A stretch of 64,000 nt of DNA from Arthrobacter stackebrandtii (GTDB taxonomy: Bacteria > Actinomycetota > Actinomycetes > Actinomycetales > Micrococcaceae). A program made the translations under genes and the position numbers. A model generated the notes under the pieces. That model saw nothing but the letters and a program-made list of their open reading frames with translations. It was not told where the DNA came from and made no database searches. Every line of letters begins with the position of its first letter. The first letter of the stretch is position 1. Of the stretch, positions 1 to 64,000 are shown piece by piece. The stretch is from assembly GCF_017876675.1 (NCBI RefSeq), contig NZ_JAGIOI010000001.1, positions 682,001-746,000 on the forward strand, in the 5' to 3' direction.

Positions 1-90
1 TCGACCGGGGCGACACGCTGAGCACAACTTGGGCAGTGTCGTCCCACGCCAGTAGATTGATGACATCACCGATCATAGAAAGTTATCGCC

Positions 91-1773
91 ATGCACCTCA
101 TCCCGCCCGACCCCGACTTCGTCGATGGCCAGACCGCGGAAAGGGCCGTCTGGGATGTCCTGAGGGCAAGCCTGCCTGACGAGGTCGTACTGGCACATTC
201 CGTCCAGGTGCGTCATGGCCGGGCGGAGCATGAGATCGACATCCTGGTGCTATGGCCCGGCGTCGGAATCGCCGCCATTGAAGTCAAGGGCGGGCTGGTC
301 AGCGTTGAGCACGGCCAGTGGTACCAGTCGGGCGGGACCGACAAGAAACACAAACTCCAAGATCCACTGGCCCAGTCCCAGGGCTCGGCCCACGCGTGGA
401 AGGACTGGCTCGCCGACCAGATGGGGTCGCTGCTGACCAGCAGGCTTGTCTACATGGCGGCGTTCCCCTACTCCAGGGTGGCACCTGAATGGACGAAGTC
501 GGGCAACCCCCGCTCAATGTTTCTGGACCAGGACGACCTGCAATCCCCAGCCGAGAAGATCCGCCACGCGATCGAGTCCGAAGGCGGCGGCACTGTTGCC
601 TTGGCGCCGTCGTTCATGGAAAGAATCATTCCGCACCTTGAGGGGAACCTCGAACAGCCTGACGGGGACGCAGCCGGCAGGGAGGAGTACGAGGACCTGC
701 AGGACCAGCTGACCGAGCGGCAGTCGGTGCTGCTGTCGGCAACGAGGTCGCTCCCCCGGATCAGGTTCACCGGCGGCGCGGGCAGCGGCAAGACATGGCT
801 GGCCGTGCAAAAGGCGCGGGAACTGTGCAAGGCGGGCAAGCGCGTAGGCCTGTTTTGCTACAACAAGGGTCTTGGCATGCACCTGTTGAACCAGGTGCAT
901 GGGTGGCGGAGCGCGAAGCCGGCGTTCACGGGCGAGTTCCATGAGTACGTGCTGTCGCTGGGTGTGCCGGAGGGTGTCGGGCAGGAGTATTTCGATGTGG
1001 ATATGCCGCGGCTGTTGAAGGAACTGGCCGCCGGGCTCCCGCAGGGCGAAAAGTTTGACGCGATCATCGTGGATGAGGCGCAGGACTTTGCGCCCAGCTG
1101 GTGGGAGGCGCTGCGGGCATGCCTGAAGGAACCCGGCGCGTCAGAGATCTACGCTTTCATGGACGACCGGCAGGATGTGTACAAACGCTGGGATTCAGCA
1201 GATGCTCTTCAGGATCTGGTGACCATCCATGTGGATGACAACCTGCGGAACACGAAGAAGATCGCCGAGACCTTCAAGTGCTTTGCCGGCGACAAGTTCA
1301 CGCCCCGCGGCAGCACCGGGCTGGCCGTGCGGCGCGTGGAGTGCCTGCCGGAGGAGGCCATGGACGTGGCGAGCGACTGCGTGGATGCGCTGATAGCCGA
1401 CGGGTGGGCGAACAACCAGATAGCGCTGCTGACGACGGACCGGAGGCACCCGATCCATCAGGAGTTCTTCGATTCTGATTCGTTGGACGAGTACTGGCGC
1501 GAGTTCCACGCCAACGAGGCCGAGTTCTACGGGCACGTGCTGGGGTTCAAGGGGCTTGAGCGTTCCGTGGTGATTCTGTGCGTGGATGGTTTCCGGGACA
1601 TGGACCGGGCGGCGGAGCGCTTGTACGTTGGGCTGTCGCGGGCACGGACTCTGCTGGTGGTGGTTGGTTCCTCGGAGCAGCTGCGGGAGGCCGGCGGGAA
1701 CCAGCTGGACCTGGCGCTGTCACGGGCGCAGACGTGGAGCCCCTACACGAGCAATCATCAGTCACGGTCATAA
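91..1773 (+). CDS. NERD nuclease-domain / superfamily 1-like helicase protein
   Basis: A 560-residue protein joining a NERD domain to a UvrD/DUF2075-like helicase. The NERD part (about residues 15-130) has the PD-(D/E)XK pattern with D50 and then E64-V-K66. The P-loop GGAGSGKT is at residues 228-235 and the Walker B-like DEAQD at 328-332. Near the C-terminus, FKGLE and YVGLSRA correspond to the last helicase motifs of UvrD-like enzymes. No signal peptide or membrane segment is seen, so it should be cytoplasmic. NERD-helicases are inferred to act on nucleic acids and some occur in phage-defence loci; no defence partner is visible here. The ATG at 91 is the first usable start, with only a weak AGAAAG upstream. 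It appears monocistronic. Function beyond nuclease/helicase is unproven. Confidence 0.85.
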   Translation: MHLIPPDPDFVDGQTAERAVWDVLRASLPDEVVLAHSVQVRHGRAEHEIDILVLWPGVGIAAIEVKGGLVSVEHGQWYQSGGTDKKHKLQDPLAQSQGSAHAWKDWLADQMGSLLTSRLVYMAAFPYSRVAPEWTKSGNPRSMFLDQDDLQSPAEKIRHAIESEGGGTVALAPSFMERIIPHLEGNLEQPDGDAAGREEYEDLQDQLTERQSVLLSATRSLPRIRFTGGAGSGKTWLAVQKARELCKAGKRVGLFCYNKGLGMHLLNQVHGWRSAKPAFTGEFHEYVLSLGVPEGVGQEYFDVDMPRLLKELAAGLPQGEKFDAIIVDEAQDFAPSWWEALRACLKEPGASEIYAFMDDRQDVYKRWDSADALQDLVTIHVDDNLRNTKKIAETFKCFAGDKFTPRGSTGLAVRRVECLPEEAMDVASDCVDALIADGWANNQIALLTTDRRHPIHQEFFDSDSLDEYWREFHANEAEFYGHVLGFKGLERSVVILCVDGFRDMDRAAERLYVGLSRARTLLVVVGSSEQLREAGGNQLDLALSRAQTWSPYTSNHQSRS

Positions 1774-1931
1774 TGGGCAGGGAGACGGAATCTCCCTTGT
1801 CGATATCCGGCGTCCCGCAACGTCCCGTCGATGCATCCCTGACCTACCGGCAATCGAAAATTCAGGGAGCGCTTGGAGACGCACTCAGACCAACACGCTA
1901 CAGTGTCAGTGCGATCGGGTACCGTGCCCTT

Positions 1932-2525
1932 ATGACATTGATTCCCGTGGCATCTCCGCGTTTCTGGTGGCGTACGACGCCAACGTGCGTTCAGCTTTGG
2001 GTCGACAGCGACCCAGACATTGATGACGGCCAAGGACCAAGGTGGCAAGACCGTGACCATCAACGTTGGGCTCGGATCGCCGCCGTTGTTGCACAGGTCG
2101 GCGAGGCAATCGCCGCTGGCGAGTGGATGGTCGATCCTGAAATGGACGGGTACGGATTAGTGCAGGTGCAGGACGACCTCTCCGACTTAACGAAAACCGA
2201 ACGCCACATCATCAAGAAGTGGTTCAGCGCCTCGCAGGCGGTTCGATTTGATCCTTGGTTTGTTCCTCTAACCGATGGCCGCCATCGCCTCTGGGCGACC
2301 CTTCCGTACTTTGGTTCGTCCCTCGTGCCAATCTGTGGGGACGCGCTCGACTATGCCACTCCGGGGAACGCTGAGGCTCTTGGCAGCGGACGCGCATACT
2401 TGTTCTCAGAATCATTGGGACAGTTGGATTCCGTCACGTGGTTCGACCTGTCGGACCCTGCGAATCAGAGATTCCGGGCCGGGCTCGTTGAAGCGGCCGA
2501 AGGTGGGTTTCCGTCTCAGATTTGA
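1932..2525 (+). CDS. hypothetical protein
   Basis: About 197 residues, not recognised. It is rich in Trp and Asp (WVDSDPDIDDG, RWQDRDHQRW near the N-terminus), has no clear signal peptide or membrane helix, and looks like a soluble cytoplasmic protein. The frame is open further upstream, but codons before 1932 look non-coding, so ATG 1932 is preferred. An ATG at 1773 overlapping the previous stop (TAATG) is a possible alternative start that would couple it to the helicase gene and add about 53 residues. No function can be assigned. It sits among other poorly conserved single genes. Confidence 0.55.
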   Translation: MTLIPVASPRFWWRTTPTCVQLWVDSDPDIDDGQGPRWQDRDHQRWARIAAVVAQVGEAIAAGEWMVDPEMDGYGLVQVQDDLSDLTKTERHIIKKWFSASQAVRFDPWFVPLTDGRHRLWATLPYFGSSLVPICGDALDYATPGNAEALGSGRAYLFSESLGQLDSVTWFDLSDPANQRFRAGLVEAAEGGFPSQI

Positions 2526-2586
2526 TCGTTGGGCACCGCTCTGGGCGCACACAACTCACAACCTGCAGACAACCTATGGAGCTCGC

Positions 2587-3216
2587 ATGGAATCCGGAAA
2601 CGTGAAGAAACCAGTTCGTCTGGTGGCCCTCCGTGCCGCGCCGGGGCTTGCTGGCCTCGGCGCTTTGGTCTGGCAGGCTGCACGGTTGCAGACTCGCCAG
2701 GGACGGCAAACTCCAAACCCAGTGCGAGCGCTTCACCGCGTCCCAGCGCATTTTGGCGGCGTGTTCCTGACACCGACTGACGTGGCTGCACCTCCGGCGT
2801 CCGAGGACTATCCGGAGCAGGGATGCATGGACCGGATGTGGCAGCTTCAGGTCAATTCCTTGTCAGGTGATGTCCAATGGCTCAAGGACGGCGACTTCCT
2901 CACCGTAAATTACTTGTCCGACGATCCGGACTACGCCGTTTACGAACAGCTGGCGCCTGAAGAGGGCGGCTTCCACTGCGAAGTGGTTTCAAACCAGTTC
3001 ATGGCCGCCGACGACTGGCTGTTGGACGCAGGCTATCTCCACCAGTCAGGCTGGCATCCACCCGACGAGGAAACCCCCAACTGGTTCCGTGTGGTGGTTG
3101 GCGCCAAACTGGCGGCCGAGCAGCTCCTGCTTGCACTCCGCCACGGCCGCGGATGCGACGACGCGCGCAGGCTGCAGTGGAAGCCCGCGACCTTTCCGGG
3201 GCAGGCCGACGACTGA
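2587..3216 (+). CDS. hypothetical protein with a frame-displaced lipoprotein signal
   Basis: A 209-residue frame opening with ATG 2587, with GGAG six bases upstream. Its first codons parallel the lipoprotein gene at 3935 (MESGNV..AGLGA against MDSGNI..AGLGA). After about 2664 one base is missing relative to that paralogue. The stretch matching the lipobox (GLAGCTVADSPGTANSKPSA) is therefore now read only in the neighbouring frame, up to about 2780. The protein frame then continues into an acidic, Trp-rich mature domain (EDYPEQGCMDRMWQLQ onward) of unknown function. As it stands the product has no lipobox. Either this is a decaying lipoprotein gene with two compensating frameshifts, or the assembly carries two indels. 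The mature domain is unrelated to the beta-propeller encoded at 3935. Confidence 0.5.
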   Translation: MESGNVKKPVRLVALRAAPGLAGLGALVWQAARLQTRQGRQTPNPVRALHRVPAHFGGVFLTPTDVAAPPASEDYPEQGCMDRMWQLQVNSLSGDVQWLKDGDFLTVNYLSDDPDYAVYEQLAPEEGGFHCEVVSNQFMAADDWLLDAGYLHQSGWHPPDEETPNWFRVVVGAKLAAEQLLLALRHGRGCDDARRLQWKPATFPGQADD

Positions 3217-3261
3217 CGACAAGGCCAGTGCGGTCAGGACCCGGTCATTCGCGAAACATGA

Positions 3262-3355
3262 CAGTTAGAGTTTTGTAACTCCGAAGTTGTCAAGTCCAAA
3301 AGTTTTGTAACTCTGGGGCTGTCAAGTCTGGAGTTACAAAAATTTTGCAACTCCG
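3262..3355. repeat. 32-bp direct repeats followed by a 25-bp inverted repeat
   Basis: GTTTTGTAACTC occurs at 3270-3281 and 3302-3313, and TGTCAAGTC at 3288-3296 and 3320-3328, so the period is exactly 32 bp. The same word then appears inverted as an imperfect 25-bp palindrome at 3330-3354 (GGAGTTACAAAA, then A, then TTTTGCAACTCC, one mismatch). The cluster lies 56 bases before the ATG of the gene at 3411 and fills most of the 194-bp gap. It is AT-rich compared with its surroundings. It may be an operator array or promoter for that gene, but no regulator is known. Confidence 0.7.
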
Positions 3356-3410
3356 CACCTGACTGCCATTTGGCTGCTTCAAGTGTCGTCCTGCGGTTAG
3401 TCTGGGGTGC

Positions 3411-3854
3411 ATGACCGCAACCATTTCTGAGCCCGCCGACATCGACGATCCTGACGTGTGGGCCACGCAAACTGAGCTGGGCAAGGAGTTCGGCTGGACG
3501 GCCGTGGAAATGGGTCACTGCCTGTTGTTGCTGGGGCTGCGGATGGACCGGGAGCCAACGGCCTCAGCAAAGGACAACCTCCTGGTCCACACACTGGAAA
3601 GGTTCAACGGGACCGGTGCGGCATACACCCAGACACTTTGGCACAAACACGGTGTCTCGGAGCGGGTTTACGACTACAGCCGGTTGGTCGGCGGCCTGGA
3701 CAATGCCACCGCCATCATTGGCGGCATCTCCACCAAGCCGGCCGCGAAGGCCAAGCAGAAGAAGCCGACGATCGCCCAGCTGGCCGAGCAGATTGAGGCC
3801 TTGAGCCAGCGCATCCAAATCCTGGAGTACGGCCAGGGTGATTCCGGTTCGTAG
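3411..3854 (+). CDS. hypothetical protein with C-terminal coiled coil
   Basis: A 147-residue protein. Residues 1-100 form a soluble domain with ATQTELGKEFGWTAVEMG, which could be a helix-turn-helix-like or antirepressor-type fold (weak inference). A Lys/Ala-rich linker follows (AAKAKQKKPT), then a C-terminal heptad-like segment (IAQLAEQIEALSQRIQILE) likely to form a short coiled coil. No signal peptide. Start ATG 3411 follows the repeat cluster at 3262-3355; a GGGG lies close upstream. A DNA-associated role is possible because of the repeat array directly upstream, but this is speculation. The family is not recognised. Confidence 0.65.
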   Translation: MTATISEPADIDDPDVWATQTELGKEFGWTAVEMGHCLLLLGLRMDREPTASAKDNLLVHTLERFNGTGAAYTQTLWHKHGVSERVYDYSRLVGGLDNATAIIGGISTKPAAKAKQKKPTIAQLAEQIEALSQRIQILEYGQGDSGS

Positions 3855-3934
3855 CGGCCGGCTAACAGGAAACTTCCAGCCGGGACGTGAAGGCTGTAGA
3901 GACTGATTGCTCTTTGACGGCCGGAGGAAGCCCC

Positions 3935-5140
3935 ATGGATTCGGGAAACATTCAGGAACCGGCCCCGTTTGTGGCGCGCCGGGTGGTGCTGGGACTCGCA
4001 GGCCTTGGCGCACTTGGCTTGGCGGGCTGCACGGCTGCGGACTCCCCCGGCGCCGCTGACACCAAGCCCAGCGCGAGTGCTTCACAACTCCCCAGCGCAA
4101 CTGCCGCCGCACCCAACCCGGAGCCGACAGCGTCGGAGGGTCCGGCGTCGAACTTCCTGCTGGCAACCTTGGCGCACACGGACAAGATTGCGCGGATCGA
4201 TCCGGCAAACGAGGACCCCAACGCCGTTGAATTCCTGGCGGTGGGAGCGGCGCCGTGGGGAGTCGGCGTCCATGCCGCCGGGAACGCCGCGTACGTGGCG
4301 ACGGCGGAGGGCCTGGCCGTGGTTGACCTGGCGACGTTCACGCGGACGGCCCTGGTGCCGTACCTGCATCCGGCGCCGTCGATCGGGCAGGGCGAGTACC
4401 GGCCCGGCGGGCTGGGACTGGCGGTGGCGCCGGACGGTTCCGCCGTGTACGTCGCCGTGCTGAGCGACGTGGAGACGTCGCACCTGGAAATGTTTGACGT
4501 GAAACGTGGCGTTTTCACTGGCTCCGTGCAGGTGGGGTGGCGTCCGTTCGACGTGGTGGTGGCACCGGACGGGGCGTGGGTGGCGACGATCGACCACGAC
4601 AGTTTCTCGGTGACCGTGGTGGACCCCGTGGCGATGACGGCGAAGCGGCACGAGATTGCACCGTTTGGCACTGAGGGCGGGCTGGGGTCGTGGGAGAAGG
4701 TCCACTACGGCGCGGTGGAACCGGGAGGGACGATCCTGCTGCCGGTGCAGGGGAAGGTGGTGGTGAGGTTCGACCCGGGGACCGGCGCCTCGACGACACT
4801 GGCGAGTGCGGCGAACTCGCACGCCCACGGGACAGCGCTGGCGGGGCGGCACCTGCTTTCTGTGGGGACAGGCTCGTTTGGCAATGCCACCGGTTCGCCG
4901 AATCTCTCCATTCTGGACCTGGACACGGGCGAGGAGCGGATCGCGCCACTCGATGTGCCGCACGAGACTGTGGCCGCGTACACCTCTGCGGATGGCGACG
5001 GGTGGGCCGCTGTTGCCGGCGGGAACACGCGCGACATGGGCTGGGACGGGCTGACTTTTGTCCGGCTGTCGGACTTGGCGCAGCGGCGGCTGGACGTTGC
5101 CGGGTACCCGCAGGTGGTTGTTTCCTACACAACTGCGTGA
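3935..5140 (+). CDS. YncE-like beta-propeller lipoprotein
   Basis: A 401-residue secreted lipoprotein. ATG 3935 has GGAGGAAG about eight bases upstream and is preferred to GTG 3887. The N-terminus carries a twin-Arg (ARR), a hydrophobic stretch and the lipobox LAGC, so it may be Tat-exported and lipid-anchored. A Ser/Ala/Pro/Thr linker follows, then repeated blades of the YVTN/YncE type (for example GLGLAVAPDGSAVYVAV, PFDVVVAPDGAWVATI). This fold scaffolds binding proteins and some lactonases; no catalytic residues can be identified, so the role is open. Its signal-coding segment is duplicated at 2587. A single-gene transcript is likely. Confidence 0.75.
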   Translation: MDSGNIQEPAPFVARRVVLGLAGLGALGLAGCTAADSPGAADTKPSASASQLPSATAAAPNPEPTASEGPASNFLLATLAHTDKIARIDPANEDPNAVEFLAVGAAPWGVGVHAAGNAAYVATAEGLAVVDLATFTRTALVPYLHPAPSIGQGEYRPGGLGLAVAPDGSAVYVAVLSDVETSHLEMFDVKRGVFTGSVQVGWRPFDVVVAPDGAWVATIDHDSFSVTVVDPVAMTAKRHEIAPFGTEGGLGSWEKVHYGAVEPGGTILLPVQGKVVVRFDPGTGASTTLASAANSHAHGTALAGRHLLSVGTGSFGNATGSPNLSILDLDTGEERIAPLDVPHETVAAYTSADGDGWAAVAGGNTRDMGWDGLTFVRLSDLAQRRLDVAGYPQVVVSYTTA

Positions 5141-5305
5141 GGCACAGCGCCTTGCACGGGGTCGGCGCTTCTCCTATGGTTGCTCCAGTTCGCAAGGCCC
5201 CAAGTTCCGGCGCCTCCAGGGGTCAATTCTCGTCGTTGACATCCGGGATTCAGAAGGCACAAACTGAGCGCAAGGTTGTGGTGGAAACTTATGGGAGGGG
5301 CCGTC

Positions 5306-5881
5306 ATGTCACTGGAAATTCGTGCTGGAGTTGGAACTGGCAGGGCGAACTACCGCCAAGACGTTGCCACTGTCCAATTCTTTCTGGGCGTTACGATCGA
5401 TGGCGTCTTTGGGCCCATATCGGCTGGAGCTCTCGCAGCGTTCCAGACGGCCAAGTTTGGATTCACCGACGGCTTCGCAGACCCCTGCGACATCACGTTC
5501 AAGCGGCTTCGGGGACCTCTCACTGACTCGTACAGCGCACTGTCGCGCGCACTGGTGCTGAACGCACTCGGCGAAACCGCCCTCGGCGCGGCAGCCACTC
5601 AAGAAGTCGCGTCGGCCGACGGCCTGGGGCTCGTGACAACATGGGCCCAAGGCGACGGCATCGCGAAGATCTACAGCCATCCGATCTGGGGGACCTGGGA
5701 CGTCCGCGGCCTGATCCTGTCCCGCTATTTGGAGTTGGATGAGGAACGCGGAGCACTTGGCATGCCGATCTCCGGTGAACGCGACCACGGCAATTCCGGC
5801 GGCCGCATCAGCTACTTCGAGCACGGCAGAATCATTTTTGAACCGCCAAGCAGTGTCATTGAGACCATCGTTCCGGAATAG
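5306..5881 (+). CDS. peptidoglycan-binding-like protein with LGFP repeat
   Basis: A 191-residue protein. Residues 10-55 resemble a PG_binding_1 domain (DVATVQFFLGVTIDGVFGPIS, then ALAAFQ). The C-terminal part contains an LGFP-type repeat (ERGALGMPISGE, then GGRISYFEHGRIIFEP), a module of actinobacterial wall-associated proteins. No classical signal peptide is present from ATG 5306 (GGGAGGGG five to six bases upstream), so any export route is unclear. A TTGACA at 5236 might be a -35 element but no good -10 was seen. It converges with another peptidoglycan-binding protein at 6001-6411. A cell-wall-related role is inferred from the domains only. Confidence 0.65.
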   Translation: MSLEIRAGVGTGRANYRQDVATVQFFLGVTIDGVFGPISAGALAAFQTAKFGFTDGFADPCDITFKRLRGPLTDSYSALSRALVLNALGETALGAAATQEVASADGLGLVTTWAQGDGIAKIYSHPIWGTWDVRGLILSRYLELDEERGALGMPISGERDHGNSGGRISYFEHGRIIFEPPSSVIETIVPE

Positions 5882-5910
5882 GCAGGCCCGCAACTGCTGC
5901 TGGGACACTT

Positions 5911-5953
5911 CGGGGCTTGGCCCCGCCGGGGTGGGTGGCGTGCCATGAGGCAC
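5911..5953. terminator. two short hairpins between convergent genes
   Basis: CGGGGC-TTG-GCCCCG at 5911-5925 and GTGCC-ATGA-GGCAC at 5940-5953 lie in the 119-bp gap between two convergent genes. They could act as a weak bidirectional terminator. No U-run follows. Confidence 0.4.
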
Positions 5954-6000
5954 GTGCCCCGTCACCGCGGGCCCGCCTGATCCGAGTACGTCCTTGGCTG

Positions 6001-6411
6001 CTAAATGTTGCAGCCTGACGCCCGTGCTGCAGTGTACGGATACCAGGCGATGGGCCCCGGCCCCATGTGGGGCTGGCACATGGAATTCCACGTCTGGGCT
6101 CCAACAATTCCATCAGGGGTCAGTCCCCAGAACTTCTGGAACTTGATGACCGCCGCCTTCGTGGCGGGACCGAACTTGTTGTCAACGGCCAGTGGGGCGT
6201 ACGTGGATCCCATTCTTGGACGGAAGGCGTTGAGCAGCACCTGGATGTTGCCAACACAGCTGGAGTAGCCGCCATAGCTGTAGTTGTAGTTGACACACTT
6301 GCCGGCAGCCTCGGCAGGCGCCGGCGCCGCCACCGATGTCACTCCGCCAAACGCCATGGCCAGGGCCAGGGAAGCGATGGCCGTCTTGAACGATCGAGAC
6401 TTCTTGCTCAT
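6001..6411 (-). CDS. secreted peptidoglycan-binding domain protein
   Basis: A 136-residue exported protein. A Sec signal peptide covers about residues 1-36 (MSKKSRSFKTAIASLALAMA, cleavage likely after AEAA). The mature part has a PG_binding_1-type domain (GNIQVLLNAF, then VDNKFGPATKAAVIKFQKFWGLTPDGIVGAQTWNSM) with three Cys that may form disulfides. No catalytic domain is present. It probably binds the cell wall or is a released accessory protein. Transcribed alone, divergent from the FbpABC-type operon across about 280 bp. Confidence 0.8.
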   Translation of the reverse strand: MSKKSRSFKTAIASLALAMAFGGVTSVAAPAPAEAAGKCVNYNYSYGGYSSCVGNIQVLLNAFRPRMGSTYAPLAVDNKFGPATKAAVIKFQKFWGLTPDGIVGAQTWNSMCQPHMGPGPIAWYPYTAARASGCNI

Positions 6412-6535
6412 TGAATTTCACCTTTCTCGGGGATTTCTACAAACGTATGGTGGCAGCCCATGAAAGTGAATGGGTTGAACTCCCCTCCCGGACGCCAGAT
6501 GTCCCGACGACTGCCAACTTTGGGCCACCGTCGCA

Positions 6536-6618
6536 GCGGCGCAATGCGCCGCATGCGGACAGAAAATCCTGACCAATACGACCAAAAGCCCCCTTGCGGT
6601 TTCCAATACGACCAAAAG
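6536..6618. repeat. 17-bp palindrome and 30-bp-period direct repeat upstream of the Fbp-type operon
   Basis: The 281-bp divergent gap 6412-6692 contains GCGGCGCA-A-TGCGCCGC (6536-6552, perfect) and the 16-mer CCAATACGACCAAAAG twice (6573-6588 and 6603-6618, period 30 bp). They sit 74 bases or more before the binding-protein ATG. They may be regulator sites or an intergenic repeat family. No riboswitch is recognisable in the rest of the gap. Confidence 0.6.
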
Positions 6619-6692
6619 ATTGTTGCCCACTCCGGCGCCCAGCACCATGAACACAGCAGCAAATCGTGTTCCATGTCACAAAGGAGTGAACA

Positions 6693-7856
6693 ATGTCCCA
6701 CACCACCCCGCTCTCCGAAAGCAGCCTCAGCCGCCGCAAGGCCCTTGGCTTTGGCCTGCTCGGCGCAGCGTCCCTGACAGCCGTGCTCACCGGTTGCAGC
6801 ACCGGTTCCGACACGCCGGCTGCGAGCGCCGGAGCCGCAGACTTCCCCAGCTATTACCCTGCCGACTACTCGGCGATCGTTGACGCGTCCAAGGCCGAGG
6901 GCGGCAAGCTGACCATCTACTCCAACACCGACCAGGAAAACTGGGCGCCCATCCTGCGCGACTTCAAGGCCAAGTACCCGTGGACGCAGGTCTCCGCAGA
7001 CAACCTGGACAGCGACGAGGTGTTCCAGCGCCAGCTCAGTGAGATGGCCACGGGGAAGGCACCGGCGGACATGCTGGTCTCCAACGCCGTCCAGGCCTGG
7101 GCCAACTACGCCTCCGATCCCAGCCGGCTGATGGCCTATGACTCCCCCGAGACGAAGGAGCTGCCGAAGAACGCCGTGCTGATGCCCAACGTCTGGGCCA
7201 TGTCCCTTGACCCCGTGGGCATCCTCTACAACACGGCCCTGCTGAAGGATGAGCCGGCCAGCATCGAGGCGCTGGCCAAGACCGTCTCTGCCGACTCCGC
7301 CACGTTCAAAAACAAAATCACCACCCGAGACGTGAAGGGCGCCTGGGGCTTCACGGTCTCGCACGCCTTCACCGAGGGCAACTCCGATGCGTGGACCGGA
7401 CTGGACGAGATCCTGCCGGCCGCCCGACCGGAAACCTCCTCCGGAACGCAGAAGGAAAAGATCATGTCCGGCGAGTACGTGGCCGGCTTCTTCATCAGCT
7501 CCGCCGTGGGATACCCGGCACAGGACGCCAGCGGCGGACTCGTGAAGTTTGTGCTGCCCACCGACGGCACCGTGGTGCTGGGCCGCGGAATCGGCATCAC
7601 TCCCAAGGCACCGCACCCCGCCACTGCCAAGTTGTTCCTTGACTTCGTGCTCTCCGAGACCGGCCAGAACGCCGTTGCCGAGGGCGGGCTCAGCTCCTAC
7701 CGCGAGAGCGTGGAACTGACCGAGGGCCGCCACACCTACCAGGAGGTGGAGAAGGTGGCCGGCAAGGACGGCATCATCCAGGTCCCCTACGAGGTGGTTC
7801 CGGACGCCGACGTCACCAGCTTTGTCTCCAAGTGGGACGCCCAGCTCGGCGCCTAG
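6693..7856 (+). CDS. Fbp/Afu-type ABC transporter solute-binding lipoprotein
   Basis: A 387-residue extracellular binding protein of the FbpA/SBP_bac_6-like class. The N-terminus has a twin-Arg signal (SRRKALGF, residues 13-20) and lipobox LTGC with C35, so it is a lipid-anchored, probably Tat-exported receptor. The mature part has GKLTIYSNTDQENWAPILRD, typical of ferric-iron, phosphonate, phosphoglycerate and hexose-phosphate receptors. AAGGAG lies seven bases before ATG 6693. First gene of an operon with a fused permease and an ATPase. The ligand is not determinable: the family is usually annotated as iron uptake, but several members bind phosphorylated organics or thiamine. Confidence 0.85.
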   Translation: MSHTTPLSESSLSRRKALGFGLLGAASLTAVLTGCSTGSDTPAASAGAADFPSYYPADYSAIVDASKAEGGKLTIYSNTDQENWAPILRDFKAKYPWTQVSADNLDSDEVFQRQLSEMATGKAPADMLVSNAVQAWANYASDPSRLMAYDSPETKELPKNAVLMPNVWAMSLDPVGILYNTALLKDEPASIEALAKTVSADSATFKNKITTRDVKGAWGFTVSHAFTEGNSDAWTGLDEILPAARPETSSGTQKEKIMSGEYVAGFFISSAVGYPAQDASGGLVKFVLPTDGTVVLGRGIGITPKAPHPATAKLFLDFVLSETGQNAVAEGGLSSYRESVELTEGRHTYQEVEKVAGKDGIIQVPYEVVPDADVTSFVSKWDAQLGA

Positions 7857-7897
7857 ACCCATCCGCACGAACCAACTGTGACCAGGCAGGCTAAGCA

Positions 7898-9661
7898 ATG
7901 ACCATCACCCGCACGGAAAGTGCAACCAGGCCGGCGGCCAGCAGAACCACCCTGCCGGCGCCGAAGTACCCCCGGGTCTTCGGCGCCGGGCGGGGCAGGC
8001 TCCTGCAATACGGCGTCTTCATCTTCTTGGCGCTGTTTGTACTGGCGCCGATCGTCCCCATCCTCTACCAGTCCTTCCGGGACCGTCCGCTCTACGAAGT
8101 GGGCGGGCTGCTGACGGCCGACAACTATGTGCGGCTGTTCACGGATGCCGGCTTTGGCCTGGTCATCTGGAACACCGCGGTCTTCGCGATCGGCACCACG
8201 GTGCTGACACTCCTGATCGCCATCCCCATGGCGGTGCTGGTGGTGCGCACCAAGCTCCCGTTCGGGCGGCTGCTGGGCCTGTCCATGCAGTGGCCGTTCT
8301 TCATCTCCACCCTGATCCTGGGCTTCGGCTGGATCACGCTCTACGGGCCGGCAGGCTTCATCAGCGTCCAGGTCCGCGAGTTCCTGGGCTTCCTGCCCTG
8401 GAACCTGTACTCGCTGGGCGGCATGGCCGTGACCGAGGCCGTGGGCCTGGCCCCCATCGCCTACGTGTTCTGCGCCAACGCTCTCAGGCAGGCCGACGCG
8501 TCGCTGGAAAGTGCCGCCCGCGTCTGCGGTGCCGGCCCGCTGCGCATCCTGTTCAAGGTGGTGGTGCCGATGCTGCGCCCGCCGATCGTCTACAGCTCCA
8601 TCCTAGTGTTCAGCATGTCGCTGGAAACGCTCAGCGTGCCGCTGCTTTATGGCACACCCGTGCGCATTGAGGTGTTCTCCACCTTCCTGTACACGAACGG
8701 CCTGCAGTCCATCCAGCCCGACTACGGAATCCTGGGTGCTGCGTCCACGCTGATCCTGGCCGTCACGATCGGCACCGTCGCCATCCAGGCGAAAGTCCTG
8801 AAGAACTCCCAGCGCTTCATCTCCGTCCGCGGCAAGGCCACCCGCCCCCGCCTGCTGGATTTGGGCAAATTCAAGTGGGTCGCCGCCGCGGCGATCGTCA
8901 TCTACATCGTGTTCGGTGCGCTCCTGCCCATCCTGGGCCTGGTGTTCCGCTCTTTCACGCTGATCTTCACGCCGCTGGCCAACCCGTTCAACACGCTCAC
9001 GCTCTCCAACTACGGCCGCGTCTTCACCTTCCCCGTCTACATCCAGTCCATCACCAACAGCGTCACGGTGGCCGCCGCAGGCGCGGTGCTGGTCAGCGTG
9101 CTGGCGCTTCTGGCCGTCCTGGTGGCCCGGCGTTCCCCGTTCAAGTTTGCCCGCAGCGTTGAGTACCTGGCGCTGATGCCGCAGGCCATGCCGGGCATCA
9201 TCGTGGGCATCGGCTTCTTCTGGGTCTTCGCCCTGGTGCCGGGCGGCGGGCTGGTGCAGGGCACCCTGATGGCCCTCATCGTCGCCTTCGGCCTGCGGGC
9301 GCTGCCCACCGCGTTCGGCTCCATCGCCCCCGCCGTCATGCAGATCGGGCGGGAGCTCGACGACGCAGCCCGCACCTCGGGTGCCGACTGGTTCGGCACG
9401 TTCTTCCGCATCCTGCGCACGCTGCTGAAGCCGGCCTTCGTGGGGGCGCTCATCCTGGTGTTCGTCACCATGATGAAGGAATACTCCGCGGCGCTGTTCC
9501 TCTCCTCTGCCAACACCGGGGTCATCGGCACCACCATGCTGGAGCTCTGGGTCCAGGGCAACACCGGCTCCGTGGCAGCCCTGGCCACCATTCAAATCAC
9601 GATCACCGCCGTGTTCGTCGCAGTTGCGAACATGTTCATGAAGGGACACACCGATGCCTGA
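7898..9661 (+). CDS. FbpB-type ABC permease, two fused domains
   Basis: A 587-residue inner-membrane permease with about twelve helices in two homologous halves. Each half has an EAA-type cytoplasmic loop that docks on the ATPase: ESAARVCGAGPLRILFKVVV in the first and ELDDAARTSGADWFGTFFRI in the second. This matches the single-chain FbpB/ThiP/AfuB architecture. It lies 41 bp after the binding protein and overlaps the ATPase gene by 8 bp, so the three are co-translated. Substrate as for the binding protein, unknown. Confidence 0.88.
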   Translation: MTITRTESATRPAASRTTLPAPKYPRVFGAGRGRLLQYGVFIFLALFVLAPIVPILYQSFRDRPLYEVGGLLTADNYVRLFTDAGFGLVIWNTAVFAIGTTVLTLLIAIPMAVLVVRTKLPFGRLLGLSMQWPFFISTLILGFGWITLYGPAGFISVQVREFLGFLPWNLYSLGGMAVTEAVGLAPIAYVFCANALRQADASLESAARVCGAGPLRILFKVVVPMLRPPIVYSSILVFSMSLETLSVPLLYGTPVRIEVFSTFLYTNGLQSIQPDYGILGAASTLILAVTIGTVAIQAKVLKNSQRFISVRGKATRPRLLDLGKFKWVAAAAIVIYIVFGALLPILGLVFRSFTLIFTPLANPFNTLTLSNYGRVFTFPVYIQSITNSVTVAAAGAVLVSVLALLAVLVARRSPFKFARSVEYLALMPQAMPGIIVGIGFFWVFALVPGGGLVQGTLMALIVAFGLRALPTAFGSIAPAVMQIGRELDDAARTSGADWFGTFFRILRTLLKPAFVGALILVFVTMMKEYSAALFLSSANTGVIGTTMLELWVQGNTGSVAALATIQITITAVFVAVANMFMKGHTDA

Positions 9662-10781
9662 AGTCAAAGTCTCCGGCCTGCACAAGAAGTTTGGCGACAC
9701 CACCGTGCTGAACGACATCAATTTCACCATCAGGGAAGGCGAGTTCTTCACCCTCCTGGGCCCCTCCGGCTGCGGCAAGTCCACCACCCTGAACTCCATC
9801 GCCGGACTGGAATCCCCGACATCGGGCTCCATCACCGTGGGCGGGACGCCGTTCGTGGACACGGAGAAGAAGGTCTATGTGCCCACCGAGGAGCGCAACC
9901 TGGGCATGGTGTTCCAGTCCTACGCGCTCTGGCCGCACATGACGGTGGAGGCCAACCTGGTGATGCCGCTGGCCATCCGCAAGGTGTCCAGGGAGGAGAA
10001 GGAGTCTCGGATCCACGAGGCCCTCGACACCGTGGGCCTGGCCCACCTGAAGGACCGCTTCCCGCACCAGCTCTCCGGAGGGCAACAGCAGCGCGTGGCC
10101 CTGGCCCGCGCCCTGGTCTACTCCCCCTCCGTGCTGCTCCTGGACGAGCCGCTGTCCAACCTGGATGCGAAGCTTCGTGAGCAGTCCCGCGCCTGGCTCA
10201 AGCGGCTGCAAGTGGAGCTGGGCATCACCACCGTCTACGTCACGCACGACCAGGACGAGGCGCTGTCCCTCAGCGACCGGATCGCGGTCATGTTTGAGGG
10301 GAAGATGGCGCAGATCGGCACGCCCGCGGAAATCTACGAGAAGCCCGCCACCGCCGCCGTCGCCGCCTTCGTGGGCAGCTGCAACTTCTTCACCGGCATC
10401 CTCGAACACACCGCCGGCGGCACGGCGCACGTCCGCCTCGACAACACCGGGCTGGTGGTCAAGGTGGCCAGCACCCTGGAACTGTTCCCGGGCGACGCCG
10501 TCACCGTGGCCGTCCGCCCCGAACGCCTCACCATCACCCCGGCCACCGCCGACACCAGCGGCGCCAACGTCCTGGAAACCACCGTGCTGACCCGTTCCTA
10601 TGTGGGCTCCCGCTACGAGTACGGGCTGAAGCTGGGCAGCAACGTGGTCCAGGTCATCTCACCCGTGGGAAACCTCGACGGCGGTGTGCGGCTGGTGTTT
10701 GAAGCAGACGATGCGCTGTTGTACGCAGGCGCCGACGTCCCGTCGGCTGAAGCCCAGGAACTCATGACCGTGAGCGCCTGA
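9654..10781 (+). CDS. FbpC/PotA-type ABC ATPase
   Basis: A 375-residue ATPase energising the importer. Walker A GPSGCGKST lies at about residues 36-44, the signature LSGGQQQRVALARAL at about 140, Walker B with D-loop LLLDEPLSNLDA just after, and the H-loop in TVYVTHDQDEAL. The C-terminal third is a TOBE-type regulatory domain (VRPERLTI). The ATG overlaps the permease stop by 8 bp. Strong hairpins lie just downstream, inside the next reading frame (10815-10901), and may end this transcript. Confidence 0.92.
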   Translation: MPEVKVSGLHKKFGDTTVLNDINFTIREGEFFTLLGPSGCGKSTTLNSIAGLESPTSGSITVGGTPFVDTEKKVYVPTEERNLGMVFQSYALWPHMTVEANLVMPLAIRKVSREEKESRIHEALDTVGLAHLKDRFPHQLSGGQQQRVALARALVYSPSVLLLDEPLSNLDAKLREQSRAWLKRLQVELGITTVYVTHDQDEALSLSDRIAVMFEGKMAQIGTPAEIYEKPATAAVAAFVGSCNFFTGILEHTAGGTAHVRLDNTGLVVKVASTLELFPGDAVTVAVRPERLTITPATADTSGANVLETTVLTRSYVGSRYEYGLKLGSNVVQVISPVGNLDGGVRLVFEADDALLYAGADVPSAEAQELMTVSA

Positions 10782-10791
10782 GCCGCACGCC

Positions 10792-12132
10792 ATGACCCGT
10801 TCCCCCAAAAACCCCCGGAAGGTGCCGAGGCAATCCCCCAACATGCCGCGGCGCCTTCCGGGTTTCCCCAGGCGCGCTGCGGGCCGTTCCCCGCAGCGCG
10901 CTTCCGGGCGTCCGCCAAGGCCCGTGAACGCCAAACTGGCCGTGGGGCTGGTGCTGGCGCACGCCGTCGTCATCCAGACCATCACCTTCGGCATGCGCCC
11001 CACCCTCTCCTACGCCGTCCTGGACGCGGGCGGCTCGCAGGCGCTGCTGGGCGTGCTGGTGGCCGCGTTTGCGGTGCCGGCGCTGCTGCTGGCGCTGCCC
11101 GCCGGGCACATCATCGACCGCACGGGCGAGCGGGCGTCCCTCATCGCGGGGGCGGCGGCGCTCATTGCGGCGGCGGCGCTGGCACTATTTGGCGGCGGCT
11201 CGGTGGCCGTGCTGCTGCTGGCCACCATGTTCCTGGGCGTGGGCCAGCTGCTGTCGGTCATCGGCGAGCAGGCGATCGTGGCCAACACGACCAGCCGCGG
11301 GCAGTTCGATTCCAAATTTGGCCACTTCACGTTTGCCTCCTCACTGGGCCAGACTGCCGGGCCGCTGCTGCTGGCCCTGCCCGGCGGCACGCTTGAGACG
11401 CCGCCGCTGGCACTGATCTTCACCGTCTGCGGCGCCCTGTCCGTGGTGCTGCTGGGCATTTCCTTCTTCGTCAGTAGCTCGGCCAAGGTGCCGGTGGAGG
11501 GCGAACGGCTGCGCATGCTGCCCGCCGTGGCCTCCCTGCTGCGCACGAAGGGACTCATCCGGGCCCTGCTGGCCGGGTCCATGGTGCTGGCGTCGGTGGA
11601 CCTTTTCCTGGCCTACCTTCCCGCATTGGGTCATGAGCGCGGCATCGCGGCCGGGCTGGTCAGCGCCATGCTCGTGGCCCGTTCGCTGCTGTCCATGTTC
11701 TCGCGGCTGTTCCTGGGCCCCATGGTCCGGGTGCTGGGCCGGCGCCGGGTCATGGTCTGGTCCATTGCCCTTTCTGCCGCGGCGCTGCTGCTCTTTGCCC
11801 TGCCGCTGCACGTGTCGCTGCTGCTCCTGCTGGCGTCCATCTACGGCTTTGCCATCGGCACCTGCCAGCCCATCACCATGTCCTGGATCGCAGAGCTGGC
11901 CGACCCCGGCACCCGCGGGCTCGCCATGTCGCTGCGCCTGGCCAGCAACCGGCTGGGCCAGACGCTGCTGCCCACCGCCCTCGGCGCCCTGTCCGCAGTG
12001 GCCGGCGTGGCGGGCGTTTTCCTGGGGACCGGGATCATGCTGGCCGGGGCCGCGTGGTCGGGGGCCGCCGTCGGACAGGCCGCCGGCAGCGAACCGGAAG
12101 GGGTGCCCGATGGCAGGACAACCGGTATGTAA
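10792..12132 (+). CDS. MFS transporter
   Basis: A major facilitator superfamily protein, 446 residues from ATG 10792 or 402 from GTG 10924. About ten to twelve hydrophobic helices; the GHIIDRTGERA segment after TM2 is the MFS loop 2-3 motif and RSLLSMFSRLFLGPMVRVLG a central-half equivalent. The first 44 residues from ATG 10792 are Arg/Pro-rich, and their DNA forms two strong hairpins, so the GTG at 10924 (AAGG five bases upstream) may be the true start. The gene lies between the Fbp-type importer and the sensor kinase. Substrate unknown; the family includes drug and metabolite exporters. Confidence 0.8.
   Translation: MTRSPKNPRKVPRQSPNMPRRLPGFPRRAAGRSPQRASGRPPRPVNAKLAVGLVLAHAVVIQTITFGMRPTLSYAVLDAGGSQALLGVLVAAFAVPALLLALPAGHIIDRTGERASLIAGAAALIAAAALALFGGGSVAVLLLATMFLGVGQLLSVIGEQAIVANTTSRGQFDSKFGHFTFASSLGQTAGPLLLALPGGTLETPPLALIFTVCGALSVVLLGISFFVSSSAKVPVEGERLRMLPAVASLLRTKGLIRALLAGSMVLASVDLFLAYLPALGHERGIAAGLVSAMLVARSLLSMFSRLFLGPMVRVLGRRRVMVWSIALSAAALLLFALPLHVSLLLLLASIYGFAIGTCQPITMSWIAELADPGTRGLAMSLRLASNRLGQTLLPTALGALSAVAGVAGVFLGTGIMLAGAAWSGAAVGQAAGSEPEGVPDGRTTGM
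10815..10901 (+). terminator. tandem GC-rich hairpins after the Fbp-type operon
   Basis: First stem: 10815-10827 pairs with 10849-10861 (13 bp, one G-U pair). Second stem: 10872-10883 pairs with 10890-10901, a perfect 12-bp stem with a 6-base loop (GCGCGCTGCGGG, CCGTTC, then the complement). They lie 34 to 120 bases after the ATPase stop, as a terminator would, but inside the longest MFS reading frame. No U-run follows. They could terminate or attenuate transcription into the MFS gene. Confidence 0.55.
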
Positions 12133-12160
12133 GCTGCGCCACATCTGGCAAAATAGGGGG

Positions 12161-13855
12161 ATGCGACGACGGATGACACTGCGGGACCAGCTGCTGATGC
12201 TGCAGGTGGTCATCGTCCTGATCACCGTGGTGGGGACGGGTGCCGTCGCGTTTCTCTCCCAGCAGCACCAGCTGCGCTCCAACTACCAGGACCGGATGGT
12301 GGGGGTGGCGCGGCAGGTGGCCACGAACCCGGTGATCCTGGCCGCATTCAACGACGCCGACCCCAGCCAGGTCATCCAGCCCATCACGGAGCTGATCAGC
12401 AAGTCCTCCGGCATTGCGTACGCCGTGGTCATGAACGCGGACGGCATCCGCTACTCGCACCCCGACCCCGGCAAGATCGGCAAGCACGTCTCCACGGATC
12501 CGGAGGAGGTGCTCTCCGGCGACATGTACGTGGGCACCCAGACCGGCACCATGGGCACATCATGGCGCGTCAAGGTGCCCATCTTCAACCCCGAGCATGA
12601 GGTGATCGGGGCGGTGTCCGTGGGTGTCCTGGAATCCGACATGCGCAACGAATACCTGGCCAACGCCGCCTGGCTGTTCATCACGATCGGCATTGCCGCG
12701 ATCTTTGGCGTGGTGGGCGCGGCGTGGGTGACCGTGGTGATCCGGCGGCGCATCTTCGGACTGGAACCGGAGGAGATCGCCGGGCTGCTGGACGAGCGCG
12801 AGGCCATCCTGCACGGTGTGCGCGAGGGCGTGCTGGCCGTGGACGAGAACGGCCGCATCGCCCTGGTCAACGACGCCGCCGTGCGCCTGCTCTCCCTCGG
12901 CGGGCGGACCGAGCTCGTGGGAAGGCCGGCCCGCGACACCCTCGAACCGGCGCTCGTTGAGCTGCTGGAGGGCGACGGCGCCGAGCAGTCCCTCATACTC
13001 TCCGGCGAGCGCGTGCTGCTGGTGCGCCGGGACGTGGCGAGGATTGGCGGGCGCGAAATCGGCGCCATCCTGATCCTGCGCGACAACACGGAACTGCACA
13101 CGCTCATGCGCGACCTTGACGGCGTGCAGGGCCTTGCCGACGGGCTGCGCGCCCAGGCGCACGGCTTTGCCAACAAGCTGCACGTCATCTCCGGGCTGCT
13201 GGAGCTGGGCCGCGTGGAGCAGGCAGTGTCGTTTATTTCGCACGAACGCTCCGGCGGGGCGCTGACGCGGCTGGCCGGGCAGTCCGGCATCAGCGAGGTG
13301 GAGGTGGCGGCGCTGCTGCTCATGAAGCAGGTGCGGGCCGACGAGCTGGGGATCGACATCTCCGTCAGCGACGACTCCGTCCTGCCGGCCCTGGCCGCAA
13401 CCGCGCGGGGCGAGGCCCTGCGCGAGGACCTGCTGACCATCACCGGCAACCTGATCGACAACGCCGTGGAGGCCACGGGCACCGGCGGCCGGATTTCCGT
13501 TTCGGTGGCGCTGGCCGGCGGATCTGGCGGCCGGCTGCTGGTGTCCGTGGCCGACTCCGGCGAAGGGATTGCACCGCAGCTGCGGGAGCGAGTCTTTGCC
13601 GCCGGCTACTCGTCGAAGGCGGCGCTGCCCGGCGCCGTGTCCACGGGCCGCGGCATCGGCCTGACACTGGTCAAGCGCATTGCCGCCCGGCACGGCGGCA
13701 CCGTGTCCATTGGCGACGGGCTCCCCACCACCGGCGGCCTGTCCGTTGCGCCCGAGGGTGGAGCCGGGCTTGGCGCCAGGATTACGGTGGAGCTGCCCAT
13801 CCCGGCCGGCGCCATCTTCGCTGCCCCGGCCCACCATGCAGGGGTGAACCAATGA
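12161..13855 (+). CDS. CitA/DcuS-type sensor histidine kinase
   Basis: A 564-residue membrane sensor kinase. TM1 (about residues 10-30) is followed by an extracytoplasmic single-Cache (CitA/DcuS) sensor ending at TM2 (about 170-190), a cytoplasmic PAS domain (REAILHGVREGVLAVDENGRI), an SpoB-type dimerisation helix with the phospho-acceptor H334 (AHGFANKLH), and a HATPase domain with N-box NLIDNAVEA, G1 DSGEG and G2 GRGIGLTLVKR. The family senses di- and tricarboxylates or similar anions. ATG 12161 is used; a second ATG at 12173 lies 12 bases after AGGGGG and is equally possible. Overlaps the response regulator by ATGA. It probably controls the adjacent transporters. Confidence 0.88.
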   Translation: MRRRMTLRDQLLMLQVVIVLITVVGTGAVAFLSQQHQLRSNYQDRMVGVARQVATNPVILAAFNDADPSQVIQPITELISKSSGIAYAVVMNADGIRYSHPDPGKIGKHVSTDPEEVLSGDMYVGTQTGTMGTSWRVKVPIFNPEHEVIGAVSVGVLESDMRNEYLANAAWLFITIGIAAIFGVVGAAWVTVVIRRRIFGLEPEEIAGLLDEREAILHGVREGVLAVDENGRIALVNDAAVRLLSLGGRTELVGRPARDTLEPALVELLEGDGAEQSLILSGERVLLVRRDVARIGGREIGAILILRDNTELHTLMRDLDGVQGLADGLRAQAHGFANKLHVISGLLELGRVEQAVSFISHERSGGALTRLAGQSGISEVEVAALLLMKQVRADELGIDISVSDDSVLPALAATARGEALREDLLTITGNLIDNAVEATGTGGRISVSVALAGGSGGRLLVSVADSGEGIAPQLRERVFAAGYSSKAALPGAVSTGRGIGLTLVKRIAARHGGTVSIGDGLPTTGGLSVAPEGGAGLGARITVELPIPAGAIFAAPAHHAGVNQ

Positions 13856-14538
13856 GCGCCCAGCTGCGCGTGGTGATTGTCGAGGATGACATTGGCGTGG
13901 CCCTGGTCAACCGCGAATTTGTCTCCTCCCACCAGGGATTCACGGTGGTGGGAGAGGCACACAACGGAAGGGACGCCGTCGACCTTCTTGAACGGCTGCG
14001 GCCCGATGTGGTGCTGCTGGACTTTTACCTGCCGGACTTTTCCGGGCTGGAGGTGCTCTCGCGCATCAATCCGGACGTGCTGGGCGCCATGGAGGTCATT
14101 GCGGTCACGGCCGCGCGCGACGTGGACAGTGTCCGGCTGGCCAGGGCCCGCGGCGTCCGGCACTACCTGGTGAAGCCGTTCATGGCGGCGGCCCTGTTCG
14201 AGCGGCTCGAGGAGGTGTCGCGGCAGTTTGACACTGTTCGGCGCACGTCGCGGGGAAAGCTGCTGGACCAGCGCAGCGTGGACGCGCTCATTGCCAGCAC
14301 CGCCGCGCGCTATGCCCCTCCGCCAAAGGGCCTGTCCGAGGTCACGCTGCAGCGCGTGCGCCTGGCGCTCCAGGCGGCGGGCACGGATGTGTCGGCCGCC
14401 GAACTGGCCGAGCTGGTGGGCATGTCGCGGGTTGGCGTGCGGCGGTATCTGGAACATCTGGTGGACATTGGGCGGGCCACCCTTACCCCGCGCTACGGCG
14501 CCGGCCGCCCCGAGAACAGGTACAGCGCCTCCTCGTAA
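13852..14538 (+). CDS. CitB/DcuR-family response regulator
   Basis: A 228-residue regulator. Receiver domain 1-120 with acidic pair E11-D12-D13, phospho-acceptor D57 (VLLLDFYLPD), the switch Thr in AVTA and Lys in LVKPF. The C-terminal domain has a helix-turn-helix (VSAAELAELVGMSRVGVRRYLEHL) as in CitB/DctR. Starts inside the kinase stop (ATGA), so the pair is stoichiometrically coupled. Its target promoter is likely in the adjoining transport genes, though no binding site was identified. Confidence 0.9.
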   Translation: MSAQLRVVIVEDDIGVALVNREFVSSHQGFTVVGEAHNGRDAVDLLERLRPDVVLLDFYLPDFSGLEVLSRINPDVLGAMEVIAVTAARDVDSVRLARARGVRHYLVKPFMAAALFERLEEVSRQFDTVRRTSRGKLLDQRSVDALIASTAARYAPPPKGLSEVTLQRVRLALQAAGTDVSAAELAELVGMSRVGVRRYLEHLVDIGRATLTPRYGAGRPENRYSASS

Positions 14539-14934
14539 CCGCGTTGCGGTGCTCTCCGCCCTCGCCGGCCGGGCTTTGCCCATGCGCAACCATGACACCC
14601 TCAACGTGCGCAGCCATCACGGTGGCGCACACCCACGGCACGCGCGTGCGCATAGCCAAAGTCGCGGCGGCGGGCCAACCTGTCCGGACTTTGTGCATGC
14701 GCAACACCAACAGGCGGCAACGCGCAGCCATCACGGTGGCGCTACCCTGGACTGCCCGCTGGCGCATGTCCAAAGTCGGGGCGCCCGCGGCTCCACCGCG
14801 CACGTGTCCACATCACGCAAACACGTAGACATCGGATGTTATGCATGCCAGTATGGGTTGTTGTCGCGCAGATCACAGGAAAATCCGGCCATGCGCGGTT
14901 TAGACACCCGACCAATGCAGCTCAGGAGTTGTTC
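14539..14934. repeat. intergenic region with a 115-bp tandem duplication
   Basis: Two diverged copies lie at about 14571-14685 and 14686-14800. Anchors: CATGCGCAAC at 14581 and 14696; the 20-mer CGCAGCCATCACGGTGGCGC, identical, at 14609-14628 and 14723-14742; CAAAGTC at 14657 and 14771. Spacings are 114-115 bp. An odd palindrome ACATC-G-GATGT lies at 14829-14839, about 95 bases before the GH95 start, and could be an operator for it. No gene is apparent here. Confidence 0.75.
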
Positions 14935-17900
14935 ATGTCCTTCGCATCCCCCAGCCGTCGCAGCCTATTCAAGCTAGGCGGGGCCCTCGCGCTGACGCCC
15001 CTCGTAGTGCAGGCCTTCGCCAAGGGCGCCACTGCCGCCCAAAACGCAGTTCTCGCCCCGCACCCGGCCCTGTCCACCCACGCGCTCTGGTACCAGCAGC
15101 CTGCAACGGTCTGGGAGTCCGGGGCACTGCCCATCGGCAACGGCCGCCTCGGCGCCATGTTCTACGGCGACCCCGTCCGCGACAGGATCCAGTTCAACGA
15201 AGAGAGCCTCTGGGGAGGCGTCAACAACTACGACAACGCACTCGCCGGCCAGGGCGACGGCGCCTACGACACCAGCGTCACCGGCTTCGGCTCCTACCGG
15301 AACTTCGGCAATGTGGTCATCACGCTCGCCGAAGACCAGGCCGCCCCGCCGGTCATCACGGCCCCGGGCGGCCCGTACAAGATCTGGGGTGCCGAGGACG
15401 TGGACAAGTCCGTCGACGGCAATACCGGCACGAAGTGGTGCATTGACGGCCCGCCGGCAACGGTGAGCTGGCAGGCACAGCTGCCGTCCGCCGTCGCGGT
15501 TTCCCAGTACACCATCACCAGCGCCAACGACGTCCCGGCCCGCGACCCGCAGAAGTGGACCTTCTCCGGCTCCCAGGACGGCACCACGTGGACCGTGATC
15601 GACTCCCGTGAGCAGCCACCTTTCGAGAACCGCAAGCAGGCCAAGGACTTCACGTTCGCCAACACCACTGCGTACAAGTTCTACAAGTTCGACTTCAGCC
15701 CCAAGGCCGGCGTCAGCCACTTCCAGCTGTCTGAGATTTCACTGGCCGGCGTCAGCATGGGCGGGCAGGCTGCGACCTCCTTGTATGTTTCCTCCCCCAC
15801 GGGCCAGTCCGACGGCGACGGCGCCGGCTCTGACATCCTGCGCACCTTGGACGGCAACCCCGCAACGGCGTGGACGGCACCCAACCCGGGAGCCGGCGTC
15901 GTCTGGCAGGCAGACCTGGGCAAGGCAGCGGCCCTGACCTCCTACGCGCTGACCTCCGCAGCCGACGCCGGCGAGGACCCGACGTCATGGACGCTGGAAG
16001 GCTCCAACAACCGCCGTGACTGGACCGTCCTGGACAGCCGCGAACCCGGCGCATTTGCCGGCCGCGGCGAGACGTCCACCATCACCCTGGCGGGCGCAGC
16101 TTCCTTCAGCTCCTACCGCCTCACACTTCACGCCGCTGCCGGCTCGGCGAAGCTGCGCATTGCCGGCATCGAGCTGGCGGGCAACGGCTTTTCGTCGAAG
16201 AACGCCGCCGCCGTGGCCGAATACAAGCGCGCCCTGGACCCGTCGGTCGGCATCCACATCACCCAGTTCGGCACCACCGGCAACCGCGTGATGCGCGAGG
16301 CATTCGCCAGCAAGGAAGCCGACGTCATCGTCATGCGCTACGAGACCGAGCGCGCCGGCGGAATCACCGGGACCGTGGCCATCAGCTCCGGCCAGGAGGG
16401 CGTCACCACCACCGCCGACGCCGCCGCCAAGTCGCTGCACTTCTCCGGCGAAATGGCCAACCAGCTCAAGCATGCCGCAACGCTGAGCATCGTCGACACC
16501 GACGGCCAGGTCACCGGCTCCGGCGCGGACCTCCAGGTCGCAGGCGCCACCGCCATGACGCTGATCCTGGACGCACGCACCAACTACAAGATGGACGCCG
16601 CCGCCGGCTGGCGCAGCACCGATCCCGAGCCCCGCATCGCCGCAGCCATTGCCGCGGCGGCAGGCCGCAGCTACGAATCCCTGCGCGAGGAGCACTCTGC
16701 GGAACTGTCCGCCTTCATGTCCCGCGTGTCCGTTGATTGGGGCACGACGCCGGATGAGGTCGCCCAGGTGCCCACCGATGTCCGGCTGGCCGCCTACGGC
16801 GCAGGCCAGGACGACCCGAGCCTGGAACAGACCCTGTTTGCCTACGGCCGCTACCTCCTGCTCGGCTCCTCCCGCCAGGGTGGGCTGCCGGCCAACCTGC
16901 AGGGCGTGTGGAACGAAAGCAACACCCCGCCGTGGGCGTCCGACTACCACACCAATATCAACGTCCAGATGAACTACTGGGGCGCCGAGACCGCCAACCT
17001 CTCCGAATGCCATGTGCCACTGGTGGAATACGTGAAGCAGGTGGCGGTGCCTTCACGGGTTGCCACCCGCAACGCCTTCGGTGCCGAGACCCGCGGCTGG
17101 ACCGCGCGGACCAGCCAGAGCATCTTCGGCGGGAACTCCTGGGAATGGAACGTTGTCTCCAGCGCCTGGTACGCCCAGCACATCTACGAGCACTGGGCCT
17201 TTAGCCAGGACCGGAAGTACCTGGTTGAGACGGCACTGCCGATGCTCAAGGAAATCTGCAACTTCTGGGAAGACCGCCTCGTGGAAGACGCCGACGGCAA
17301 GCTCGTCTCGCCGAAGGGCTGGTCGCCCGAACACGGCCCCACCGAAGACGGCGTCATGTACGACCAGCAGATCATCTGGGACCTGTTCCAGAACTACGTC
17401 GACCTGGAGGACGCCGCCAAGGCGGACCCGGCCTACCGTGACAAGGTCAAGGACATGCAGTCGCGCCTGGCACCGAACAAGATCGGTGCCTGGGGCCAGC
17501 TGCAGGAATGGCAGACGGACCGGGACGACCCCAACAACATCCACCGCCACACCAGCCACCTGTTCGCCGTCTTCCCGGGACGCCAGATCAACCTGAAGGA
17601 AAACCCCGAGCTGGCCGCGGCCGCCCTGGTGTCGCTGAAGGCCCGCTGCGGCGAGCGCGAGGGCGTGCCGTTCACGGAGGGAACGGTGTCCGGCGACAGC
17701 CGGCGCTCCTGGACGTGGCCGTGGCGTGTGGGCCTGTTCGCCCGCCTCGGCGACGCCGAACGTGCCCAGTACATGCTGCGCGGACTGCTGCGCTTCAACA
17801 CGCTGCCGAACATGTTCACCACCCACGCGCCGTTCCAGATCGACGGCAACCTGGGCATCACCGGCGGCGTGGCAGAAATGCTGATCCAAAGCCACACCGG

Positions 17901-18141
17901 CAAGATCGAGCTCCTGCCGGCACTGCCCGCCGCGTGGAAGGACGGCTCCTTCAAGGGCCTGCGCGCCCGCGGCGGATACCAGTTGGACTGCACGTGGAAG
18001 GACGGGAAGGTCACCGAGGTGGTCCTCATCGGAGACAAGTCCCCCAACCAGGGCAACATCACCATCTCCATGAACGGCAAGGATTACAAGGTCAAGCCCA
18101 CCAAGCCCGGCCACAAGACCAAGCCCTTCTCACCGAGCTAA
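14935..18141 (+). CDS. GH95 alpha-L-fucosidase with two inserted F5/8C modules
   Basis: A 1068-residue exported glycosidase. ATG 14935 opens a Tat-type signal ([17 protein letters not shown], cut likely near ATAA). The GH95 N-terminal beta domain starts at about residue 50 ([20 protein letters not shown]) and is interrupted after NFGNVVITL by two F5/8C-like modules (about 138-272 and 281-417). It resumes at [12 protein letters not shown]. Catalytic residues of the (alpha/alpha)6 barrel are all present: N674 and N676 ([10 protein letters not shown]), acid E799 (WSPEHG), base D970 (QIDGNLG). The family inverts and cleaves terminal alpha-1,2-L-fucose or alpha-L-galactose. Typical members are near 750-800 residues; the inserts explain the extra length. 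It probably releases fucose outside the cell for the importers at 21.8-40.8 kb. Confidence 0.92.
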
Positions 18142-18156
18142 CCCCGCCCCCCTCCG

Positions 18157-18239
18157 ACGCCGCATCAGATAATCGGCCTTTTCCCCCAACGCGGCATCAG
18201 ATAAATGGCCGTTTCGTCCAACGCTGCATCACTTTCTGG
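18157..18239. repeat. 32-bp tandem repeat, locus A
   Basis: Two full units at 18157-18188 and 18189-18220 and a partial at 18221-18239. Consensus: ACGCCGCATCASATAATCGC followed by CGTTTTCCCCCA. The same family recurs at 63838-63945. There is no spacer between units, so it is not a CRISPR array. It lies just after the GH95 gene. Confidence 0.85.
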
Positions 18240-18240
18240 T

Positions 18241-18279
18241 CCCGGCCGGGCACGGCGAGCATTGCCGGGCCCGGCCGGG
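18241..18279 (+). terminator. hairpin terminator after the GH95 gene
   Basis: CCCGGCCGGG (18241-18250) pairs with CCCGGCCGGG (18270-18279), with inner CGGC/GCCG pairing and a 7-base loop. It follows the tandem repeat and ends 131 bases before the next gene. No U-run follows. Confidence 0.5.
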
Positions 18280-18410
18280 GCCAACAGCGAAAGGGGGCGT
18301 GCCCGACGTCGTTCTTCATAAAGGGCCATGCCGGCACAACCGCCGGCTCTTGGGCCTATTGTGGAAGCTATTCCCGCCCCGGGGAATGGCTAAGCCTTGG
18401 AGGCCTGCGC

Positions 18411-18887
18411 GTGACAATGAGTTCAAGTACTGGCAGCGGCACCGTGCTGATCGCGGATTTCGTCAACGTCGACGCGGCCGGGAAGGTGAACATCATTGGC
18501 GGCGGCATCCAGTTCCTGGGCTCGGACCCGGAGACGGGGCTGACCGCGCCGTTTGCCGTGTATGTCAACGTCACCGTGAGCATTCCGCTGTTTGACGAGA
18601 CGTCGGCCGCGGTGGAGGTGGTGCTGGTGGACACCGACGGGCAGCCGGTGGTGGTGCCGAGCCCGGAGGGGCCGAACATCATGCGGTTCAACCAGGACGT
18701 GGATTTCCGGCACACAGTCCGGCCCGAGGTGCAGCCGCCGCCCATGGGGTTTCCGGGGACGTCGAACATTGTGCTGAACTTCCCCGGCGGGCTGCCGCTG
18801 CCCACCGGTTCCAGCTATGAATGGGTGGTGCTGCTGGACGAGTCGCGGCTGTGCTCCACCACCTTCTTTGTGCCGGGTGCGGAGTAG
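18411..18887 (+). CDS. hypothetical protein, DUF6941-like
   Basis: A 158-residue protein. GTG 18411 is chosen because GGAGG lies seven bases upstream; ATG 18417 is the alternative. The N-terminal part (VLIADFVNVDAAGKVNIIGG, then GIQFLG) resembles the beta-rich DUF6941 proteins, which occur as lone genes in actinobacteria and have no known role. Mostly beta strands and Pro/Gly turns, no signal peptide or membrane helix. It converges with the SulP gene. No function can be assigned. Confidence 0.7.
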   Translation: MTMSSSTGSGTVLIADFVNVDAAGKVNIIGGGIQFLGSDPETGLTAPFAVYVNVTVSIPLFDETSAAVEVVLVDTDGQPVVVPSPEGPNIMRFNQDVDFRHTVRPEVQPPPMGFPGTSNIVLNFPGGLPLPTGSSYEWVVLLDESRLCSTTFFVPGAE

Positions 18888-18970
18888 CTTCCGGCCTTGA
18901 CGCTCCACCCTGTGCACGGACCAACAGCGGCAGGGGACGCGACCGCCGTCGTGCATCAAGGGCGCAGGGC

Positions 18971-20491
18971 TCAGCCGCCCAGCTTTCCGGCGAGGCGCTC
19001 GCGCATGCGGGTGCTGGCATCGTTGAGTCCGACAATCTCCACGTCCTTGCCGTGGCGCCGGTATTTGTCGGTGATGGCGTCGAGGGTGGCGCTCGTGGAG
19101 GCGTCCCAGAGGTGCGATTCAGCCATGTCGATGATGACGCGGTCCGGGTCCAGGGCGTAGGAGAACTGCGTGTAGAGGTCGTTGGATGAGGCGAAGAACA
19201 GCTCGCCGTTGACCACGTAGGTGACGCTGCCTTCATCATCCGCGGGCACCCGGGTGACTGTGACAAAGTGGGCGACGCGGCGGGCGAACATGACCATGGC
19301 CAGCACCGTGCCCGTGCCGACGCCGATGGCCAGGTTGTGTGTGGCAACCGTGGCGATGACGGTTGCGACCATGACGAAGGTTTCACTCTTGGGCAGGGCC
19401 TTCAGGGTGCGCGGGCGGATGCTGTGCCAGTCGAACGTGGCCCAGCAGACGAAAATCATGACAGCGACGAGCGCGGCCATGGGGATGACCGAGACGACGT
19501 CGCCGAGCACCACGACCAGGAGCAGCACGAAGACTCCCGCAAAGAAGGTGGAGATGCGGGTGCGGGCGCCGGATGCCTTCACGTTGATCATGGTCTGGCC
19601 GATCATGGCACAGCCGCCCATGCCGCCAAAGAAGCCGGTCACGATGTTGGCGACGCCCTGGCCCCAGGCTTCGCGGGTCTTGTTGGAGCGGGTGTCGGTG
19701 ATGTCGTCCACGAGCTTGGCGGTCATGAGGGATTCAAGCAACCCCACAAACGCCATCGCGAGGGCGAACGGGAAGATGGTTTGGAGCGTTTCGAAGGTGA
19801 ACGGGACGTTGGGAATGAGCAGTGAAGGGAGCGAGTCCGGCAGCTCGCCCTTGTCCCCCACCGTGGGAACGGCAATGGACGCCAGCACGGTGACGAGCGT
19901 CAGGACCACGATCGCCACGAGCGGCGCAGGCACGGCCTGGGTGAACCGCGGCAGGACAAACATGATCAGCAGGGCGGCTGCCACGAGCGGATAGACCAGC
20001 CACGGCACCCCGATGAGCTCCGGCAGTTGGGCGATGAAGACGAGGATGGCGAGCGCGTTGACGAATCCGACCATGACCGAGCGCGGAATGAACCGCATCA
20101 GCCTGGCCACGCCGGACACCGCGAGGATGATTTGGATGACTCCTGCGAGGATGACGCAGGCAATGAGATAGTCGACGCCGTGCGACCTCACCAAGGGGGC
20201 GATCACCAGCGCCACGGCGCCCGTTGCTGCAGAGATCATGGCCGCGCGTCCTCCCGTGAACGCGATGGTCACTGCCATGGTGAAGGCAGCGAAGAGGCCA
20301 ATCCTGGGGTCGACGCCGGCGATGACGGAGAACGCGATGGCTTCCGGGATGAGCGCCAGGCCCACAACGAGTCCGCCGAGGATCTCTGTCTTCAGCCTGC
20401 GAGGGGACTTCAACGTGCCCCACACCGACTGCAGTTGCTCCGGTGTCAGTGCGTCTGACTTGGTGGTGCTGGCGGCCAAGGTTGGCTCCAT
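18971..20491 (-). CDS. SulP-family anion transporter with STAS domain
   Basis: A 506-residue membrane transporter. The N-terminal transport core has the SulP opening (GGLVVGLALIPEAIAFSVIAGVDP) and about 12-14 membrane segments to residue 380. The C-terminal STAS domain covers about 400-500 (SVTYVVNGELFFASSNDLYTQF, VIIDMAESHLWDASTSATLD). SulP proteins carry sulfate, bicarbonate, chloride or dicarboxylates; the ligand cannot be read from sequence. With a sulfatase gene 4 kb away, sulfate movement is an attractive but unproven link. It appears monocistronic, downstream of the epimerase gene on the same strand with a 173-bp gap that shows no other gene. Confidence 0.88.
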   Translation of the reverse strand: MEPTLAASTTKSDALTPEQLQSVWGTLKSPRRLKTEILGGLVVGLALIPEAIAFSVIAGVDPRIGLFAAFTMAVTIAFTGGRAAMISAATGAVALVIAPLVRSHGVDYLIACVILAGVIQIILAVSGVARLMRFIPRSVMVGFVNALAILVFIAQLPELIGVPWLVYPLVAAALLIMFVLPRFTQAVPAPLVAIVVLTLVTVLASIAVPTVGDKGELPDSLPSLLIPNVPFTFETLQTIFPFALAMAFVGLLESLMTAKLVDDITDTRSNKTREAWGQGVANIVTGFFGGMGGCAMIGQTMINVKASGARTRISTFFAGVFVLLLVVVLGDVVSVIPMAALVAVMIFVCWATFDWHSIRPRTLKALPKSETFVMVATVIATVATHNLAIGVGTGTVLAMVMFARRVAHFVTVTRVPADDEGSVTYVVNGELFFASSNDLYTQFSYALDPDRVIIDMAESHLWDASTSATLDAITDKYRRHGKDVEIVGLNDASTRMRERLAGKLGG

Positions 20492-20664
20492 TCATGGTCG
20501 GTCGGGCGGGCTCCTCCACCTTAACGCAACCGACTGGCGAAGGAGCCACCGAGCGGCAGGGCCGTTCCTTTCCCCTGCCAAGAATTTCCCTGGCGCCGCC
20601 GCGGCACCGGGCGTTGGTGCTGCAGGGAGCAGGCGCCTACATGGGGCAGGGGGAGATGCGCCGG

Positions 20665-21612
20665 TTAACCGCCGAAGATGGTCCAGCTGGCGGCGTGGGA
20701 AGTGCCCGGTTCCAGGGCGATCAGGTCGGTGCCGGAGTTGAAGGCATCGGGCGGGCAGGTCATTGGCTCCACGGCCAGGCCCCTCCGGCTGAGGGCGGGG
20801 TCCGGCTTGTCGGCGGTGTGGATTTGGAGCCACGGGCAGGAAGCATCCCAGCGCATGCCCACGTGGCTGCCGGAGGGGTCGGTCACCGTCAGCTCGGAGG
20901 TGCCGGTGACGTCAGCAGCGAGGCCGGTGAATGCGTGGTCGATCTCCGTGGAGCCGATGGTCCTGGCGGCCCGGAAATCGAAGGGGTGGCCGTCCACGGC
21001 GCGCGGCTGGAGCGGCAGCAGTCTGTCGGGCGTGACCTCGAGGAATTCTGCGGCATCGACCTGCAGCGTCCACTCATCGAGCGGGGCCGGCCCGGCCACC
21101 AGGTAGGGATGCGGGCAGACCCCGTAGGGGATCCGAACCACGCCGTGGTTGCTGGCGGTCACGGTTGCGTGCAGCCCGTCGGCATCGAGCCGGTACTGCG
21201 CCACGAGGGACAGCGGCCCGGGATAGCCGCGGGACGGTTCGAGCTCGCAGCGCAAGGTGAGGGAATCGGCGTCGTGCTTCTCCACCTCCCACAGCCGGTC
21301 AAAGACCAAGCCGTGAAGGGCCGTGCCGCGGTCGGGTTCATTCAGGTGCAGGTGCTGGACGACGCCGTCCCAGCGGTAGGCGCCGTCGGCAATGCGGTTG
21401 GGCCACGGCGCGGCGATGATGCCGCGGTAGTCCGGAATGCGCTGGTCGGGGTCAAATGGCACGACGAGGTCGCGTCCGGCCAACTGCAGCTCCGAGAGAG
21501 CGGCGCCCCGGGACGTGAAACTTGCCGAATACCCTCCTGCGGCAATCCGGAAAACGTCGCCGTTTGCACTCGAGTGCTGCACGCGGTTGGCGAGAAGTAC
21601 ATTTGATTCCAT
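20665..21612 (-). CDS. aldose 1-epimerase family protein (mutarotase)
   Basis: A 315-residue galactose-mutarotase-like enzyme interconverting alpha and beta anomers of a free aldose in the cytoplasm. Motifs: YRGIIAAPWPNRIADG, LHGLVFDRLW (conserved His), the second His and Tyr in PYGVCPHPYL, and a late acidic region (RRGLAVEPMTCPPDAFN) holding the catalytic Glu. ATG 21612 has AAGGAG five bases upstream. Its own promoter and a LacI-type operator lie upstream (21674-21700), so it is probably controlled by a LacI-family protein not encoded here. Which sugar it serves is unknown; fucose or galactose is likely from context. Confidence 0.87.
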   Translation of the reverse strand: MESNVLLANRVQHSSANGDVFRIAAGGYSASFTSRGAALSELQLAGRDLVVPFDPDQRIPDYRGIIAAPWPNRIADGAYRWDGVVQHLHLNEPDRGTALHGLVFDRLWEVEKHDADSLTLRCELEPSRGYPGPLSLVAQYRLDADGLHATVTASNHGVVRIPYGVCPHPYLVAGPAPLDEWTLQVDAAEFLEVTPDRLLPLQPRAVDGHPFDFRAARTIGSTEIDHAFTGLAADVTGTSELTVTDPSGSHVGMRWDASCPWLQIHTADKPDPALSRRGLAVEPMTCPPDAFNSGTDLIALEPGTSHAASWTIFGG

Positions 21613-21673
21613 CAAAACTCCTTGGTGAATGGGGCCGTGTCCCCGTGGCGACCCATAAACTCTTCCGATCCAG

Positions 21674-21700
21674 TGTTAGCGCTCACAGGTGGCCTGTCAA
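21674..21700 (-). promoter_or_regulatory. LacI-type operator and -35 box of the epimerase gene
   Basis: On the minus strand TTGACA (plus 21695-21700) is followed after 7 bases by TGTGAGCGCTAACA (plus 21674-21687), an imperfect palindrome with the central CG typical of LacI-family operators. It overlaps where the -10 should be (AACACT at 17 bases spacing, weak), consistent with repression. Confidence 0.65.
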
Positions 21701-21761
21701 GCAATGCCCACGCCGGGAGGCGGGTTCCGGACCGCCAAGGTTCAGGCCGCCAGATCCAGCG

Positions 21762-22496
21762 TCAGGACATGGACCCGGCCGAATCAAGGGCCCGTCTGGC
21801 TTCTGCCACAAGGTTGGCACTTGTCGCGTCGAGTTCCTGGGCTCCCCCGCCCGGACCGGCAGGGTTCGGATCGTTGAAGGGGACTCGGGCGGACAAGTGG
21901 ACGGACCCGACGCCGAGAGCAACCAGGGCGGGGATGTCTTCGATGCGCACACCGCCGCCTGCCATGATCTGAATTCCCGCAGGTCCCTGCTGCACCATCG
22001 CTTCAAGCACGGCGCCCCCGTCGATACTGCGCACGGCTCCGCCCGAGGTGAGCACGCGCCCGACACCGGTGCCCTGCAATCGCAGGAGCTGCTTCAGCGG
22101 ATCCGCGCATGCATCAATCGCGCGATGGAAGGTGACCGGCAGACCGTCGGCAGCTTCAATCCATTCCTCGAGTGCGGCAAGGTCGATGTCGCCATGCCGC
22201 GTTAGGGCTCCCACCACCACCCCATGCACTCCGGCGGCCCTCAGATGCCGGATTTCACGGCTCATCGCGAAAATTTCCTCGCTGGTGTAGACGTATCCGC
22301 CGCCTCTGGAACGCACCAGGGCATGGACAAAGTCCGGCCGCCCTTGCCCCTGCTCCAGGACAGCCTCAACTGTTCCGTTGGAGGGCGTCAAACCGCCCAG
22401 CCGCAGCGCGGTGCACAACTCAACACGGGTGGCGCCGCCTTCCACTGCCGCGCGGGCCCCAGCCGGGTCCTGGACCGCAATTTCCAGATCAGTCAT
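21762..22496 (-). CDS. CutC-family TIM-barrel protein
   Basis: A 244-residue member of the CutC family (historically copper homeostasis). Family features: EGGATRVELCTALRLGGLTPSNG near the N-terminus, VVVGALTRHGDIDL, PVTFHRAIDAC, RVLTSGGA and IMAGGGVR. The usual RPRGG motif reads RSRGGGYVY here. The copper role is weakly supported in the literature, and the position as last gene of a fucoside operon argues for a sugar-related reaction or binding (inference). It starts 19 bp after the M81 gene. Confidence 0.85.
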   Translation of the reverse strand: MTDLEIAVQDPAGARAAVEGGATRVELCTALRLGGLTPSNGTVEAVLEQGQGRPDFVHALVRSRGGGYVYTSEEIFAMSREIRHLRAAGVHGVVVGALTRHGDIDLAALEEWIEAADGLPVTFHRAIDACADPLKQLLRLQGTGVGRVLTSGGAVRSIDGGAVLEAMVQQGPAGIQIMAGGGVRIEDIPALVALGVGSVHLSARVPFNDPNPAGPGGGAQELDATSANLVAEARRALDSAGSMS

Positions 22497-22515
22497 TTGT
22501 TTTAGCCTTCCAGCT

Positions 22516-24090
22516 TTATCGGCGGTGGATGCGGGCGGTCAGGGACGGTGCTGCGCCGTCGGCGGCAAAGGGGAACACGCCGTCGGACAAGTGGGAATGG
22601 CCCAGCCGCAACAGGTCCTGGTCCACCCCGCCAGGGGTGAGGGCAAGCTTCCAGCCCGCGGCGGCATCAAACAGTTCCGGCTCCAGGTAGCCGATCTTGA
22701 CCACGATAATGCCGAACTCCGACGGGTCCAGTCCCAGCTGCGTGAAGTCGGCAATGTGGTGGAAAGGCTTGCGGCGTTCGGTGACAATGGCAAAGACGTT
22801 GCCCACCTGGATCACGGCCTGCGTCCCGGCGGTGGGATCACCCTCGGTGATTGAGTAGACGGTGCCCTGCAACCGGACCGGGCCGTGGGCGTTGTGGTCA
22901 ACCCGCGCACCGGCTTCCAGGTCCACGGACCCGCCGACGCCTGCGGCCACAGCCTGGGCGACGGCTCCGGCGTCGAAAATCGAGGCATGGACAAGACGGA
23001 CATCCGCCGCGGCAAGCGTGTCGCTGGCGATCAACTGGGCCAGGGTCCAGGTGACGTCGCCCGCTCCCCCGGCGGTTGGATTGTCCCCTGTGTCGGAGAG
23101 GAAATACGGCCGCGGCGCATCCGGTGCGAGGGCTGCCTCGATGCCCTCTGCCAAGGTGGCGGTCTCTGCCACGAAGGCAAAGTCATCCCGGGCATCCCAG
23201 TACAGGGAGGCCAGCCGTTCCGCTTCCCGCCGAATGACTGCCTCGTCATCGCCGGTGACGACGACGTATGCCTGGCACCGTGGCTCGTCGGCCCAGGCGT
23301 ACCCAACCCAGATTGCGGCGTCGACGACTCCGTCCAGCGCAGCAACCGGCGGCACCTGGTCATAAATGCCCTTGGCCGGCTCGATCCTGGTGCTGGTCTT
23401 TTCCCCGGGCAGCAGCACTGGAACCGGCACCCAGGCCTTCAGCGGGCGGCGCTTCTGGACATCGGCGCCGTCCATGGAGCGAAGGCGCGTCAACAGGTTC
23501 CAGACGGCCCGCTCCTTGGTGTTCATCTCATCCTCATGCGGCGCCATGCGGTAGCAGGTGATGAGGTCGACGCTTTCCAACAGCTCCCAGGACACGTTGC
23601 CGTGCAGGTCCATGGACGTTGACACAAGGACACCGTCCCCGAGGGCTTCGCGCACATGCCGGGCAAGGTCGCCTTCGGCATCCTGCCGGCCGATGACGCT
23701 CATGGCACCGTGGATGTCGAAGAACAGGGCATCCAGGTGCCCGGCGTTCCTGATCCGCTCAACAATCTCGTCCCTGAAGGCAACATACAGGTCCGCATCC
23801 ACAGCACCGCCGGGGAGCGAACGGGCGTGCATGAGCGGCACCCACTCGGCAGCGCGCCTCAGCTCCCGCCCCTCGTCGAGGAAGGGATAGTAGCCAATCA
23901 GGTCTTCGCCGCGGCGGACGGTGAAAGCTTCCGCGCCGCTGATGTGCGGGGAAAAGGTGCTGGATTCGATGGAGATGCCGGCGATGCCAATCCGTGGCCG
24001 CGGCAACCCGCCGTCCTGCAGCGGTGCCAGCGGCGGGCACCAGACCTCGGATTGGTCGGGCAGGCCTGTGGCGTTTAGCTGTGCAGTCAT
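22516..24090 (-). CDS. M81 (MlrC-type) metal-dependent hydrolase
   Basis: A 524-residue member of the M81 family, named for microcystin-degrading MlrC. Conserved patterns: GIAGISIESSTFSP, the metal-site motifs FFDIHGAM and TSMDLHGNVS, YRMAPHEDEM, and FLSDTGDNPTAGGAGD opening the C-terminal domain. No signal peptide, so the substrate should be cytoplasmic. Family members hydrolyse amide or peptide-like bonds; the real substrate in sugar operons is unknown. Its ATG overlaps the sulfatase stop (ATGA). Presence between a sulfatase and CutC in a fucoside operon is unusual and suggests cleavage of an acyl or amide group from imported glycan or glycoconjugate fragments (inference). Confidence 0.87.
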   Translation of the reverse strand: MTAQLNATGLPDQSEVWCPPLAPLQDGGLPRPRIGIAGISIESSTFSPHISGAEAFTVRRGEDLIGYYPFLDEGRELRRAAEWVPLMHARSLPGGAVDADLYVAFRDEIVERIRNAGHLDALFFDIHGAMSVIGRQDAEGDLARHVREALGDGVLVSTSMDLHGNVSWELLESVDLITCYRMAPHEDEMNTKERAVWNLLTRLRSMDGADVQKRRPLKAWVPVPVLLPGEKTSTRIEPAKGIYDQVPPVAALDGVVDAAIWVGYAWADEPRCQAYVVVTGDDEAVIRREAERLASLYWDARDDFAFVAETATLAEGIEAALAPDAPRPYFLSDTGDNPTAGGAGDVTWTLAQLIASDTLAAADVRLVHASIFDAGAVAQAVAAGVGGSVDLEAGARVDHNAHGPVRLQGTVYSITEGDPTAGTQAVIQVGNVFAIVTERRKPFHHIADFTQLGLDPSEFGIIVVKIGYLEPELFDAAAGWKLALTPGGVDQDLLRLGHSHLSDGVFPFAADGAAPSLTARIHRR

Positions 24091-25544
24091 CGTGTTCCTC
24101 GCATGAATCCGGTGGAGCGCTCAAAAGTTTCTATCATTTCCAGTGCCTTGTCATTCTTCTCGGCCCAGAGGTTGGTGGCCTCACCGGGATCGGTGTCCAG
24201 CTCGTAGAACTGTCCGTCCCCGCGGCCGGTGTCGTCAGGTGCCCCCACAGGTTCGGAGAAGCCACCTGATCCGGTACCAAAGATGGCTTTGCCCGGACCG
24301 CTGCGCAGTACCAGTGTTCCGTCGAAGGCCTGGTGTCCCAGGATCCTGGAGTCAGCCGTGCTGCTTGAATCTGCGGAAAGGGCTGGGGCAAAGGAGACCC
24401 CGTCACCCAATTCGGTCGCTGCAGACGGCGCCGCGCCGGCGCCGGCTTCCGGCGATGACAGCAAGTCAGCAAGGGTGGCACGCACATCCATCAGGCTGAC
24501 CAGGTCCGTGCAGACATCACCAGCTTTAATTCCCGGACCGGCCACTATCAGCGGCACCCGGTGTCCGGCCTCCCAGGCATCTGCCTTTTGGCCGCGCCAG
24601 GGCCCGTTGGGGCGGTGGACTTCCACATCGCCGTCTTCCGGGAACATGGTGGGAGCGCCGTTGTCGGAGGTAAAAATGAAGATTGTGTTCTCACGGTCTT
24701 CTCCCAACGCCTCCAACAGCTGACCCACCATCCAGTCAACCAATACAACTCCGTCGCCGCGCACGCCGGCGTTGGAGCTGCCCTGGATGAATTCCGGAGG
24801 AACACAGGGCCGGTGCGGTGCAGCAGTGGCCACATAGGCAAAGAACGGCTTTCCGCCGTGGCGCTGTTGTGTGATCCATTCGGCGGCCTTGGCAACCACT
24901 GTGGTGTCGACGGCGTCGTCCCGCCAGCCCGGGCTCTGCAATCCGGGGCGCTGGGACGAAACCAAGTCTGGTTTCTCTTCCAGCGGCAGCCCTACCGCGC
25001 GATCCTGGTCAAGGAAACAGTAGGGTGGCATGTCGAGGGATCCGGCAATGCCAAAGTAGTGCTCAAATCCCAAGTCCGTGGGACCGCCGGTAAACGGCAC
25101 CTCATAATTGATGTCCCGTCCGTGCCCCTGCATTTGCGCCGCAAAATCGGTGGCAAAGGCGTCCCGTTTGGACCCGTCCAAAGCTGTCCAGTCGAGACCC
25201 ATGTGCCATTTGCCAAACGCACCGGTGGCATAGCCGGCTTCTTGGAAGTCCTTGGCCAGCGTGGCTTCTTCCGCGCCGATGATGGCAGGATCGAGCCCAC
25301 CAAGGACCCCGCTTTTCAGGGGGCTGCGCCAGGGATACGAGCCGGTCATCAAGCTGTACCGGCTGGGGGTGCAGACGGCCGATGAGGCGTGGGAGTCCGT
25401 AAACCGCACCCCGGCCTGGGCCAGGCCGTCCAGGTTCGGGGTGCTGATTCTTTTCGCCCCGTAGCAGGAGAGGTCTCCCCAGCCCAGATCATCTGCCAAG
25501 ACCACCACTACGTTCGATTGGGCCACGACGGCACTACCTTCCAT
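24087..25544 (-). CDS. type I sulfatase (formylglycine-dependent)
   Basis: A 485-residue sulfatase of the alkaline-phosphatase superfamily. The N-terminal metal site VVVLADDLGWGD is followed by the maturation motif C58-T-P-S-R, whose Cys becomes formylglycine, then LMTGSYPWR. A later metal motif is IFTSDNGAP. No signal peptide, so it acts in the cytoplasm, unlike most glycan sulfatases of Bacteroides. It needs a formylglycine-generating enzyme, not encoded in this window. The ATG is 3 bp after the ROK kinase stop; GTG 25526, with GGAAGG just upstream, is an alternative start. Substrate is probably a sulfated fucoside (from context). Confidence 0.9.
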   Translation of the reverse strand: MEGSAVVAQSNVVVVLADDLGWGDLSCYGAKRISTPNLDGLAQAGVRFTDSHASSAVCTPSRYSLMTGSYPWRSPLKSGVLGGLDPAIIGAEEATLAKDFQEAGYATGAFGKWHMGLDWTALDGSKRDAFATDFAAQMQGHGRDINYEVPFTGGPTDLGFEHYFGIAGSLDMPPYCFLDQDRAVGLPLEEKPDLVSSQRPGLQSPGWRDDAVDTTVVAKAAEWITQQRHGGKPFFAYVATAAPHRPCVPPEFIQGSSNAGVRGDGVVLVDWMVGQLLEALGEDRENTIFIFTSDNGAPTMFPEDGDVEVHRPNGPWRGQKADAWEAGHRVPLIVAGPGIKAGDVCTDLVSLMDVRATLADLLSSPEAGAGAAPSAATELGDGVSFAPALSADSSSTADSRILGHQAFDGTLVLRSGPGKAIFGTGSGGFSEPVGAPDDTGRGDGQFYELDTDPGEATNLWAEKNDKALEMIETFERSTGFMRGTR

Positions 25545-25546
25545 TC

Positions 25547-26425
25547 CTAGTTCAACAATCCGTGTGCAAGGGGCAGTGGCCGGTCGGGAGGGACCGGCGC
25601 ATTGTCAGCGGCATAAGCGGCCGCCCCAATGAATCCTGCATCAGGGCCCAACTCCGCTGAGCGGACTCGCGGGGCCGATTCGCGGCCGTGTTCGGCGAGG
25701 AGTTCCGCCAATTTCTCTTGTGTTGGCCGCACCAGCGCAGCACCGGCCGCACTGACCCCTCCACCGAGCAGGATCACGTCAGGATCCAGCAACATGGAGA
25801 CCTGGCTGAGGCCAAACCCGAGCCATCGAGCGATCTCGGCGAAGTCTTCAGGGGTCTGGGCATGCTTGGTCAGCGTGCTCCCGCTGGCATACCTGTCCAG
25901 GCAGCCACGGCTGCCGCAGCCGCAAGCCCGTCCACCCGGGTCCACGACCATGTGCCCGATCTCTCCGGCCCAGCCGTGGGCGCCGACAACGAGTTGCCCG
26001 TTGACCAGGAGTCCGCCTCCGATTCCCGTCCCAACCGTCACCATGGCCACATTCTGTGCTGAACGGGCTGCACCGAACCTAAACTCAGCCCACAACGCGG
26101 CGTTGGCATCATTGATTACCAGACAGGTGATGTCCAGCTTCGCTTCAATCAGATCGGCCAGTTTCGTATTTTCCAGTTCCAGGTTCGCGGCATAGACAAC
26201 GGACCGGTGGTCCGTGGAGACGTATCCTGGCACCGCAATGCCCACCAGGGTTCCGCCCACCTCCGGCTGCAGCTCCAGAATCGCCTCCACGACGGTGTTG
26301 GCGATGGCCTGCTCACCTTCAGGTGTTGCCTTTTGAACCCGTGCCAGGACGTGCCCTTTGTCATCGACCAGTCCGGCGGCTATTTTTGTCCCGCCGATAT
26401 CTACGCCTATCCACTCGGGGCTCAC
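25547..26425 (-). CDS. ROK-family sugar kinase
   Basis: A 292-residue kinase. ATP-binding GVDIGGTKIAAG is at residues 7-18, catalytic Asp in VINDANAA, GTGIGGG, the hexose-binding Glu-His in EIGHMVVD, and zinc motif CGCGSRGC. No helix-turn-helix, so it is an enzyme rather than a repressor. It phosphorylates a free hexose or amino sugar in the cytoplasm; specificity cannot be read. GTG start overlaps the GH29 stop (GTGA). Since fucose itself is normally handled by FGGY-type kinases or by oxidation, this kinase may serve the sugar to which fucose is attached, such as glucose, mannose or GlcNAc (inference). Confidence 0.9.
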   Translation of the reverse strand: MSPEWIGVDIGGTKIAAGLVDDKGHVLARVQKATPEGEQAIANTVVEAILELQPEVGGTLVGIAVPGYVSTDHRSVVYAANLELENTKLADLIEAKLDITCLVINDANAALWAEFRFGAARSAQNVAMVTVGTGIGGGLLVNGQLVVGAHGWAGEIGHMVVDPGGRACGCGSRGCLDRYASGSTLTKHAQTPEDFAEIARWLGFGLSQVSMLLDPDVILLGGGVSAAGAALVRPTQEKLAELLAEHGRESAPRVRSAELGPDAGFIGAAAYAADNAPVPPDRPLPLAHGLLN

Positions 26426-27765
26426 GGCAGCTCAACATCCGATGATCGGTGCGGAATGCTCAGAACGGCGATGGGTTCCCCGCGGAGCGCAGCCGGAACA
26501 ACCACGCCGCCCACGGCAGCATCACCGGTGCCAAGCCAGCTTCCTCCGGCAAGGTCCAACGGTGCAGGTGGAAGCTCAGCGTCAGGTGTCAGGACACACA
26601 GATATGTTGCCTCCGGCCCGACCGTGACGGCATAGTGCGGTTGCTGCTGGTCGCTGAGCGTTCCCGTCCATGGACGAGTGTTGTAGATGGCCTGGCCGTT
26701 GACATCCAACCAGGCGCCAAGGCCCAACAGCCGGTCGCGGTAGATCGCGGGAATGGTGCCATCGGCTGCAAGGCCGATGTTCAGCAGGAAGTTGCCGTTG
26801 CGAGAAACAACGGAAACGAGGTGCTGCACCAGTTCAGCCACGCTGAGGACGTCGGCTGCCGTCTCCTGTTGGTTGACGCCGAAGGACTTGCCCAGTCCGC
26901 GGCAGCTCTCCCAGTTTTTGTCCGATAGCCCTCCGATGTCGCTGTATTCCCGTGTCAGGTAGCCGTGGGAGGGAACACCCCAGCGGTCATTGACGATGCC
27001 TTCCGGCACCGTCCGCAGGTATTCGCGGAACAATGCCGCCACACCGAATTCTGAGTCTGACTTTCCCCCGTCAGGCCATTCAATGTCATTCCACAGGATG
27101 TCGGGGGAAAAGCGCTCGATAAGCTCCACCGCCTGTGCGTGGGAGTAGCGCGCGAAATCTTCATCGTTGCGGCGCAGCCGGAAAATGTCGGCATCTGAGT
27201 CAATGGCCCTGAAATCGCTCACATGCCAGTCGAGCGCACCTGAAAAGTAGCTGCCAAACTTGAGCCCGGCGGAACGGGATGAATCGGCAAACTCCTGCAT
27301 GAGGTCACGCCGGGGGCCGCGAACCGCGCTGTTGAAGGGCGTGGTGTCGGTTGCCCACAGGCAGAATCCATCATGGTGCTTGGCCGTCGGCACAACGTAT
27401 TTGGCGCCTGCCTTCCGGAAAAGCGCAACGCAGTCATCGGCGTCGAACTTCTCTGCCGTCCACACATCAGCCAGGTCTTCATAGCTGGTTCCCTCGCCGA
27501 AGGTGGCGCGCTGGTAGGCCTGGGCACTGCTGCCTTCGACACGCACCGTGTTGCCGTACCATTCCGCATACTGGTGGTCCCGGTAGGCGTCCTCAACCGC
27601 TGTCGGCGAATCGCCTACTTCAGCCCAGGCGGGAACGGAGTACAGCCCCCAGTGGACGAAGATGCCGAATTTTGCGTCGGCGAGCCACGTGGGAAAGTTC
27701 CACTCGGGATAGGTGGGGTTGTGTTCGCCAAAGTCAGGCCCAACACGGTCCTCAAAATTAATCAC
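26422..27765 (-). CDS. GH29 alpha-L-fucosidase (cytoplasmic)
   Basis: A 447-residue retaining fucosidase. Family signatures: KFGIFVHWGLYSVPAW, KHHDGFCLW (HH at 130-131) and FGSYFSGALDWH. The nucleophile is probably D227 in ILWNDIEWPD. RNGNFLLNIGLAADGTIP is the conserved end of the barrel. A C-terminal beta-sandwich follows. No signal peptide, so it hydrolyses imported fucosides. Lies directly after the permease genes (33-bp gap) and overlaps the ROK kinase gene. Confidence 0.9.
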   Translation of the reverse strand: MINFEDRVGPDFGEHNPTYPEWNFPTWLADAKFGIFVHWGLYSVPAWAEVGDSPTAVEDAYRDHQYAEWYGNTVRVEGSSAQAYQRATFGEGTSYEDLADVWTAEKFDADDCVALFRKAGAKYVVPTAKHHDGFCLWATDTTPFNSAVRGPRRDLMQEFADSSRSAGLKFGSYFSGALDWHVSDFRAIDSDADIFRLRRNDEDFARYSHAQAVELIERFSPDILWNDIEWPDGGKSDSEFGVAALFREYLRTVPEGIVNDRWGVPSHGYLTREYSDIGGLSDKNWESCRGLGKSFGVNQQETAADVLSVAELVQHLVSVVSRNGNFLLNIGLAADGTIPAIYRDRLLGLGAWLDVNGQAIYNTRPWTGTLSDQQQPHYAVTVGPEATYLCVLTPDAELPPAPLDLAGGSWLGTGDAAVGGVVVPAALRGEPIAVLSIPHRSSDVELP

Positions 27766-27798
27766 TTTTATACCTTTGTATGAAGAGGTGGATGGCGG

Positions 27799-28689
27799 CT
27801 AGCGGCCGGCCAGGCCAACAGTCGCGATGCCCTTGACCAGGTGCTTCTGCAGGGCTATCACCATGATCAGGGTGGGAAGAATGGCTATGACGGATGCCGC
27901 CATCACGAGGTTCCAGGAGTTTCCGTGTTCCCCGAAGAACGTCTGCAGGCCCAAGGACACGTTGCCGAGTTCGTTAACGTCGTTGACGACAATCAGGGGC
28001 CACAGGAAGCTGTTCCAGAAGGTAATGAACGTCCAGACGCCCAGCACGGCCAGTGAAGGCTTTGCCAGTGGCAGGATGATCCGGGTGAAGGTCCGCCATT
28101 GGCTGCAGCCGTCCATCCTGGATGCTTCCACCAGTTCGTAGGGGATGCCGAGGAAGAACTGCCGCAGGAGGAATACCCCGAAGGCCCCGAAGGCCCACGG
28201 GAGAATCAGTGCCTGCCAGGTGTTGATCCAGCCCAGTTTCTGCATCAGCAGGAACATGGGAATGACCAGCACTTCCTGGGGAATCATCATGGTGGCCAGG
28301 TAGAGCAGCATGTACTTGTCGCGACCGCGCCATTTGAGAATTCCAAAGCTGTAGGCGGCCAGTGATGAAACGGCCAGGACGATCAGCGTGCCTGCAACTG
28401 ACACGATCAGCCCGTTGATGATGAAGCGGAAAAATGGCGTGTAGTTGAAGACTTCAATGAAGTTCTGCCACCGGATCTCAGAACCTATCAGGGTCGGTGG
28501 CTGGGAAAATATTTCACCGTTCGGCTTCAGGGCGGAGAAGAAGGTGAAGATAATCGGGAACAGAAAAAGTACTGCCACGATGGCCAGCAGGACTTCACTG
28601 CCGAGCTTCAGCGGGCGGAACCGGAACTTGGACTTTTCAGTGTTCTGGCTCGCGTGCGGGGACTTGGCCTGGACTTGGATGTTAGTCAT
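27799..28689 (-). CDS. carbohydrate ABC permease, MalG type
   Basis: A 296-residue permease with six membrane helices. The EAA loop ELVEASRMDGCSQWRTFTRI contacts an ATPase. Start overlaps the MalF-type gene by 8 bp. No ATPase is encoded in this operon, which is normal for CUT1 importers that share an MsiK-type ATPase encoded elsewhere. Imports an oligosaccharide, likely fucosylated. Confidence 0.92.
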   Translation of the reverse strand: MTNIQVQAKSPHASQNTEKSKFRFRPLKLGSEVLLAIVAVLFLFPIIFTFFSALKPNGEIFSQPPTLIGSEIRWQNFIEVFNYTPFFRFIINGLIVSVAGTLIVLAVSSLAAYSFGILKWRGRDKYMLLYLATMMIPQEVLVIPMFLLMQKLGWINTWQALILPWAFGAFGVFLLRQFFLGIPYELVEASRMDGCSQWRTFTRIILPLAKPSLAVLGVWTFITFWNSFLWPLIVVNDVNELGNVSLGLQTFFGEHGNSWNLVMAASVIAILPTLIMVIALQKHLVKGIATVGLAGR

Positions 28690-29614
28690 AGTGAACCCAT
28701 TTCTTCTGTCCCAGCCACTGAATCATTGTGACAATAAGGATCAAGGCAAAGAGAATGATGGCGGGGGCAGCTGCGGCACCGAGTTCGCCACCTTGGAAAG
28801 CGGTTTGATAGACGTTCATGACCACGGTCACTGTGGAGGTTCCCGGACCCCCTGCGGTCATCACAAATGGTTCGGAGAATATTTGGAATGCCGAAATCAT
28901 GGTGACCGTTGAAGCGAAGAAGATCGCGGGTGTCAGCAGCGGAATCTTGATTCGGAGGAGCTGGCCCAACCCGTGGGCACCGTCCAGCATGGACGCATCA
29001 ATGATGTCTTGGGGCAGCTGGTCAATGGCCGCAGAGAAAATCAGCATGTTGTAGCCAAAACCCTGCCACACGATGACAACCACGACGGCCAGAAGGGCCG
29101 TGCTGCTGTCACCGAGAACGTTGGGCATGTGGATGCCAAACCATGACTGCAGGGTCGAGTCGATAAGGCCGTTGGGCTGGTAGATCAATTTCCAAATAAC
29201 GGCAGTTGCCACTGTTGGTGTCACGACCGGCAGGAAAAACAAGACCCTGTACAGCCGGCTGAAGCGGCTGGTGGCGACCCAGAACGCCGTTGACAGCGTC
29301 AGGACGAGATTTACCGGGACAACGACGATGGTGAAGACGAACGTGTTGATCAGTGCCGCCGTGAATTGGCTTCCTGGCGCGAAGAGGTTGCGGTAGTTGT
29401 CCAATCCGGCAAATGTCACTTCCCCGAACGTGGGCCAGTGGAAGAAGCTCGTGGCGATGGCCAAGATGGTGGGGAAGAGGATGAATACCGTCATCCCGAT
29501 GGCGCTGGGGGTTAGAAACCCCAGCGCCGAACGGGAATCAGAGCCCTTCCGCTTCTTTGGCGCAACAGGATCGGGGATCCTACGTGGCACGGTTTTAGTA
29601 GTTATTGCCGTCAC
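28682..29614 (-). CDS. carbohydrate ABC permease, MalF type
   Basis: A 310-residue CUT1 permease with six membrane helices and the EAA loop DIIDASMLDGAHGLGQLLRI. Pairs with the MalG-type protein encoded just downstream; 49 bp after the binding-protein gene. The N-terminal 30 residues are basic and cytoplasmic. Confidence 0.92.
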   Translation of the reverse strand: MTAITTKTVPRRIPDPVAPKKRKGSDSRSALGFLTPSAIGMTVFILFPTILAIATSFFHWPTFGEVTFAGLDNYRNLFAPGSQFTAALINTFVFTIVVVPVNLVLTLSTAFWVATSRFSRLYRVLFFLPVVTPTVATAVIWKLIYQPNGLIDSTLQSWFGIHMPNVLGDSSTALLAVVVVIVWQGFGYNMLIFSAAIDQLPQDIIDASMLDGAHGLGQLLRIKIPLLTPAIFFASTVTMISAFQIFSEPFVMTAGGPGTSTVTVVMNVYQTAFQGGELGAAAAPAIILFALILIVTMIQWLGQKKWVHYD

Positions 29615-29663
29615 GGTGGCACCTTTCTGCTGCTGCCGGCTTGAGCGGAATCGTTTGCAAGGG

Positions 29664-30953
29664 CTACTTCGCTCCGCTTTGCTGCACGGCCTTCAGTGCT
29701 TCAGACGGTGTGCTCTTGCCGCTGAACGCCTGCTGGAACTGCTGCGCCATCAATTTGGTGACCTTGTCCCAGTTGCTGGTGCTGATGAACGGTGTCGCCG
29801 ATTCGGAGGCAGCCTTGGTCACAACCGAGGCCTGATCTGAGTAGCCGGGATTCTTCGGGTCCACGTCCTTCTTCAACCCTTCGATGAAGGCAGGGACGGC
29901 CGCGGTTCGGGCCGGCAGGTTGCCGGCGTTGGCCGATGCCATCTGCGACTCTGCATCGGTGAGCACACCGATTGCCTGGGCGGCTTCGGTCTTGTTCTTG
30001 CAGGTGGAGGAGATGCCGAATCCGGAGTTGGCTGAGAACGTTCCGGCGCCTTCGGTGCCCTGGGGCAGGGTCACAACCCCTACCTGGAATCCGGCGGCGT
30101 CAGTGACGTTGCTCTTCATGTTCCATGAGCCGTCAACGGCCATGGCCACATTGCCGGCGACGAACTGCTGCTCGCCCCACGGCACGTCAGACGAACTTGC
30201 GGGAATGCTGCTGATCTTGTCTTCGGTGGCGAGGCCCGTGTACCAGGAGAATGCGGATTCAAATGCCGGGTCGGTCATCTGCAGCTCGCCGTTGGCGGAG
30301 ACTGGCTTGGCGCCGTTGTAGGCGAGAAGCTGTGCTGACATGTGCAGGTCGGAGAACGTCTGGCCGAAGGCAGGCTTTCCGGTTGCCTCCGTGATCTTCT
30401 TGGCTGCCGCGACGAATTCGTCGGTGGTCCAGCCGTCCTTGGGTTCTTCAACGCCGGCAGCCTTGAACGCATCCTTGTTGTAGTACATGACCATGGTGGA
30501 AAGACCGTAGGGCAGCGCATACTGCTTGTCACCATTCTGAAGGGCCTTCAATGCCCCCGCTTCCCATTCTGATTCGGTGAAGCCCGCGGCTTTGGCAAGA
30601 TCACCGTCGATGGGTGTCATGGCCTTGGCAAATGCCGGCAGGCGCAGGCTCTGCATGCTGACGATGCACGGGGCCGTGCCGGATGCCAGCTGCGACTGCA
30701 TCTTGGTGAAGTAATCCGAGAACGGCGCCGTTGTCAGATTGACCTTGATGTTCGGGTACTTCTCAGTGACCTTTCCGGCAAGGTCCTTCCAGGTCTGATT
30801 GCCTTCATCGCCCTGTGACCAGAAGGACCAGTCAAGGGTAACTTCGCCGCCGGCGTTGCCGCCGTCGGAGGGTGCCGTGGAACCACAGGCACTGGCACCC
30901 AGTGCAAGTGCGCCACCAAGGGCAATCGCTGTTAGCTTCTTTGCTAATTTCAT
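29664..30953 (-). CDS. CUT1 sugar-binding lipoprotein
   Basis: A 429-residue extracellular solute-binding protein (family 1). Signal peptide MKLAKKLTAIALGGALALGA followed by lipobox SAC (Cys at about residue 23). The mature protein has the family N-lobe (VTLDWSFWSQGDEGNQTW) and hinge motifs such as MAVDGSWN. First gene of the fucoside operon, preceded by a promoter (31033-31062) and the palindromic operator at 31000-31021. It sets the specificity of import; the ligand is inferred to be a fucosylated or sulfated oligosaccharide. Confidence 0.9.
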   Translation of the reverse strand: MKLAKKLTAIALGGALALGASACGSTAPSDGGNAGGEVTLDWSFWSQGDEGNQTWKDLAGKVTEKYPNIKVNLTTAPFSDYFTKMQSQLASGTAPCIVSMQSLRLPAFAKAMTPIDGDLAKAAGFTESEWEAGALKALQNGDKQYALPYGLSTMVMYYNKDAFKAAGVEEPKDGWTTDEFVAAAKKITEATGKPAFGQTFSDLHMSAQLLAYNGAKPVSANGELQMTDPAFESAFSWYTGLATEDKISSIPASSSDVPWGEQQFVAGNVAMAVDGSWNMKSNVTDAAGFQVGVVTLPQGTEGAGTFSANSGFGISSTCKNKTEAAQAIGVLTDAESQMASANAGNLPARTAAVPAFIEGLKKDVDPKNPGYSDQASVVTKAASESATPFISTSNWDKVTKLMAQQFQQAFSGKSTPSEALKAVQQSGAK

Positions 30954-30999
30954 GTCAATCCTTTGTCAGAGCCGTAGGCTCGTTGGCCTTGTGCTTATA

Positions 31000-31021
31000 A
31001 TTAATTCGGCGCCGAATTAAT
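31000..31021. promoter_or_regulatory. perfect 22-bp palindromic operator
   Basis: ATTAATTCGGC followed by its exact complement GCCGAATTAAT, with no spacer. It lies between the binding-protein gene (starting at 30953, minus) and the ROK repressor gene (starting at 31096, plus). On the minus strand it is 11 bases past the -10 box, so bound repressor would block the operon. The likely ligand protein is the ROK regulator at 31096. Confidence 0.85.
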
Positions 31022-31032
31022 GGCGTGATGTT

Positions 31033-31062
31033 AGGATAATCACAAGTATTGGCGCTAGTCAA
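31033..31062 (-). promoter_or_regulatory. promoter of the fucoside operon
   Basis: Minus strand: TTGACT (plus 31057-31062), 18-base spacer, TATCCT (plus 31033-31038). Close to the housekeeping consensus, 80 bases upstream of the binding-protein ATG. Confidence 0.6.
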
Positions 31063-31095
31063 CACCGGCTCACCAGGGGGAAGAAAATTTCAAAG

Positions 31096-32292
31096 TTGAG
31101 AATCCGCCCCCACACGACCCCAACTCGCGACGCCGTCAGCCGCGCCGAGATACTCGGACTCTTGGGGCAGACAGGCACTTTGAGCCGCAGTGAAATCGCC
31201 AAGCTGCTGGGTCTCGGGCCGGCAACCGTCACTGCGCAAGTCCGAAAACTCATCTCAGATGGATACGTCCGTGAGCTGGCAGTTGACGCCCGGTCAGGAG
31301 CCGGACGGCCCCGGATCCCGGTGGAGCTGATCCCCGACTCCGCCCTCGTAATCGGCGTCAGCGTCACCCCGACGAGCCTGATCACCGTGACCATGCTGAT
31401 CGACGGCACGATCCTGAATGCCAGGTCCCGCGTTTTTGATCCTTCCAAGCACGTGGTGGAGCAATTCAAGGCCCTGGTGAATGACCAGCGGGCCACCTTG
31501 GACCACCCTGAGCGTGTGATTGCCGTGGGGATCTCCATCTCTGGTGCTGTGGACCAGGCGCTGACGACGGTTCGCATCTCCACGACATTGAATTGGCAGG
31601 ACTTTGATCTTGGTCCCCGGCTGCAGCGGGCCGTCGATCTTCCCGTCTTCGTCTCGAATGACCTGTTTGCCCTCTCGACCCGAGAGGTCAGTTTTGGGTT
31701 CGGGCATGACAGGGATGATTTCCTTCTGCTCGGCCTTGGCTACGGCGTCGGTCTGGGCATCGTCAACCGACGGCGTGTTTTCAGCGGCTCGGGGGGATCG
31801 TCAACGGAATTTGGCCACATGTCGGTGGATACGAATGGTCCGCTGTGTGTCTGCGGCAACTACGGCTGCCTTCAGGTTTACGCAGGGCTGGAAGAACTGC
31901 TCCACCAAGCCCCTGGCAGGCCCTCTGCCGGTCGCCTGGCTGAGCTCCAGCAGAGGCTCCAGGCTGAAAACGACAACGAGCTGGCGGATTTCCTGGAGGA
32001 TGTTGGGCACCGCATCGGGCGTTCCGTTGGCGGAGTCGTGAATCTTTTGGGCATTGGAACGATTATCGTCACAGGCGAAACGACGAGCCTCTGGCCCGCC
32101 CTTAGCGATGGATTCACCCGCGGCCTGGACGAAACGGTGCTCAAGTTCCTGCAACCGGTGGAAATCACAGTCAAGACTTGGACCGACTCTGAAGACGCGG
32201 TCGGTGCTGCCGGTTTGGCCTTGCACAATGCGATCAGCCTCAACGTTCCGTTCCATGCCCGTGGCCGCCTTGCCCAGGCGGCCACGGAGTAG
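31096..32292 (+). CDS. ROK-family transcriptional repressor of the fucoside operon
   Basis: A 398-residue regulator. An N-terminal winged helix-turn-helix (SRSEIAKLLGLGPATVTAQV) is joined to a ROK sugar-binding domain with the Asp of VSNDLFA, the sugar-binding EFGHMSVD and zinc motif CVCGNYGC. Starts at TTG 31096; no ATG or GTG lies nearby, and GGGGGAAG is about 13 bases upstream. Divergent from the operon it probably represses through the 22-bp palindrome, with the sugar as inducer. Its stop is 1 bp from the stop of the convergent GH29 gene. Confidence 0.88.
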   Translation: MRIRPHTTPTRDAVSRAEILGLLGQTGTLSRSEIAKLLGLGPATVTAQVRKLISDGYVRELAVDARSGAGRPRIPVELIPDSALVIGVSVTPTSLITVTMLIDGTILNARSRVFDPSKHVVEQFKALVNDQRATLDHPERVIAVGISISGAVDQALTTVRISTTLNWQDFDLGPRLQRAVDLPVFVSNDLFALSTREVSFGFGHDRDDFLLLGLGYGVGLGIVNRRRVFSGSGGSSTEFGHMSVDTNGPLCVCGNYGCLQVYAGLEELLHQAPGRPSAGRLAELQQRLQAENDNELADFLEDVGHRIGRSVGGVVNLLGIGTIIVTGETTSLWPALSDGFTRGLDETVLKFLQPVEITVKTWTDSEDAVGAAGLALHNAISLNVPFHARGRLAQAATE

Positions 32293-32293
32293 G

Positions 32294-33640
32294 CTACTTC
32301 CGCGGTTGCGGGTCCATTTCCAACACGAAGACCGGCACCACGCCGTTCACGTCAATTTCCCTGACGTCGATGTTGAGCTCGCCGAGCGGGTCGCTGAGGA
32401 ACCTGTCATCCAATGTCGTCCGGAAGGTGAACGGCAGCTGTGCTCCTGAACCCAGGTGCCGGACCGCGGTGACGCGCTTGCCCGGAATGCTTCGGACGGT
32501 CACGGTTTCCACCGGCTTCGCCAACGCGAACAGGTAGGTGTTGTTGCCAGCGGCTGTGCTGGGTCCGTAGTACTGCCACGGCTCAAGGCCCGGTTGAACA
32601 CCGTGCACGGCTTCCTTGTTGCAGGCCATCCACCCTGCCAGCCCGTCCAGCAGGGCGGACTGTTCGGGTGCGAGGCTGCCATCGGCGGTGGGGCCCACAT
32701 TCAGCAGCAGGTTCCCGCCCTTGGCAACAACTTCAACCGCGGTCCGGACAATTTCGTGCAGCGACTTGTAGTTCTGGTCCTCGGGCACATAGCTCCAGGT
32801 GTCGCACATGGTCATGCAGCATTCCCACGGCTCAGCAAGTGGCTGTGCAGGGATGAACTGCTCGGGTGTGCGGTAGTCCCCGCTGCCGATGAGCCTGTCA
32901 TTGATCACGATCTCCGGCGCCAGGGAACGGATGTGGGCTTCCAGCCCTGCCGCATCCCATTCCTCGCGTGTGCGCTCCCATTCGCCGTCGAACCACAACA
33001 GGTCGATGGGGCCGTACCAGGTCAGCAATTCCGTGAGCTGGTCCTTCAAATACTGTTGGTAATCGGACCAGTCAGCAGCACCGGCCCGTGGATACCTTCC
33101 GTGCTGGTAGGGGCGCATCTCGTCGGTGAAGGCGGGATACTTTGCGTGGCCCCAGTCGGACAGCGAGTAGTACAGGCCGACCTTGATTCCGGCGGCGCGG
33201 AAGGCCTCCGTGTATTCCCTGACCAGGTCTCCCCCACGCCGGCCATACGGGGAGGACTCGATGGTCCGCCCGCTGGCCTTCGAGGGCCACGACGACCATC
33301 CGCTGTGGTGCCGCGCCGTGAAAACGGCGTATGTCATGCCCGCGGCAGCAGCCTTGCGGGCCAATGCCGCCGGATCCCAATGCTCCGGATCAAAGCTGTC
33401 AGCGGTGCTGTGATAGTCCGCGACCAGCGCTGTGGGGCTGTACCCCAGTCCGGCCACGCCGCCGAGCAGCGGCCATGATGCCTCCAGGCCCTGCTGGCTC
33501 GCATGGTCGTAGTGGATAAACATCCCCAGGCCTGCGGCCTTAAACCAGGGTTCCGTATGCTCTGCGGAGTTCGGTCCCAAGGGCGCCTCGGTTTTGGGGT
33601 CGTGAACCTTTTGGTCGGTCCAGTCAATTTCATTGCTCAA
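32294..33640 (-). CDS. second GH29 alpha-L-fucosidase
   Basis: A 448-residue cytoplasmic GH29 enzyme, clearly diverged from the one at 26422. Signatures: GLGMFIHYDHAS, ARHHSGWSSWPSK (HH at 111-112), nucleophile D218 in LLWFDGEWE, and GGNLLLNVGPTADG. No signal peptide. The start is TTG 33640, overlapping the amidohydrolase stop (TTGA) with GAGGAA upstream in that gene. Last gene of the fucose operon; it would free L-fucose inside the cell. Terminal linkage preference cannot be read. Confidence 0.9.
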   Translation of the reverse strand: MSNEIDWTDQKVHDPKTEAPLGPNSAEHTEPWFKAAGLGMFIHYDHASQQGLEASWPLLGGVAGLGYSPTALVADYHSTADSFDPEHWDPAALARKAAAAGMTYAVFTARHHSGWSSWPSKASGRTIESSPYGRRGGDLVREYTEAFRAAGIKVGLYYSLSDWGHAKYPAFTDEMRPYQHGRYPRAGAADWSDYQQYLKDQLTELLTWYGPIDLLWFDGEWERTREEWDAAGLEAHIRSLAPEIVINDRLIGSGDYRTPEQFIPAQPLAEPWECCMTMCDTWSYVPEDQNYKSLHEIVRTAVEVVAKGGNLLLNVGPTADGSLAPEQSALLDGLAGWMACNKEAVHGVQPGLEPWQYYGPSTAAGNNTYLFALAKPVETVTVRSIPGKRVTAVRHLGSGAQLPFTFRTTLDDRFLSDPLGELNIDVREIDVNGVVPVFVLEMDPQPRK

Positions 33641-34521
33641 GGCTGTTCCTCAATTCCTTCGATTGCCAGGGCCGCACACGGGCCTGGGTCAAGCTTGTAC
33701 ACACGCCGGGCGTTGCCACCGAAAATGGCTTGCTGGGCGTCGGTGCCCAGTCCTTCCAGCAGCACCGCCAGCACCCGCGGCCAGGTCGCGTCCGTGCCCG
33801 CCAGCAGGGCCACCGGCCAGTCCGTGCCGAACATGAGCCGTTCCGGACCAAACACCTCAAGGGCATGGTCGACGGCGTCCCCCAGTTCCGCGGTTGTCCA
33901 CGCCTCCCAGTCTGCCTCAGTCGTGAGGCCGGAGAGCTTGGCCGCCACGTTCGGCTGGGCCGCCATCTCGGCCAGGTCGGCGCGCCACGCCGCCACGTCT
34001 CCGGAAGCCAGTGGCGGCTTGCCCAAATGGTCCAGCACAAAACGGGTGTCGGGGTTGCTGCGGACCAGCCCGGCCGCGGCGGCCAGCTGGTCCGGGCGCA
34101 ACACCAAGTCAAAGGTGAGACCGGCCGCGGCCAGCTCCTTCAGCCCGGCGGCGACGGACGGGCGGGACATCCACTGCGGGTCCGGGTCCTGGTGGACCAG
34201 ATGCCGCACGCCCACCAGCGCACCCGAGGCAATGGCGCCGTCGTACTTCTCAAGCTGCGGGGCAAGCGGGGCGGAGAAGTCCACCCATCCCACCACACCC
34301 GCAACCGCAGGATCCGCGGCCAGCGCCAGGAAATCCCGGGTCTCCTGTTCCGAGTTTGCAGTCTGCACCAGCACCGAGGATGAAACTCCGGCGGCAGCCT
34401 GCATGGCAACCAGTTCGGCCAGGGCGAAATCCTTGTCCAGGGCCGGCATCTGGGCGGGGTCAATCCATGGCTGCGGCGTCCGGGACCGGGTCCAGAGATG
34501 GGCGTGTGCGTCGATGCTCAT
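33637..34521 (-). CDS. amidohydrolase-family lactonase, probable L-fuconolactonase
   Basis: A 294-residue TIM-barrel amidohydrolase of the PF04909 type. The metal motif DAHAHLW is at residues 4-10; FVLDHLGKPP and FGTDWPV carry the later His and Asp ligands. Homologues open L-fucono-1,5-lactone or similar sugar lactones after oxidation of the sugar by a dehydrogenase. The assignment to fuconate rests on operon context. ATG overlaps the mutarotase stop (ATGA). Confidence 0.85.
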   Translation of the reverse strand: MSIDAHAHLWTRSRTPQPWIDPAQMPALDKDFALAELVAMQAAAGVSSSVLVQTANSEQETRDFLALAADPAVAGVVGWVDFSAPLAPQLEKYDGAIASGALVGVRHLVHQDPDPQWMSRPSVAAGLKELAAAGLTFDLVLRPDQLAAAAGLVRSNPDTRFVLDHLGKPPLASGDVAAWRADLAEMAAQPNVAAKLSGLTTEADWEAWTTAELGDAVDHALEVFGPERLMFGTDWPVALLAGTDATWPRVLAVLLEGLGTDAQQAIFGGNARRVYKLDPGPCAALAIEGIEEQP

Positions 34522-34847
34522 GGGAGGTGGTAGACCTCTTTGGCGTCAGTCCACATGGCACCGGCAGCCGCCGCCTCTGGCAACGGCTCCTGGCAGGGAT
34601 CCGTCAGCTTCCACCACTCCCTTGTTTTGGGGTCATCGCCCATGGCCGCCATGTCCGCCGCATAATCCGTGCCGACATGCTCGAAGTAGCCGTACAGCGT
34701 GTCCCCAAGGTTGAAGATGGAGTAGCTTTCAAAGTTGCTGGCCTTCAGCCGCGCCTCCACTTCGGGCCACACCTCACGGTGCAGCCGCAGGTATTCCTCA
34801 CGGCGCTCCGGCCTGAGCCCAATGATTTGCAGGTGCCTGGTTCGCAT
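34518..34847 (-). CDS. L-rhamnose/L-fucose mutarotase family protein
   Basis: A 109-residue small dimeric enzyme of the RhaM/YiiL family interconverting sugar anomers. Motifs: LHREVWPEVEARLKASN, YSIFNLGDTLYGYFE, and the late WWKLTDPCQEP. Start ATG 34847 has AGGAGCGG upstream. In oxidative fucose pathways the beta anomer is needed by the dehydrogenase; rhamnose remains possible. Confidence 0.88.
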   Translation of the reverse strand: MRTRHLQIIGLRPERREEYLRLHREVWPEVEARLKASNFESYSIFNLGDTLYGYFEHVGTDYAADMAAMGDDPKTREWWKLTDPCQEPLPEAAAAGAMWTDAKEVYHLP

Positions 34848-34856
34848 GGTCCGCTC

Positions 34857-36374
34857 CTATGCCAGTGCCTTGTTGTGGATGAGCCGGATGACGTCCTGGC
34901 TCATGGTGTCGTAGTCGTGGCTGTTGTCCACGGTGCCGGACAGCGTGAAGGAGTCCATGACGGCAATCCGGTCCGCGAGGGTGATCATCTCGGCGAGGTC
35001 GCTGGAGATCAACAGGATGGCCAGGCCCTGGTCGGCAAGGCCCCAGATCAACTCATAAAAGGAGCGCTTGGTGCGCACGTCGATGCCGATGGTGGGCTCG
35101 TCAATGATCAGGATCCGAGGGTCCGCCGCCAGCCACTTGGCCAGCGACACCTTTTGCTGGTTGCCGCCGGAAAGCTGCCCGGCCAGCTGGTCCTGCGAGG
35201 AGATCTTGATGTCCAGCTCCGCCACGTACTTCTCCACGAGGGACCGCTCACTGGCGCCGCGGACCATGCCGAGCGGCCCGGCCAGGTTCCCCCAGCTCGT
35301 GACAGCCACGTTGCGGGTGATGTTCTGCTCCAGGAACACTCCCTCTTCCTTGCGGCTCTCGGTGACGTAGCCGATCCCGTGCGTGTGCAGCGCGTCCCGC
35401 ACCGAATGGATCACGGCGGGGCTGCCGTTGACCAGCAGCTCACCCTCGGTGATGCGCTCGCGGCCCAGGATGGCGTGGGCCAACTCGGTCCGGCCGGCGC
35501 CGACCAGCCCGTACAGGCCCAGGATTTCACCGGGGCGCACCTCAAGGCTGATGCCTCCGTGGCCTGCAGTGGTGGTGACGTTGCGCATCTCCAGGACGGG
35601 CGCCTGCCCCTGGTCCACCGCGCGTTCGGGTGTCACAAGCGATGCCAGCGAGCGGCCCACCATGATGTTCACGATCTCATCGTGCGGGTGGTCCGCGAGC
35701 GCGGCGTCACTGAGGACGGTCTTGCCGTCGCGCAGCACCGTGACGGTGTCGCAGTGCGCATAAACCTCATCCAGCTTGTGGCTGACGAACAGGATGGCGG
35801 CACCGTCCGCCTTCAGCCTGTGGATCACGGTGAACAGCTTGGCCGCCTCCGCGTCGGAGATGGAGGCGGTGGGCTCGTCCAGGAGCAGCACCTTGGTTTC
35901 GGTGTAAAGGGCCCGGGCGATTTCCACGAGCTGGATCTGTGCGGAGGACAGCTGGGCAATGGGCGTCTGTGGGTCGATCTCGAAGTCCAGCAGGGCCAGG
36001 CAGCGGGAAGCCTCGGCGTTCACTTTTTTCCAGTCGATGAAGCCGAACCGCTTGGGCGTGCGGCTGAGAACGATGTTCTCGGCCACCGTGAACTCACGGA
36101 TCACGTTGCGTTCCTGGTGCACCACGCCCACCCCGGCCGCGCCGGATTCGGACGGGTTGGTGAACTTTTCCTCCACCCCGTTGATGAGCAGGGTGCCGGA
36201 ATCGGCCTGGTGCACGCCGGTCAGGTACTTGATCAGGGTGGACTTGCCGGCACCGTTTTCACCGAGCAGGGCGTGGACCTCGCCCGGCATCAGCGTCAGG
36301 TTCACATTGTCCAGGGCTTTCACGCCGGGGTACGTCTTGGTGACGTTGCTCGCTTGCAGGATGGGTGCGCTCAT
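34857..36374 (-). CDS. RbsA-type sugar ABC ATPase (two NBDs)
   Basis: A 505-residue CUT2 ATPase. The N-terminal NBD has Walker A GENGAGKST and signature LSSAQIQLVEIARAL. The C-terminal NBD has a degenerate A-loop (GLVGAGRTEL) with signature LSGGNQQKVSLAKWL and DEPTIGID, as normal for RbsA/XylG/MglA. The ATG overlaps the permease stop (ATGA). Energises the importer formed by the two permeases and the binding protein at 39706. Confidence 0.93.
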   Translation of the reverse strand: MSAPILQASNVTKTYPGVKALDNVNLTLMPGEVHALLGENGAGKSTLIKYLTGVHQADSGTLLINGVEEKFTNPSESGAAGVGVVHQERNVIREFTVAENIVLSRTPKRFGFIDWKKVNAEASRCLALLDFEIDPQTPIAQLSSAQIQLVEIARALYTETKVLLLDEPTASISDAEAAKLFTVIHRLKADGAAILFVSHKLDEVYAHCDTVTVLRDGKTVLSDAALADHPHDEIVNIMVGRSLASLVTPERAVDQGQAPVLEMRNVTTTAGHGGISLEVRPGEILGLYGLVGAGRTELAHAILGRERITEGELLVNGSPAVIHSVRDALHTHGIGYVTESRKEEGVFLEQNITRNVAVTSWGNLAGPLGMVRGASERSLVEKYVAELDIKISSQDQLAGQLSGGNQQKVSLAKWLAADPRILIIDEPTIGIDVRTKRSFYELIWGLADQGLAILLISSDLAEMITLADRIAVMDSFTLSGTVDNSHDYDTMSQDVIRLIHNKALA

Positions 36375-37468
36375 TGCTTGACCTCTTCAGATGCGGACGG
36401 GGCAGGCTCGCTCGACGGCGGTGGGCCGGCTGGCGCTGCGGCTGCGGCCGGTTGCAGGGCCGCCGTGTTGACGCGGTGGTTGGCCACCCTGGCGCGCAGC
36501 ATCCCGGCCTTGGCCGATTCGCGTGATTCACGCAGGCGGCCCAGGGCCACGGTGCCAAGGATGACGGCGCCGATGACAAGGTTTACCCAGGCCGGTGCCA
36601 GCTGGAATTCAGCCCGGGCACTGTCCACGAGGCGCACCACGAAGGCGGCCAGGACGGTGCCGAACACGGCCACGGTGCCGCCGGTCAGGGAGACCCCGCC
36701 AATGATGGGCGCAGCGAAGCTGGACAGCAGCCAGTCCCCGCCCACGCTCTGGTTGACGCCCGGCAGGGACGCGAAGGAGACAAATCCGGCAAAGCCGGCG
36801 ATCAGCCCCGAGGCGCCGTGGGCAACCGTGAGGCTGCGGTCGTTCGAGATCCCTGCCAAGGTGGCGGCATGCTCATTGTCACCGGACGCCAAAAGGTGAC
36901 GTCCCGTCGTCGTATATCTAAAGGCCAGCCCCACCAGGACCGCCACGATGATGGCGATCACGAAGATGGCCGGCAGCCCCAGCCAGCGGGCCTTGCCGAG
37001 GGCGGCGACGGGGGCCCAGTTGTCGGACGAGATGGTGCGGGTGTTGACCAGCGCATATTGCACGCCGAGCAGCACGGTCATGGTGGCGAGCGTGACGATG
37101 AAGCCGTTGATTTTCGTGACCACCACCAGGATGCCGTTGGCGATGCCCGCGACGGCGCCGACCAGCAGTGCGACCAGCGCGCCGAGCCAGGGGTTGAGGC
37201 CCCAGTCGGCCACCATGACGGCGGCGAGGCAGGCAGCAACGCCGCCGATCGCGCCGATGGCCAGGTTCAGCTGCCCCACGGCGAGCGTGATCATTTGCGC
37301 CAGGCCGATCAGGATGGGCACGGCCAGGAACTGGAAGAACGTCTGCATGGAGACGGGGCCGAAGAAGTTTCCGCCCGAGGAGACGCCCAGGATGATGGCG
37401 CCGAGGATGATCGTGGCGATCAGGACAAGGTATTGGGAGCCCATGGTGGCGGGCAGTTTCAGTTTCAC
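36371..37468 (-). CDS. RbsC-type sugar ABC permease 2
   Basis: A 365-residue CUT2 permease with eight to ten hydrophobic helices (QFLAVPILIGLAQMITLAVGQLNLAIGAIGG, NGFIVTLATMTVLLG). The C-terminal 40 residues are Pro/Ala-rich and probably disordered. GTG 37468 overlaps the preceding stop (GTGA). Having two different RbsC-type permeases implies a heterodimeric channel. Confidence 0.9.
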   Translation of the reverse strand: MKLKLPATMGSQYLVLIATIILGAIILGVSSGGNFFGPVSMQTFFQFLAVPILIGLAQMITLAVGQLNLAIGAIGGVAACLAAVMVADWGLNPWLGALVALLVGAVAGIANGILVVVTKINGFIVTLATMTVLLGVQYALVNTRTISSDNWAPVAALGKARWLGLPAIFVIAIIVAVLVGLAFRYTTTGRHLLASGDNEHAATLAGISNDRSLTVAHGASGLIAGFAGFVSFASLPGVNQSVGGDWLLSSFAAPIIGGVSLTGGTVAVFGTVLAAFVVRLVDSARAEFQLAPAWVNLVIGAVILGTVALGRLRESRESAKAGMLRARVANHRVNTAALQPAAAAAPAGPPPSSEPAPSASEEVKQ

Positions 37469-38592
37469 GCTGTAGCTCCGCTCTCTGCGGGGGCCGGTTC
37501 GGCGGCCGCGGGTTCGGCCGGCGGCGGGCCGTCCGGGGGTGTGGGTGTTGGCTTGCGACGGCGTACGGTGCGGATGCGTTCGGCCGACAGTGCCACGAGC
37601 AGGATCAGGCCCAAGAAAATGTTCAGCATTTCCACGCCGGCGCCGAACAGTTCCAGGCCGCGGCGGATCAGCAGGGTCAAGGTGATGCCCAGGAAGGTTC
37701 CCGTGACGGAAATGTAGCCTCCGGCCAGGAGGGTGCCGCCGAGGATCGGGCCAAGGAAGGACTGCAGCATGAACTCGTTGCCGATGGCCGGGGTGAACGA
37801 GCCGGTGCTGGTGGCCAGCAGTATCCCGGCAAGTGAGGCGAGTGCGCCGGAGAGTGCGTGCACCAGGACGACCCGCTTGTTGGTGGGGATCGCGGAGAGC
37901 TCGGCGGCCTTGATGTTGGCTCCCGTCAGCAGGATCTCGCGGCCCAGCTTGGTGCGTGCGTAGAGCCCGCCGACCAGGAGCACCACGAGCAGGACCGGGA
38001 CCACCATCACGGGAATGGCCGCCGGGCCGCAGTAGCCCACCATGCATACGTCGAGGAAGGTGCCTCGGCCCAGGAACTCCATGCCCTCGGGCTTGGCCGT
38101 GAAGGCGGAACCGGGGCTGAGCATTGAGTAGACCGTGGGCACCAGGCCCAGCAGTGCGAAGCTCATGGCCAGGGTGACGATGAAGGAGTTCACGCCGGTC
38201 TTGGCGATGATCCAGCCTGTCAGCCCGCCGATGGCCGCACCCGCCACGAGGCCGGCAATGAGCCCCACAATGAACGGCATGTTCCACAGGTCGAAGGCCA
38301 TGCCGGTGAACATGGCGCCAAACGCGGCCATGTTGCCCACGGCAATATTCATCTGGCCGATGGAGAGCACCATCATCTGGGACAGGCCCACGATCGTGAA
38401 GATCGCGATGCTGGTCAGCAGCGGCGCCACCACAAACGCGCCGTTGAAGGCGTTGGGCTTGGCCGCGCCGATCAGGCCCACCAGCACCAGGATGATCAGC
38501 GCCAGAAAGAACTGCGGCGAGGTCAGGTACCGCTTGAAGTCAGTGCCCTGCCGGCGCCTTGCATCGCCGGCAGGGGTTGTTGCATGGCTCAT
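37465..38592 (-). CDS. RbsC-type sugar ABC permease 1
   Basis: A 375-residue CUT2 permease, related to but distinct from its neighbour. Family stretch IVGLSQMMVLSIGQMNIAVGNMAA, VNSFIVTLAMSFALLG and LGGTLLAGGYISVTGTFLG. The basic N-terminus and a C-terminal Pro/Glu-rich tail are cytoplasmic. Start overlaps the dehydratase stop (ATGA). Confidence 0.9.
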   Translation of the reverse strand: MSHATTPAGDARRRQGTDFKRYLTSPQFFLALIILVLVGLIGAAKPNAFNGAFVVAPLLTSIAIFTIVGLSQMMVLSIGQMNIAVGNMAAFGAMFTGMAFDLWNMPFIVGLIAGLVAGAAIGGLTGWIIAKTGVNSFIVTLAMSFALLGLVPTVYSMLSPGSAFTAKPEGMEFLGRGTFLDVCMVGYCGPAAIPVMVVPVLLVVLLVGGLYARTKLGREILLTGANIKAAELSAIPTNKRVVLVHALSGALASLAGILLATSTGSFTPAIGNEFMLQSFLGPILGGTLLAGGYISVTGTFLGITLTLLIRRGLELFGAGVEMLNIFLGLILLVALSAERIRTVRRRKPTPTPPDGPPPAEPAAAEPAPAESGATA

Positions 38593-39677
38593 GCCACGGT
38601 CCTCTTTTCAATGGCCGCCCAGTCCCAGTCGATGCCCAGGCCCGGGGTGCTGGGCGCGATGGCGAAGCCGTTGGCAATGCTCATCTCGGTGTTCGTGATG
38701 GCGCGAAGCTGCGGGATGTGCTCCACGTAGCGCCCGTTCGGGATGGCTGCCAGCAGGCTGATGTGAATTTCCATCAGGAAGTGCGGGCACACGGCCACGT
38801 TGAACGCCTCGGCCAGGTGGGCCACCTTCAGCCACGGCGTGATTCCGCCAACCCGGGCCACATCGACCTGGATGATGCTTGCGGCACCGCGCTGGAGGTA
38901 CTCGCGGAACTGGGCCACGGAGTACATGGACTCCCCCACCGCCACGGGGATCGAGGTGGCCTCGGCCAGGCGGGTGTGCCCGGAAATGTCGTCCGCCGGC
39001 AGCGGTTCCTCCAGCCAGAAGATCTCCAACGGTTCCAAGGCCTTGGCCCGGCGGATGGCCTCGGCACTGGTCATGGACTGGTTCGCATCAACCATGATGT
39101 CCATGCCCGGGCCCACGGCCTTCCGGACCGCCGTGAGCCGCTCCACGTCCTCGGAAATGTGCGGCTTGCCGATCTTGATCTTCAGCCCGGGCCAGCCGGC
39201 CGCCTGGGACGCCTTGGCCGAGGCCACCAGCTCCTCCGTGCCCAGGTGCAGCCAGCCACCCTCCGTGTCATAGAGGGGAACTTCCTGGCGGAAGCCGCCG
39301 GCCACCTGCCACAGTGGTTCGTTGGCGCGCAGGCACTTCAGGTCCCACAAGGCGGTGTCGACGGCGGCCAGCGCCAAGGACGTGATCGCACCGGTGGTGG
39401 TGGCCCGGGTCGAGGCGAAAAGATCCATCCAAATCTGCTCAATGTTGGCAGCGTCCTGTCCCACCAGCCGCGGAACAAGATGCTCGCGCAGCATAGACAG
39501 CACGGCACCGCCGCCCGTGCCGATCGTGTACGAATAGCCTGTCCCGGTCAGCCCGTCATCAGTCTTGATCTCAACGAAGATGGTCTCCTGCTTCAGGAAA
39601 CTCTGAACAGCGTCCGTGCGGACCGTCTCCACGTCCAAGTCGACGAGGTAGGCACGGGCGTGGGTTATGCGGGGCAT
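38589..39677 (-). CDS. mandelate racemase-type sugar acid dehydratase (enolase superfamily)
   Basis: A 362-residue enzyme starting at ATG 39677 (AAAGG upstream). The active-site set of the MR subgroup is complete: K166-I-K168, metal ligands D197, E223 (WLEEPL) and E249 (VGES), and the D272-H299 dyad (QVDVARVGG, VCPHF). The spacing is almost that of mandelate racemase itself. Such enzymes dehydrate L-fuconate, L-rhamnonate and similar acids to 2-keto-3-deoxy acids. Known L-fuconate dehydratases are usually longer, so the substrate is inferred from context only. It lies between the binding protein and the permeases. Confidence 0.88.
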   Translation of the reverse strand: MPRITHARAYLVDLDVETVRTDAVQSFLKQETIFVEIKTDDGLTGTGYSYTIGTGGGAVLSMLREHLVPRLVGQDAANIEQIWMDLFASTRATTTGAITSLALAAVDTALWDLKCLRANEPLWQVAGGFRQEVPLYDTEGGWLHLGTEELVASAKASQAAGWPGLKIKIGKPHISEDVERLTAVRKAVGPGMDIMVDANQSMTSAEAIRRAKALEPLEIFWLEEPLPADDISGHTRLAEATSIPVAVGESMYSVAQFREYLQRGAASIIQVDVARVGGITPWLKVAHLAEAFNVAVCPHFLMEIHISLLAAIPNGRYVEHIPQLRAITNTEMSIANGFAIAPSTPGLGIDWDWAAIEKRTVA

Positions 39678-39705
39678 GATGGCCTTTCGAAAAGCGGGGT
39701 GGGTG

Positions 39706-40761
39706 TTACTTGCAGTCCAGGTACTTCGAGTCGAAGTCCTTCGCCAGCTCGGCCGACTTGGCGTCGCGCTCTGCGTCGTAGTCCTTGACGTTGTCCTTGG
39801 TGACAATGAAGGAGCCGGAGTCAATGATTTCGCCCGGGCTGGCCATGGTGCAGGCCTTGGTGGCGAGCTTGGCCAGGGCGTAGGAGCCCACGAAGGCTTG
39901 GCCTGAGGGGTTCTGCACAACCGTGGCCGAGACCGAGCCGTCCTCAATGGCTGAAAGGATCGTGGCGTCGTCGTCAATGGCAACGAGCTTGATGGGCAGC
40001 TTGGAGTCCTTGACTGCTGTGGCCGCGGCTACTGCCGGGTTGTAGGCCGTGGAGACGATGCCGTTGATGGTGCTGCCCTTGGAGGCGAGCAGGTCGGCGA
40101 CTGCCTTCTGCGCGGTGGTCAGGTCGGTGTCGATGTCGGTGACGTCGGGCAGCAGCGTGACAGCGCCGCCGGTCTCGGCAACGGCCTTCTTGACACCGGC
40201 GATGCGGCGCTGGGTGTTGGAGTCGACGTTCACGCCGGTCAGGTGGGCAAGGACGCCCTTGCCGTCCATCGCATCGATCGCAGCCTTGGCTGCCTTGTAG
40301 GCGGCTTCCTCGGTGTCTGTGGACAGGCAGAAGTCGGCTTCATTCGTGTCACCGGCGGGGCAGGAGCCCAGAGCAGCGGTGGCGACGCCGTGCTTCTTGA
40401 GGTTGCTGAAGGTGGAGTTGATGTCCGTGGGTGAGACGCCGAAGACACCGAAGGCGTTGTAGCCGTTGGCCACCATGGAGTTGATCACGTCATTCTGCTT
40501 GGTCTGGTCCCACTCAGCGGTTTCGTTGAAGGTGACATCGCCCAGCTTGAATTCGGTCTTGGCCATGGCGCCTGCCTCCGTCCATGGCTGGAAGTAGGGG
40601 TGTGCACCGCCTGAAATAAGGCCAACCTTCACGGTGTCCATGGCGGCAGGGGCGCCGCCGTTGTCTCCGCCGCCTGCAGTTTCCTGAGGGGTGCAGGCCG
40701 TGATGGCCAGGACGGATGCAGCCAGGACGGCCACTGCGGTGGAAAGGGCGTTCAGTCTCAT
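39706..40761 (-). CDS. RbsB-type sugar-binding lipoprotein
   Basis: A 351-residue periplasmic-binding-protein-like receptor (Peripla_BP_4). Signal peptide with lipobox ITAC at about residue 23. Mature motifs include VKVGLISGGAHPYFQPW, NDVINSMVANGYNAFGVFG and KLVAIDDDATIL. First gene of the fucose operon, 85 bp downstream of a strong promoter and the GntR operator. Binds a monosaccharide, probably L-fucose or another 6-deoxyhexose. Confidence 0.92.
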   Translation of the reverse strand: MRLNALSTAVAVLAASVLAITACTPQETAGGGDNGGAPAAMDTVKVGLISGGAHPYFQPWTEAGAMAKTEFKLGDVTFNETAEWDQTKQNDVINSMVANGYNAFGVFGVSPTDINSTFSNLKKHGVATAALGSCPAGDTNEADFCLSTDTEEAAYKAAKAAIDAMDGKGVLAHLTGVNVDSNTQRRIAGVKKAVAETGGAVTLLPDVTDIDTDLTTAQKAVADLLASKGSTINGIVSTAYNPAVAAATAVKDSKLPIKLVAIDDDATILSAIEDGSVSATVVQNPSGQAFVGSYALAKLATKACTMASPGEIIDSGSFIVTKDNVKDYDAERDAKSAELAKDFDSKYLDCK

Positions 40762-40788
40762 CGTTGAGCTCCAGTCAGTATCGAAAAA

Positions 40789-40812
40789 ATCCTATAGGAT
40801 ATAGTGATATCC
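40789..40812. promoter_or_regulatory. GntR operator of the fucose operon
   Basis: A perfect 12-bp palindrome ATCCTATAGGAT at 40789-40800, overlapped by GGATAT-AGTG-ATATCC at 40797-40812. Immediately downstream of the minus-strand -10, covering the start site, as expected for repression by the divergent GntR protein. Confidence 0.75.
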
Positions 40813-40813
40813 A

Positions 40814-40842
40814 ATTATCTGGGCCGTTATACTTTCTGTCAA
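40814..40842 (-). promoter_or_regulatory. near-consensus promoter of the fucose operon
   Basis: Minus strand: TTGACA (plus 40837-40842), 17-base spacer, GATAAT (plus 40814-40819). One mismatch to the combined housekeeping consensus. Drives 39706 and the genes beyond. Confidence 0.8.
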
Positions 40843-40863
40843 GGACTTTGATCGGAGAAGGTT

Positions 40864-41592
40864 TTGGAACCGTCATACTTGACATCGCTGCAGGGCATGG
40901 CCCCCCGCCAGGAACTGGCTGACGAGGTCCATGCACTTCTACGCGGCCACATCATGCGCGGCACCATCCCGCCCGGCGTGCGCATCAACATTGAAGATGT
41001 GGCCCGGCAGCTCAACGTCTCCCCCACCCCCGTGCGAGAAACGCTGGCCCGCCTGGAGTCCGAGGGGCTCGTCGACCGGCAGCCCCGCCGCGGGTACAGG
41101 GCCACGGAACTGTTGGACCGCGACGACGTCCGTGACCTCTACGAGCTGCGCATGCTGCTGGAGCCCCACGCCGTGGAGGCCGCCGCCAACCGTGCCGATG
41201 CGCCTTTGCTGCAGCTGATCAGGGAAGAACTGGAGCGCGGACGCGAGCTGACCCGGGACACCTCCACGATTTCACCGGCCGAGCTGTCGGCCCACGACGA
41301 GCGCTTCCACGACCTCATCTTCCAGGCGGCCGGCAACGAGCTCATCCGGCAGTCCTACGCCAGGACCCACTGCCACCTGCACATCTTCCGGCTCGCCTAC
41401 TCGGACAGCTACGACGACCACACCATCCTGGAACACGGGCAAATCCTGGCCCCGCTGGTGGCGGGCGACGCCGAAGCCGCCACGGAGGCCATGCGCCGGC
41501 ATGTGCTCTCCTCCGAAGCGCGCGTGATGCGCTATTTTGACAGCCAGGAACCCAAGAAGGCCGCGTGGCACGGCAACCCGGCGACACTGTAG
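40864..41592 (+). CDS. GntR-family (FadR subgroup) regulator of the fucose operon
   Basis: A 242-residue repressor. The winged HTH covers about residues 15-80 (GVRINIEDVARQLNVSPTPV, then RETLARLESEGLVDRQPRRG). The C-terminal FCD domain has the expected metal-binding pattern (ELSAHDERFHDLIF, then a late H-G and R-R-H). Starts at TTG 40864 with GGAG five bases upstream; ATG 40897 is an alternative. FadR-type regulators usually respond to sugar acids or ketoacids, here plausibly a fuconate-pathway intermediate. Operator at 40789-40812. Confidence 0.9.
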   Translation: MEPSYLTSLQGMAPRQELADEVHALLRGHIMRGTIPPGVRINIEDVARQLNVSPTPVRETLARLESEGLVDRQPRRGYRATELLDRDDVRDLYELRMLLEPHAVEAAANRADAPLLQLIREELERGRELTRDTSTISPAELSAHDERFHDLIFQAAGNELIRQSYARTHCHLHIFRLAYSDSYDDHTILEHGQILAPLVAGDAEAATEAMRRHVLSSEARVMRYFDSQEPKKAAWHGNPATL

Positions 41593-41647
41593 GCACCGGC
41601 CGCACAACCACTATGGCGAACGCCGCCCGAAGGGCTAGTCTGAGGCC

Positions 41648-41815
41648 ATGAACAGGAACCCGGACTTCAACGACAACGAACTCATCCACGACCGCGGATC
41701 CGTGGACGGCCTCGGCGAGATCTACTCCGAGATGGTCACCCCTGACATCGAGGAAATGAACGAACACGCCGACACGCTGGAACAAGAATCCCAGGTGGAG
41801 CCCGACGCACTTTAG
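41648..41815 (+). CDS. small acidic protein, 55 residues
   Basis: ATG 41648 to TAG 41815 encodes an acidic 55-residue protein (starts MNRNPDFNDNELIHDRG, ends QVEPDAL). No signal peptide or membrane helix. Codon third positions are GC-rich as in real neighbours. No good Shine-Dalgarno is seen, so it may be leaderless or coupled to the GntR gene 55 bp upstream. A strong terminator-like hairpin follows 26 bases after the stop, supporting a real transcript end. Function unknown. Confidence 0.55.
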   Translation: MNRNPDFNDNELIHDRGSVDGLGEIYSEMVTPDIEEMNEHADTLEQESQVEPDAL

Positions 41816-41841
41816 TGCCGGCCTGCTCCACCCCGCCACCC

Positions 41842-41877
41842 ACGGGAGGGGCCGGGCTGCCACCGGGCCCCTCCCGT
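41842..41877 (+). terminator. hairpin terminator after the small ORF
   Basis: ACGGGAGGGGCC (41842-41853) pairs perfectly with GGCCCCTCCCGT (41866-41877), with a 12-base loop that can pair further. No long U-run. Confidence 0.65.
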
Positions 41878-42263
41878 TCGTGCCCTGTCCGCGCCCTTCC
41901 GCGCGCACGCACAGCCCCCACCTGCCCCCACCTGCCCCGGGCGCAGCTAATTCAGTCCGGGCGGCGCATGCCCTGGCTCGACCCTGCACCTGCGCGCACC
42001 ATGCCCCTTCAGCCGCGCAGGCGCGACTGTGGCACACCCTGGCACCCCAGTGCTGCGCACGCCCAAAGCCCGCACCGATCCGCACCAGGTGCACCAGGTG
42101 CACCCGCAAGACCGGCGGCAGCACGCCGTCGGCCACTTCAGGCATGCGGCACACAGGCACAATTTGCCGCTTTAACCCACAAAACTCCGCACTGCCGCCA
42201 AGAATCCAACCACAGCCTAGACTTTTGGCTACTTTTCCAAGCCGAAGTACCTTGATAAATGCA

Positions 42264-42292
42264 TTGACAGCACCAGCTTTGCATCATATGTT
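42264..42292 (+). promoter_or_regulatory. xylAB promoter
   Basis: TTGACA, 17-base spacer, TATGTT, ending 53 bases before the xylA ATG. Confidence 0.7.
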
Positions 42293-42345
42293 TGTAGTCA
42301 GAACTTATTAAAGAGATCTGCACCACTGACACTTGGAGGCAACCC

Positions 42346-43536
42346 ATGGCTCTTGAGCCCACACGCGAAGACAAGTTTTCCTTTGGCCTTTGGACCATCG
42401 GCTGGAACGCCCAGGACCAGTTCGGCTCGGCCACCCGGCCGCACCTGGACGCCGTGGAGGCCGTCAACAAGCTGAGCGACCTCGGCGCCTACGGCATGAC
42501 CTTCCACGACAATGACCTGTTCCCGTTCGAGTCCACTGCGGCCCAGCGCCGCACCGAGATCGACCGGCTCAAGGGCGCCCTGGATTCCACCGGCCTGGTC
42601 ATCCCCATGGTCACCACCAACCTCTTCAGCCACCCGGTCTTCAAGGACGGCGGCTTCACCTCCAACGACCGCAGCGTGCGCCGCTTCGCCATCCGCAAGG
42701 TCATCGAAAACCTGGACCTGGCCGCAGAGCTCGGCGCCGAAACCTTCGTCATGTGGGGCGGGCGCGAGGGCAGCGAATACGATTCCGCCAAGGACATCCG
42801 CGGCGCCCTCGAGCGCTACCGCGAGGCCGTGAACCTGCTCGGCGACTACGTCACCGACAAGGGCTACAACATCCGCTTCGCCATCGAGCCCAAGCCGAAC
42901 GAACCCCGCGGCGACATCCTCCTGCCCACCCTGGGCCACGCCCTCGCGTTCATCGAGACGCTGGAACGCCCCGAACTCGTGGGCATCAACCCGGAGACCG
43001 GCCACGAGCAGATGGCCGGGCTGAACTTCACCCACGGCATCGCCCAGGCCCTCTACCAGGGCAAGCTGTTCCACATCGACCTCAACGGCCAGCGCGGCGT
43101 GAAGTTTGACCAGGACCTCGTCTTCGGCCACGGCGACCTGCAGAACGCCTTTTCCCTCGTGGACCTGCTCGAAAACGGCGGCCCCAACGGCACCCCCGCC
43201 TACACGGGCCCTCGCCACTTCGACTACAAGCCCTCCCGCACCGAGGACATCAACGGCGTCTGGGATTCGGCCGCCGCCAACATGCGCATGTACCTGCTCC
43301 TGAAGGAACGTGCCGCAGCCTTCCGCGCCGATCCCGAGGTCCAGGCCGCACTCGCCTTCTCCAAGGTGGATGAAATCAACCAGCCCACCCTGAACCCGGG
43401 CGAAGGCTACGATGCCCTGATCGCCGACACGTCCGCCTACGAGGACTTCGACGCCGCCCCGTACTTCGGCGGCAAGGGCTTCGGCTTCGTCAAGCTCCAG
43501 CAGTTGTTCCTCGAGCACCTCCTGGGCGCCCGGTAG
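42346..43536 (+). CDS. xylA: xylose isomerase
   Basis: A 396-residue TIM-barrel enzyme converting D-xylose to D-xylulose in the cytoplasm. Catalytic H54 and D57 in TFHDND, metal/substrate ligands in [13 protein letters not shown] (E and K), [10 protein letters not shown], and [17 protein letters not shown]. Length and opening ([14 protein letters not shown]) match actinobacterial class I enzymes such as those of Arthrobacter and Streptomyces. GGAGG precedes ATG 42346. Followed after 2 bp by xylB. Confidence 0.97.
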
Positions 43537-43538
43537 CC

Positions 43539-44996
43539 ATGGCATACGTTGCCGGAGTCGACTCCTCGACCCAAAGTTGCAAAGTTGTTGTGGTGGATTC
43601 CGGCACCGGCGCCACGGTCCGCGAAGGCAAGGCGGCCCATCCGGACGGCACGGAGATTGACCCGCGCCACTGGTGGGATGCGCTGCAGGCCGCCATGCAC
43701 GACGCCGGCGGGCTGGCTGACGTGTCCGCCGTCGCCGTTGCGGGCCAACAGCACGGGATGGTCCTGTTGGACTCGGACGGGCAGGTGGTCCGTCCCGCCT
43801 TGCTGTGGAACGACACCCGCTCCGCCCCGTCCGCCGAGGACCTCGTGGCCGAGGTGGGCGCCGCGGAGCTGGCCGCCCGCTGCGGCTCCGTCCCCGTCGC
43901 TTCCCTGACCATCACGAAGGTCCGCTGGGTCCGCGACAACGAGCCGGAAAACGCCGCCCGTGTTGCCGCCGTCGCACTCCCCCACGACTGGCTTTCCTGG
44001 CGCCTGCGCGGCTTCGGCCCCGTGGGCGAAAGCCCGCTGGGCCCGGACCTGGACCAGCTGGCCACTGACCGTTCCGACGCGTCCGGAACCGGATACTGGT
44101 CGCCGGCCGCCGGCAGCTATGACCTGGAACTGTTCCAGCTCGCCTTCGGCCGGACCGCACGCGAGGCCGGTTCACCGCGGGACGGTGCCGTGGTCCTGCC
44201 CCGCGTCGCAGCCCCAGACGAATCCATCGGCACCGTCCATCCCAGCCTGTTCAATGCCGCGCCCGACGGCGTCCGGCTGGCGGCAGGTGCCGGCGACAAC
44301 GCCGCGGGCGCCCTGGGCCTGGGCGCCGCGGCAGGCGACGTGGTGGTGTCCGTGGGGACAAGCGGCACCGTTTTTGCCGTCGCCGAGGCCCCGGGCAGCG
44401 ACCCCACGGGGACCATCGCCGGCTTCGCCGACGCCTCCGGCGCGTACCTGCCGATCGCCGTCACCCTCAATGCGGCGCGCGTGCTCGGTTCCGTCTCCAC
44501 GCTGCTCGGCGTCACCTTTGACGAGTTTGCGGACCTGGCGCTGGCTGCCCAACCCGGCAGTGCCGGCGTCGTGCTGGTCCCCTATTTTGAGGGCGAGCGC
44601 ACCCCCAACCTGCCGGATGCCAAGGCCAGCTTCCACGGCCTGAGCATCGCCTCGACCACGCGGGAGAACATTTCCCGGGCCGCGATCGAGGGCATGCTGT
44701 GCGGGCTGGCCGGAGGGCTCGAGGCGATTGTGGACAGCGGGGTTGAGGCGAAGCGGCTGCTGCTGATTGGCGGAGCCGTGCAGAATCCGGCGGTGCAGGC
44801 GGTGGCGGGGCAGGTCTTCGACGTGCCCGTCGTCATTCCCTCGCCGGGCGAGTATGTGGCCCGAGGCGCCGCGGTGCAGGCGGCCTGGATGTTGGCCGGC
44901 TCCCGTCCGGACTGGCCCCTGGAGACTGCACCTGCCCCGGCCTCCGACCATCACCCGGAGATCCTGGCGAACTACAAGGCGGCTGCCGGCCGCTGA
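43539..44996 (+). CDS. xylB: xylulokinase
   Basis: A 485-residue FGGY-family kinase phosphorylating D-xylulose. N-terminal GVDSSTQSCKVVVVD, AVAGQQHGMVLLD (MH motif region), VRPALLWNDTRS, and C-terminal GGAVQNPAVQAVAGQVF and EYVARGAAVQAA. Starts 2 bp after xylA, so translationally linked. The product xylulose-5-phosphate enters the pentose phosphate pathway. Confidence 0.95.
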   Translation: MAYVAGVDSSTQSCKVVVVDSGTGATVREGKAAHPDGTEIDPRHWWDALQAAMHDAGGLADVSAVAVAGQQHGMVLLDSDGQVVRPALLWNDTRSAPSAEDLVAEVGAAELAARCGSVPVASLTITKVRWVRDNEPENAARVAAVALPHDWLSWRLRGFGPVGESPLGPDLDQLATDRSDASGTGYWSPAAGSYDLELFQLAFGRTAREAGSPRDGAVVLPRVAAPDESIGTVHPSLFNAAPDGVRLAAGAGDNAAGALGLGAAAGDVVVSVGTSGTVFAVAEAPGSDPTGTIAGFADASGAYLPIAVTLNAARVLGSVSTLLGVTFDEFADLALAAQPGSAGVVLVPYFEGERTPNLPDAKASFHGLSIASTTRENISRAAIEGMLCGLAGGLEAIVDSGVEAKRLLLIGGAVQNPAVQAVAGQVFDVPVVIPSPGEYVARGAAVQAAWMLAGSRPDWPLETAPAPASDHHPEILANYKAAAGR

Positions 44997-45065
44997 GCAT
45001 TCCGCGGCCGGCAGTCCGGATCGACCGACACCACGTTGAAAGCACCCACCTTAGAGAGGTATTCC

Positions 45066-46238
45066 ATGACTGAAAAACCCAGGCCGCTGCGGGTGGCCAT
45101 GATCGGGGCAGGGTTCATGGGGGCCGCCCACTCCCAGGGCTGGCGCGTCGCCCCGCGTTTTTTCGAGCTGGACGCCACACCCGAAATGTCGCTGCTGGTG
45201 GGCCGCGACCCCGCCCGGACCCAGGCCGCCGCGGACCGGTGGGGCTGGGCGGAGACGTCCACGGACTGGCGCGAGGCAATTGCCCGCGACGACATTGACG
45301 TCATTGACATTGTCACCCCGGGTGATTCGCACGCGGAGATCGCCATCGCCGCGCTCGACGCCGGAAAGCACGTCATGTGCGAAAAGCCGCTTGCGAATTC
45401 GGTTGCGGAGGCGCAGGCCATGGCCGGCGCTGCTGCGCGGGCGGAAGCCCAGGGCGTCCTGTCCATGGTGGGGTTCACCTACCGGCGGGTGCCCGCCGCA
45501 ACACTGGCCCGGGACATGGTCGCCGCGGGCCGCATCGGCCAGATCCGGCAGGTCCGTGCCGCCTACCTGCAGGACTGGCTCTCGGATGAAAACAGCCCCA
45601 TGAGCTGGCGTCTGCAAAAGGACCGGGCAGGGTCCGGATCGCTGGGAGACATCGGCGCCCACGCCGTCGACCTTGCCCAGTTCATCACCGGGGTGGAACT
45701 GGAATCCGTCAGCGGCATCCTGGAGACCCTTGTTAAGGAGCGGCCGCTGGCGGCGGACTTCTCCGGCCTGTCGGGAACCGCCGGTGAGGGGCGCGGGGAA
45801 GTGACCGTGGACGACCTCGCCCTGTTTACCGGGCGGTTCAACGGCGGGTTCCTGGGCTCATTCGAGGCCACCCGGTTCAGCACGGGGCGCAAGAACGCGC
45901 TGCGGATCGAGGTGGCCGGGTCCAAGGGCGCCCTCAGCTTCGACCTGGAGCGCATGAACGAACTGGAGTTCTTTGACGCCACCGCGCCCGCGGCCGAGCA
46001 GGGCTTCAAGACCATCATCGTCACCGAGGCGGAGCACCCCTACATGGCCGCATGGTGGCCGGCGGGGCACACGATCGGCTACGAGCACGGCTTTTCGCAC
46101 CAGGCGCACGACTTTGTGCAGGCGGTTGCCTCAGGCACCGCACCCTCGCCGTCGTTCGCCGACGGGCTGCAGGTGCAGCGGGTCCTGGCCGCCGTCGAGG
46201 CCAGCGCCGGCGCCGGCAGCGCGTGGACCACCGTTTAA
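45066..46238 (+). CDS. Gfo/Idh/MocA-family oxidoreductase
   Basis: A 390-residue NAD(P)-dependent sugar or cyclitol dehydrogenase. Rossmann motif [14 protein letters not shown] at the N-terminus, the family EKPLANS, and the active-site [19 protein letters not shown] 45066 has GAGAGG upstream. In an apparent operon with xylAB and the epimerase that follows; acts on a sugar, inositol or 1,5-anhydro sugar, unknown which. Not a classical xylose dehydrogenase by context, since the isomerase route is present. Confidence 0.87.
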
Positions 46239-46266
46239 TTGCCCACCAAGCATTGAGGAGACTGAA

Positions 46267-47268
46267 GTGAGCCGACCGATTACCCTGTTCACCGGCCAGT
46301 GGGCCGACCTGCCGCTGGAGGAAGTGGCCAAGCTGGCGTCCGGCTGGGGCTACGACGGGCTGGAAATTGCCTGCTGGGGCGACCACCTGGACCCCTGGCG
46401 CTGGGACGATGAAGAGTACGTGGCAGGCAAGCTGGCCCTGCTGGCGAAGTACAACTTGAAGGTCCACGCGATCTCCAACCACCTCAAGGGCCAGGCCGTG
46501 TGCGATGACCCCATTGACCAGCGCCACCGCGACATTCTCCCCGACATTGTGTGGGGAGACGGCGACCCCGAGGGCGTGCGCCGGCGGGCCGCGGAGGAAA
46601 TGAAGAACACGGCACGCCTGGCCGCGAAGTTGGGCGTGAAGACCGTGGTCGGCTTCACCGGGTCCTCGATCTGGAAGTACGTGGCCATGTTCCCGCCCGT
46701 TTCGCAGGAGCTCATCGACGCCGGCTACCAGGACTTTGCCGACCGCTGGAACCCCATCCTGGACGTCTTCGACGAAGTTGGCGTCCGCTACGCCCACGAA
46801 GTGCACCCGTCCGAGATTGCGTACGACTACTGGACCACCAAGCGCACGCTGGCGGCCATCGGCCACCGCGAGGCGTTCGCCCTGAACTGGGACCCCAGCC
46901 ACTTCATGTGGCAGCAGCTGAACCCGGTGGACTTCATCCTGGAATTTGCGGACCGGATCATCCATGTGGACTGCAAGGACGTGAAGCTGCGCCTGGGCAA
47001 CGGCCGCAACGGCGTGTTGGGCTCGCACCTGGCCTGGGCGGACCTGAACCGCGGCTGGGACTTCGTCTCAACCGGACGCGGCGACGTTCCCTGGGAAGCC
47101 AGTTTCCGTGCACTGAACCAGATCGGCTACGACGGCCCCATCTCAGTGGAGTGGGAAGACGCCGGCATGGACAGGCTGCTGGGTGCACCGGAGGCCCTGG
47201 ACTTCGTCAGGCGCAACGCCTTCGCCGCCCCGGACGCCGCCTTTGATGCAGCGTTCAAGTCCCAGTAG
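46267..47268 (+). CDS. TIM-barrel sugar isomerase/epimerase
   Basis: A 333-residue xylose-isomerase-like TIM barrel (AP endonuclease family 2). Metal-ligand segments: [31 protein letters not shown] (Glu and His), [18 protein letters not shown] and [14 protein letters not shown] 46267 with GAGGAG seven bases upstream. Commonly found together with Gfo/Idh/MocA enzymes, with which it probably works in sequence (3-keto sugar chemistry is one option). Substrate unknown. Confidence 0.85.
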
Positions 47269-47290
47269 GCGCCTCCTTCCGTCATGAAGA

Positions 47291-47339
47291 CGGCCCGCAC
47301 CGGGGCTTCCAGTACCCTCGGGTAATATGGTGCGGGCCG
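47291..47339. terminator. nested hairpin between the xylose operon and its regulator
   Basis: CGGCCCGCACC (47291-47301) pairs perfectly with GGTGCGGGCCG (47329-47339). Inside the 27-base loop is TACCC-TC-GGGTA (47313-47324) followed by TAATAT, a possible -10. It is both a likely terminator for the upstream genes and part of the promoter of the ROK gene. Confidence 0.55.
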
Positions 47340-47375
47340 CTTTCCCTAGCAAGCGTGTCGAAAGAGGTGGTTTGA

Positions 47376-48617
47376 GTGGCAGTACCCGAGCTTTCCCCAG
47401 CAAAGCACTCGCGCAGGGGCAACAACCTCGACGACGTCCGGCGCACCAACCTTGCCATTGTGCTGAACCTGGCCCATGTTCAGGGCCGCCTCTCCCGGGC
47501 CGATGTCACCCGGACCACGGGGCTGAACCGCTCCACCATTGCCGGACTCGTGGCCGAGCTGGTGACGCTGGGCCTGGTGGAAGAGCAGGAACCCGGCGCC
47601 ACGCACCACGCCGGCCGGCCCAGCCCCATCATCGTCCCGCGCGAGGACGTCGTGGCGATCGCCGTCAACCCTGAAATCGACGCCGTGACCATTGGCCTGG
47701 TGTCCCTCTCCGGCAAGGTCCTGAAGCGGATCCGCTACGACACCGCCCGCGTGCCCACGCCGGAGGAAGTCGTGAACATTGTGGCTGCTGTGGTCGCCGG
47801 CATGCGCGGGGAACTTGAAGCCTCCTTCCGCACGGTCGGCGTCGGCGTGGCCGTGCCCGGCCTGGTCCGCGAGCACGACGGCGAAGTGGTCCTGGCCCCG
47901 CACCTGGACTGGCACAGTGTTCCCCTGTCGGCCATGCTTGCCCAGGCGCTGGACTTGCCCGTCACCGTGGCCAACGACGCCTCCACCGGCCTCATGGCCG
48001 AGAGCATCTACGGTGCCGGCCGCGACGCCCGGGACCACATCTACCTCAACGGCGGCGCCAGCGGCATCGGCGGCGGCATCTCCGTGGGCGGCTCCCCCAT
48101 GACCGGGGCCACCGGCTTTGCCGGCGAAATCGGGCATGTCCTGGTCAACTCCGGCGGCGTGCTGTGCCACTGCGGGCGCACCGGCTGCCTCGAGACGGAG
48201 GTCCGGCAGGCCCCGCTGCTGGCAGCCCTGGGCCTGGGCACCGCCGAGATTGAAAAGCTGGATGAAACGCTGCTGGGGCAGTTCGAAAAGGGGCCGTCTC
48301 CCGAGCTGGTGGAACTGGTACACCGGCAGGTTGATTTCCTCTCGGAATCGCTGGCCAGCATGGTCAACGTGTTCAACCCGGAGTTGGTCATCCTGGGCGG
48401 CTTCCTTGGCACGCTCTACGCCACGGATCCGGAACGGCTGGAGGCCGAGGTGAAGTCCAAGGCCATGGCGGGGCCCCGCGACGACGTCCGTTTCACCCGC
48501 GCGGCACTGGGCCTGGACCTGTTGCTGGTGGGTGCTGCCCAGCAGGCGTTCGCCCCGGTGCTGGCCGACCCCGCCAGCATCGCCGACGCCGGCCGCGGCA
48601 CGGAGGCCATCGGCTGA
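47376..48617 (+). CDS. ROK-family transcriptional regulator, XylR-like
   Basis: A 413-residue repressor. HTH about residues 25-75 (GRLSRADVTRTTGLNRSTIA, then GLVAEL), ROK domain with TVANDASTGLMAE, sugar-binding GFAGEIGHVLVN and zinc motif CHCGRTGC. GTG 47376 has AGAGGTGG just upstream. Placed at the end of the xylose block, it is likely the xylose-responsive repressor of xylAB; no operator was confirmed. Confidence 0.88.
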   Translation: MAVPELSPAKHSRRGNNLDDVRRTNLAIVLNLAHVQGRLSRADVTRTTGLNRSTIAGLVAELVTLGLVEEQEPGATHHAGRPSPIIVPREDVVAIAVNPEIDAVTIGLVSLSGKVLKRIRYDTARVPTPEEVVNIVAAVVAGMRGELEASFRTVGVGVAVPGLVREHDGEVVLAPHLDWHSVPLSAMLAQALDLPVTVANDASTGLMAESIYGAGRDARDHIYLNGGASGIGGGISVGGSPMTGATGFAGEIGHVLVNSGGVLCHCGRTGCLETEVRQAPLLAALGLGTAEIEKLDETLLGQFEKGPSPELVELVHRQVDFLSESLASMVNVFNPELVILGGFLGTLYATDPERLEAEVKSKAMAGPRDDVRFTRAALGLDLLLVGAAQQAFAPVLADPASIADAGRGTEAIG

Positions 48618-48700
48618 CACCCGGCGGACCCCCTCGCTGACACCGGCCGCCGCGCACCTCGCTGCGCTCACCGGCAAAACTCTGGCATTCTGGAACCATC

Positions 48701-49315
48701 ATGACTATTGCCCCCGACACCACTCGCCGCGCCATCTATTCCACACCCACGCGCGTGCTGGGTGTGGTGGCCATGGCCCTGTGCGCCTTCTTCACGCTCA
48801 ACCTGCTGCTGACCGGCAGCGCCGCCTCCATCTGGCAGTTCCTCCCCTGGCTGCTGCTCGCCGGCTGGGCGTTCTACGTCCTCCTGTGGCGCCCATGCCT
48901 CATTGTTGCCCCTGACGGCCTGCGCGTCATCAACATCCTGCGCGGGCACACCATCCCGTTCAGCGAGCTCACCGCCATGCGCGTGCTGCAAACCGTCAGC
49001 TTCGACACCACCGGCGGCCGCATCCCCAGCTGGGGCGCCCCCGGTGCCGGAAAGCTCGGCCCGAAGATCTCCACCGGCACCGACGGCAGCCGCAACGCTT
49101 CAGTCCCCCTCACCCAGGCGGCAGTCCAGAACGCCTGGGACGCCTGGGAGCGTGCGGGGCACCATCCCGCGCCCGACGCCGAAGCCCCCTCCGCGGACCA
49201 CCCCGCCTCCCAGCCCGGCCAGGCCGGGAAGGTGGAGTCCCGCTGGAACCTGCCGGCCGCCGTCGCGGGTGTCCTTTTGGCGGTGCTGGCCCTGGTGAGC
49301 GCACTGGCCCCTTAA
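48701..49315 (+). CDS. PH-like domain membrane protein
   Basis: A 204-residue membrane protein. Two helices at about residues 18-60 form a hairpin, followed by a bacterial PH-like domain (RPCLIVAPDGLRVINILRGH, then TIPFSELTAMRV) of the bPH_6 type common in actinobacteria. A Pro/Ala-rich linker leads to a third helix at the C-terminus (about 183-203). Role unknown; monocistronic, ending at a strong bidirectional terminator. Confidence 0.75.
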   Translation: MTIAPDTTRRAIYSTPTRVLGVVAMALCAFFTLNLLLTGSAASIWQFLPWLLLAGWAFYVLLWRPCLIVAPDGLRVINILRGHTIPFSELTAMRVLQTVSFDTTGGRIPSWGAPGAGKLGPKISTGTDGSRNASVPLTQAAVQNAWDAWERAGHHPAPDAEAPSADHPASQPGQAGKVESRWNLPAAVAGVLLAVLALVSALAP

Positions 49316-49323
49316 ACGCCGAC

Positions 49324-49383
49324 GACGTGGCAAAGCGGCGGGCGTAGGGGAAATTTCCCCTACGCCCGCCAGCTTGCCACGTC
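49324..49383. terminator. 60-bp bidirectional terminator
   Basis: GACGTGGCAA (49324-49333) and a 17-bp arm at 49337-49353 (GGCGGGCGTAGGGGAAA) pair exactly with 49354-49370 and 49374-49383; only the 3x3 AGC/AGC bulge is unpaired. The A/T tract at the tip and convergent genes on both sides (48701 plus, 49399 minus) point to bidirectional termination. Confidence 0.8.
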
Positions 49384-49398
49384 CCCGGTGGGCGCGGG

Positions 49399-51123
49399 TC
49401 AGCCCTTGAAGCCCACGGTGGTCCAGTCGATGGATTCGAACTGGGCTGCGCCGTAGTTGACCAGGTCGGTCCGCACGCCGAGGGTGTTCGGGGTGGGGGT
49501 CAGCGGGATGACGGGCGTGTAGGCGAAGATCGTCTTGTCGATCTCGTTGGCCAGTGCAATCCGCTTTTCCGGGTCGAGTTCGGCGTTGGCCGCAGCCCAC
49601 ATGTCGCCCAGCTTCTCGTCCGTGATGCCGGAGAAGTTCTGGCCGGCGTCGGCGGGGTAGAAGATGGATTCGGTGGAGGCGATGGGGTACGCGGTGCCCG
49701 ACCAGGCGAAGCCGGTCAGTTCAAAGTTGGACTTGAGCACGTAGTCGGAGAAGAACTTGTCGGCCGGGACCGTGTTGTTCTTCAGCGTGATGCCCACGGC
49801 CTTCAGGTTGGCCTGGATCTGCTTGAAGATCTGCTCCGAGACTGGGTTGTTGGCGTCCAGGGTGTAGGCGATCTCCAGCTTGGCGCCGTCCTTCTCCATG
49901 AGACCGTCGGAGCCCTTGGTGTAGCCGGCTTCCTTCAGCAGCGCCTCGGACTTGGCGGTGTCGTAGCCGATGATGGCGGTGGCGTTGTCCTCGTACCCCT
50001 TCTGGCCGGGCATGAAGATGTAGCTGTTCTGGCTGGCCACCGGTGCGCCGATCGGGCTCAGGCGGCTGGCCGAAATGGTGTCGCGGTCAATGGCGCGGGC
50101 CACTGCCTGGCGGACCTTGACGTCGGCCAGCGGTCCCTTGGAGCCGTTCATGGTGACGTGGTTCCAGGTCAGGCCGCCGGACTGCTGGACGGCACCGTCG
50201 GCACGCTTCTTCGCGGTTTCGTAGTTGTCCTTGTTGGTGCCGATGCTGAACGCGTCGAGTTCCTTGTTCGCGTAGGCCTGGGCCAGCGCGTCACGGGAGA
50301 CGACCTTCATGATGATCTTTTCCAGCTTGGGCTTCTGGCCCCACCACTTCTCGTTCGGGACGAGGGTGATGACCTGGCCGGCGGCGTCAACCTTGTCCAC
50401 CTTGAAGGGTCCGCTGGAGGGCAGCGGCTTGGACTTGTAGCCCTCGTTGAACGCGGTCACGTCGGAGGCGACGGCGGCGGGCAGCACTGCTGTCTGGGCC
50501 GAGCCGGCGGTGCTGCCGCCCAGGATGGAGGGCCAGTCGGCGTTCTTGTTCTTGAACGTCATCTTGAAGTCGAAGTCGGTGTCGCCCTTGGTGACGGACT
50601 CGATGTCCTTGTACACGTTGTCGCCGACGATCTGGTAGTCCTTGTTGGAGCCGTTGTTGGCCTTGATCGTGGCGTCGTAGTCCTTCCAGGTGATGGGCGT
50701 GCCATCTTCCCAGACGGCCTTCGGGTTGAGCTTGACCTCAACCACCTGGGGATCGTCGCTGGCCAGCTTCACCTCGGTGGCGTAGTCGGGGTTGATTTCC
50801 CAGCCGCCGTCCACGGTGTTGACCACGGGCCCTCCCGTGGTGGGGTCGATGATCTGGGCTCCGGCCTTGACGTTGCCGTCAACCTGCATCGTGTTCCAGT
50901 TGTCGGGCATCTGGTCTACGGCCAGGTTCAGGGTTCCGCCGTCCTTGACGCTGGCGTAGTCTGCAACGGTCCATGCGGTGGTGGGCAGGGCTCCGGTTTC
51001 AGCAGCTCCCTTGCTGTTGTCCACGGTGGGCTTGTCGCTCCCGCCGCCGCCGGCGCTGCAGCCGGTGACAGTGAGGGCGAGTGCCAGTACTCCGGCCCCC
51101 ACCATCTGCTTCATGTGTTTCAT
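49399..51123 (-). CDS. oligopeptide-type ABC transporter binding lipoprotein
   Basis: A 574-residue family 5 solute-binding protein (DppA/OppA). Signal peptide and lipobox VTGC at about residue 22. Motifs GGTLNLAVDQMPDNWNTMQ and DVKVRQAVARAIDRD are typical. Encoded after the ATPase gene with a 78-bp gap holding a small inverted repeat. Ligand is a peptide or another larger solute; nickel and glycan binding also occur in the family. Confidence 0.9.
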   Translation of the reverse strand: MKHMKQMVGAGVLALALTVTGCSAGGGGSDKPTVDNSKGAAETGALPTTAWTVADYASVKDGGTLNLAVDQMPDNWNTMQVDGNVKAGAQIIDPTTGGPVVNTVDGGWEINPDYATEVKLASDDPQVVEVKLNPKAVWEDGTPITWKDYDATIKANNGSNKDYQIVGDNVYKDIESVTKGDTDFDFKMTFKNKNADWPSILGGSTAGSAQTAVLPAAVASDVTAFNEGYKSKPLPSSGPFKVDKVDAAGQVITLVPNEKWWGQKPKLEKIIMKVVSRDALAQAYANKELDAFSIGTNKDNYETAKKRADGAVQQSGGLTWNHVTMNGSKGPLADVKVRQAVARAIDRDTISASRLSPIGAPVASQNSYIFMPGQKGYEDNATAIIGYDTAKSEALLKEAGYTKGSDGLMEKDGAKLEIAYTLDANNPVSEQIFKQIQANLKAVGITLKNNTVPADKFFSDYVLKSNFELTGFAWSGTAYPIASTESIFYPADAGQNFSGITDEKLGDMWAAANAELDPEKRIALANEIDKTIFAYTPVIPLTPTPNTLGVRTDLVNYGAAQFESIDWTTVGFKG

Positions 51124-51201
51124 TTTTTCCTCCCATTGTGTTGCCTGCGGGCCCGGTCGGGGTCCTGGCAGGCTGGTTTTTGTGGTGAGACTTGTGTGGA
51201 T

Positions 51202-53448
51202 TCAGGGGCCGTCCGGCCCAATTTCATGCCCGACGGCGGGTCCCGGCCGGCTGCCCGCGGCCGCACCCATGAGCTCGATGTGCTCGGCGTGGTGGCAGGC
51301 CACCATGGCATGGCCCACCGGGCGCGGCTGGGGGTCCTGGTTGAGGCAGCGTTCCTGCCCTGCCGCATCCATCAGCTGGAACAGCGGGCAGCGGGTGCGG
51401 AAGTTGCAGCCCTTGATGTCGTCGGTGGGACTGGGCAGGTCTCCTTCCAGGATGATCCGGGTCCGGCTTCGCTCCAGCGTGGGGTCCGGCACGGGCACGG
51501 CCGACAGCAGCGCCCGGGTGTAGGGGTGGCTGGGGTTGTCGAAGATGTCCTCGGCCGGCCCGCTTTCCACAATCCGGCCCAGGTACATGACGGCCACGTT
51601 GTCCGCGATCTGGCGCACCACGGCGAGGTCGTGCGCCACGAACAGGTAGGACAGGCCCAGCTTCTCCTGCAGGTCCTGCAGGAGGTTGATGACACCGGCC
51701 TGGATGGAGACGTCCAGGGCGGAGACGGGTTCGTCCAGCACCACGATCTTGGGGTCGGTCACGAGCGCCCGGGCGATGCCGATGCGCTGGCGCTGGCCGC
51801 CGGAGAACTCGTGCGGGTAGCGGGAGGCCATGGACGGGTCCAGGCCCACCAGGTCCAGCACGGCCCGGACCTTCTCCAGCCGCTCCTTGGCGGAAATGCC
51901 ATGCACGGTGAGCGGTTCCGCCACCAGGTCCTGCACGGGAAGTCGGGGGTCCAGCGACGCCATGGGGTCCTGGAACACCACTGAGATGTCCCGCCGCAGT
52001 GCCTTGCGATCCCTGCCTGAAAGCGTGGAAACGTCCGTGCCGTTGATGCGCACCATGCCTGCCTGCGGCCTGGCCAGCTCCAGGATCTCCATGATGGTGG
52101 TGGACTTGCCGCAGCCCGACTCCCCCACCAGGCCCAGTGTCTGGCCGCTGCGGATGTCAAAGCTGACCCCGTCCACGGCCCGGACCGTGCCGATGGAGTG
52201 CTTGAAAACGGAGCCCTTGGTCAGCGGGAAGTGCCGCTGCAGCTGGTCCACCTCGAGGATCTTCGCCGGCTCCACCGCGGCCCGTTCCGCGGCCGCAACC
52301 GGCTCCGGAACGGGGTACAGGTGGTGGCGGTCCAGCACGCCGCCGGCAATCTCGGCCACACGCAGGCATGCCGAGGCGTTCAGCGGGTCCCCGGCAATGG
52401 CCGTCAGCGGCGGCTCGGTGGTGCGGCAGGCGTCAATGGCCACGGGGCAGCGCGGGGCAAAGGGGCACCCCGGCGCCAGGTTGCTCAGCAGCGGCGGCCG
52501 CCCCTCAAGCGGCACCAGCCGGGAGTGCCCGGCCGTGGCCAGGTTCGGCATGGAGCGCAGCAGGCCGATCGTGTACGGCATGGAGGGCTCGTGGAAGACC
52601 TGCTCCACGGTGCCGGTCTCCACAATCCGCCCGGCGTACATGACGGCGATCCGGTCCGCGTTGCCCGCCACCACGCCGAGGTCGTGGGTGATGAGCACGA
52701 CGGCGGCGCCCGTCAGTTCCTTCGCCGTCTGCAGCACCTCCAGGATCTGGGCCTGGATGGTGACGTCCAGCGCCGTCGTGGGCTCGTCGGCGATGATCAG
52801 CCGCGGGTTGTTGGCAATGGCGATCGCGATCATGGCGCGCTGGCGCATGCCGCCGGAAAATTCGTGCGGGAAGGACTGCGCCCGGCGCTCCGGGTTGGGG
52901 ATGCCCACCACCTTGAGCAGTTCCACGGCACGGGCGTTGGCGGCCAGCTTGGACAGCCCCTTGTCGTGGAGCGCCAGCGCCTCGGCAATCTGTGTCCCGA
53001 TCGTGTACACGGGGGTCAGCGCGGACAGCGGGTCCTGGAAGATGATGGAGATGCCGTCACCGCGCAGCCTGGACATGTCCTTGTCGCTGCGGCCCAGCAG
53101 GGACTTGCCCTCAAAGAGGATGTCGCCCTCCACCTTGGCCGACGACGGCAGCAGCCCCATGACCGCCAGCGAGGACACCGACTTGCCGGAACCGGACTCG
53201 CCCACGATCCCCAGGAATTCGCCCTCGTCCACATGGTAGTTGACCCCGCGCACTGCGGTCACCGCACCGCCGTGCTGCGGGAAGGTGACCTTCAGGTCCT
53301 TCACTTCCAGCAGCCGTCGCGGACTGTTCGACGGCGGATGGTTGGCTTGCGCTCCCGGCCCGGGCGCCGCCGTCGTGCTTGGCAGTCCGGTGCCGGCGCT
53401 TCCGGGGAGGGTGCTTCCGGGACGCTTGGTGGAGAGTTTTTCAGTCAC
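51202..53448 (-). CDS. fused DppD-DppF oligopeptide ABC ATPase
   Basis: A 748-residue chain with two complete ATPase modules. Module 1 (about residues 45-300): GESGSGKS, signature FSGGMRQRAMIAIAI, DEPTTALD, then the oligopeptide-type C-terminal cluster CPFAPRCPVAIDAC. Module 2 (about 400-650): GESGCGKST, FSGGQRQRIGIARAL, DEPVSALD, and CNFRTRCPL near the end. Both Cys clusters fit the Fe-S site of such ATPases. GTG 53448 overlaps the permease stop by 8 bp, with GGGAG upstream. Fusion is common in actinobacteria and replaces two separate proteins. Confidence 0.9.
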   Translation of the reverse strand: MTEKLSTKRPGSTLPGSAGTGLPSTTAAPGPGAQANHPPSNSPRRLLEVKDLKVTFPQHGGAVTAVRGVNYHVDEGEFLGIVGESGSGKSVSSLAVMGLLPSSAKVEGDILFEGKSLLGRSDKDMSRLRGDGISIIFQDPLSALTPVYTIGTQIAEALALHDKGLSKLAANARAVELLKVVGIPNPERRAQSFPHEFSGGMRQRAMIAIAIANNPRLIIADEPTTALDVTIQAQILEVLQTAKELTGAAVVLITHDLGVVAGNADRIAVMYAGRIVETGTVEQVFHEPSMPYTIGLLRSMPNLATAGHSRLVPLEGRPPLLSNLAPGCPFAPRCPVAIDACRTTEPPLTAIAGDPLNASACLRVAEIAGGVLDRHHLYPVPEPVAAAERAAVEPAKILEVDQLQRHFPLTKGSVFKHSIGTVRAVDGVSFDIRSGQTLGLVGESGCGKSTTIMEILELARPQAGMVRINGTDVSTLSGRDRKALRRDISVVFQDPMASLDPRLPVQDLVAEPLTVHGISAKERLEKVRAVLDLVGLDPSMASRYPHEFSGGQRQRIGIARALVTDPKIVVLDEPVSALDVSIQAGVINLLQDLQEKLGLSYLFVAHDLAVVRQIADNVAVMYLGRIVESGPAEDIFDNPSHPYTRALLSAVPVPDPTLERSRTRIILEGDLPSPTDDIKGCNFRTRCPLFQLMDAAGQERCLNQDPQPRPVGHAMVACHHAEHIELMGAAAGSRPGPAVGHEIGPDGP

Positions 53449-54367
53449 GGTTGGCTCCCGAGGTGGGGTCGACGGCGTCGCGCAGGGCATCGCCGATGAG
53501 GCTGGCGGAGAGCACGGTGAAGACGAGGATGGCGGCGGGGAAGATGAACAGCCACGGCCGGGTGGCGGCGGCGGACTGGCCGGCGGCGAGGAGCGTGCCG
53601 AGCGAGACGTCCGGGGCCTGGATGCCGAAGCCGAAGAAGCTCAGCGTGGTCTCGCTCAGGATGGCCCCGCCCACGCCGAGCGTGGCGTCGATGATCAGGA
53701 GGGAGGAGACGTTGGGCAGGATGTGGCGGCGGATGATGGTCCAGGTGTCCACGCCCATGAAGCGTGCGGCCTTGATGAAGTCGCGTTCGCGCAGGGAACG
53801 GGTCTGGGCGCGGATCACGCGGGCCATGATCATCCAGCCGAAGCCGGCGAGCAGGAAGATCAGGGCCACCCAGGACAGCGACTTGAAGATGGGGCTGAGC
53901 AGGATGAACAGGAACAGGCTGGGCAGGACAAGGAGCAGGTCGATGAACCAGACGAGGACCCGGTCCCACCAGCCGCCCAGGTAGCCGGCCACGGCGCCCA
54001 CAATTCCGGCGATGATGGCGGCGAGCGGGCCCACGAGCAGGCCGATGATGAGCGACTTGCGCAGGCCCACGATGGTTTGGGCGTAAATGTCCTCGCCGAT
54101 GTCGCTGGTGCCGAACCAGTGCAGGGAGCTGGGGCTGGAGCCCATGTTGTAGATGTCCAGGTCCGTGTAGTTCCATGCATTGGGGACCAGGCCGAAGATG
54201 GCCCACAAGGCAATGGCGCCCAGGCCCACCACCCCCACCCAGAAGCGGGGCATGCCGCGCAGCCGGGAGAAGACGAGGCGGGTGCGTGAGACGGGCTTGG
54301 CCGACTGTGGGATGTCGGCGCCTGCGGTGTCGGTTTCGGCGCCGGGAAGTTCGTCAAGGAGTGACAT
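53441..54367 (-). CDS. oligopeptide ABC permease, DppC type
   Basis: A 308-residue permease. N-terminal cytoplasmic tail, then about six helices; HWFGTSDIGEDIYAQTIVGLRKSL is the DppC hallmark and the EAA loop is DFIKAARFMGVDTWTIIRRHILPN. Begins directly at the DppB stop. Confidence 0.93.
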   Translation of the reverse strand: MSLLDELPGAETDTAGADIPQSAKPVSRTRLVFSRLRGMPRFWVGVVGLGAIALWAIFGLVPNAWNYTDLDIYNMGSSPSSLHWFGTSDIGEDIYAQTIVGLRKSLIIGLLVGPLAAIIAGIVGAVAGYLGGWWDRVLVWFIDLLLVLPSLFLFILLSPIFKSLSWVALIFLLAGFGWMIMARVIRAQTRSLRERDFIKAARFMGVDTWTIIRRHILPNVSSLLIIDATLGVGGAILSETTLSFFGFGIQAPDVSLGTLLAAGQSAAATRPWLFIFPAAILVFTVLSASLIGDALRDAVDPTSGANRD

Positions 54368-55435
54368 TTACACCCTCACTCTCGGGTCAAGGGCCGCGTA
54401 TACGACATCGGACAGCGTGCCGGCGATGAGGATCAGGACGGCGTTGAACAGGATCGCGCCGGTGAAGGCGTTGATGTCGCTTTGGGTGATGGCGTTGACC
54501 AGCATCTCCCCCATGCCGTGCCAGCTGAAGACCAGCTCCGTCACGGCGGCTCCCGCCAGGACCGTGGCGAAGGAGTACGCAAAGTACGTGGACATGGGGA
54601 TCAGGGCCACGCGCACGCCGTGGCGGACCATGGCCGAGCCGCGGGTGCGGCCCTTGGAGCGGGCGGTGCGGATGTAGTCGGCGGAGAGGACGTCCAGCAT
54701 GGCGCTGCGCTGGTAGCGCGAATAGGCGGCCGCGCCCATGAGGGCCAGGGAGATGGTGGGCAGCAGCAGGTGGACCGCCCGGTCCCAGAAGTGTGCCCAC
54801 CAGCCGCCCTCCAGCCCGGCCGTGTATTCGCCGGTGAAGCTGATCAGCTGCATGCCCAGGAAGTTGTTGAGCATGGTGGCCAGGATCATCAGCAGGATGC
54901 CGAGCACGAAGGACGGGATGGCCAGGATGGTGAACGAGCCGTAGGAGATGGCCTGGTCGCTGAACCTGTACTGGCGGACAGCACCCCACACGCCAAGGAC
55001 CACCCCGAAGATGGCGGCGATGATGGTGCCGATGATGAGCAGGCGCAGGCTGGTTCCGGCGCGGGCCGCGATCTCGCTGACCACCGTGGTGTTGTGGATG
55101 GTTTCACCCAGGGATCCCTGCGTGACCAGGTTGACGATCCAGTTCCACATGCGTTCGATGACGGGCGTATTGGGGTTGACGCCCAGGTTGTCCAGGATCG
55201 CGTTGATGGTCTCATCCGACGGCCGCGGGTTGCGTCCGAGGTACCGGGCGGCGGGGTTGAGAATGGCGCTGGCCAGGGCGTAGGCGCTCAGGGTGGCGAT
55301 GGCGGTGAGGATCGCATAGTTGATGAACCGCTTGGTGATGAATCCGATCAACGGATCAGCCTTTGCGGCGCGCCTGGCACGGCGTCGCAAAGACAGCGTG
55401 CCACCTGCTTTTGGGGTGTTAGCAGCGACATTCAA
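54368..55435 (-). CDS. oligopeptide ABC permease, DppB type
   Basis: A 355-residue permease with about six helices. Signatures: FITKRFINYAILTAIATLSAY, the EAA loop DYIRTARSKGRTRGSAMVRHG, and VFSWHGMGEMLVNAI. The start is TTG 55435, with AAGGA just upstream; no ATG exists in frame nearby. First gene of the operon, preceded by a 530-bp leader region. Confidence 0.88.
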   Translation of the reverse strand: MNVAANTPKAGGTLSLRRRARRAAKADPLIGFITKRFINYAILTAIATLSAYALASAILNPAARYLGRNPRPSDETINAILDNLGVNPNTPVIERMWNWIVNLVTQGSLGETIHNTTVVSEIAARAGTSLRLLIIGTIIAAIFGVVLGVWGAVRQYRFSDQAISYGSFTILAIPSFVLGILLMILATMLNNFLGMQLISFTGEYTAGLEGGWWAHFWDRAVHLLLPTISLALMGAAAYSRYQRSAMLDVLSADYIRTARSKGRTRGSAMVRHGVRVALIPMSTYFAYSFATVLAGAAVTELVFSWHGMGEMLVNAITQSDINAFTGAILFNAVLILIAGTLSDVVYAALDPRVRV

Positions 55436-55848
55436 TCATCCTTAAACCGGGCTCCCGCGCGCCTGCCAGGTGGTGGCCCGGACACAGCAAAAGCCCATCC
55501 ATACAGTGGAGTAAACGGGGAAGTGTTGTCCCCGTCACACCTTTTAGGCAAATGTACCCCAGCTCACATTTGCGTTTTTCCGAGGAATCGCGGACCCCTG
55601 TCCAAAAGGACTACTGTTCGGTAACTTTGCGGAATTTTCGGCTTCCCGAAACCCGCGCAAGTTTACGGGAATACGCTTTCCGGATGGGTGGGAAATGTTA
55701 TCCAAGCGTTACCGGTGCAACGTTAATCCGGACGACTGCTCGGGTTCTGCGCGCGGATGTGCTACCCGGCACTCCCATGGCTGCCCGCCCCTTCCGCGAC
55801 AGGGCAGCCCCAGTGGGGCACGACCAGCCCGGGCCCCCGGCGGGGCCG
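55436..55848. promoter_or_regulatory. AT-richer leader upstream of the oligopeptide operon
   Basis: No gene is evident in this stretch. It is AT-richer than its surroundings around 55550-55720. One inverted repeat is GCAAATGT (55548-55555) with ACATTTGC (55566-55573), 10-base loop. The promoter of the minus-strand operon should lie here but no clear -35/-10 pair was found. Confidence 0.45.
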
Positions 55849-55893
55849 CACAGGGAAGGCCCCCAAAAGCGCATTTTGGGGGCCTTGCCTGTG
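55849..55893 (-). terminator. terminator of the polyamine importer operon
   Basis: Arms 55849-55868 and 55874-55893 pair along 19 of 20 positions around a 5-base GCGCA loop; the core is AAGGCCCCCAAAA with its complement. The A/T tract near the loop is short and no U-run follows. It lies 75 bases beyond the last permease stop. Confidence 0.8.
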
Positions 55894-55967
55894 TAATCGC
55901 GGAGATGGTTGGAGTCTCCGTGTCAGGGAGTGGAAAAGAGGGGCCTGTGACGATGGGGAGAAACACG

Positions 55968-56807
55968 TCATGCGGCGGGCACCACCGCCTTGGCTGCCTT
56001 GCGTCCCGTGGTGGCACCTACGGAATCGGCGGAGAGTCGCTGCGCCAGCCAGATGGGCACAATCGAGATGACGATCAGCACCACGGCAACCACGTTCACC
56101 ACGGGGGCCTGGTTGGGGCGGAACAGGTTCTGCAGGATCCAGATTGGGAGCGTGGTGTCACCGGCACCGATGGTGAACGTGGTGACGATGATTTCATCGA
56201 AGCTCAGTGCAAAGGCGAGCAGGCCGCCGGCCAGCAGTGCGGAGCGCAGTTGCGGGAACGTCACCAGCCAGAAAGTGGTGAACAGGCCTGCGCCCAGGTC
56301 GGCTGAGGCCTCCTCGAGCCGGGCGTTGGTGCGGCGCAGCCGGGCGATGACGTTGTTGAACACCGTCACCATGCAGAACGTTGCGTGGGCGATGATCACG
56401 GTCCACATGCTCAGCGGCACGCCCAGGATGGTGGTGAACATGTTGTTCAGCGCGATGCCGGTGACAATGCCCGGCAGGGCGATCGGCAGGATCACCAGCA
56501 GGTTGACCACCTCGCGGCCAAAGAACTTGTAGCGCTGCAGGGCCAGGGAGAGCAGTGTCCCCAGCACCAGGGAGATGACGGTGGAGACAACGGCCACCCA
56601 CAGGGAGGTGACGATGGCCTCGCGGACGCCTGTCGATTCGAAGGCCCGCCCCCACCATTCCAGGGTGAAGCCCTTGGGCGGCCAGCCGAACGTCCTGTCG
56701 GCGTTGAAGGAGTTGACCACCACCAGCAGCAACGGTGCATAGATAAACAGCAGGACCAGCCCGGTGATGGTGCCGAGGATGGATTTTGCACTCTTGGAAA
56801 GTCGCAT
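55968..56807 (-). CDS. PotC-type ABC permease
   Basis: A 279-residue permease with six helices. Opening LLFIYAPLLLVVVNSFNADRTFG is characteristic of PotC/YdcV, and the EAA loop is RLEEASADLGAGLFTTFWLV. Separated from the PotB-type gene by 9 bp. Last gene of the operon. Confidence 0.92.
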   Translation of the reverse strand: MRLSKSAKSILGTITGLVLLFIYAPLLLVVVNSFNADRTFGWPPKGFTLEWWGRAFESTGVREAIVTSLWVAVVSTVISLVLGTLLSLALQRYKFFGREVVNLLVILPIALPGIVTGIALNNMFTTILGVPLSMWTVIIAHATFCMVTVFNNVIARLRRTNARLEEASADLGAGLFTTFWLVTFPQLRSALLAGGLLAFALSFDEIIVTTFTIGAGDTTLPIWILQNLFRPNQAPVVNVVAVVLIVISIVPIWLAQRLSADSVGATTGRKAAKAVVPAA

Positions 56808-56816
56808 CGCGAGCTC

Positions 56817-57755
56817 CTACAGGTTGTTCAGGGCGCCGGTGCGGCGGACCACGAAGAGGTAGACCATGATGATCACGATCGGGATCAGGGACACCGCCGA
56901 GGCAAACGGCAGGTTGTTCGCTGCGCCCACGTTGGCGTACACCACGGTGCCGAGCATCTGGGTCTTCCCGCCCACAATCTGGGCCGTGATGTAGTCGCCC
57001 AGCGACAGCGAGAACGTGAAGATCGTGCCGGCAATGATGGAGGGGACCAGGATGGGCAGCATGACCAGGCGCATGGTCTTCAGCGGCTTGGCGCCGAGGT
57101 CGGAGGAGGCCTCCAGCAGCGAATCCGGCACCTTCTCAAAGCCTGCGTGGATGGGCAGGATCATGTACGGCAGCCAGATGTAGGCCAGCGTCAGGATCAC
57201 GGCGGTCTCCGAATAGCCGGGGCTGGAGACGCCCACGGGTGCTCCGAGCCACTCGAGCAGCCCGCCGTCGGCCAGCACGTTCCGCCACGCGTACGCCTTG
57301 ACCAGGTAGCTGGCCCACAGCGGCATCAGCACTGCGATTACCAAGATCTTCTGCCAGTGCGCCGTGGCCACCTTCGCGATGAAGAATGCGATGGGAATGG
57401 CAATGACCATGTCGATCACGGTCACGGCCAGCGCGATCCAGATGGTGCGCAGGGTGATGATTTGGTACACCGGGTCGGTCAGGACCTGGGTGATGTTGTC
57501 CAGGGTCCAGGTCGTGGAGACCTTGCCGGTGAAGGTGTCGACCGTCCACAGCGCCGTGATGAGCAGGGCGGCGAGCGCTGCCACGTACACCAGGATGAGC
57601 CAGCCGGCCGGCGCCGTCAGCAGCCCCGCGAGGCGGATCCGGGGTGCCCGGCTGAGGAAGGCTGAAAGGGTGTTCTTTTTGGCCCGGGGTACGACGGCGG
57701 GTCCCGGCAAGGTGCCCGGGTCCGGCTTGGTGCCGGGGTGCGTCTGTAATGACAT
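56817..57755 (-). CDS. PotB-type ABC permease
   Basis: A 312-residue permease with six helices after a cytoplasmic, Pro-rich N-terminus. EAA loop DSLLEASSDLGAKPLKTMRL and ILPIHAGFEKVP preceding it. Partner of the PotC-type protein. A strong hairpin in the leader (57785-57824) separates it from the binding-protein gene. Confidence 0.92.
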   Translation of the reverse strand: MSLQTHPGTKPDPGTLPGPAVVPRAKKNTLSAFLSRAPRIRLAGLLTAPAGWLILVYVAALAALLITALWTVDTFTGKVSTTWTLDNITQVLTDPVYQIITLRTIWIALAVTVIDMVIAIPIAFFIAKVATAHWQKILVIAVLMPLWASYLVKAYAWRNVLADGGLLEWLGAPVGVSSPGYSETAVILTLAYIWLPYMILPIHAGFEKVPDSLLEASSDLGAKPLKTMRLVMLPILVPSIIAGTIFTFSLSLGDYITAQIVGGKTQMLGTVVYANVGAANNLPFASAVSLIPIVIIMVYLFVVRRTGALNNL

Positions 57756-57784
57756 GTCCTCTTACCTTTGGAAAGTGGTGGGGT

Positions 57785-57824
57785 GGTGTGTGCGGAGGGT
57801 ATGGGGACGGCCTCCGCACACACC
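57785..57824 (-). terminator. intra-operon hairpin between binding protein and permease genes
   Basis: GGTGTGTGCGGAGG (57785-57798) pairs perfectly with CCTCCGCACACACC (57811-57824), 14 bp, 12-base loop. It lies 18 bases after the binding-protein stop. Such stems commonly protect the upstream mRNA or partly stop transcription so that the binding protein is made in excess. Confidence 0.7.
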
Positions 57825-57841
57825 GGATTGTGGAAGGGCGG

Positions 57842-59014
57842 TCAGCCCTTGATCTCCGTCCAGGCCTTGGTCCATTCGGAGTAGTCGGTGCACTTGACGT
57901 CGGTGCGTCCGTCGATGCACTTGGCCACGGGGGTGGTCCAGTACCAGATCTGCTCGGCGTAGGCGGCATCACCGGAGTGGTAGGTGGTGCAGTGGTCCTT
58001 GTCTGTGGTCAGCTCGCAGGCCTTGGGGTTGGCCGGCGACTCACCGAAGTACTCGGCCACCTTGGCGTTGGCCTCGGGGCTGGCGATGTAGTCGAGCCAC
58101 TTGTACGCGCAGTTGGGGTTCTTGGTCTTGGAGCCGATCATCCAGGTGTCGGACCAGCCGGTGGCACCCTCTTCGGGAAGCAGCGTCTCAACGGGCGCAC
58201 CGTCGGCCTGGGCAATGTTGGCGCCCACCTGCCAGGTGGTGCCGATGACGGAGGTCCCGGAGGCGAAGGACTGGACTTCCTTCACCACGTCGTTCCAGTA
58301 CTCGCCCACGTGGGTGCGCTGCTCCTTGAGCAGGGAGACGGCGGCGGCGAGCTGGTCGGCGTCGAGCGCGTAGGGGTTCTTGATGCCCAGCTCGGGCTTG
58401 TGCTTCATGAGGTACAGTGCGGCGTCGGCGATGTAGATGGGCGAGTCGTAGGCGGTGACCTTGCCGGAGTGTTCTGCGGCGCCGCCAAACACGGAGCCCC
58501 AGGAGGTGGGCTCCGGGCTGACCTTGTCGGTGCGGTACATCAGCAGGTTGGCGCCCCAGCCGTGCGGCATGCCGTAGTTTTTCCCGTCCACGGTGTTCCA
58601 GGCCTGGTCCTTCAGGAACGGGTACACGTCCGGGTAGTTCTTCAGCAGCGACATGTTCACGGGCTGCACGTCCCCGCCGGCCACCAGGCGCAGCGAGGCG
58701 TCGCCGGAGGCCGAGATGACGTCGTACTGGCCGGTGCGCATGAGCGTCACGGCCTCGTCCGAGGTGCCGAATGGCTTGTAGCTGACCTTGCAGCCGGTGT
58801 CGGCGGTGAACTGGGTGACCCAGTCGACGTTGGGGTCGTTGCTTCCGTCCTCCACATAGCCGGGCCAGGCCAGGATCGAGACCTGCCCCTCCCCGTCGCC
58901 GATCGATTCGGCCACCTTCGCGGTTTCCCCGCCGGAGGTGGTGCCGCACGCCGCCAGTGCCAATGCTGCCGCGGCGAGGGTGCCGATGACCTTCAATGCG
59001 TTTTTCGTTGCCAT
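57842..59014 (-). CDS. PotD-type polyamine-binding lipoprotein
   Basis: A 390-residue extracellular receptor. ATG 59014 (AAGGAC upstream) opens a signal peptide with lipobox LAAC at about residue 23. The mature part has VSILAWPGYVEDGSNDPNVD, DVISASGDASLRLV, and GMPHGWGANLLMYRTD, as in PotD/PotF-like proteins. Six or so Cys in the C-terminal half may form disulfides. Ligand likely spermidine, putrescine or a related cationic compound. Confidence 0.88.
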   Translation of the reverse strand: MATKNALKVIGTLAAAALALAACGTTSGGETAKVAESIGDGEGQVSILAWPGYVEDGSNDPNVDWVTQFTADTGCKVSYKPFGTSDEAVTLMRTGQYDVISASGDASLRLVAGGDVQPVNMSLLKNYPDVYPFLKDQAWNTVDGKNYGMPHGWGANLLMYRTDKVSPEPTSWGSVFGGAAEHSGKVTAYDSPIYIADAALYLMKHKPELGIKNPYALDADQLAAAVSLLKEQRTHVGEYWNDVVKEVQSFASGTSVIGTTWQVGANIAQADGAPVETLLPEEGATGWSDTWMIGSKTKNPNCAYKWLDYIASPEANAKVAEYFGESPANPKACELTTDKDHCTTYHSGDAAYAEQIWYWTTPVAKCIDGRTDVKCTDYSEWTKAWTEIKG

Positions 59015-59049
59015 GGTCTTGTCCTTAGAAATTGAAGTTGATTGTTGAT

Positions 59050-60171
59050 TCACGCTGCGTCGGGGAGCCAGACGGCGTCATTGTCAGCCCAGCTCACCGC
59101 CACGGCCTTGCCGACGAGGGTCTGCTCGTCCGGCAGGTCGTTGCCCGCCAGGACCACGACGGCGGTCCCGCCTTCCAGCGCAACCCTCACCTGCGTTGCG
59201 TGCCCCACATAAACCAGTGAGGTGACGGTGCCGGGGAGGGAGGTGACGCCGTCGTGCTTGGCATTGAGGCCGTCCCAGTGGACGGTGAGCCGTTCGGGCC
59301 GGAGCACAAACTGGCTGCTGCGGCCGTAGAGGGCGGTGGCCGACTCCGAGCCAAAGAGGTTGGAGGTGCCGACAAAGTTGGCCACAAACGCTCCTGTAGG
59401 GCGCTGGTAAATCTCGTGGGCCGTCCCGATCTGGGCCAGCTTTCCGTTGTTGAACACGCCGATGCGGTCGCTCATGGTGAGGGCTTCCTCCTGGTCGTGC
59501 GTGACGAAGATGAAGGTGATGCCGAGGCTGCGCTGCAGTTCCTTGAGCTCGATCTGCATCTGCTGGCGGAGCTTGAGGTCCAGGGCGCCAAGCGGTTCGT
59601 CGAGCAGGAGCACCTTGGGTTCGACGACGAGTGCCCGGGCAAGTGCGACGCGCTGGCGCTGCCCGCCGGAGAGCTGGGAGGGCTTGCGCGCCATGAACTT
59701 GCCGAGCTGGACGCGCTCGAGTGCCTCGACGGCGCGCTCGCGGCGCTCGGCCCGGCCCATGCCGCGGACCCGCAGCCCGTAGGCGACGTTGTCCACGAGG
59801 GACATGTGCGGGAAGAGCGCGTAGTCCTGGAAGACGGTGTTGACATCGCGCTGGAACGGGGCCTTGCCGCTGACGTCCTGTCCTTCCAGCTCGATGGTGC
59901 CGGAGGTGGGGAGCTCGAAGCCGGCAATGAGGCGCAGCACCGTGGTCTTGCCGGAGCCGGAGGGGCCCAGCATGGAGAAGAACTCGCCCTGGTGGATGTC
60001 AAGGTCGACGCCGTCGACGGCCTTGGTTTCGCCGAAGCCCTTCGCGCCAAACGTCTTGGTGAGGTTGCGCAGCCGGATGGCGGGGACCGCCTCGGCCGTG
60101 CGGCGGCCAGGCGCCGCAGCCCCGGCGGGCCCGGCAGTTCCCTGCGGAAGGGAGGAGGTGCTGTGGCTCAT
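59050..60171 (-). CDS. PotA-type ABC ATPase
   Basis: A 373-residue ATPase. Walker A GPSGSGKTT, Q-loop FQDYALFPHM, signature LSGGQRQRVALARAL, Walker B LLLDEPLGALD, and H-loop FVTHDQEEAL; a C-terminal TOBE domain (FVLRPERLTV). First gene of the polyamine importer operon, divergent from the GntR regulator. The 30 N-terminal residues are Ala/Pro-rich and variable. Confidence 0.93.
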   Translation of the reverse strand: MSHSTSSLPQGTAGPAGAAAPGRRTAEAVPAIRLRNLTKTFGAKGFGETKAVDGVDLDIHQGEFFSMLGPSGSGKTTVLRLIAGFELPTSGTIELEGQDVSGKAPFQRDVNTVFQDYALFPHMSLVDNVAYGLRVRGMGRAERRERAVEALERVQLGKFMARKPSQLSGGQRQRVALARALVVEPKVLLLDEPLGALDLKLRQQMQIELKELQRSLGITFIFVTHDQEEALTMSDRIGVFNNGKLAQIGTAHEIYQRPTGAFVANFVGTSNLFGSESATALYGRSSQFVLRPERLTVHWDGLNAKHDGVTSLPGTVTSLVYVGHATQVRVALEGGTAVVVLAGNDLPDEQTLVGKAVAVSWADNDAVWLPDAA

Positions 60172-60253
60172 CGTGCACCCCTTTCTTGTGTCGTGGTGGC
60201 GGTGGCACCGGCTGTGATGCGGGCCACTTTTTGCTGATGGGGCTAAACACTAT

Positions 60254-60273
60254 TACATAAGAGGATTTATGTA
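60254..60273. promoter_or_regulatory. inverted repeat operator in the potA-GntR divergent region
   Basis: TACATAA (60254-60260), 6 bases, TTATGTA (60267-60273), with CTA/TAG extending the symmetry. Located 82 bases from the potA ATG and 80 from the GntR TTG, in the AT-rich centre of the gap. Probably the site of the GntR protein. Confidence 0.65.
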
Positions 60274-60353
60274 TAGCCCTGGCGGAAAATCGTCTGTACG
60301 ATGGGGAAAACGCCGCAACACCGGCGCCCCACCACCGTTGGAAGCAGATTTTC

Positions 60354-61118
60354 TTGTCCCTGTCCCCGCTTGGCGCATCCCGCAGCCTGGCCGCCGTCTT
60401 CACACCGATCAAGTCCGGCGGACTGGTCGATGAGGTGTGCCGGCGCATAGAACTTGCGGTTGAGTCGGGGCTGCTGGCCAGCGGACAGCGGCTGCCGAAC
60501 GAGATTGAGCTGGCCGCGGCGCTGGGCGTCTCCGCCGTGACGGCGCGGGAGGCGCTGTCGCAGCTGCGCGGGCAGGGCCTGATCCGCACCACGCGCGGGC
60601 GCAGCGGCGGCAGCTTCGTCACGGAGAATTCCTTCCCCTCCGCGGGGCGGGCGAGGGAAAAGCTGCTGGGGCTGACCCGCCTGCAGATCACCGACCTCGG
60701 GCTGCACTTCCAGGCCATCGCCGTGGCCTGCGCCGGGGTCGCGGCCCGGCGCTCAAGCACCGAGGACGTCGAGGCGCTGCGCCAGTACATCCGGCCCGAA
60801 ACCGCGGCAGGTGAATCCGCCACGGCCTTTGCCTGGCGGCTGTCCGCTGCAGAATTCCTGCTGGAACTGGCCTCCGTGGCCCGCTCCGCCAGGCTGGCCC
60901 GCGAACTCCTGCACCTGCAGGCGGACGTGGGCACCATGACCTTGCTGCCCTTCGAAGACCCGGGGTTTTGCGAGAAGACGGCGGCCATGAACCACGCCAT
61001 CACCGAGGCCGTCGCCACCCACGATTCCGAGGCTGCCGAAGCACGCACCAAGGAATTGACCACCGCCACCACCAACTGGCTGCTGGCAGAACACTCCGAC
61101 AGCCAGAACAAGCACTGA
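60354..61118 (+). CDS. GntR-family (FadR subgroup) regulator
   Basis: A 254-residue regulator. Winged HTH at about 23-95 (LLASGQRLPNEIELAAALGV, then SAVTAREALSQLRGQGLIRT) and an FCD-like C-terminal domain (helical, with TAAMNHAITEAV). The start is TTG 60354 with GGAAG about nine bases upstream; no ATG fits. Divergent from the polyamine importer, which it probably controls through the repeat at 60254-60273. Followed 34 bp later by a Cache-domain gene. Confidence 0.85.
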   Translation: MSLSPLGASRSLAAVFTPIKSGGLVDEVCRRIELAVESGLLASGQRLPNEIELAAALGVSAVTAREALSQLRGQGLIRTTRGRSGGSFVTENSFPSAGRAREKLLGLTRLQITDLGLHFQAIAVACAGVAARRSSTEDVEALRQYIRPETAAGESATAFAWRLSAAEFLLELASVARSARLARELLHLQADVGTMTLLPFEDPGFCEKTAAMNHAITEAVATHDSEAAEARTKELTTATTNWLLAEHSDSQNKH

Positions 61119-61152
61119 CACATCAACAAACACTCAAGACAGAGGCACCCTT

Positions 61153-61842
61153 ATGAACGGCAATGACGCCGCGCACATGACTGCAGGAGTTGGGGAACTG
61201 GCAGCGTTGATCGCAGGCCTGGAAGAAAAGCTGGGACAGTGGGCCGAGTCCACCAGCGAATGGCTGGGCACGGCCGGCAAGGCCACCGGAACGGCCATCG
61301 ACAAGTTCATCCGCCCCACCGTGCTGGGTTTCATGCACGAGGCCGGCGGACTTGTGGCGGGCGCCGGCTTTGTGGCCGCCGCCGGGCTGCTGGGTGAGGA
61401 CCGCAGCTACATCGCCTGGTGGCAGGGCGGGGACATGGAACGGGTGGACGCGCTGGCCAACTTCAGCCCCCAGTCCATGAGCCGCTACACCAAGGCTGAA
61501 TGGTTCAAGGTGCCCATGGCCACGGGCCAGCCACACGTCACCGGCCCCTACATCGACCTCCTGTGCACGGACGAGTACGTGCTGACCTTCACCCACCCCA
61601 TTTTCAGGGACGGCACCCTCGCCGGGGTGGTCGGCATGGACGTGACGGCCCAGTCCCTGGAACGGGCGGCACTGGCAACGCTGCGCGGCATCGGCCCCCG
61701 CGCCGCGCTGGTGAACGCGGGAGGGCGCAGCATCGTCAGCGCCGCGCCCGATGTCGATGCCGGGGACATCGTCCGACCGGCCGACGGCGCGCTCCGGCAT
61801 GCGGTGGGCCGACAGTTCACCATCTATTCCGCCACCACATAA
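61153..61842 (+). CDS. Cache-domain protein (soluble)
   Basis: A 229-residue protein with no membrane segment. After a helical N-terminus, residues about 60-180 resemble a Cache sensor: PTVLGFMHEAGGLVAGAGFV, YTKAEWFKVPMATGQPHVTG, GPYIDLLCTDEYVLTFTHPI, then GVVGMDVTAQSLE. Cache domains normally bind amines, amino acids or carboxylates outside the cell as part of receptors. Here it is free and predicted cytoplasmic, co-transcribed with the GntR gene and next to a polyamine importer, so it may be a ligand-binding partner or enzyme in that circuit (inference). AGAGG precedes ATG 61153. Confidence 0.75.
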   Translation: MNGNDAAHMTAGVGELAALIAGLEEKLGQWAESTSEWLGTAGKATGTAIDKFIRPTVLGFMHEAGGLVAGAGFVAAAGLLGEDRSYIAWWQGGDMERVDALANFSPQSMSRYTKAEWFKVPMATGQPHVTGPYIDLLCTDEYVLTFTHPIFRDGTLAGVVGMDVTAQSLERAALATLRGIGPRAALVNAGGRSIVSAAPDVDAGDIVRPADGALRHAVGRQFTIYSATT

Positions 61843-61973
61843 AACCCGGCCGCAGGCCGCCCGGCCCGCAGGCGTAACGTTGGCCCGCCATGGGCCGCCG
61901 AAGCAGCAGCCTCGCCCGGCACCACTGTAAGGTGAATCACCAGAGTTAACACTGGAGAAGGGAAGACACAGCC

Positions 61974-63818
61974 GTGCCCGCGCAGAAAAACCGGAACAGG
62001 CCCGCTTCCCCCACCGGACCGGCCGCCGCACCGGCGTCCGGATCATTCCCTGCTCCGGGAACACCGCCTGCCCTGCCTGCCCGCCTGGGCGGCACGGAAC
62101 TGGCCGAGTACCTGCGCGACCCGCAGCGCAGCCGCACCGTTGTGGTCATCTCCCACCTGCCTAGGAACCCGCTGCGCTACGACGCCGCAGCCCTCACCGC
62201 AATGCTCGCCGGCGGGGCCGAGGTGTACGAACTCGCGAACGGGATCGAGACCCGCAAGCTGGAATCCGGCCTGGGCGATGACATGCACATCTTTGGCAAC
62301 GCGGCGCGCGTCTACCCGTGCGGCCTCGGCTGGACCACGCGGATCTCCAGTCCGCACCTCCTCCACCACGCCGGCCAGCTGCCTGCCCTGTACGAGAAAA
62401 TCGAGATGGAGGTGCTGGCCGCGGAGCATGCCGGCCGCCCGGCCGCAGCCCCCGCCACGGCATCCCTGCCCGTTGTCGCGGAGGCCCGGGTCCTGGGCTT
62501 CCCCTCCGCGGACCGCGCCATGGTTGAGATGGCCGCCGACGGCACCCAGGCCGTGATCCGCAGTGAGGACCTGCTGCCTGACATCCCCATCGACTGGCTG
62601 GTCTCCAAGGGCCAGGTGCTGTCCGGCGTCCTGGACGCAGCCGCCGGCACCTTCGACGTCCGCGGGCTGGTCCTGCCGCCCCTGTCCCCCATCAAAAAAT
62701 ACCGGCACGGCGACGTGGCCATGGCCCGCGTCGTCTCTGTCCGCCCCGACCACGCCACGGTGCTGCTCTGGCCCGGCAGCACCTTCCGGATCGGTGTCGC
62801 GGACATCTCCTCCAACGACCTCGACTCCGCCGAAGACCTCCTGACGGAGGATGAGGTGGTGCGGGTGCGCGTCCACTATGACAACGGCGCGGTCCGCTTG
62901 TCCATGCTGGATGTGGACGACGACGAAGCTGCCGTTCCAGCCCCGCCCCTCCTTCGCGGCGGGCCGCCATGGCTGGACCCGGAGCGCCCCTATGCGTCGA
63001 TCCCCCACCGCGGTGCCCCCGTTTCCGTGCCGGCCCCGTGCCCGGCGGCCGGTGCCGGCGCAACCCTGCCCACCGCCGTCGGCCACGGCTTGGACCGGGA
63101 GCCGCCCACCGCGGCGGAACGGCGCACGGCACTGAAAACCACCCAGCTTGAGCTGGATTCGGCGCGGCACACCATTGACGAGCTGCTGGCGGAAACCCGC
63201 AAGAAGGGTGCCACCGACCAGCTGGCGCGGGTGCTGCAGGACCAGGTGGCGGAGCACCGGGAGGCGGCGGCGGACCTTGCGCGCCGCCTCAACGATGCCG
63301 AACGGCAGCTGGCCGCGGTCAAGGAGGAGCTGGCACGGACCAAGGCGTCGCTGGTGCAGTCAAGGCAGCGGCTGCGGGCGGATGCGTCGCGGTCGGAGAA
63401 GGCGGCCGGCCCGTTGTTCCTGGAGCCGGACAAGCAGTTCCACTACGAGCTCACGCAGGCCTGGGCCGAAACCGTCCCGCCGCACGACAAGGCGTCGCAC
63501 ACCCTGGGGACGTACCGGCTGGGCCAGCATTTTCTGGCGTCTTGGTCGGTGCTGACCGAGCCGCAGAGGGTGCGGGCGCTGCGGGCCGTGGTCGACCTTG
63601 TGGCCGACAGGCAGGGTCCGCTGCGCAAGCGCGAGCCGCACCACCTGCGCTCAAACGAGGGCGCGCATGCCGCCGCCGTCATGCGCGGGCACGATGTGTG
63701 CATGCGCCTGTACGTTGAGCAAAAGACACCCGGGGCGCTGCGCCTGCACTACTGGAAACTGGCCGGCGGCGGCCTGGAACTGCACGAGGTTGTCCCCCAC
63801 GACGTGGTCAAGCCCTGA
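61974..63818 (+). CDS. uncharacterised multidomain protein: alpha/beta, two S1-like folds, coiled coil, RelE-like tail
   Basis: A 614-residue soluble protein starting at GTG 61974 (GAAGGGAAG upstream). Residues 1-40 are Pro/Ala-rich. Residues 50-120 form an alpha/beta segment (VVVISHLPRNPLRYDAAALT and MHIFGNAARVYPCGLGW). Residues 165-235 and 240-315 look like two S1/OB-fold repeats (the second: YRHGDVAMARVVSVRPDHAT). Residues 380-475 are a charged coiled coil. The tail 485-614 ends with a strand-rich RLYVEQKTPGALRLHYW then ELHEVVPHD, reminiscent of RelE-fold toxins. This combination suggests RNA or ribosome contact, possibly a defence or stress system, but no function is established. No partner gene is adjacent in the window. 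Confidence 0.6.
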   Translation: MPAQKNRNRPASPTGPAAAPASGSFPAPGTPPALPARLGGTELAEYLRDPQRSRTVVVISHLPRNPLRYDAAALTAMLAGGAEVYELANGIETRKLESGLGDDMHIFGNAARVYPCGLGWTTRISSPHLLHHAGQLPALYEKIEMEVLAAEHAGRPAAAPATASLPVVAEARVLGFPSADRAMVEMAADGTQAVIRSEDLLPDIPIDWLVSKGQVLSGVLDAAAGTFDVRGLVLPPLSPIKKYRHGDVAMARVVSVRPDHATVLLWPGSTFRIGVADISSNDLDSAEDLLTEDEVVRVRVHYDNGAVRLSMLDVDDDEAAVPAPPLLRGGPPWLDPERPYASIPHRGAPVSVPAPCPAAGAGATLPTAVGHGLDREPPTAAERRTALKTTQLELDSARHTIDELLAETRKKGATDQLARVLQDQVAEHREAAADLARRLNDAERQLAAVKEELARTKASLVQSRQRLRADASRSEKAAGPLFLEPDKQFHYELTQAWAETVPPHDKASHTLGTYRLGQHFLASWSVLTEPQRVRALRAVVDLVADRQGPLRKREPHHLRSNEGAHAAAVMRGHDVCMRLYVEQKTPGALRLHYWKLAGGGLELHEVVPHDVVKP

Positions 63819-64000
63819 CCCTCCCCTCCCCTCACCGACGCCGCATCAGATAAACCCCGTTTTCCCCCAACGCCGCATCACATAATCGCCGTTTTCCCCC
63901 GACCCGGCATCACATGTTCGGCTGTTTCCACCAACGCCGCCGGCCCAAAATTCCAGCGGCGGGTACGACGGATACACTGGACCACAATGCTACTTGCCCG
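63819..64000 (+). repeat. 32-bp tandem repeat, locus B, and possible next gene start
   Basis: Units at 63838-63869, 63870-63901 and 63902-63933, then a partial copy; the first two read ACGCCGCATCASATAA followed by a C/T-rich half ending TTTTCCCCC. Same family as 18157-18239. After the repeats, an ATG at 63987 (MLLAR..., cut by the window end) may begin a further gene; a GATACACT at 63971 could be its -10. Too little is present to judge. Confidence 0.7.

What the first reader, a model, noticed from the sequence alone, without database searches (positions are those of the whole stretch)
21762..31095. A single-operon fucoside/sulfatase locus in an actinobacterium with MlrC- and CutC-family genes
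One minus-strand operon runs: CUT1 sugar importer, GH29 fucosidase, ROK kinase, sulfatase (CTPSR), M81 hydrolase, CutC-family protein. Most junctions are 4- or 8-base overlaps or gaps under 35 bp, so it is one functional unit. All hydrolases lack signal peptides, implying intact sulfated fucosyl-oligosaccharides are imported and dismantled inside. The inclusion of M81 and CutC in a sugar-sulfate route is not explained by known pathways and points to an undescribed substrate or step.
Basis: partly seen in the sequence, partly recalled or inferred. Interest (0 to 1): 0.8.

Follow-up and report, generated by a model that had tools for sequence, protein, structure and literature searches.

The report
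Sugar-asparagine scavenging operon with CutC
A soil-type bacterium carries an operon that probably imports and takes apart the sugar-asparagine stump of glycoproteins, and its gene company suggests a real job for CutC, a protein long labelled a copper protein, and for a relative of a toxin-degrading enzyme.

Summary
The operon is real and nearly as described: CUT1 importer, GH29, ROK kinase, sulfatase, M81, CutC on the minus strand, with a divergent ROK-type regulator across a perfect 22-bp palindrome.

The substrate reading needs changing. The sulfatase is a local add-on (3 of 35 fucosidase-type loci), and many M81 loci lack fucosidase. The recurring core is ROK, M81 and CutC, mostly with an importer. 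In related operons Asparaginase_II stands beside orthologous CutC and ROK genes where M81 stands in others; in Bacteroidota CutC often adjoins glycosylasparaginase; CutC and ROK are fused in one genome; NagB follows CutC in three close relatives. The window's genome has no PF01112 glycosylasparaginase.

Best explanation (inferred, 0.6): intracellular breakdown of fucosylated GlcNAc-asparagine, with M81 a metal-dependent stand-in for glycosylasparaginase and CutC handling the released 1-amino-sugar or its phosphate. No biochemistry is shown. If right, CutC's open function becomes directly testable.

The parts
31096..32292 (+). ROK-family transcriptional regulator (HTH + ROK), divergent
   Evidence: PF13412 + PF00480; a homologue in the same divergent place in relatives
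31000..31021 (.). perfect 22-bp palindrome in the divergent intergenic region, putative operator
   Evidence: one hit in the window at up to 3 mismatches against 0 in 100 shuffles; same 22 bp in L032, L033, L194, L195, L197, a variant in L035, none found in L034
29664..30953 (-). CUT1-type solute-binding lipoprotein
   Evidence: PF01547 E 1e-35
28682..29614 (-). ABC permease 1
   Evidence: PF00528, UgpA-like below cut-off
27799..28689 (-). ABC permease 2
   Evidence: PF00528, UgpE-like below cut-off
26422..27765 (-). GH29 alpha-L-fucosidase, no signal peptide seen; nearest solved relative 1hl8
   Evidence: E 3.3e-104
25547..26425 (-). ROK sugar kinase (putative GlcNAc kinase)
   Evidence: PF00480; nearest solved relatives glucokinases and ManNAc kinases; no NCBIfam kinase model over its cut-off
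24087..25544 (-). S1 sulfatase with CTPSR formylglycine motif; accessory, lineage-limited
   Evidence: PF00884; nearest solved relatives include S1_15 sulfatases; 3 of 35 fucosidase-type loci
22516..24090 (-). M81 (MlrC-like) metallohydrolase, proposed sugar-asparagine amidase
   Evidence: PF07364 + PF07171; Zn ligands E42 D161 H163 H185 invariant in 40 sequences
21762..22496 (-). CutC-family TIM-barrel protein, proposed to handle the released amino-sugar or its phosphate
   Evidence: PF03932; model pLDDT 94
32294..33640 (-). second GH29 fucosidase; its homologue follows CutC within the run in L195
   Evidence: PF01120
20665..21615 (-). aldose 1-epimerase, 146 bases downstream; membership uncertain
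   Evidence: PF01263; gap
18971..20491 (-). SulP-type anion transporter, also downstream in L032; membership uncertain
   Evidence: PF00916 + STAS

Best explanation
A catabolic operon for glyco-amino acids of the GlcNAc-asparagine type, left over from N-glycoproteins. The ABC importer takes up fucosyl-GlcNAc-Asn (in this lineage also a sulfated form); the sulfatase and GH29 enzymes strip sulfate and fucose inside the cell; M81, a metal-dependent hydrolase, cleaves the sugar-asparagine amide in place of glycosylasparaginase; CutC deals with the released 1-amino-sugar (hydrolysis of the glycosylamine, or of its 6-phosphate); the ROK kinase makes GlcNAc-6-phosphate, which enters NagA/NagB. The ROK-type regulator binds the palindrome and is released by an inducer. 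Shown: gene content, order, conservation, co-occurrence, Asparaginase_II in M81's place in related operons, one CutC-ROK fusion, NagB and glycosylasparaginase neighbours of CutC in relatives, a conserved metal site. Inferred: every substrate, every reaction and the regulation.
For: Linkage: 31 of 31 family genomes with this M81 have CutC against 53 of 264 without; CutC within 1.5 kb in 21 of 31 (Fisher p 1e-19 if genomes were independent, 1.2e-4 by genus). Interchange: Asparaginase_II stands beside CutC and ROK in L190, L234, L235, L241; M81 stands beside CutC and ROK in L237, L238, L243, L244, L245, L247; CutC and ROK of both sets fall together in the trees (98/95 and 96/97). Fusion: one CutC-ROK protein in L190. 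Asparaginase_2 lies within 1.3 kb of CutC in at least 16 of 48 CutC-bearing genomes of a 149-genome sample of Maribacter's class; the three such proteins that I compared with solved structures are all closest to glycosylasparaginase (E 7.5e-120, 2.4e-126, 1.4e-109). NagB, over its cut-off, directly after CutC in L243, L244, L247. No PF01112 in the window's genome. GH29 + ROK + importer parallels the L. [quoted passage not shown] FGE-family proteins are present for the sulfatase.
Against: No M81 of this group and no CutC has been assayed on such a substrate in anything I read. The interchange is seen in a clade of CutC and ROK to which the window's own copies do not belong, so it bears on the window by extension. 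L237 and L238 show no importer in the stretch. Maribacter carries this M81 and a glycosylasparaginase together, and Bacteroidota M81 copies look exported, so M81 there is not a simple replacement. 11 of 35 fucosidase-type loci have no CutC in the fetched stretch; of these 11 I searched five genomes (L036, L037, L040, L048, L057), and all five have CutC elsewhere. Kribbella and Bacteroidota M81 loci show no ROK or CutC neighbour. The one Acidobacteriota genome with this M81 has no CutC. The NagA match of the window's genome is below the curated cut-off and far away. The Arg-rich invariant set of CutC may suit a phosphorylated substrate better than a free glycosylamine. Asparaginase_II homologues elsewhere in the window's genome could do an amide step.
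Confidence: 0.6

Rival explanations
1. One reading: a route for sulfated fucosyl-oligosaccharides in which M81 and CutC act on an unknown part of that oligosaccharide.
For: Sulfatase and GH29 stand in the same operon here; FGE-family proteins are present; the nearest solved sulfatases act on sugars, among them a GalNAc-6-O-sulfatase.
Against: Sulfatase in 3 of 35 fucosidase-type loci; fucosidase absent from 15 of 15 loci with a dipeptide-type importer, all of which have M81 and a ROK gene; the core keeps company with asparaginases and NagB.
Confidence: 0.12
2. An Amadori-type pathway (fructosyl-asparagine and kin, like the Salmonella fra operon, recalled): asparaginase or M81 deamidates, ROK phosphorylates, CutC is the deglycase in place of FraB.
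For: Asparaginase_II, ROK kinase and amino-acid-type importer together in L190, L235, L241; CutC-ROK fusion in L190.
Against: Glycosylasparaginase beside CutC in Bacteroidota, GH29 and GH20 neighbours of M81, NagB after CutC.
Confidence: 0.12
3. M81 is a peptidase that trims glycopeptides to the glyco-amino acid (as PepV was thought to do in the L. casei cluster) and another enzyme cleaves the sugar-Asn bond.
For: MlrC is a peptidase (PMC9982164, passages); dipeptide-type importers in many M81 loci; an M60 peptidase beside one M81; Asparaginase_II homologues elsewhere in the window's genome (47% and 44% identity to the L190 protein).
Against: Asparaginase_II stands beside the same CutC and ROK genes in sister operons that lack M81; no PF01112 in the window's genome.
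Confidence: 0.25
4. CutC here is a copper protein that protects metalloenzymes, and its link to sugar genes is incidental.
For: Family name; the second CutC of this genome lies near cytochrome oxidase genes (L189); cutC is named among copper homeostasis genes that respond in group B Streptococcus (PMC9902490, passages).
Against: Recurrent linkage to sugar and asparaginase genes in two phyla, a fusion to a ROK protein, and a foreign CutC in the same slot in L194.
Confidence: 0.08

Closest known systems
Lacticaseibacillus casei alf-2 operon (PMC6960285, abstract and passages seen)
   Same: Importer, GH29 fucosidase, ROK kinase and dedicated regulator around a sugar-asparagine cleavage step
   Different: L. 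casei uses an MFS permease, the glycosylasparaginase AsnA2, PepV, AsdA and a GntR regulator; here a CUT1 ABC importer, M81 and no PF01112 protein, a CutC protein, a ROK-type regulator and a sulfatase. CutC is not named in that paper; whether L. casei has one nearby was not looked up
Microcystinase MlrC / M81 (7ylq, 3iuu)
   Same: Fold (TM normalised by the query 0.64-0.77); the Zn ligands E39, D167, H169, H191 (the paper also prints H196) map to E42, D161, H163, H185
   Different: 22-23% identity; 91 bits against a curated cut-off of 999 for MlrC; MlrC's catalytic E70 falls in an insertion relative to this protein in the alignment; sugar-operon context
CutC family (1twd, human 3iwp)
   Same: Fold (TM about 0.9); the polar invariant residues E5, R24, E26, C28, T37, R62, R64, Y70, D105, H124, R125, D128, R147, S151, H200 are kept in both as aligned
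   Different: 165 bits against the 311-bit cut-off of NCBI's copper homeostasis CutC model; gene company is sugar and amide hydrolysis
Xanthomonas N-glycan (nix) cluster (PMC5700972, passages)
   Same: N-glycan breakdown with fucosidase and an asparaginase nearby; a predicted interaction network also names CutC
   Different: Enzymes with signal peptides and a TonB-dependent receptor; the CutC link is a database prediction through VirK, no shared operon reported in the passages

Membership tests
L. casei type fucosyl-GlcNAc-Asn pathway | GH29 fucosidase in the operon | tested here: met
   PF01120
L. casei type fucosyl-GlcNAc-Asn pathway | glycosylasparaginase (PF01112) in the genome | tested here: not met
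   0 matches in G000; so it is not filed as that pathway, only as working like it
L. casei type fucosyl-GlcNAc-Asn pathway | ROK-family kinase in the operon | tested here: met
   PF00480; substrate not tested
L. casei type fucosyl-GlcNAc-Asn pathway | growth on and induction by fucosyl-GlcNAc-Asn | not testable with these tools
   needs culture
M81 metallohydrolase | both Pfam domains and four Zn ligands | tested here: met
Microcystinase MlrC | score over the curated MlrC cut-off | tested here: not met
   91.2 bits against 999
CutC family | Pfam CutC over gathering score and fold | tested here: met
   185.5 against 23.3 bits
CutC family | copper homeostasis role | not testable with these tools
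   NCBI equivalog cut-off not reached (165 of 311 bits); needs assay
S1 sulfatase | C/S-x-P-S-R motif | tested here: met
   CTPSR
S1 sulfatase | formylglycine-generating enzyme in the genome | tested here: inconclusive
   three PF03781 matches over cut-off in G000; the family also holds other enzymes (recalled)
GH29 alpha-L-fucosidase | family match over cut-off | tested here: met
   299 against 25 bits; linkage specificity not tested

The most novel reading that the evidence does not exclude
CutC, from bacteria to humans, is not a copper protein but an enzyme for reducing-end amino-sugars: it clears the glycosylamine (1-amino-GlcNAc) or its 6-phosphate that sugar-asparagine cleavage leaves behind. 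It works next to whichever of three different amide-hydrolase families a lineage uses (glycosylasparaginase, Asparaginase_II, or M81), and M81 includes a new metal-dependent class of glycosylasparaginase.
Probability: 0.35. Interest if true: 0.9.

Novelty: new variant of a known kind. Interest (0 to 1): 0.7.

Why it matters
CutC is a family with members from bacteria to humans (solved structures of both) and a disputed name (dispute recalled), so a concrete, testable substrate class would be useful well beyond this bacterium. M81 is known from microcystin breakdown; a role in glycoprotein scavenging would explain this group, which recurs across actinobacterial genera. The known fucosyl-GlcNAc-Asn pathway leaves the 1-amino-sugar to spontaneous decay at acid pH; an enzyme for that step would close the gap for cells with a neutral cytoplasm.

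Tried and rejected
L-fuconate route: the MLE-family protein at 38589-39983 was tested as a possible L-fuconate dehydratase. Its best solved match is an unnamed-function MLE protein (2og9, E 6e-71); L-talarate/galactarate dehydratase follows at 5.3e-66 and L-fuconate dehydratase at 2.3e-38, and the best NCBIfam model is talarate/galactarate dehydratase, below its cut-off. So the fate of fucose stays open.

CutC as a Schiff-base aldolase: the nearest folds outside the family include MJ1099 and N-acetylneuraminate lyase, but no lysine is invariant among 33 sequences, so I do not favour it.

tRNA-Gly reported inside M81: taken as a false positive. L246 (CutC + ROK) sits beside histidine-utilisation genes and was not counted as support. 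L236 has Asparaginase_II and ROK without CutC. In one search five of the 347 genomes have an Asparaginase_II at 62% identity or more; CutC is next to it in four (G514, G568, G678, G555) and not in G756; the family at large is common (148 of 347) and mostly not linked to this question. In the sample of Maribacter's class one of the 16 adjacent pairs, G316, was the chosen centre, so an unbiased figure is 15 of 47; the row list was cut, so both are lower bounds. The ORF caller is crude and dropped some genes, so locus counts rest on tblastn; only 67 of 80 loci have wide flanks on both sides, and ROK counts do not separate kinase from regulator. The 66 loci of the CutC tree were chosen by hand to cover the arrangements; the ROK tree used the 25 of them with a ROK hit over 90 bits within 8 kb on the CutC strand, and its output warns of long branches. 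L033 (CutC) and L089 (both alignments) were left out because a matched stretch held a stop or would have (the errors named L033 for CutC and L089 for M81); L050's CutC row was also not given to the final alignment.

Printed record: in the held open-licence library no paper has both CutC and glycosylasparaginase (0 papers); CutC + asparaginase + fucosidase 1, CutC + N-glycan + Xanthomonas 4, CutC + ROK family 3, CutC + TIM barrel + copper 2, M81 family + sugar 3, MlrC + N-acetylglucosamine 3. I read passages of PMC5700972, PMC3146418 and PMC9902490 and saw the rest as listings only; nothing that I saw describes this operon. Subscription papers and preprints are not held.


Full report
What is there. 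The window lies in a 4.43-Mb single-contig genome; its nearest named relatives by M81 are Arthrobacter and Paenarthrobacter strains. A ROK-type regulator faces it. Between them lies a perfect 22-bp palindrome at 31000-31021, whose 20-base core is found once in the window and in no shuffle.

How far the unit is conserved. Among 295 genomes of the family 35 have an M81 match, 31 of them at 50% identity or more. All 31 have CutC, against 53 of the other 264; in 21 of 31 it lies within 1.5 kb, in G164 5.8 kb away, in nine elsewhere. Of the four genomes with only distant M81 (about 30% identity) one, G200, has CutC. By genus the overlap is 10 of 10 within 16 CutC genera of 32 (p 1.2e-4). Of 27 genomes reached through named loci with this M81, 26 have CutC; the exception is the Acidobacteriota one. 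The 26 include Spirosoma, Telluribacter, two Maribacter, two Chitinophaga-type MAGs and Rhodohalobacter; for scale, 48 of 149 genomes of Maribacter's class have CutC over the cut-off.

Three arrangements, one core. Of 80 named loci, 35 have GH29 and CUT1 genes near M81; all 35 have a ROK hit, 24 a CutC in the fetched stretch, 3 a sulfatase. Fifteen have a dipeptide-type importer (SBP_bac_5): none of these has GH29, all 15 a ROK hit, 5 a CutC nearby. Of the other 30, which include Kribbella and Bacteroidota loci and several short contigs, 4 have GH29, 3 CutC and 4 a ROK hit. So fucosidase, and still more sulfatase, are options; M81 with ROK, CutC and an importer recurs.

What the core does: three clues. 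First, interchange. In G159 the cluster is a ROK-type regulator, an amino-acid-type ABC importer, Asparaginase_II, and one protein carrying CutC and ROK domains. L234, L235 and L241 carry Asparaginase_II, CutC and ROK as separate genes; L237 and L238 carry ROK, CutC and M81 (no importer recognised nearby); L243, L244, L245 and L247 carry regulator, M81, ROK and CutC next to an SBP_bac_5 importer. In the CutC tree of 66 sequences the five Asparaginase_II-type sequences, L237/L238 and L243/L244/L245/L247 share one group with two other rows, L223 and L226 (98/95), and L241 falls with the M81-type rows (99/96). In the ROK tree of 25 these genes again form one group (96/97), with L237/L238 among the Asparaginase_II type at lower support (93/93). 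This is what replacement of one enzyme by another of a different family with the same task looks like. The window's own CutC and ROK lie outside this group, so the argument reaches the window through its M81, which is 48-52% identical to those of the six loci. Second, in Maribacter's class Asparaginase_2 lies within 1.3 kb of CutC in at least 16 of 48 CutC genomes, and three of three such proteins tested (L176, L175, L178) are closest to solved glycosylasparaginase. Of the 50 genomes with any CutC match 48 have Asparaginase_2, against 69 of the 99 others (p 1e-4). Third, NagB, over its curated cut-off, follows CutC directly in L243, L244 and L247, so GlcN-6-phosphate is the likely end; these three are close relatives and may count as one event, and the matching place in L245 gave no family.

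Mechanism proposed. By analogy with the L. casei operon (PMC6960285, passages), fucosyl-GlcNAc-Asn enters, GH29 removes fucose, and the sugar-asparagine amide is cleaved. The window's genome has no PF01112 protein, and in the family only 4 of 295 do (G211 is the one of the 31 M81 genomes among them). M81 keeps the Zn ligands of MlrC, and its only solid fold matches are the two solved M81 proteins. CutC is a TIM barrel with an invariant Arg/Asp/Glu/His set and no invariant lysine; these polar residues are kept in the human protein as aligned. Its fusion to ROK suggests a step directly before or after phosphorylation. The L. [quoted passage not shown] a dedicated enzyme would be useful in a neutral cytoplasm. 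That CutC is this enzyme is inference. Asparaginase_II homologues exist elsewhere in the window's genome and could in principle do an amide step.

The sulfatase. Its nearest solved relatives are S1_15 enzymes, among them a GalNAc-6-O-sulfatase (subfamily names partly recalled). Among the seven closest loci it is in six (G000, G221, G239, G157, G263, G098) and not in G211, so it is lineage-limited. FGE-family matches are present. A SulP transporter lies downstream here and in L032.

Weighing. The linkage and interchange results are firm as genomics; the chemistry is unproven. I put 0.6 on a GlcNAc-Asn-type substrate with M81 doing the amide step, and 0.35 on the bolder reading that CutC is generally an amino-sugar enzyme. 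It is a new variant of a known pathway rather than a new kind of system, with high interest because it makes the function of CutC testable.

Noticed in passing
G000 second CutC, L189 6546-7280: The genome's other CutC lies near, and on the same strand as, cytochrome c oxidase subunit III and cytochrome c genes, with a Glycos_transf_3 gene on the other strand between; the one context here that could fit a copper role.
   Followed up: partly
L194 (G221), CutC about 9454-10254: M81 is 92% identical to the window's but CutC only 53%, and the CutC tree groups it with L191 and L192: a foreign CutC in the same slot.
   Followed up: yes
L202 (G008) 11305-12762: A Peptidase_M60 gene directly after M81, which would fit glycoprotein substrates.
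   Followed up: no
L063 (Tessaracoccus bendigoensis) 7324-9822: A GH20 protein with a GH18 match, divergent from M81-GH29.
   Followed up: no
L097, L101, L103, L111; L175, L176, L178: Bacteroidota M81 copies have signal- or lipoprotein-like N-termini by eye, unlike the window's; the glycosylasparaginases there begin with an RRKFL motif like a twin-arginine signal.
   Followed up: partly
window 22533-22633: ARAGORN calls a tRNA-Gly inside the M81 gene; likely false.
   Followed up: no
window 34857-40761: Sugar ABC importer genes with a mandelate racemase-family protein nearest named relatives of talarate/galactarate dehydratase type, next to the second GH29.
   Followed up: partly
window 42346-46238: Xylose isomerase and xylulokinase (both over curated cut-offs) and a protein nearest levoglucosan dehydrogenase, below its cut-off.
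   Followed up: no
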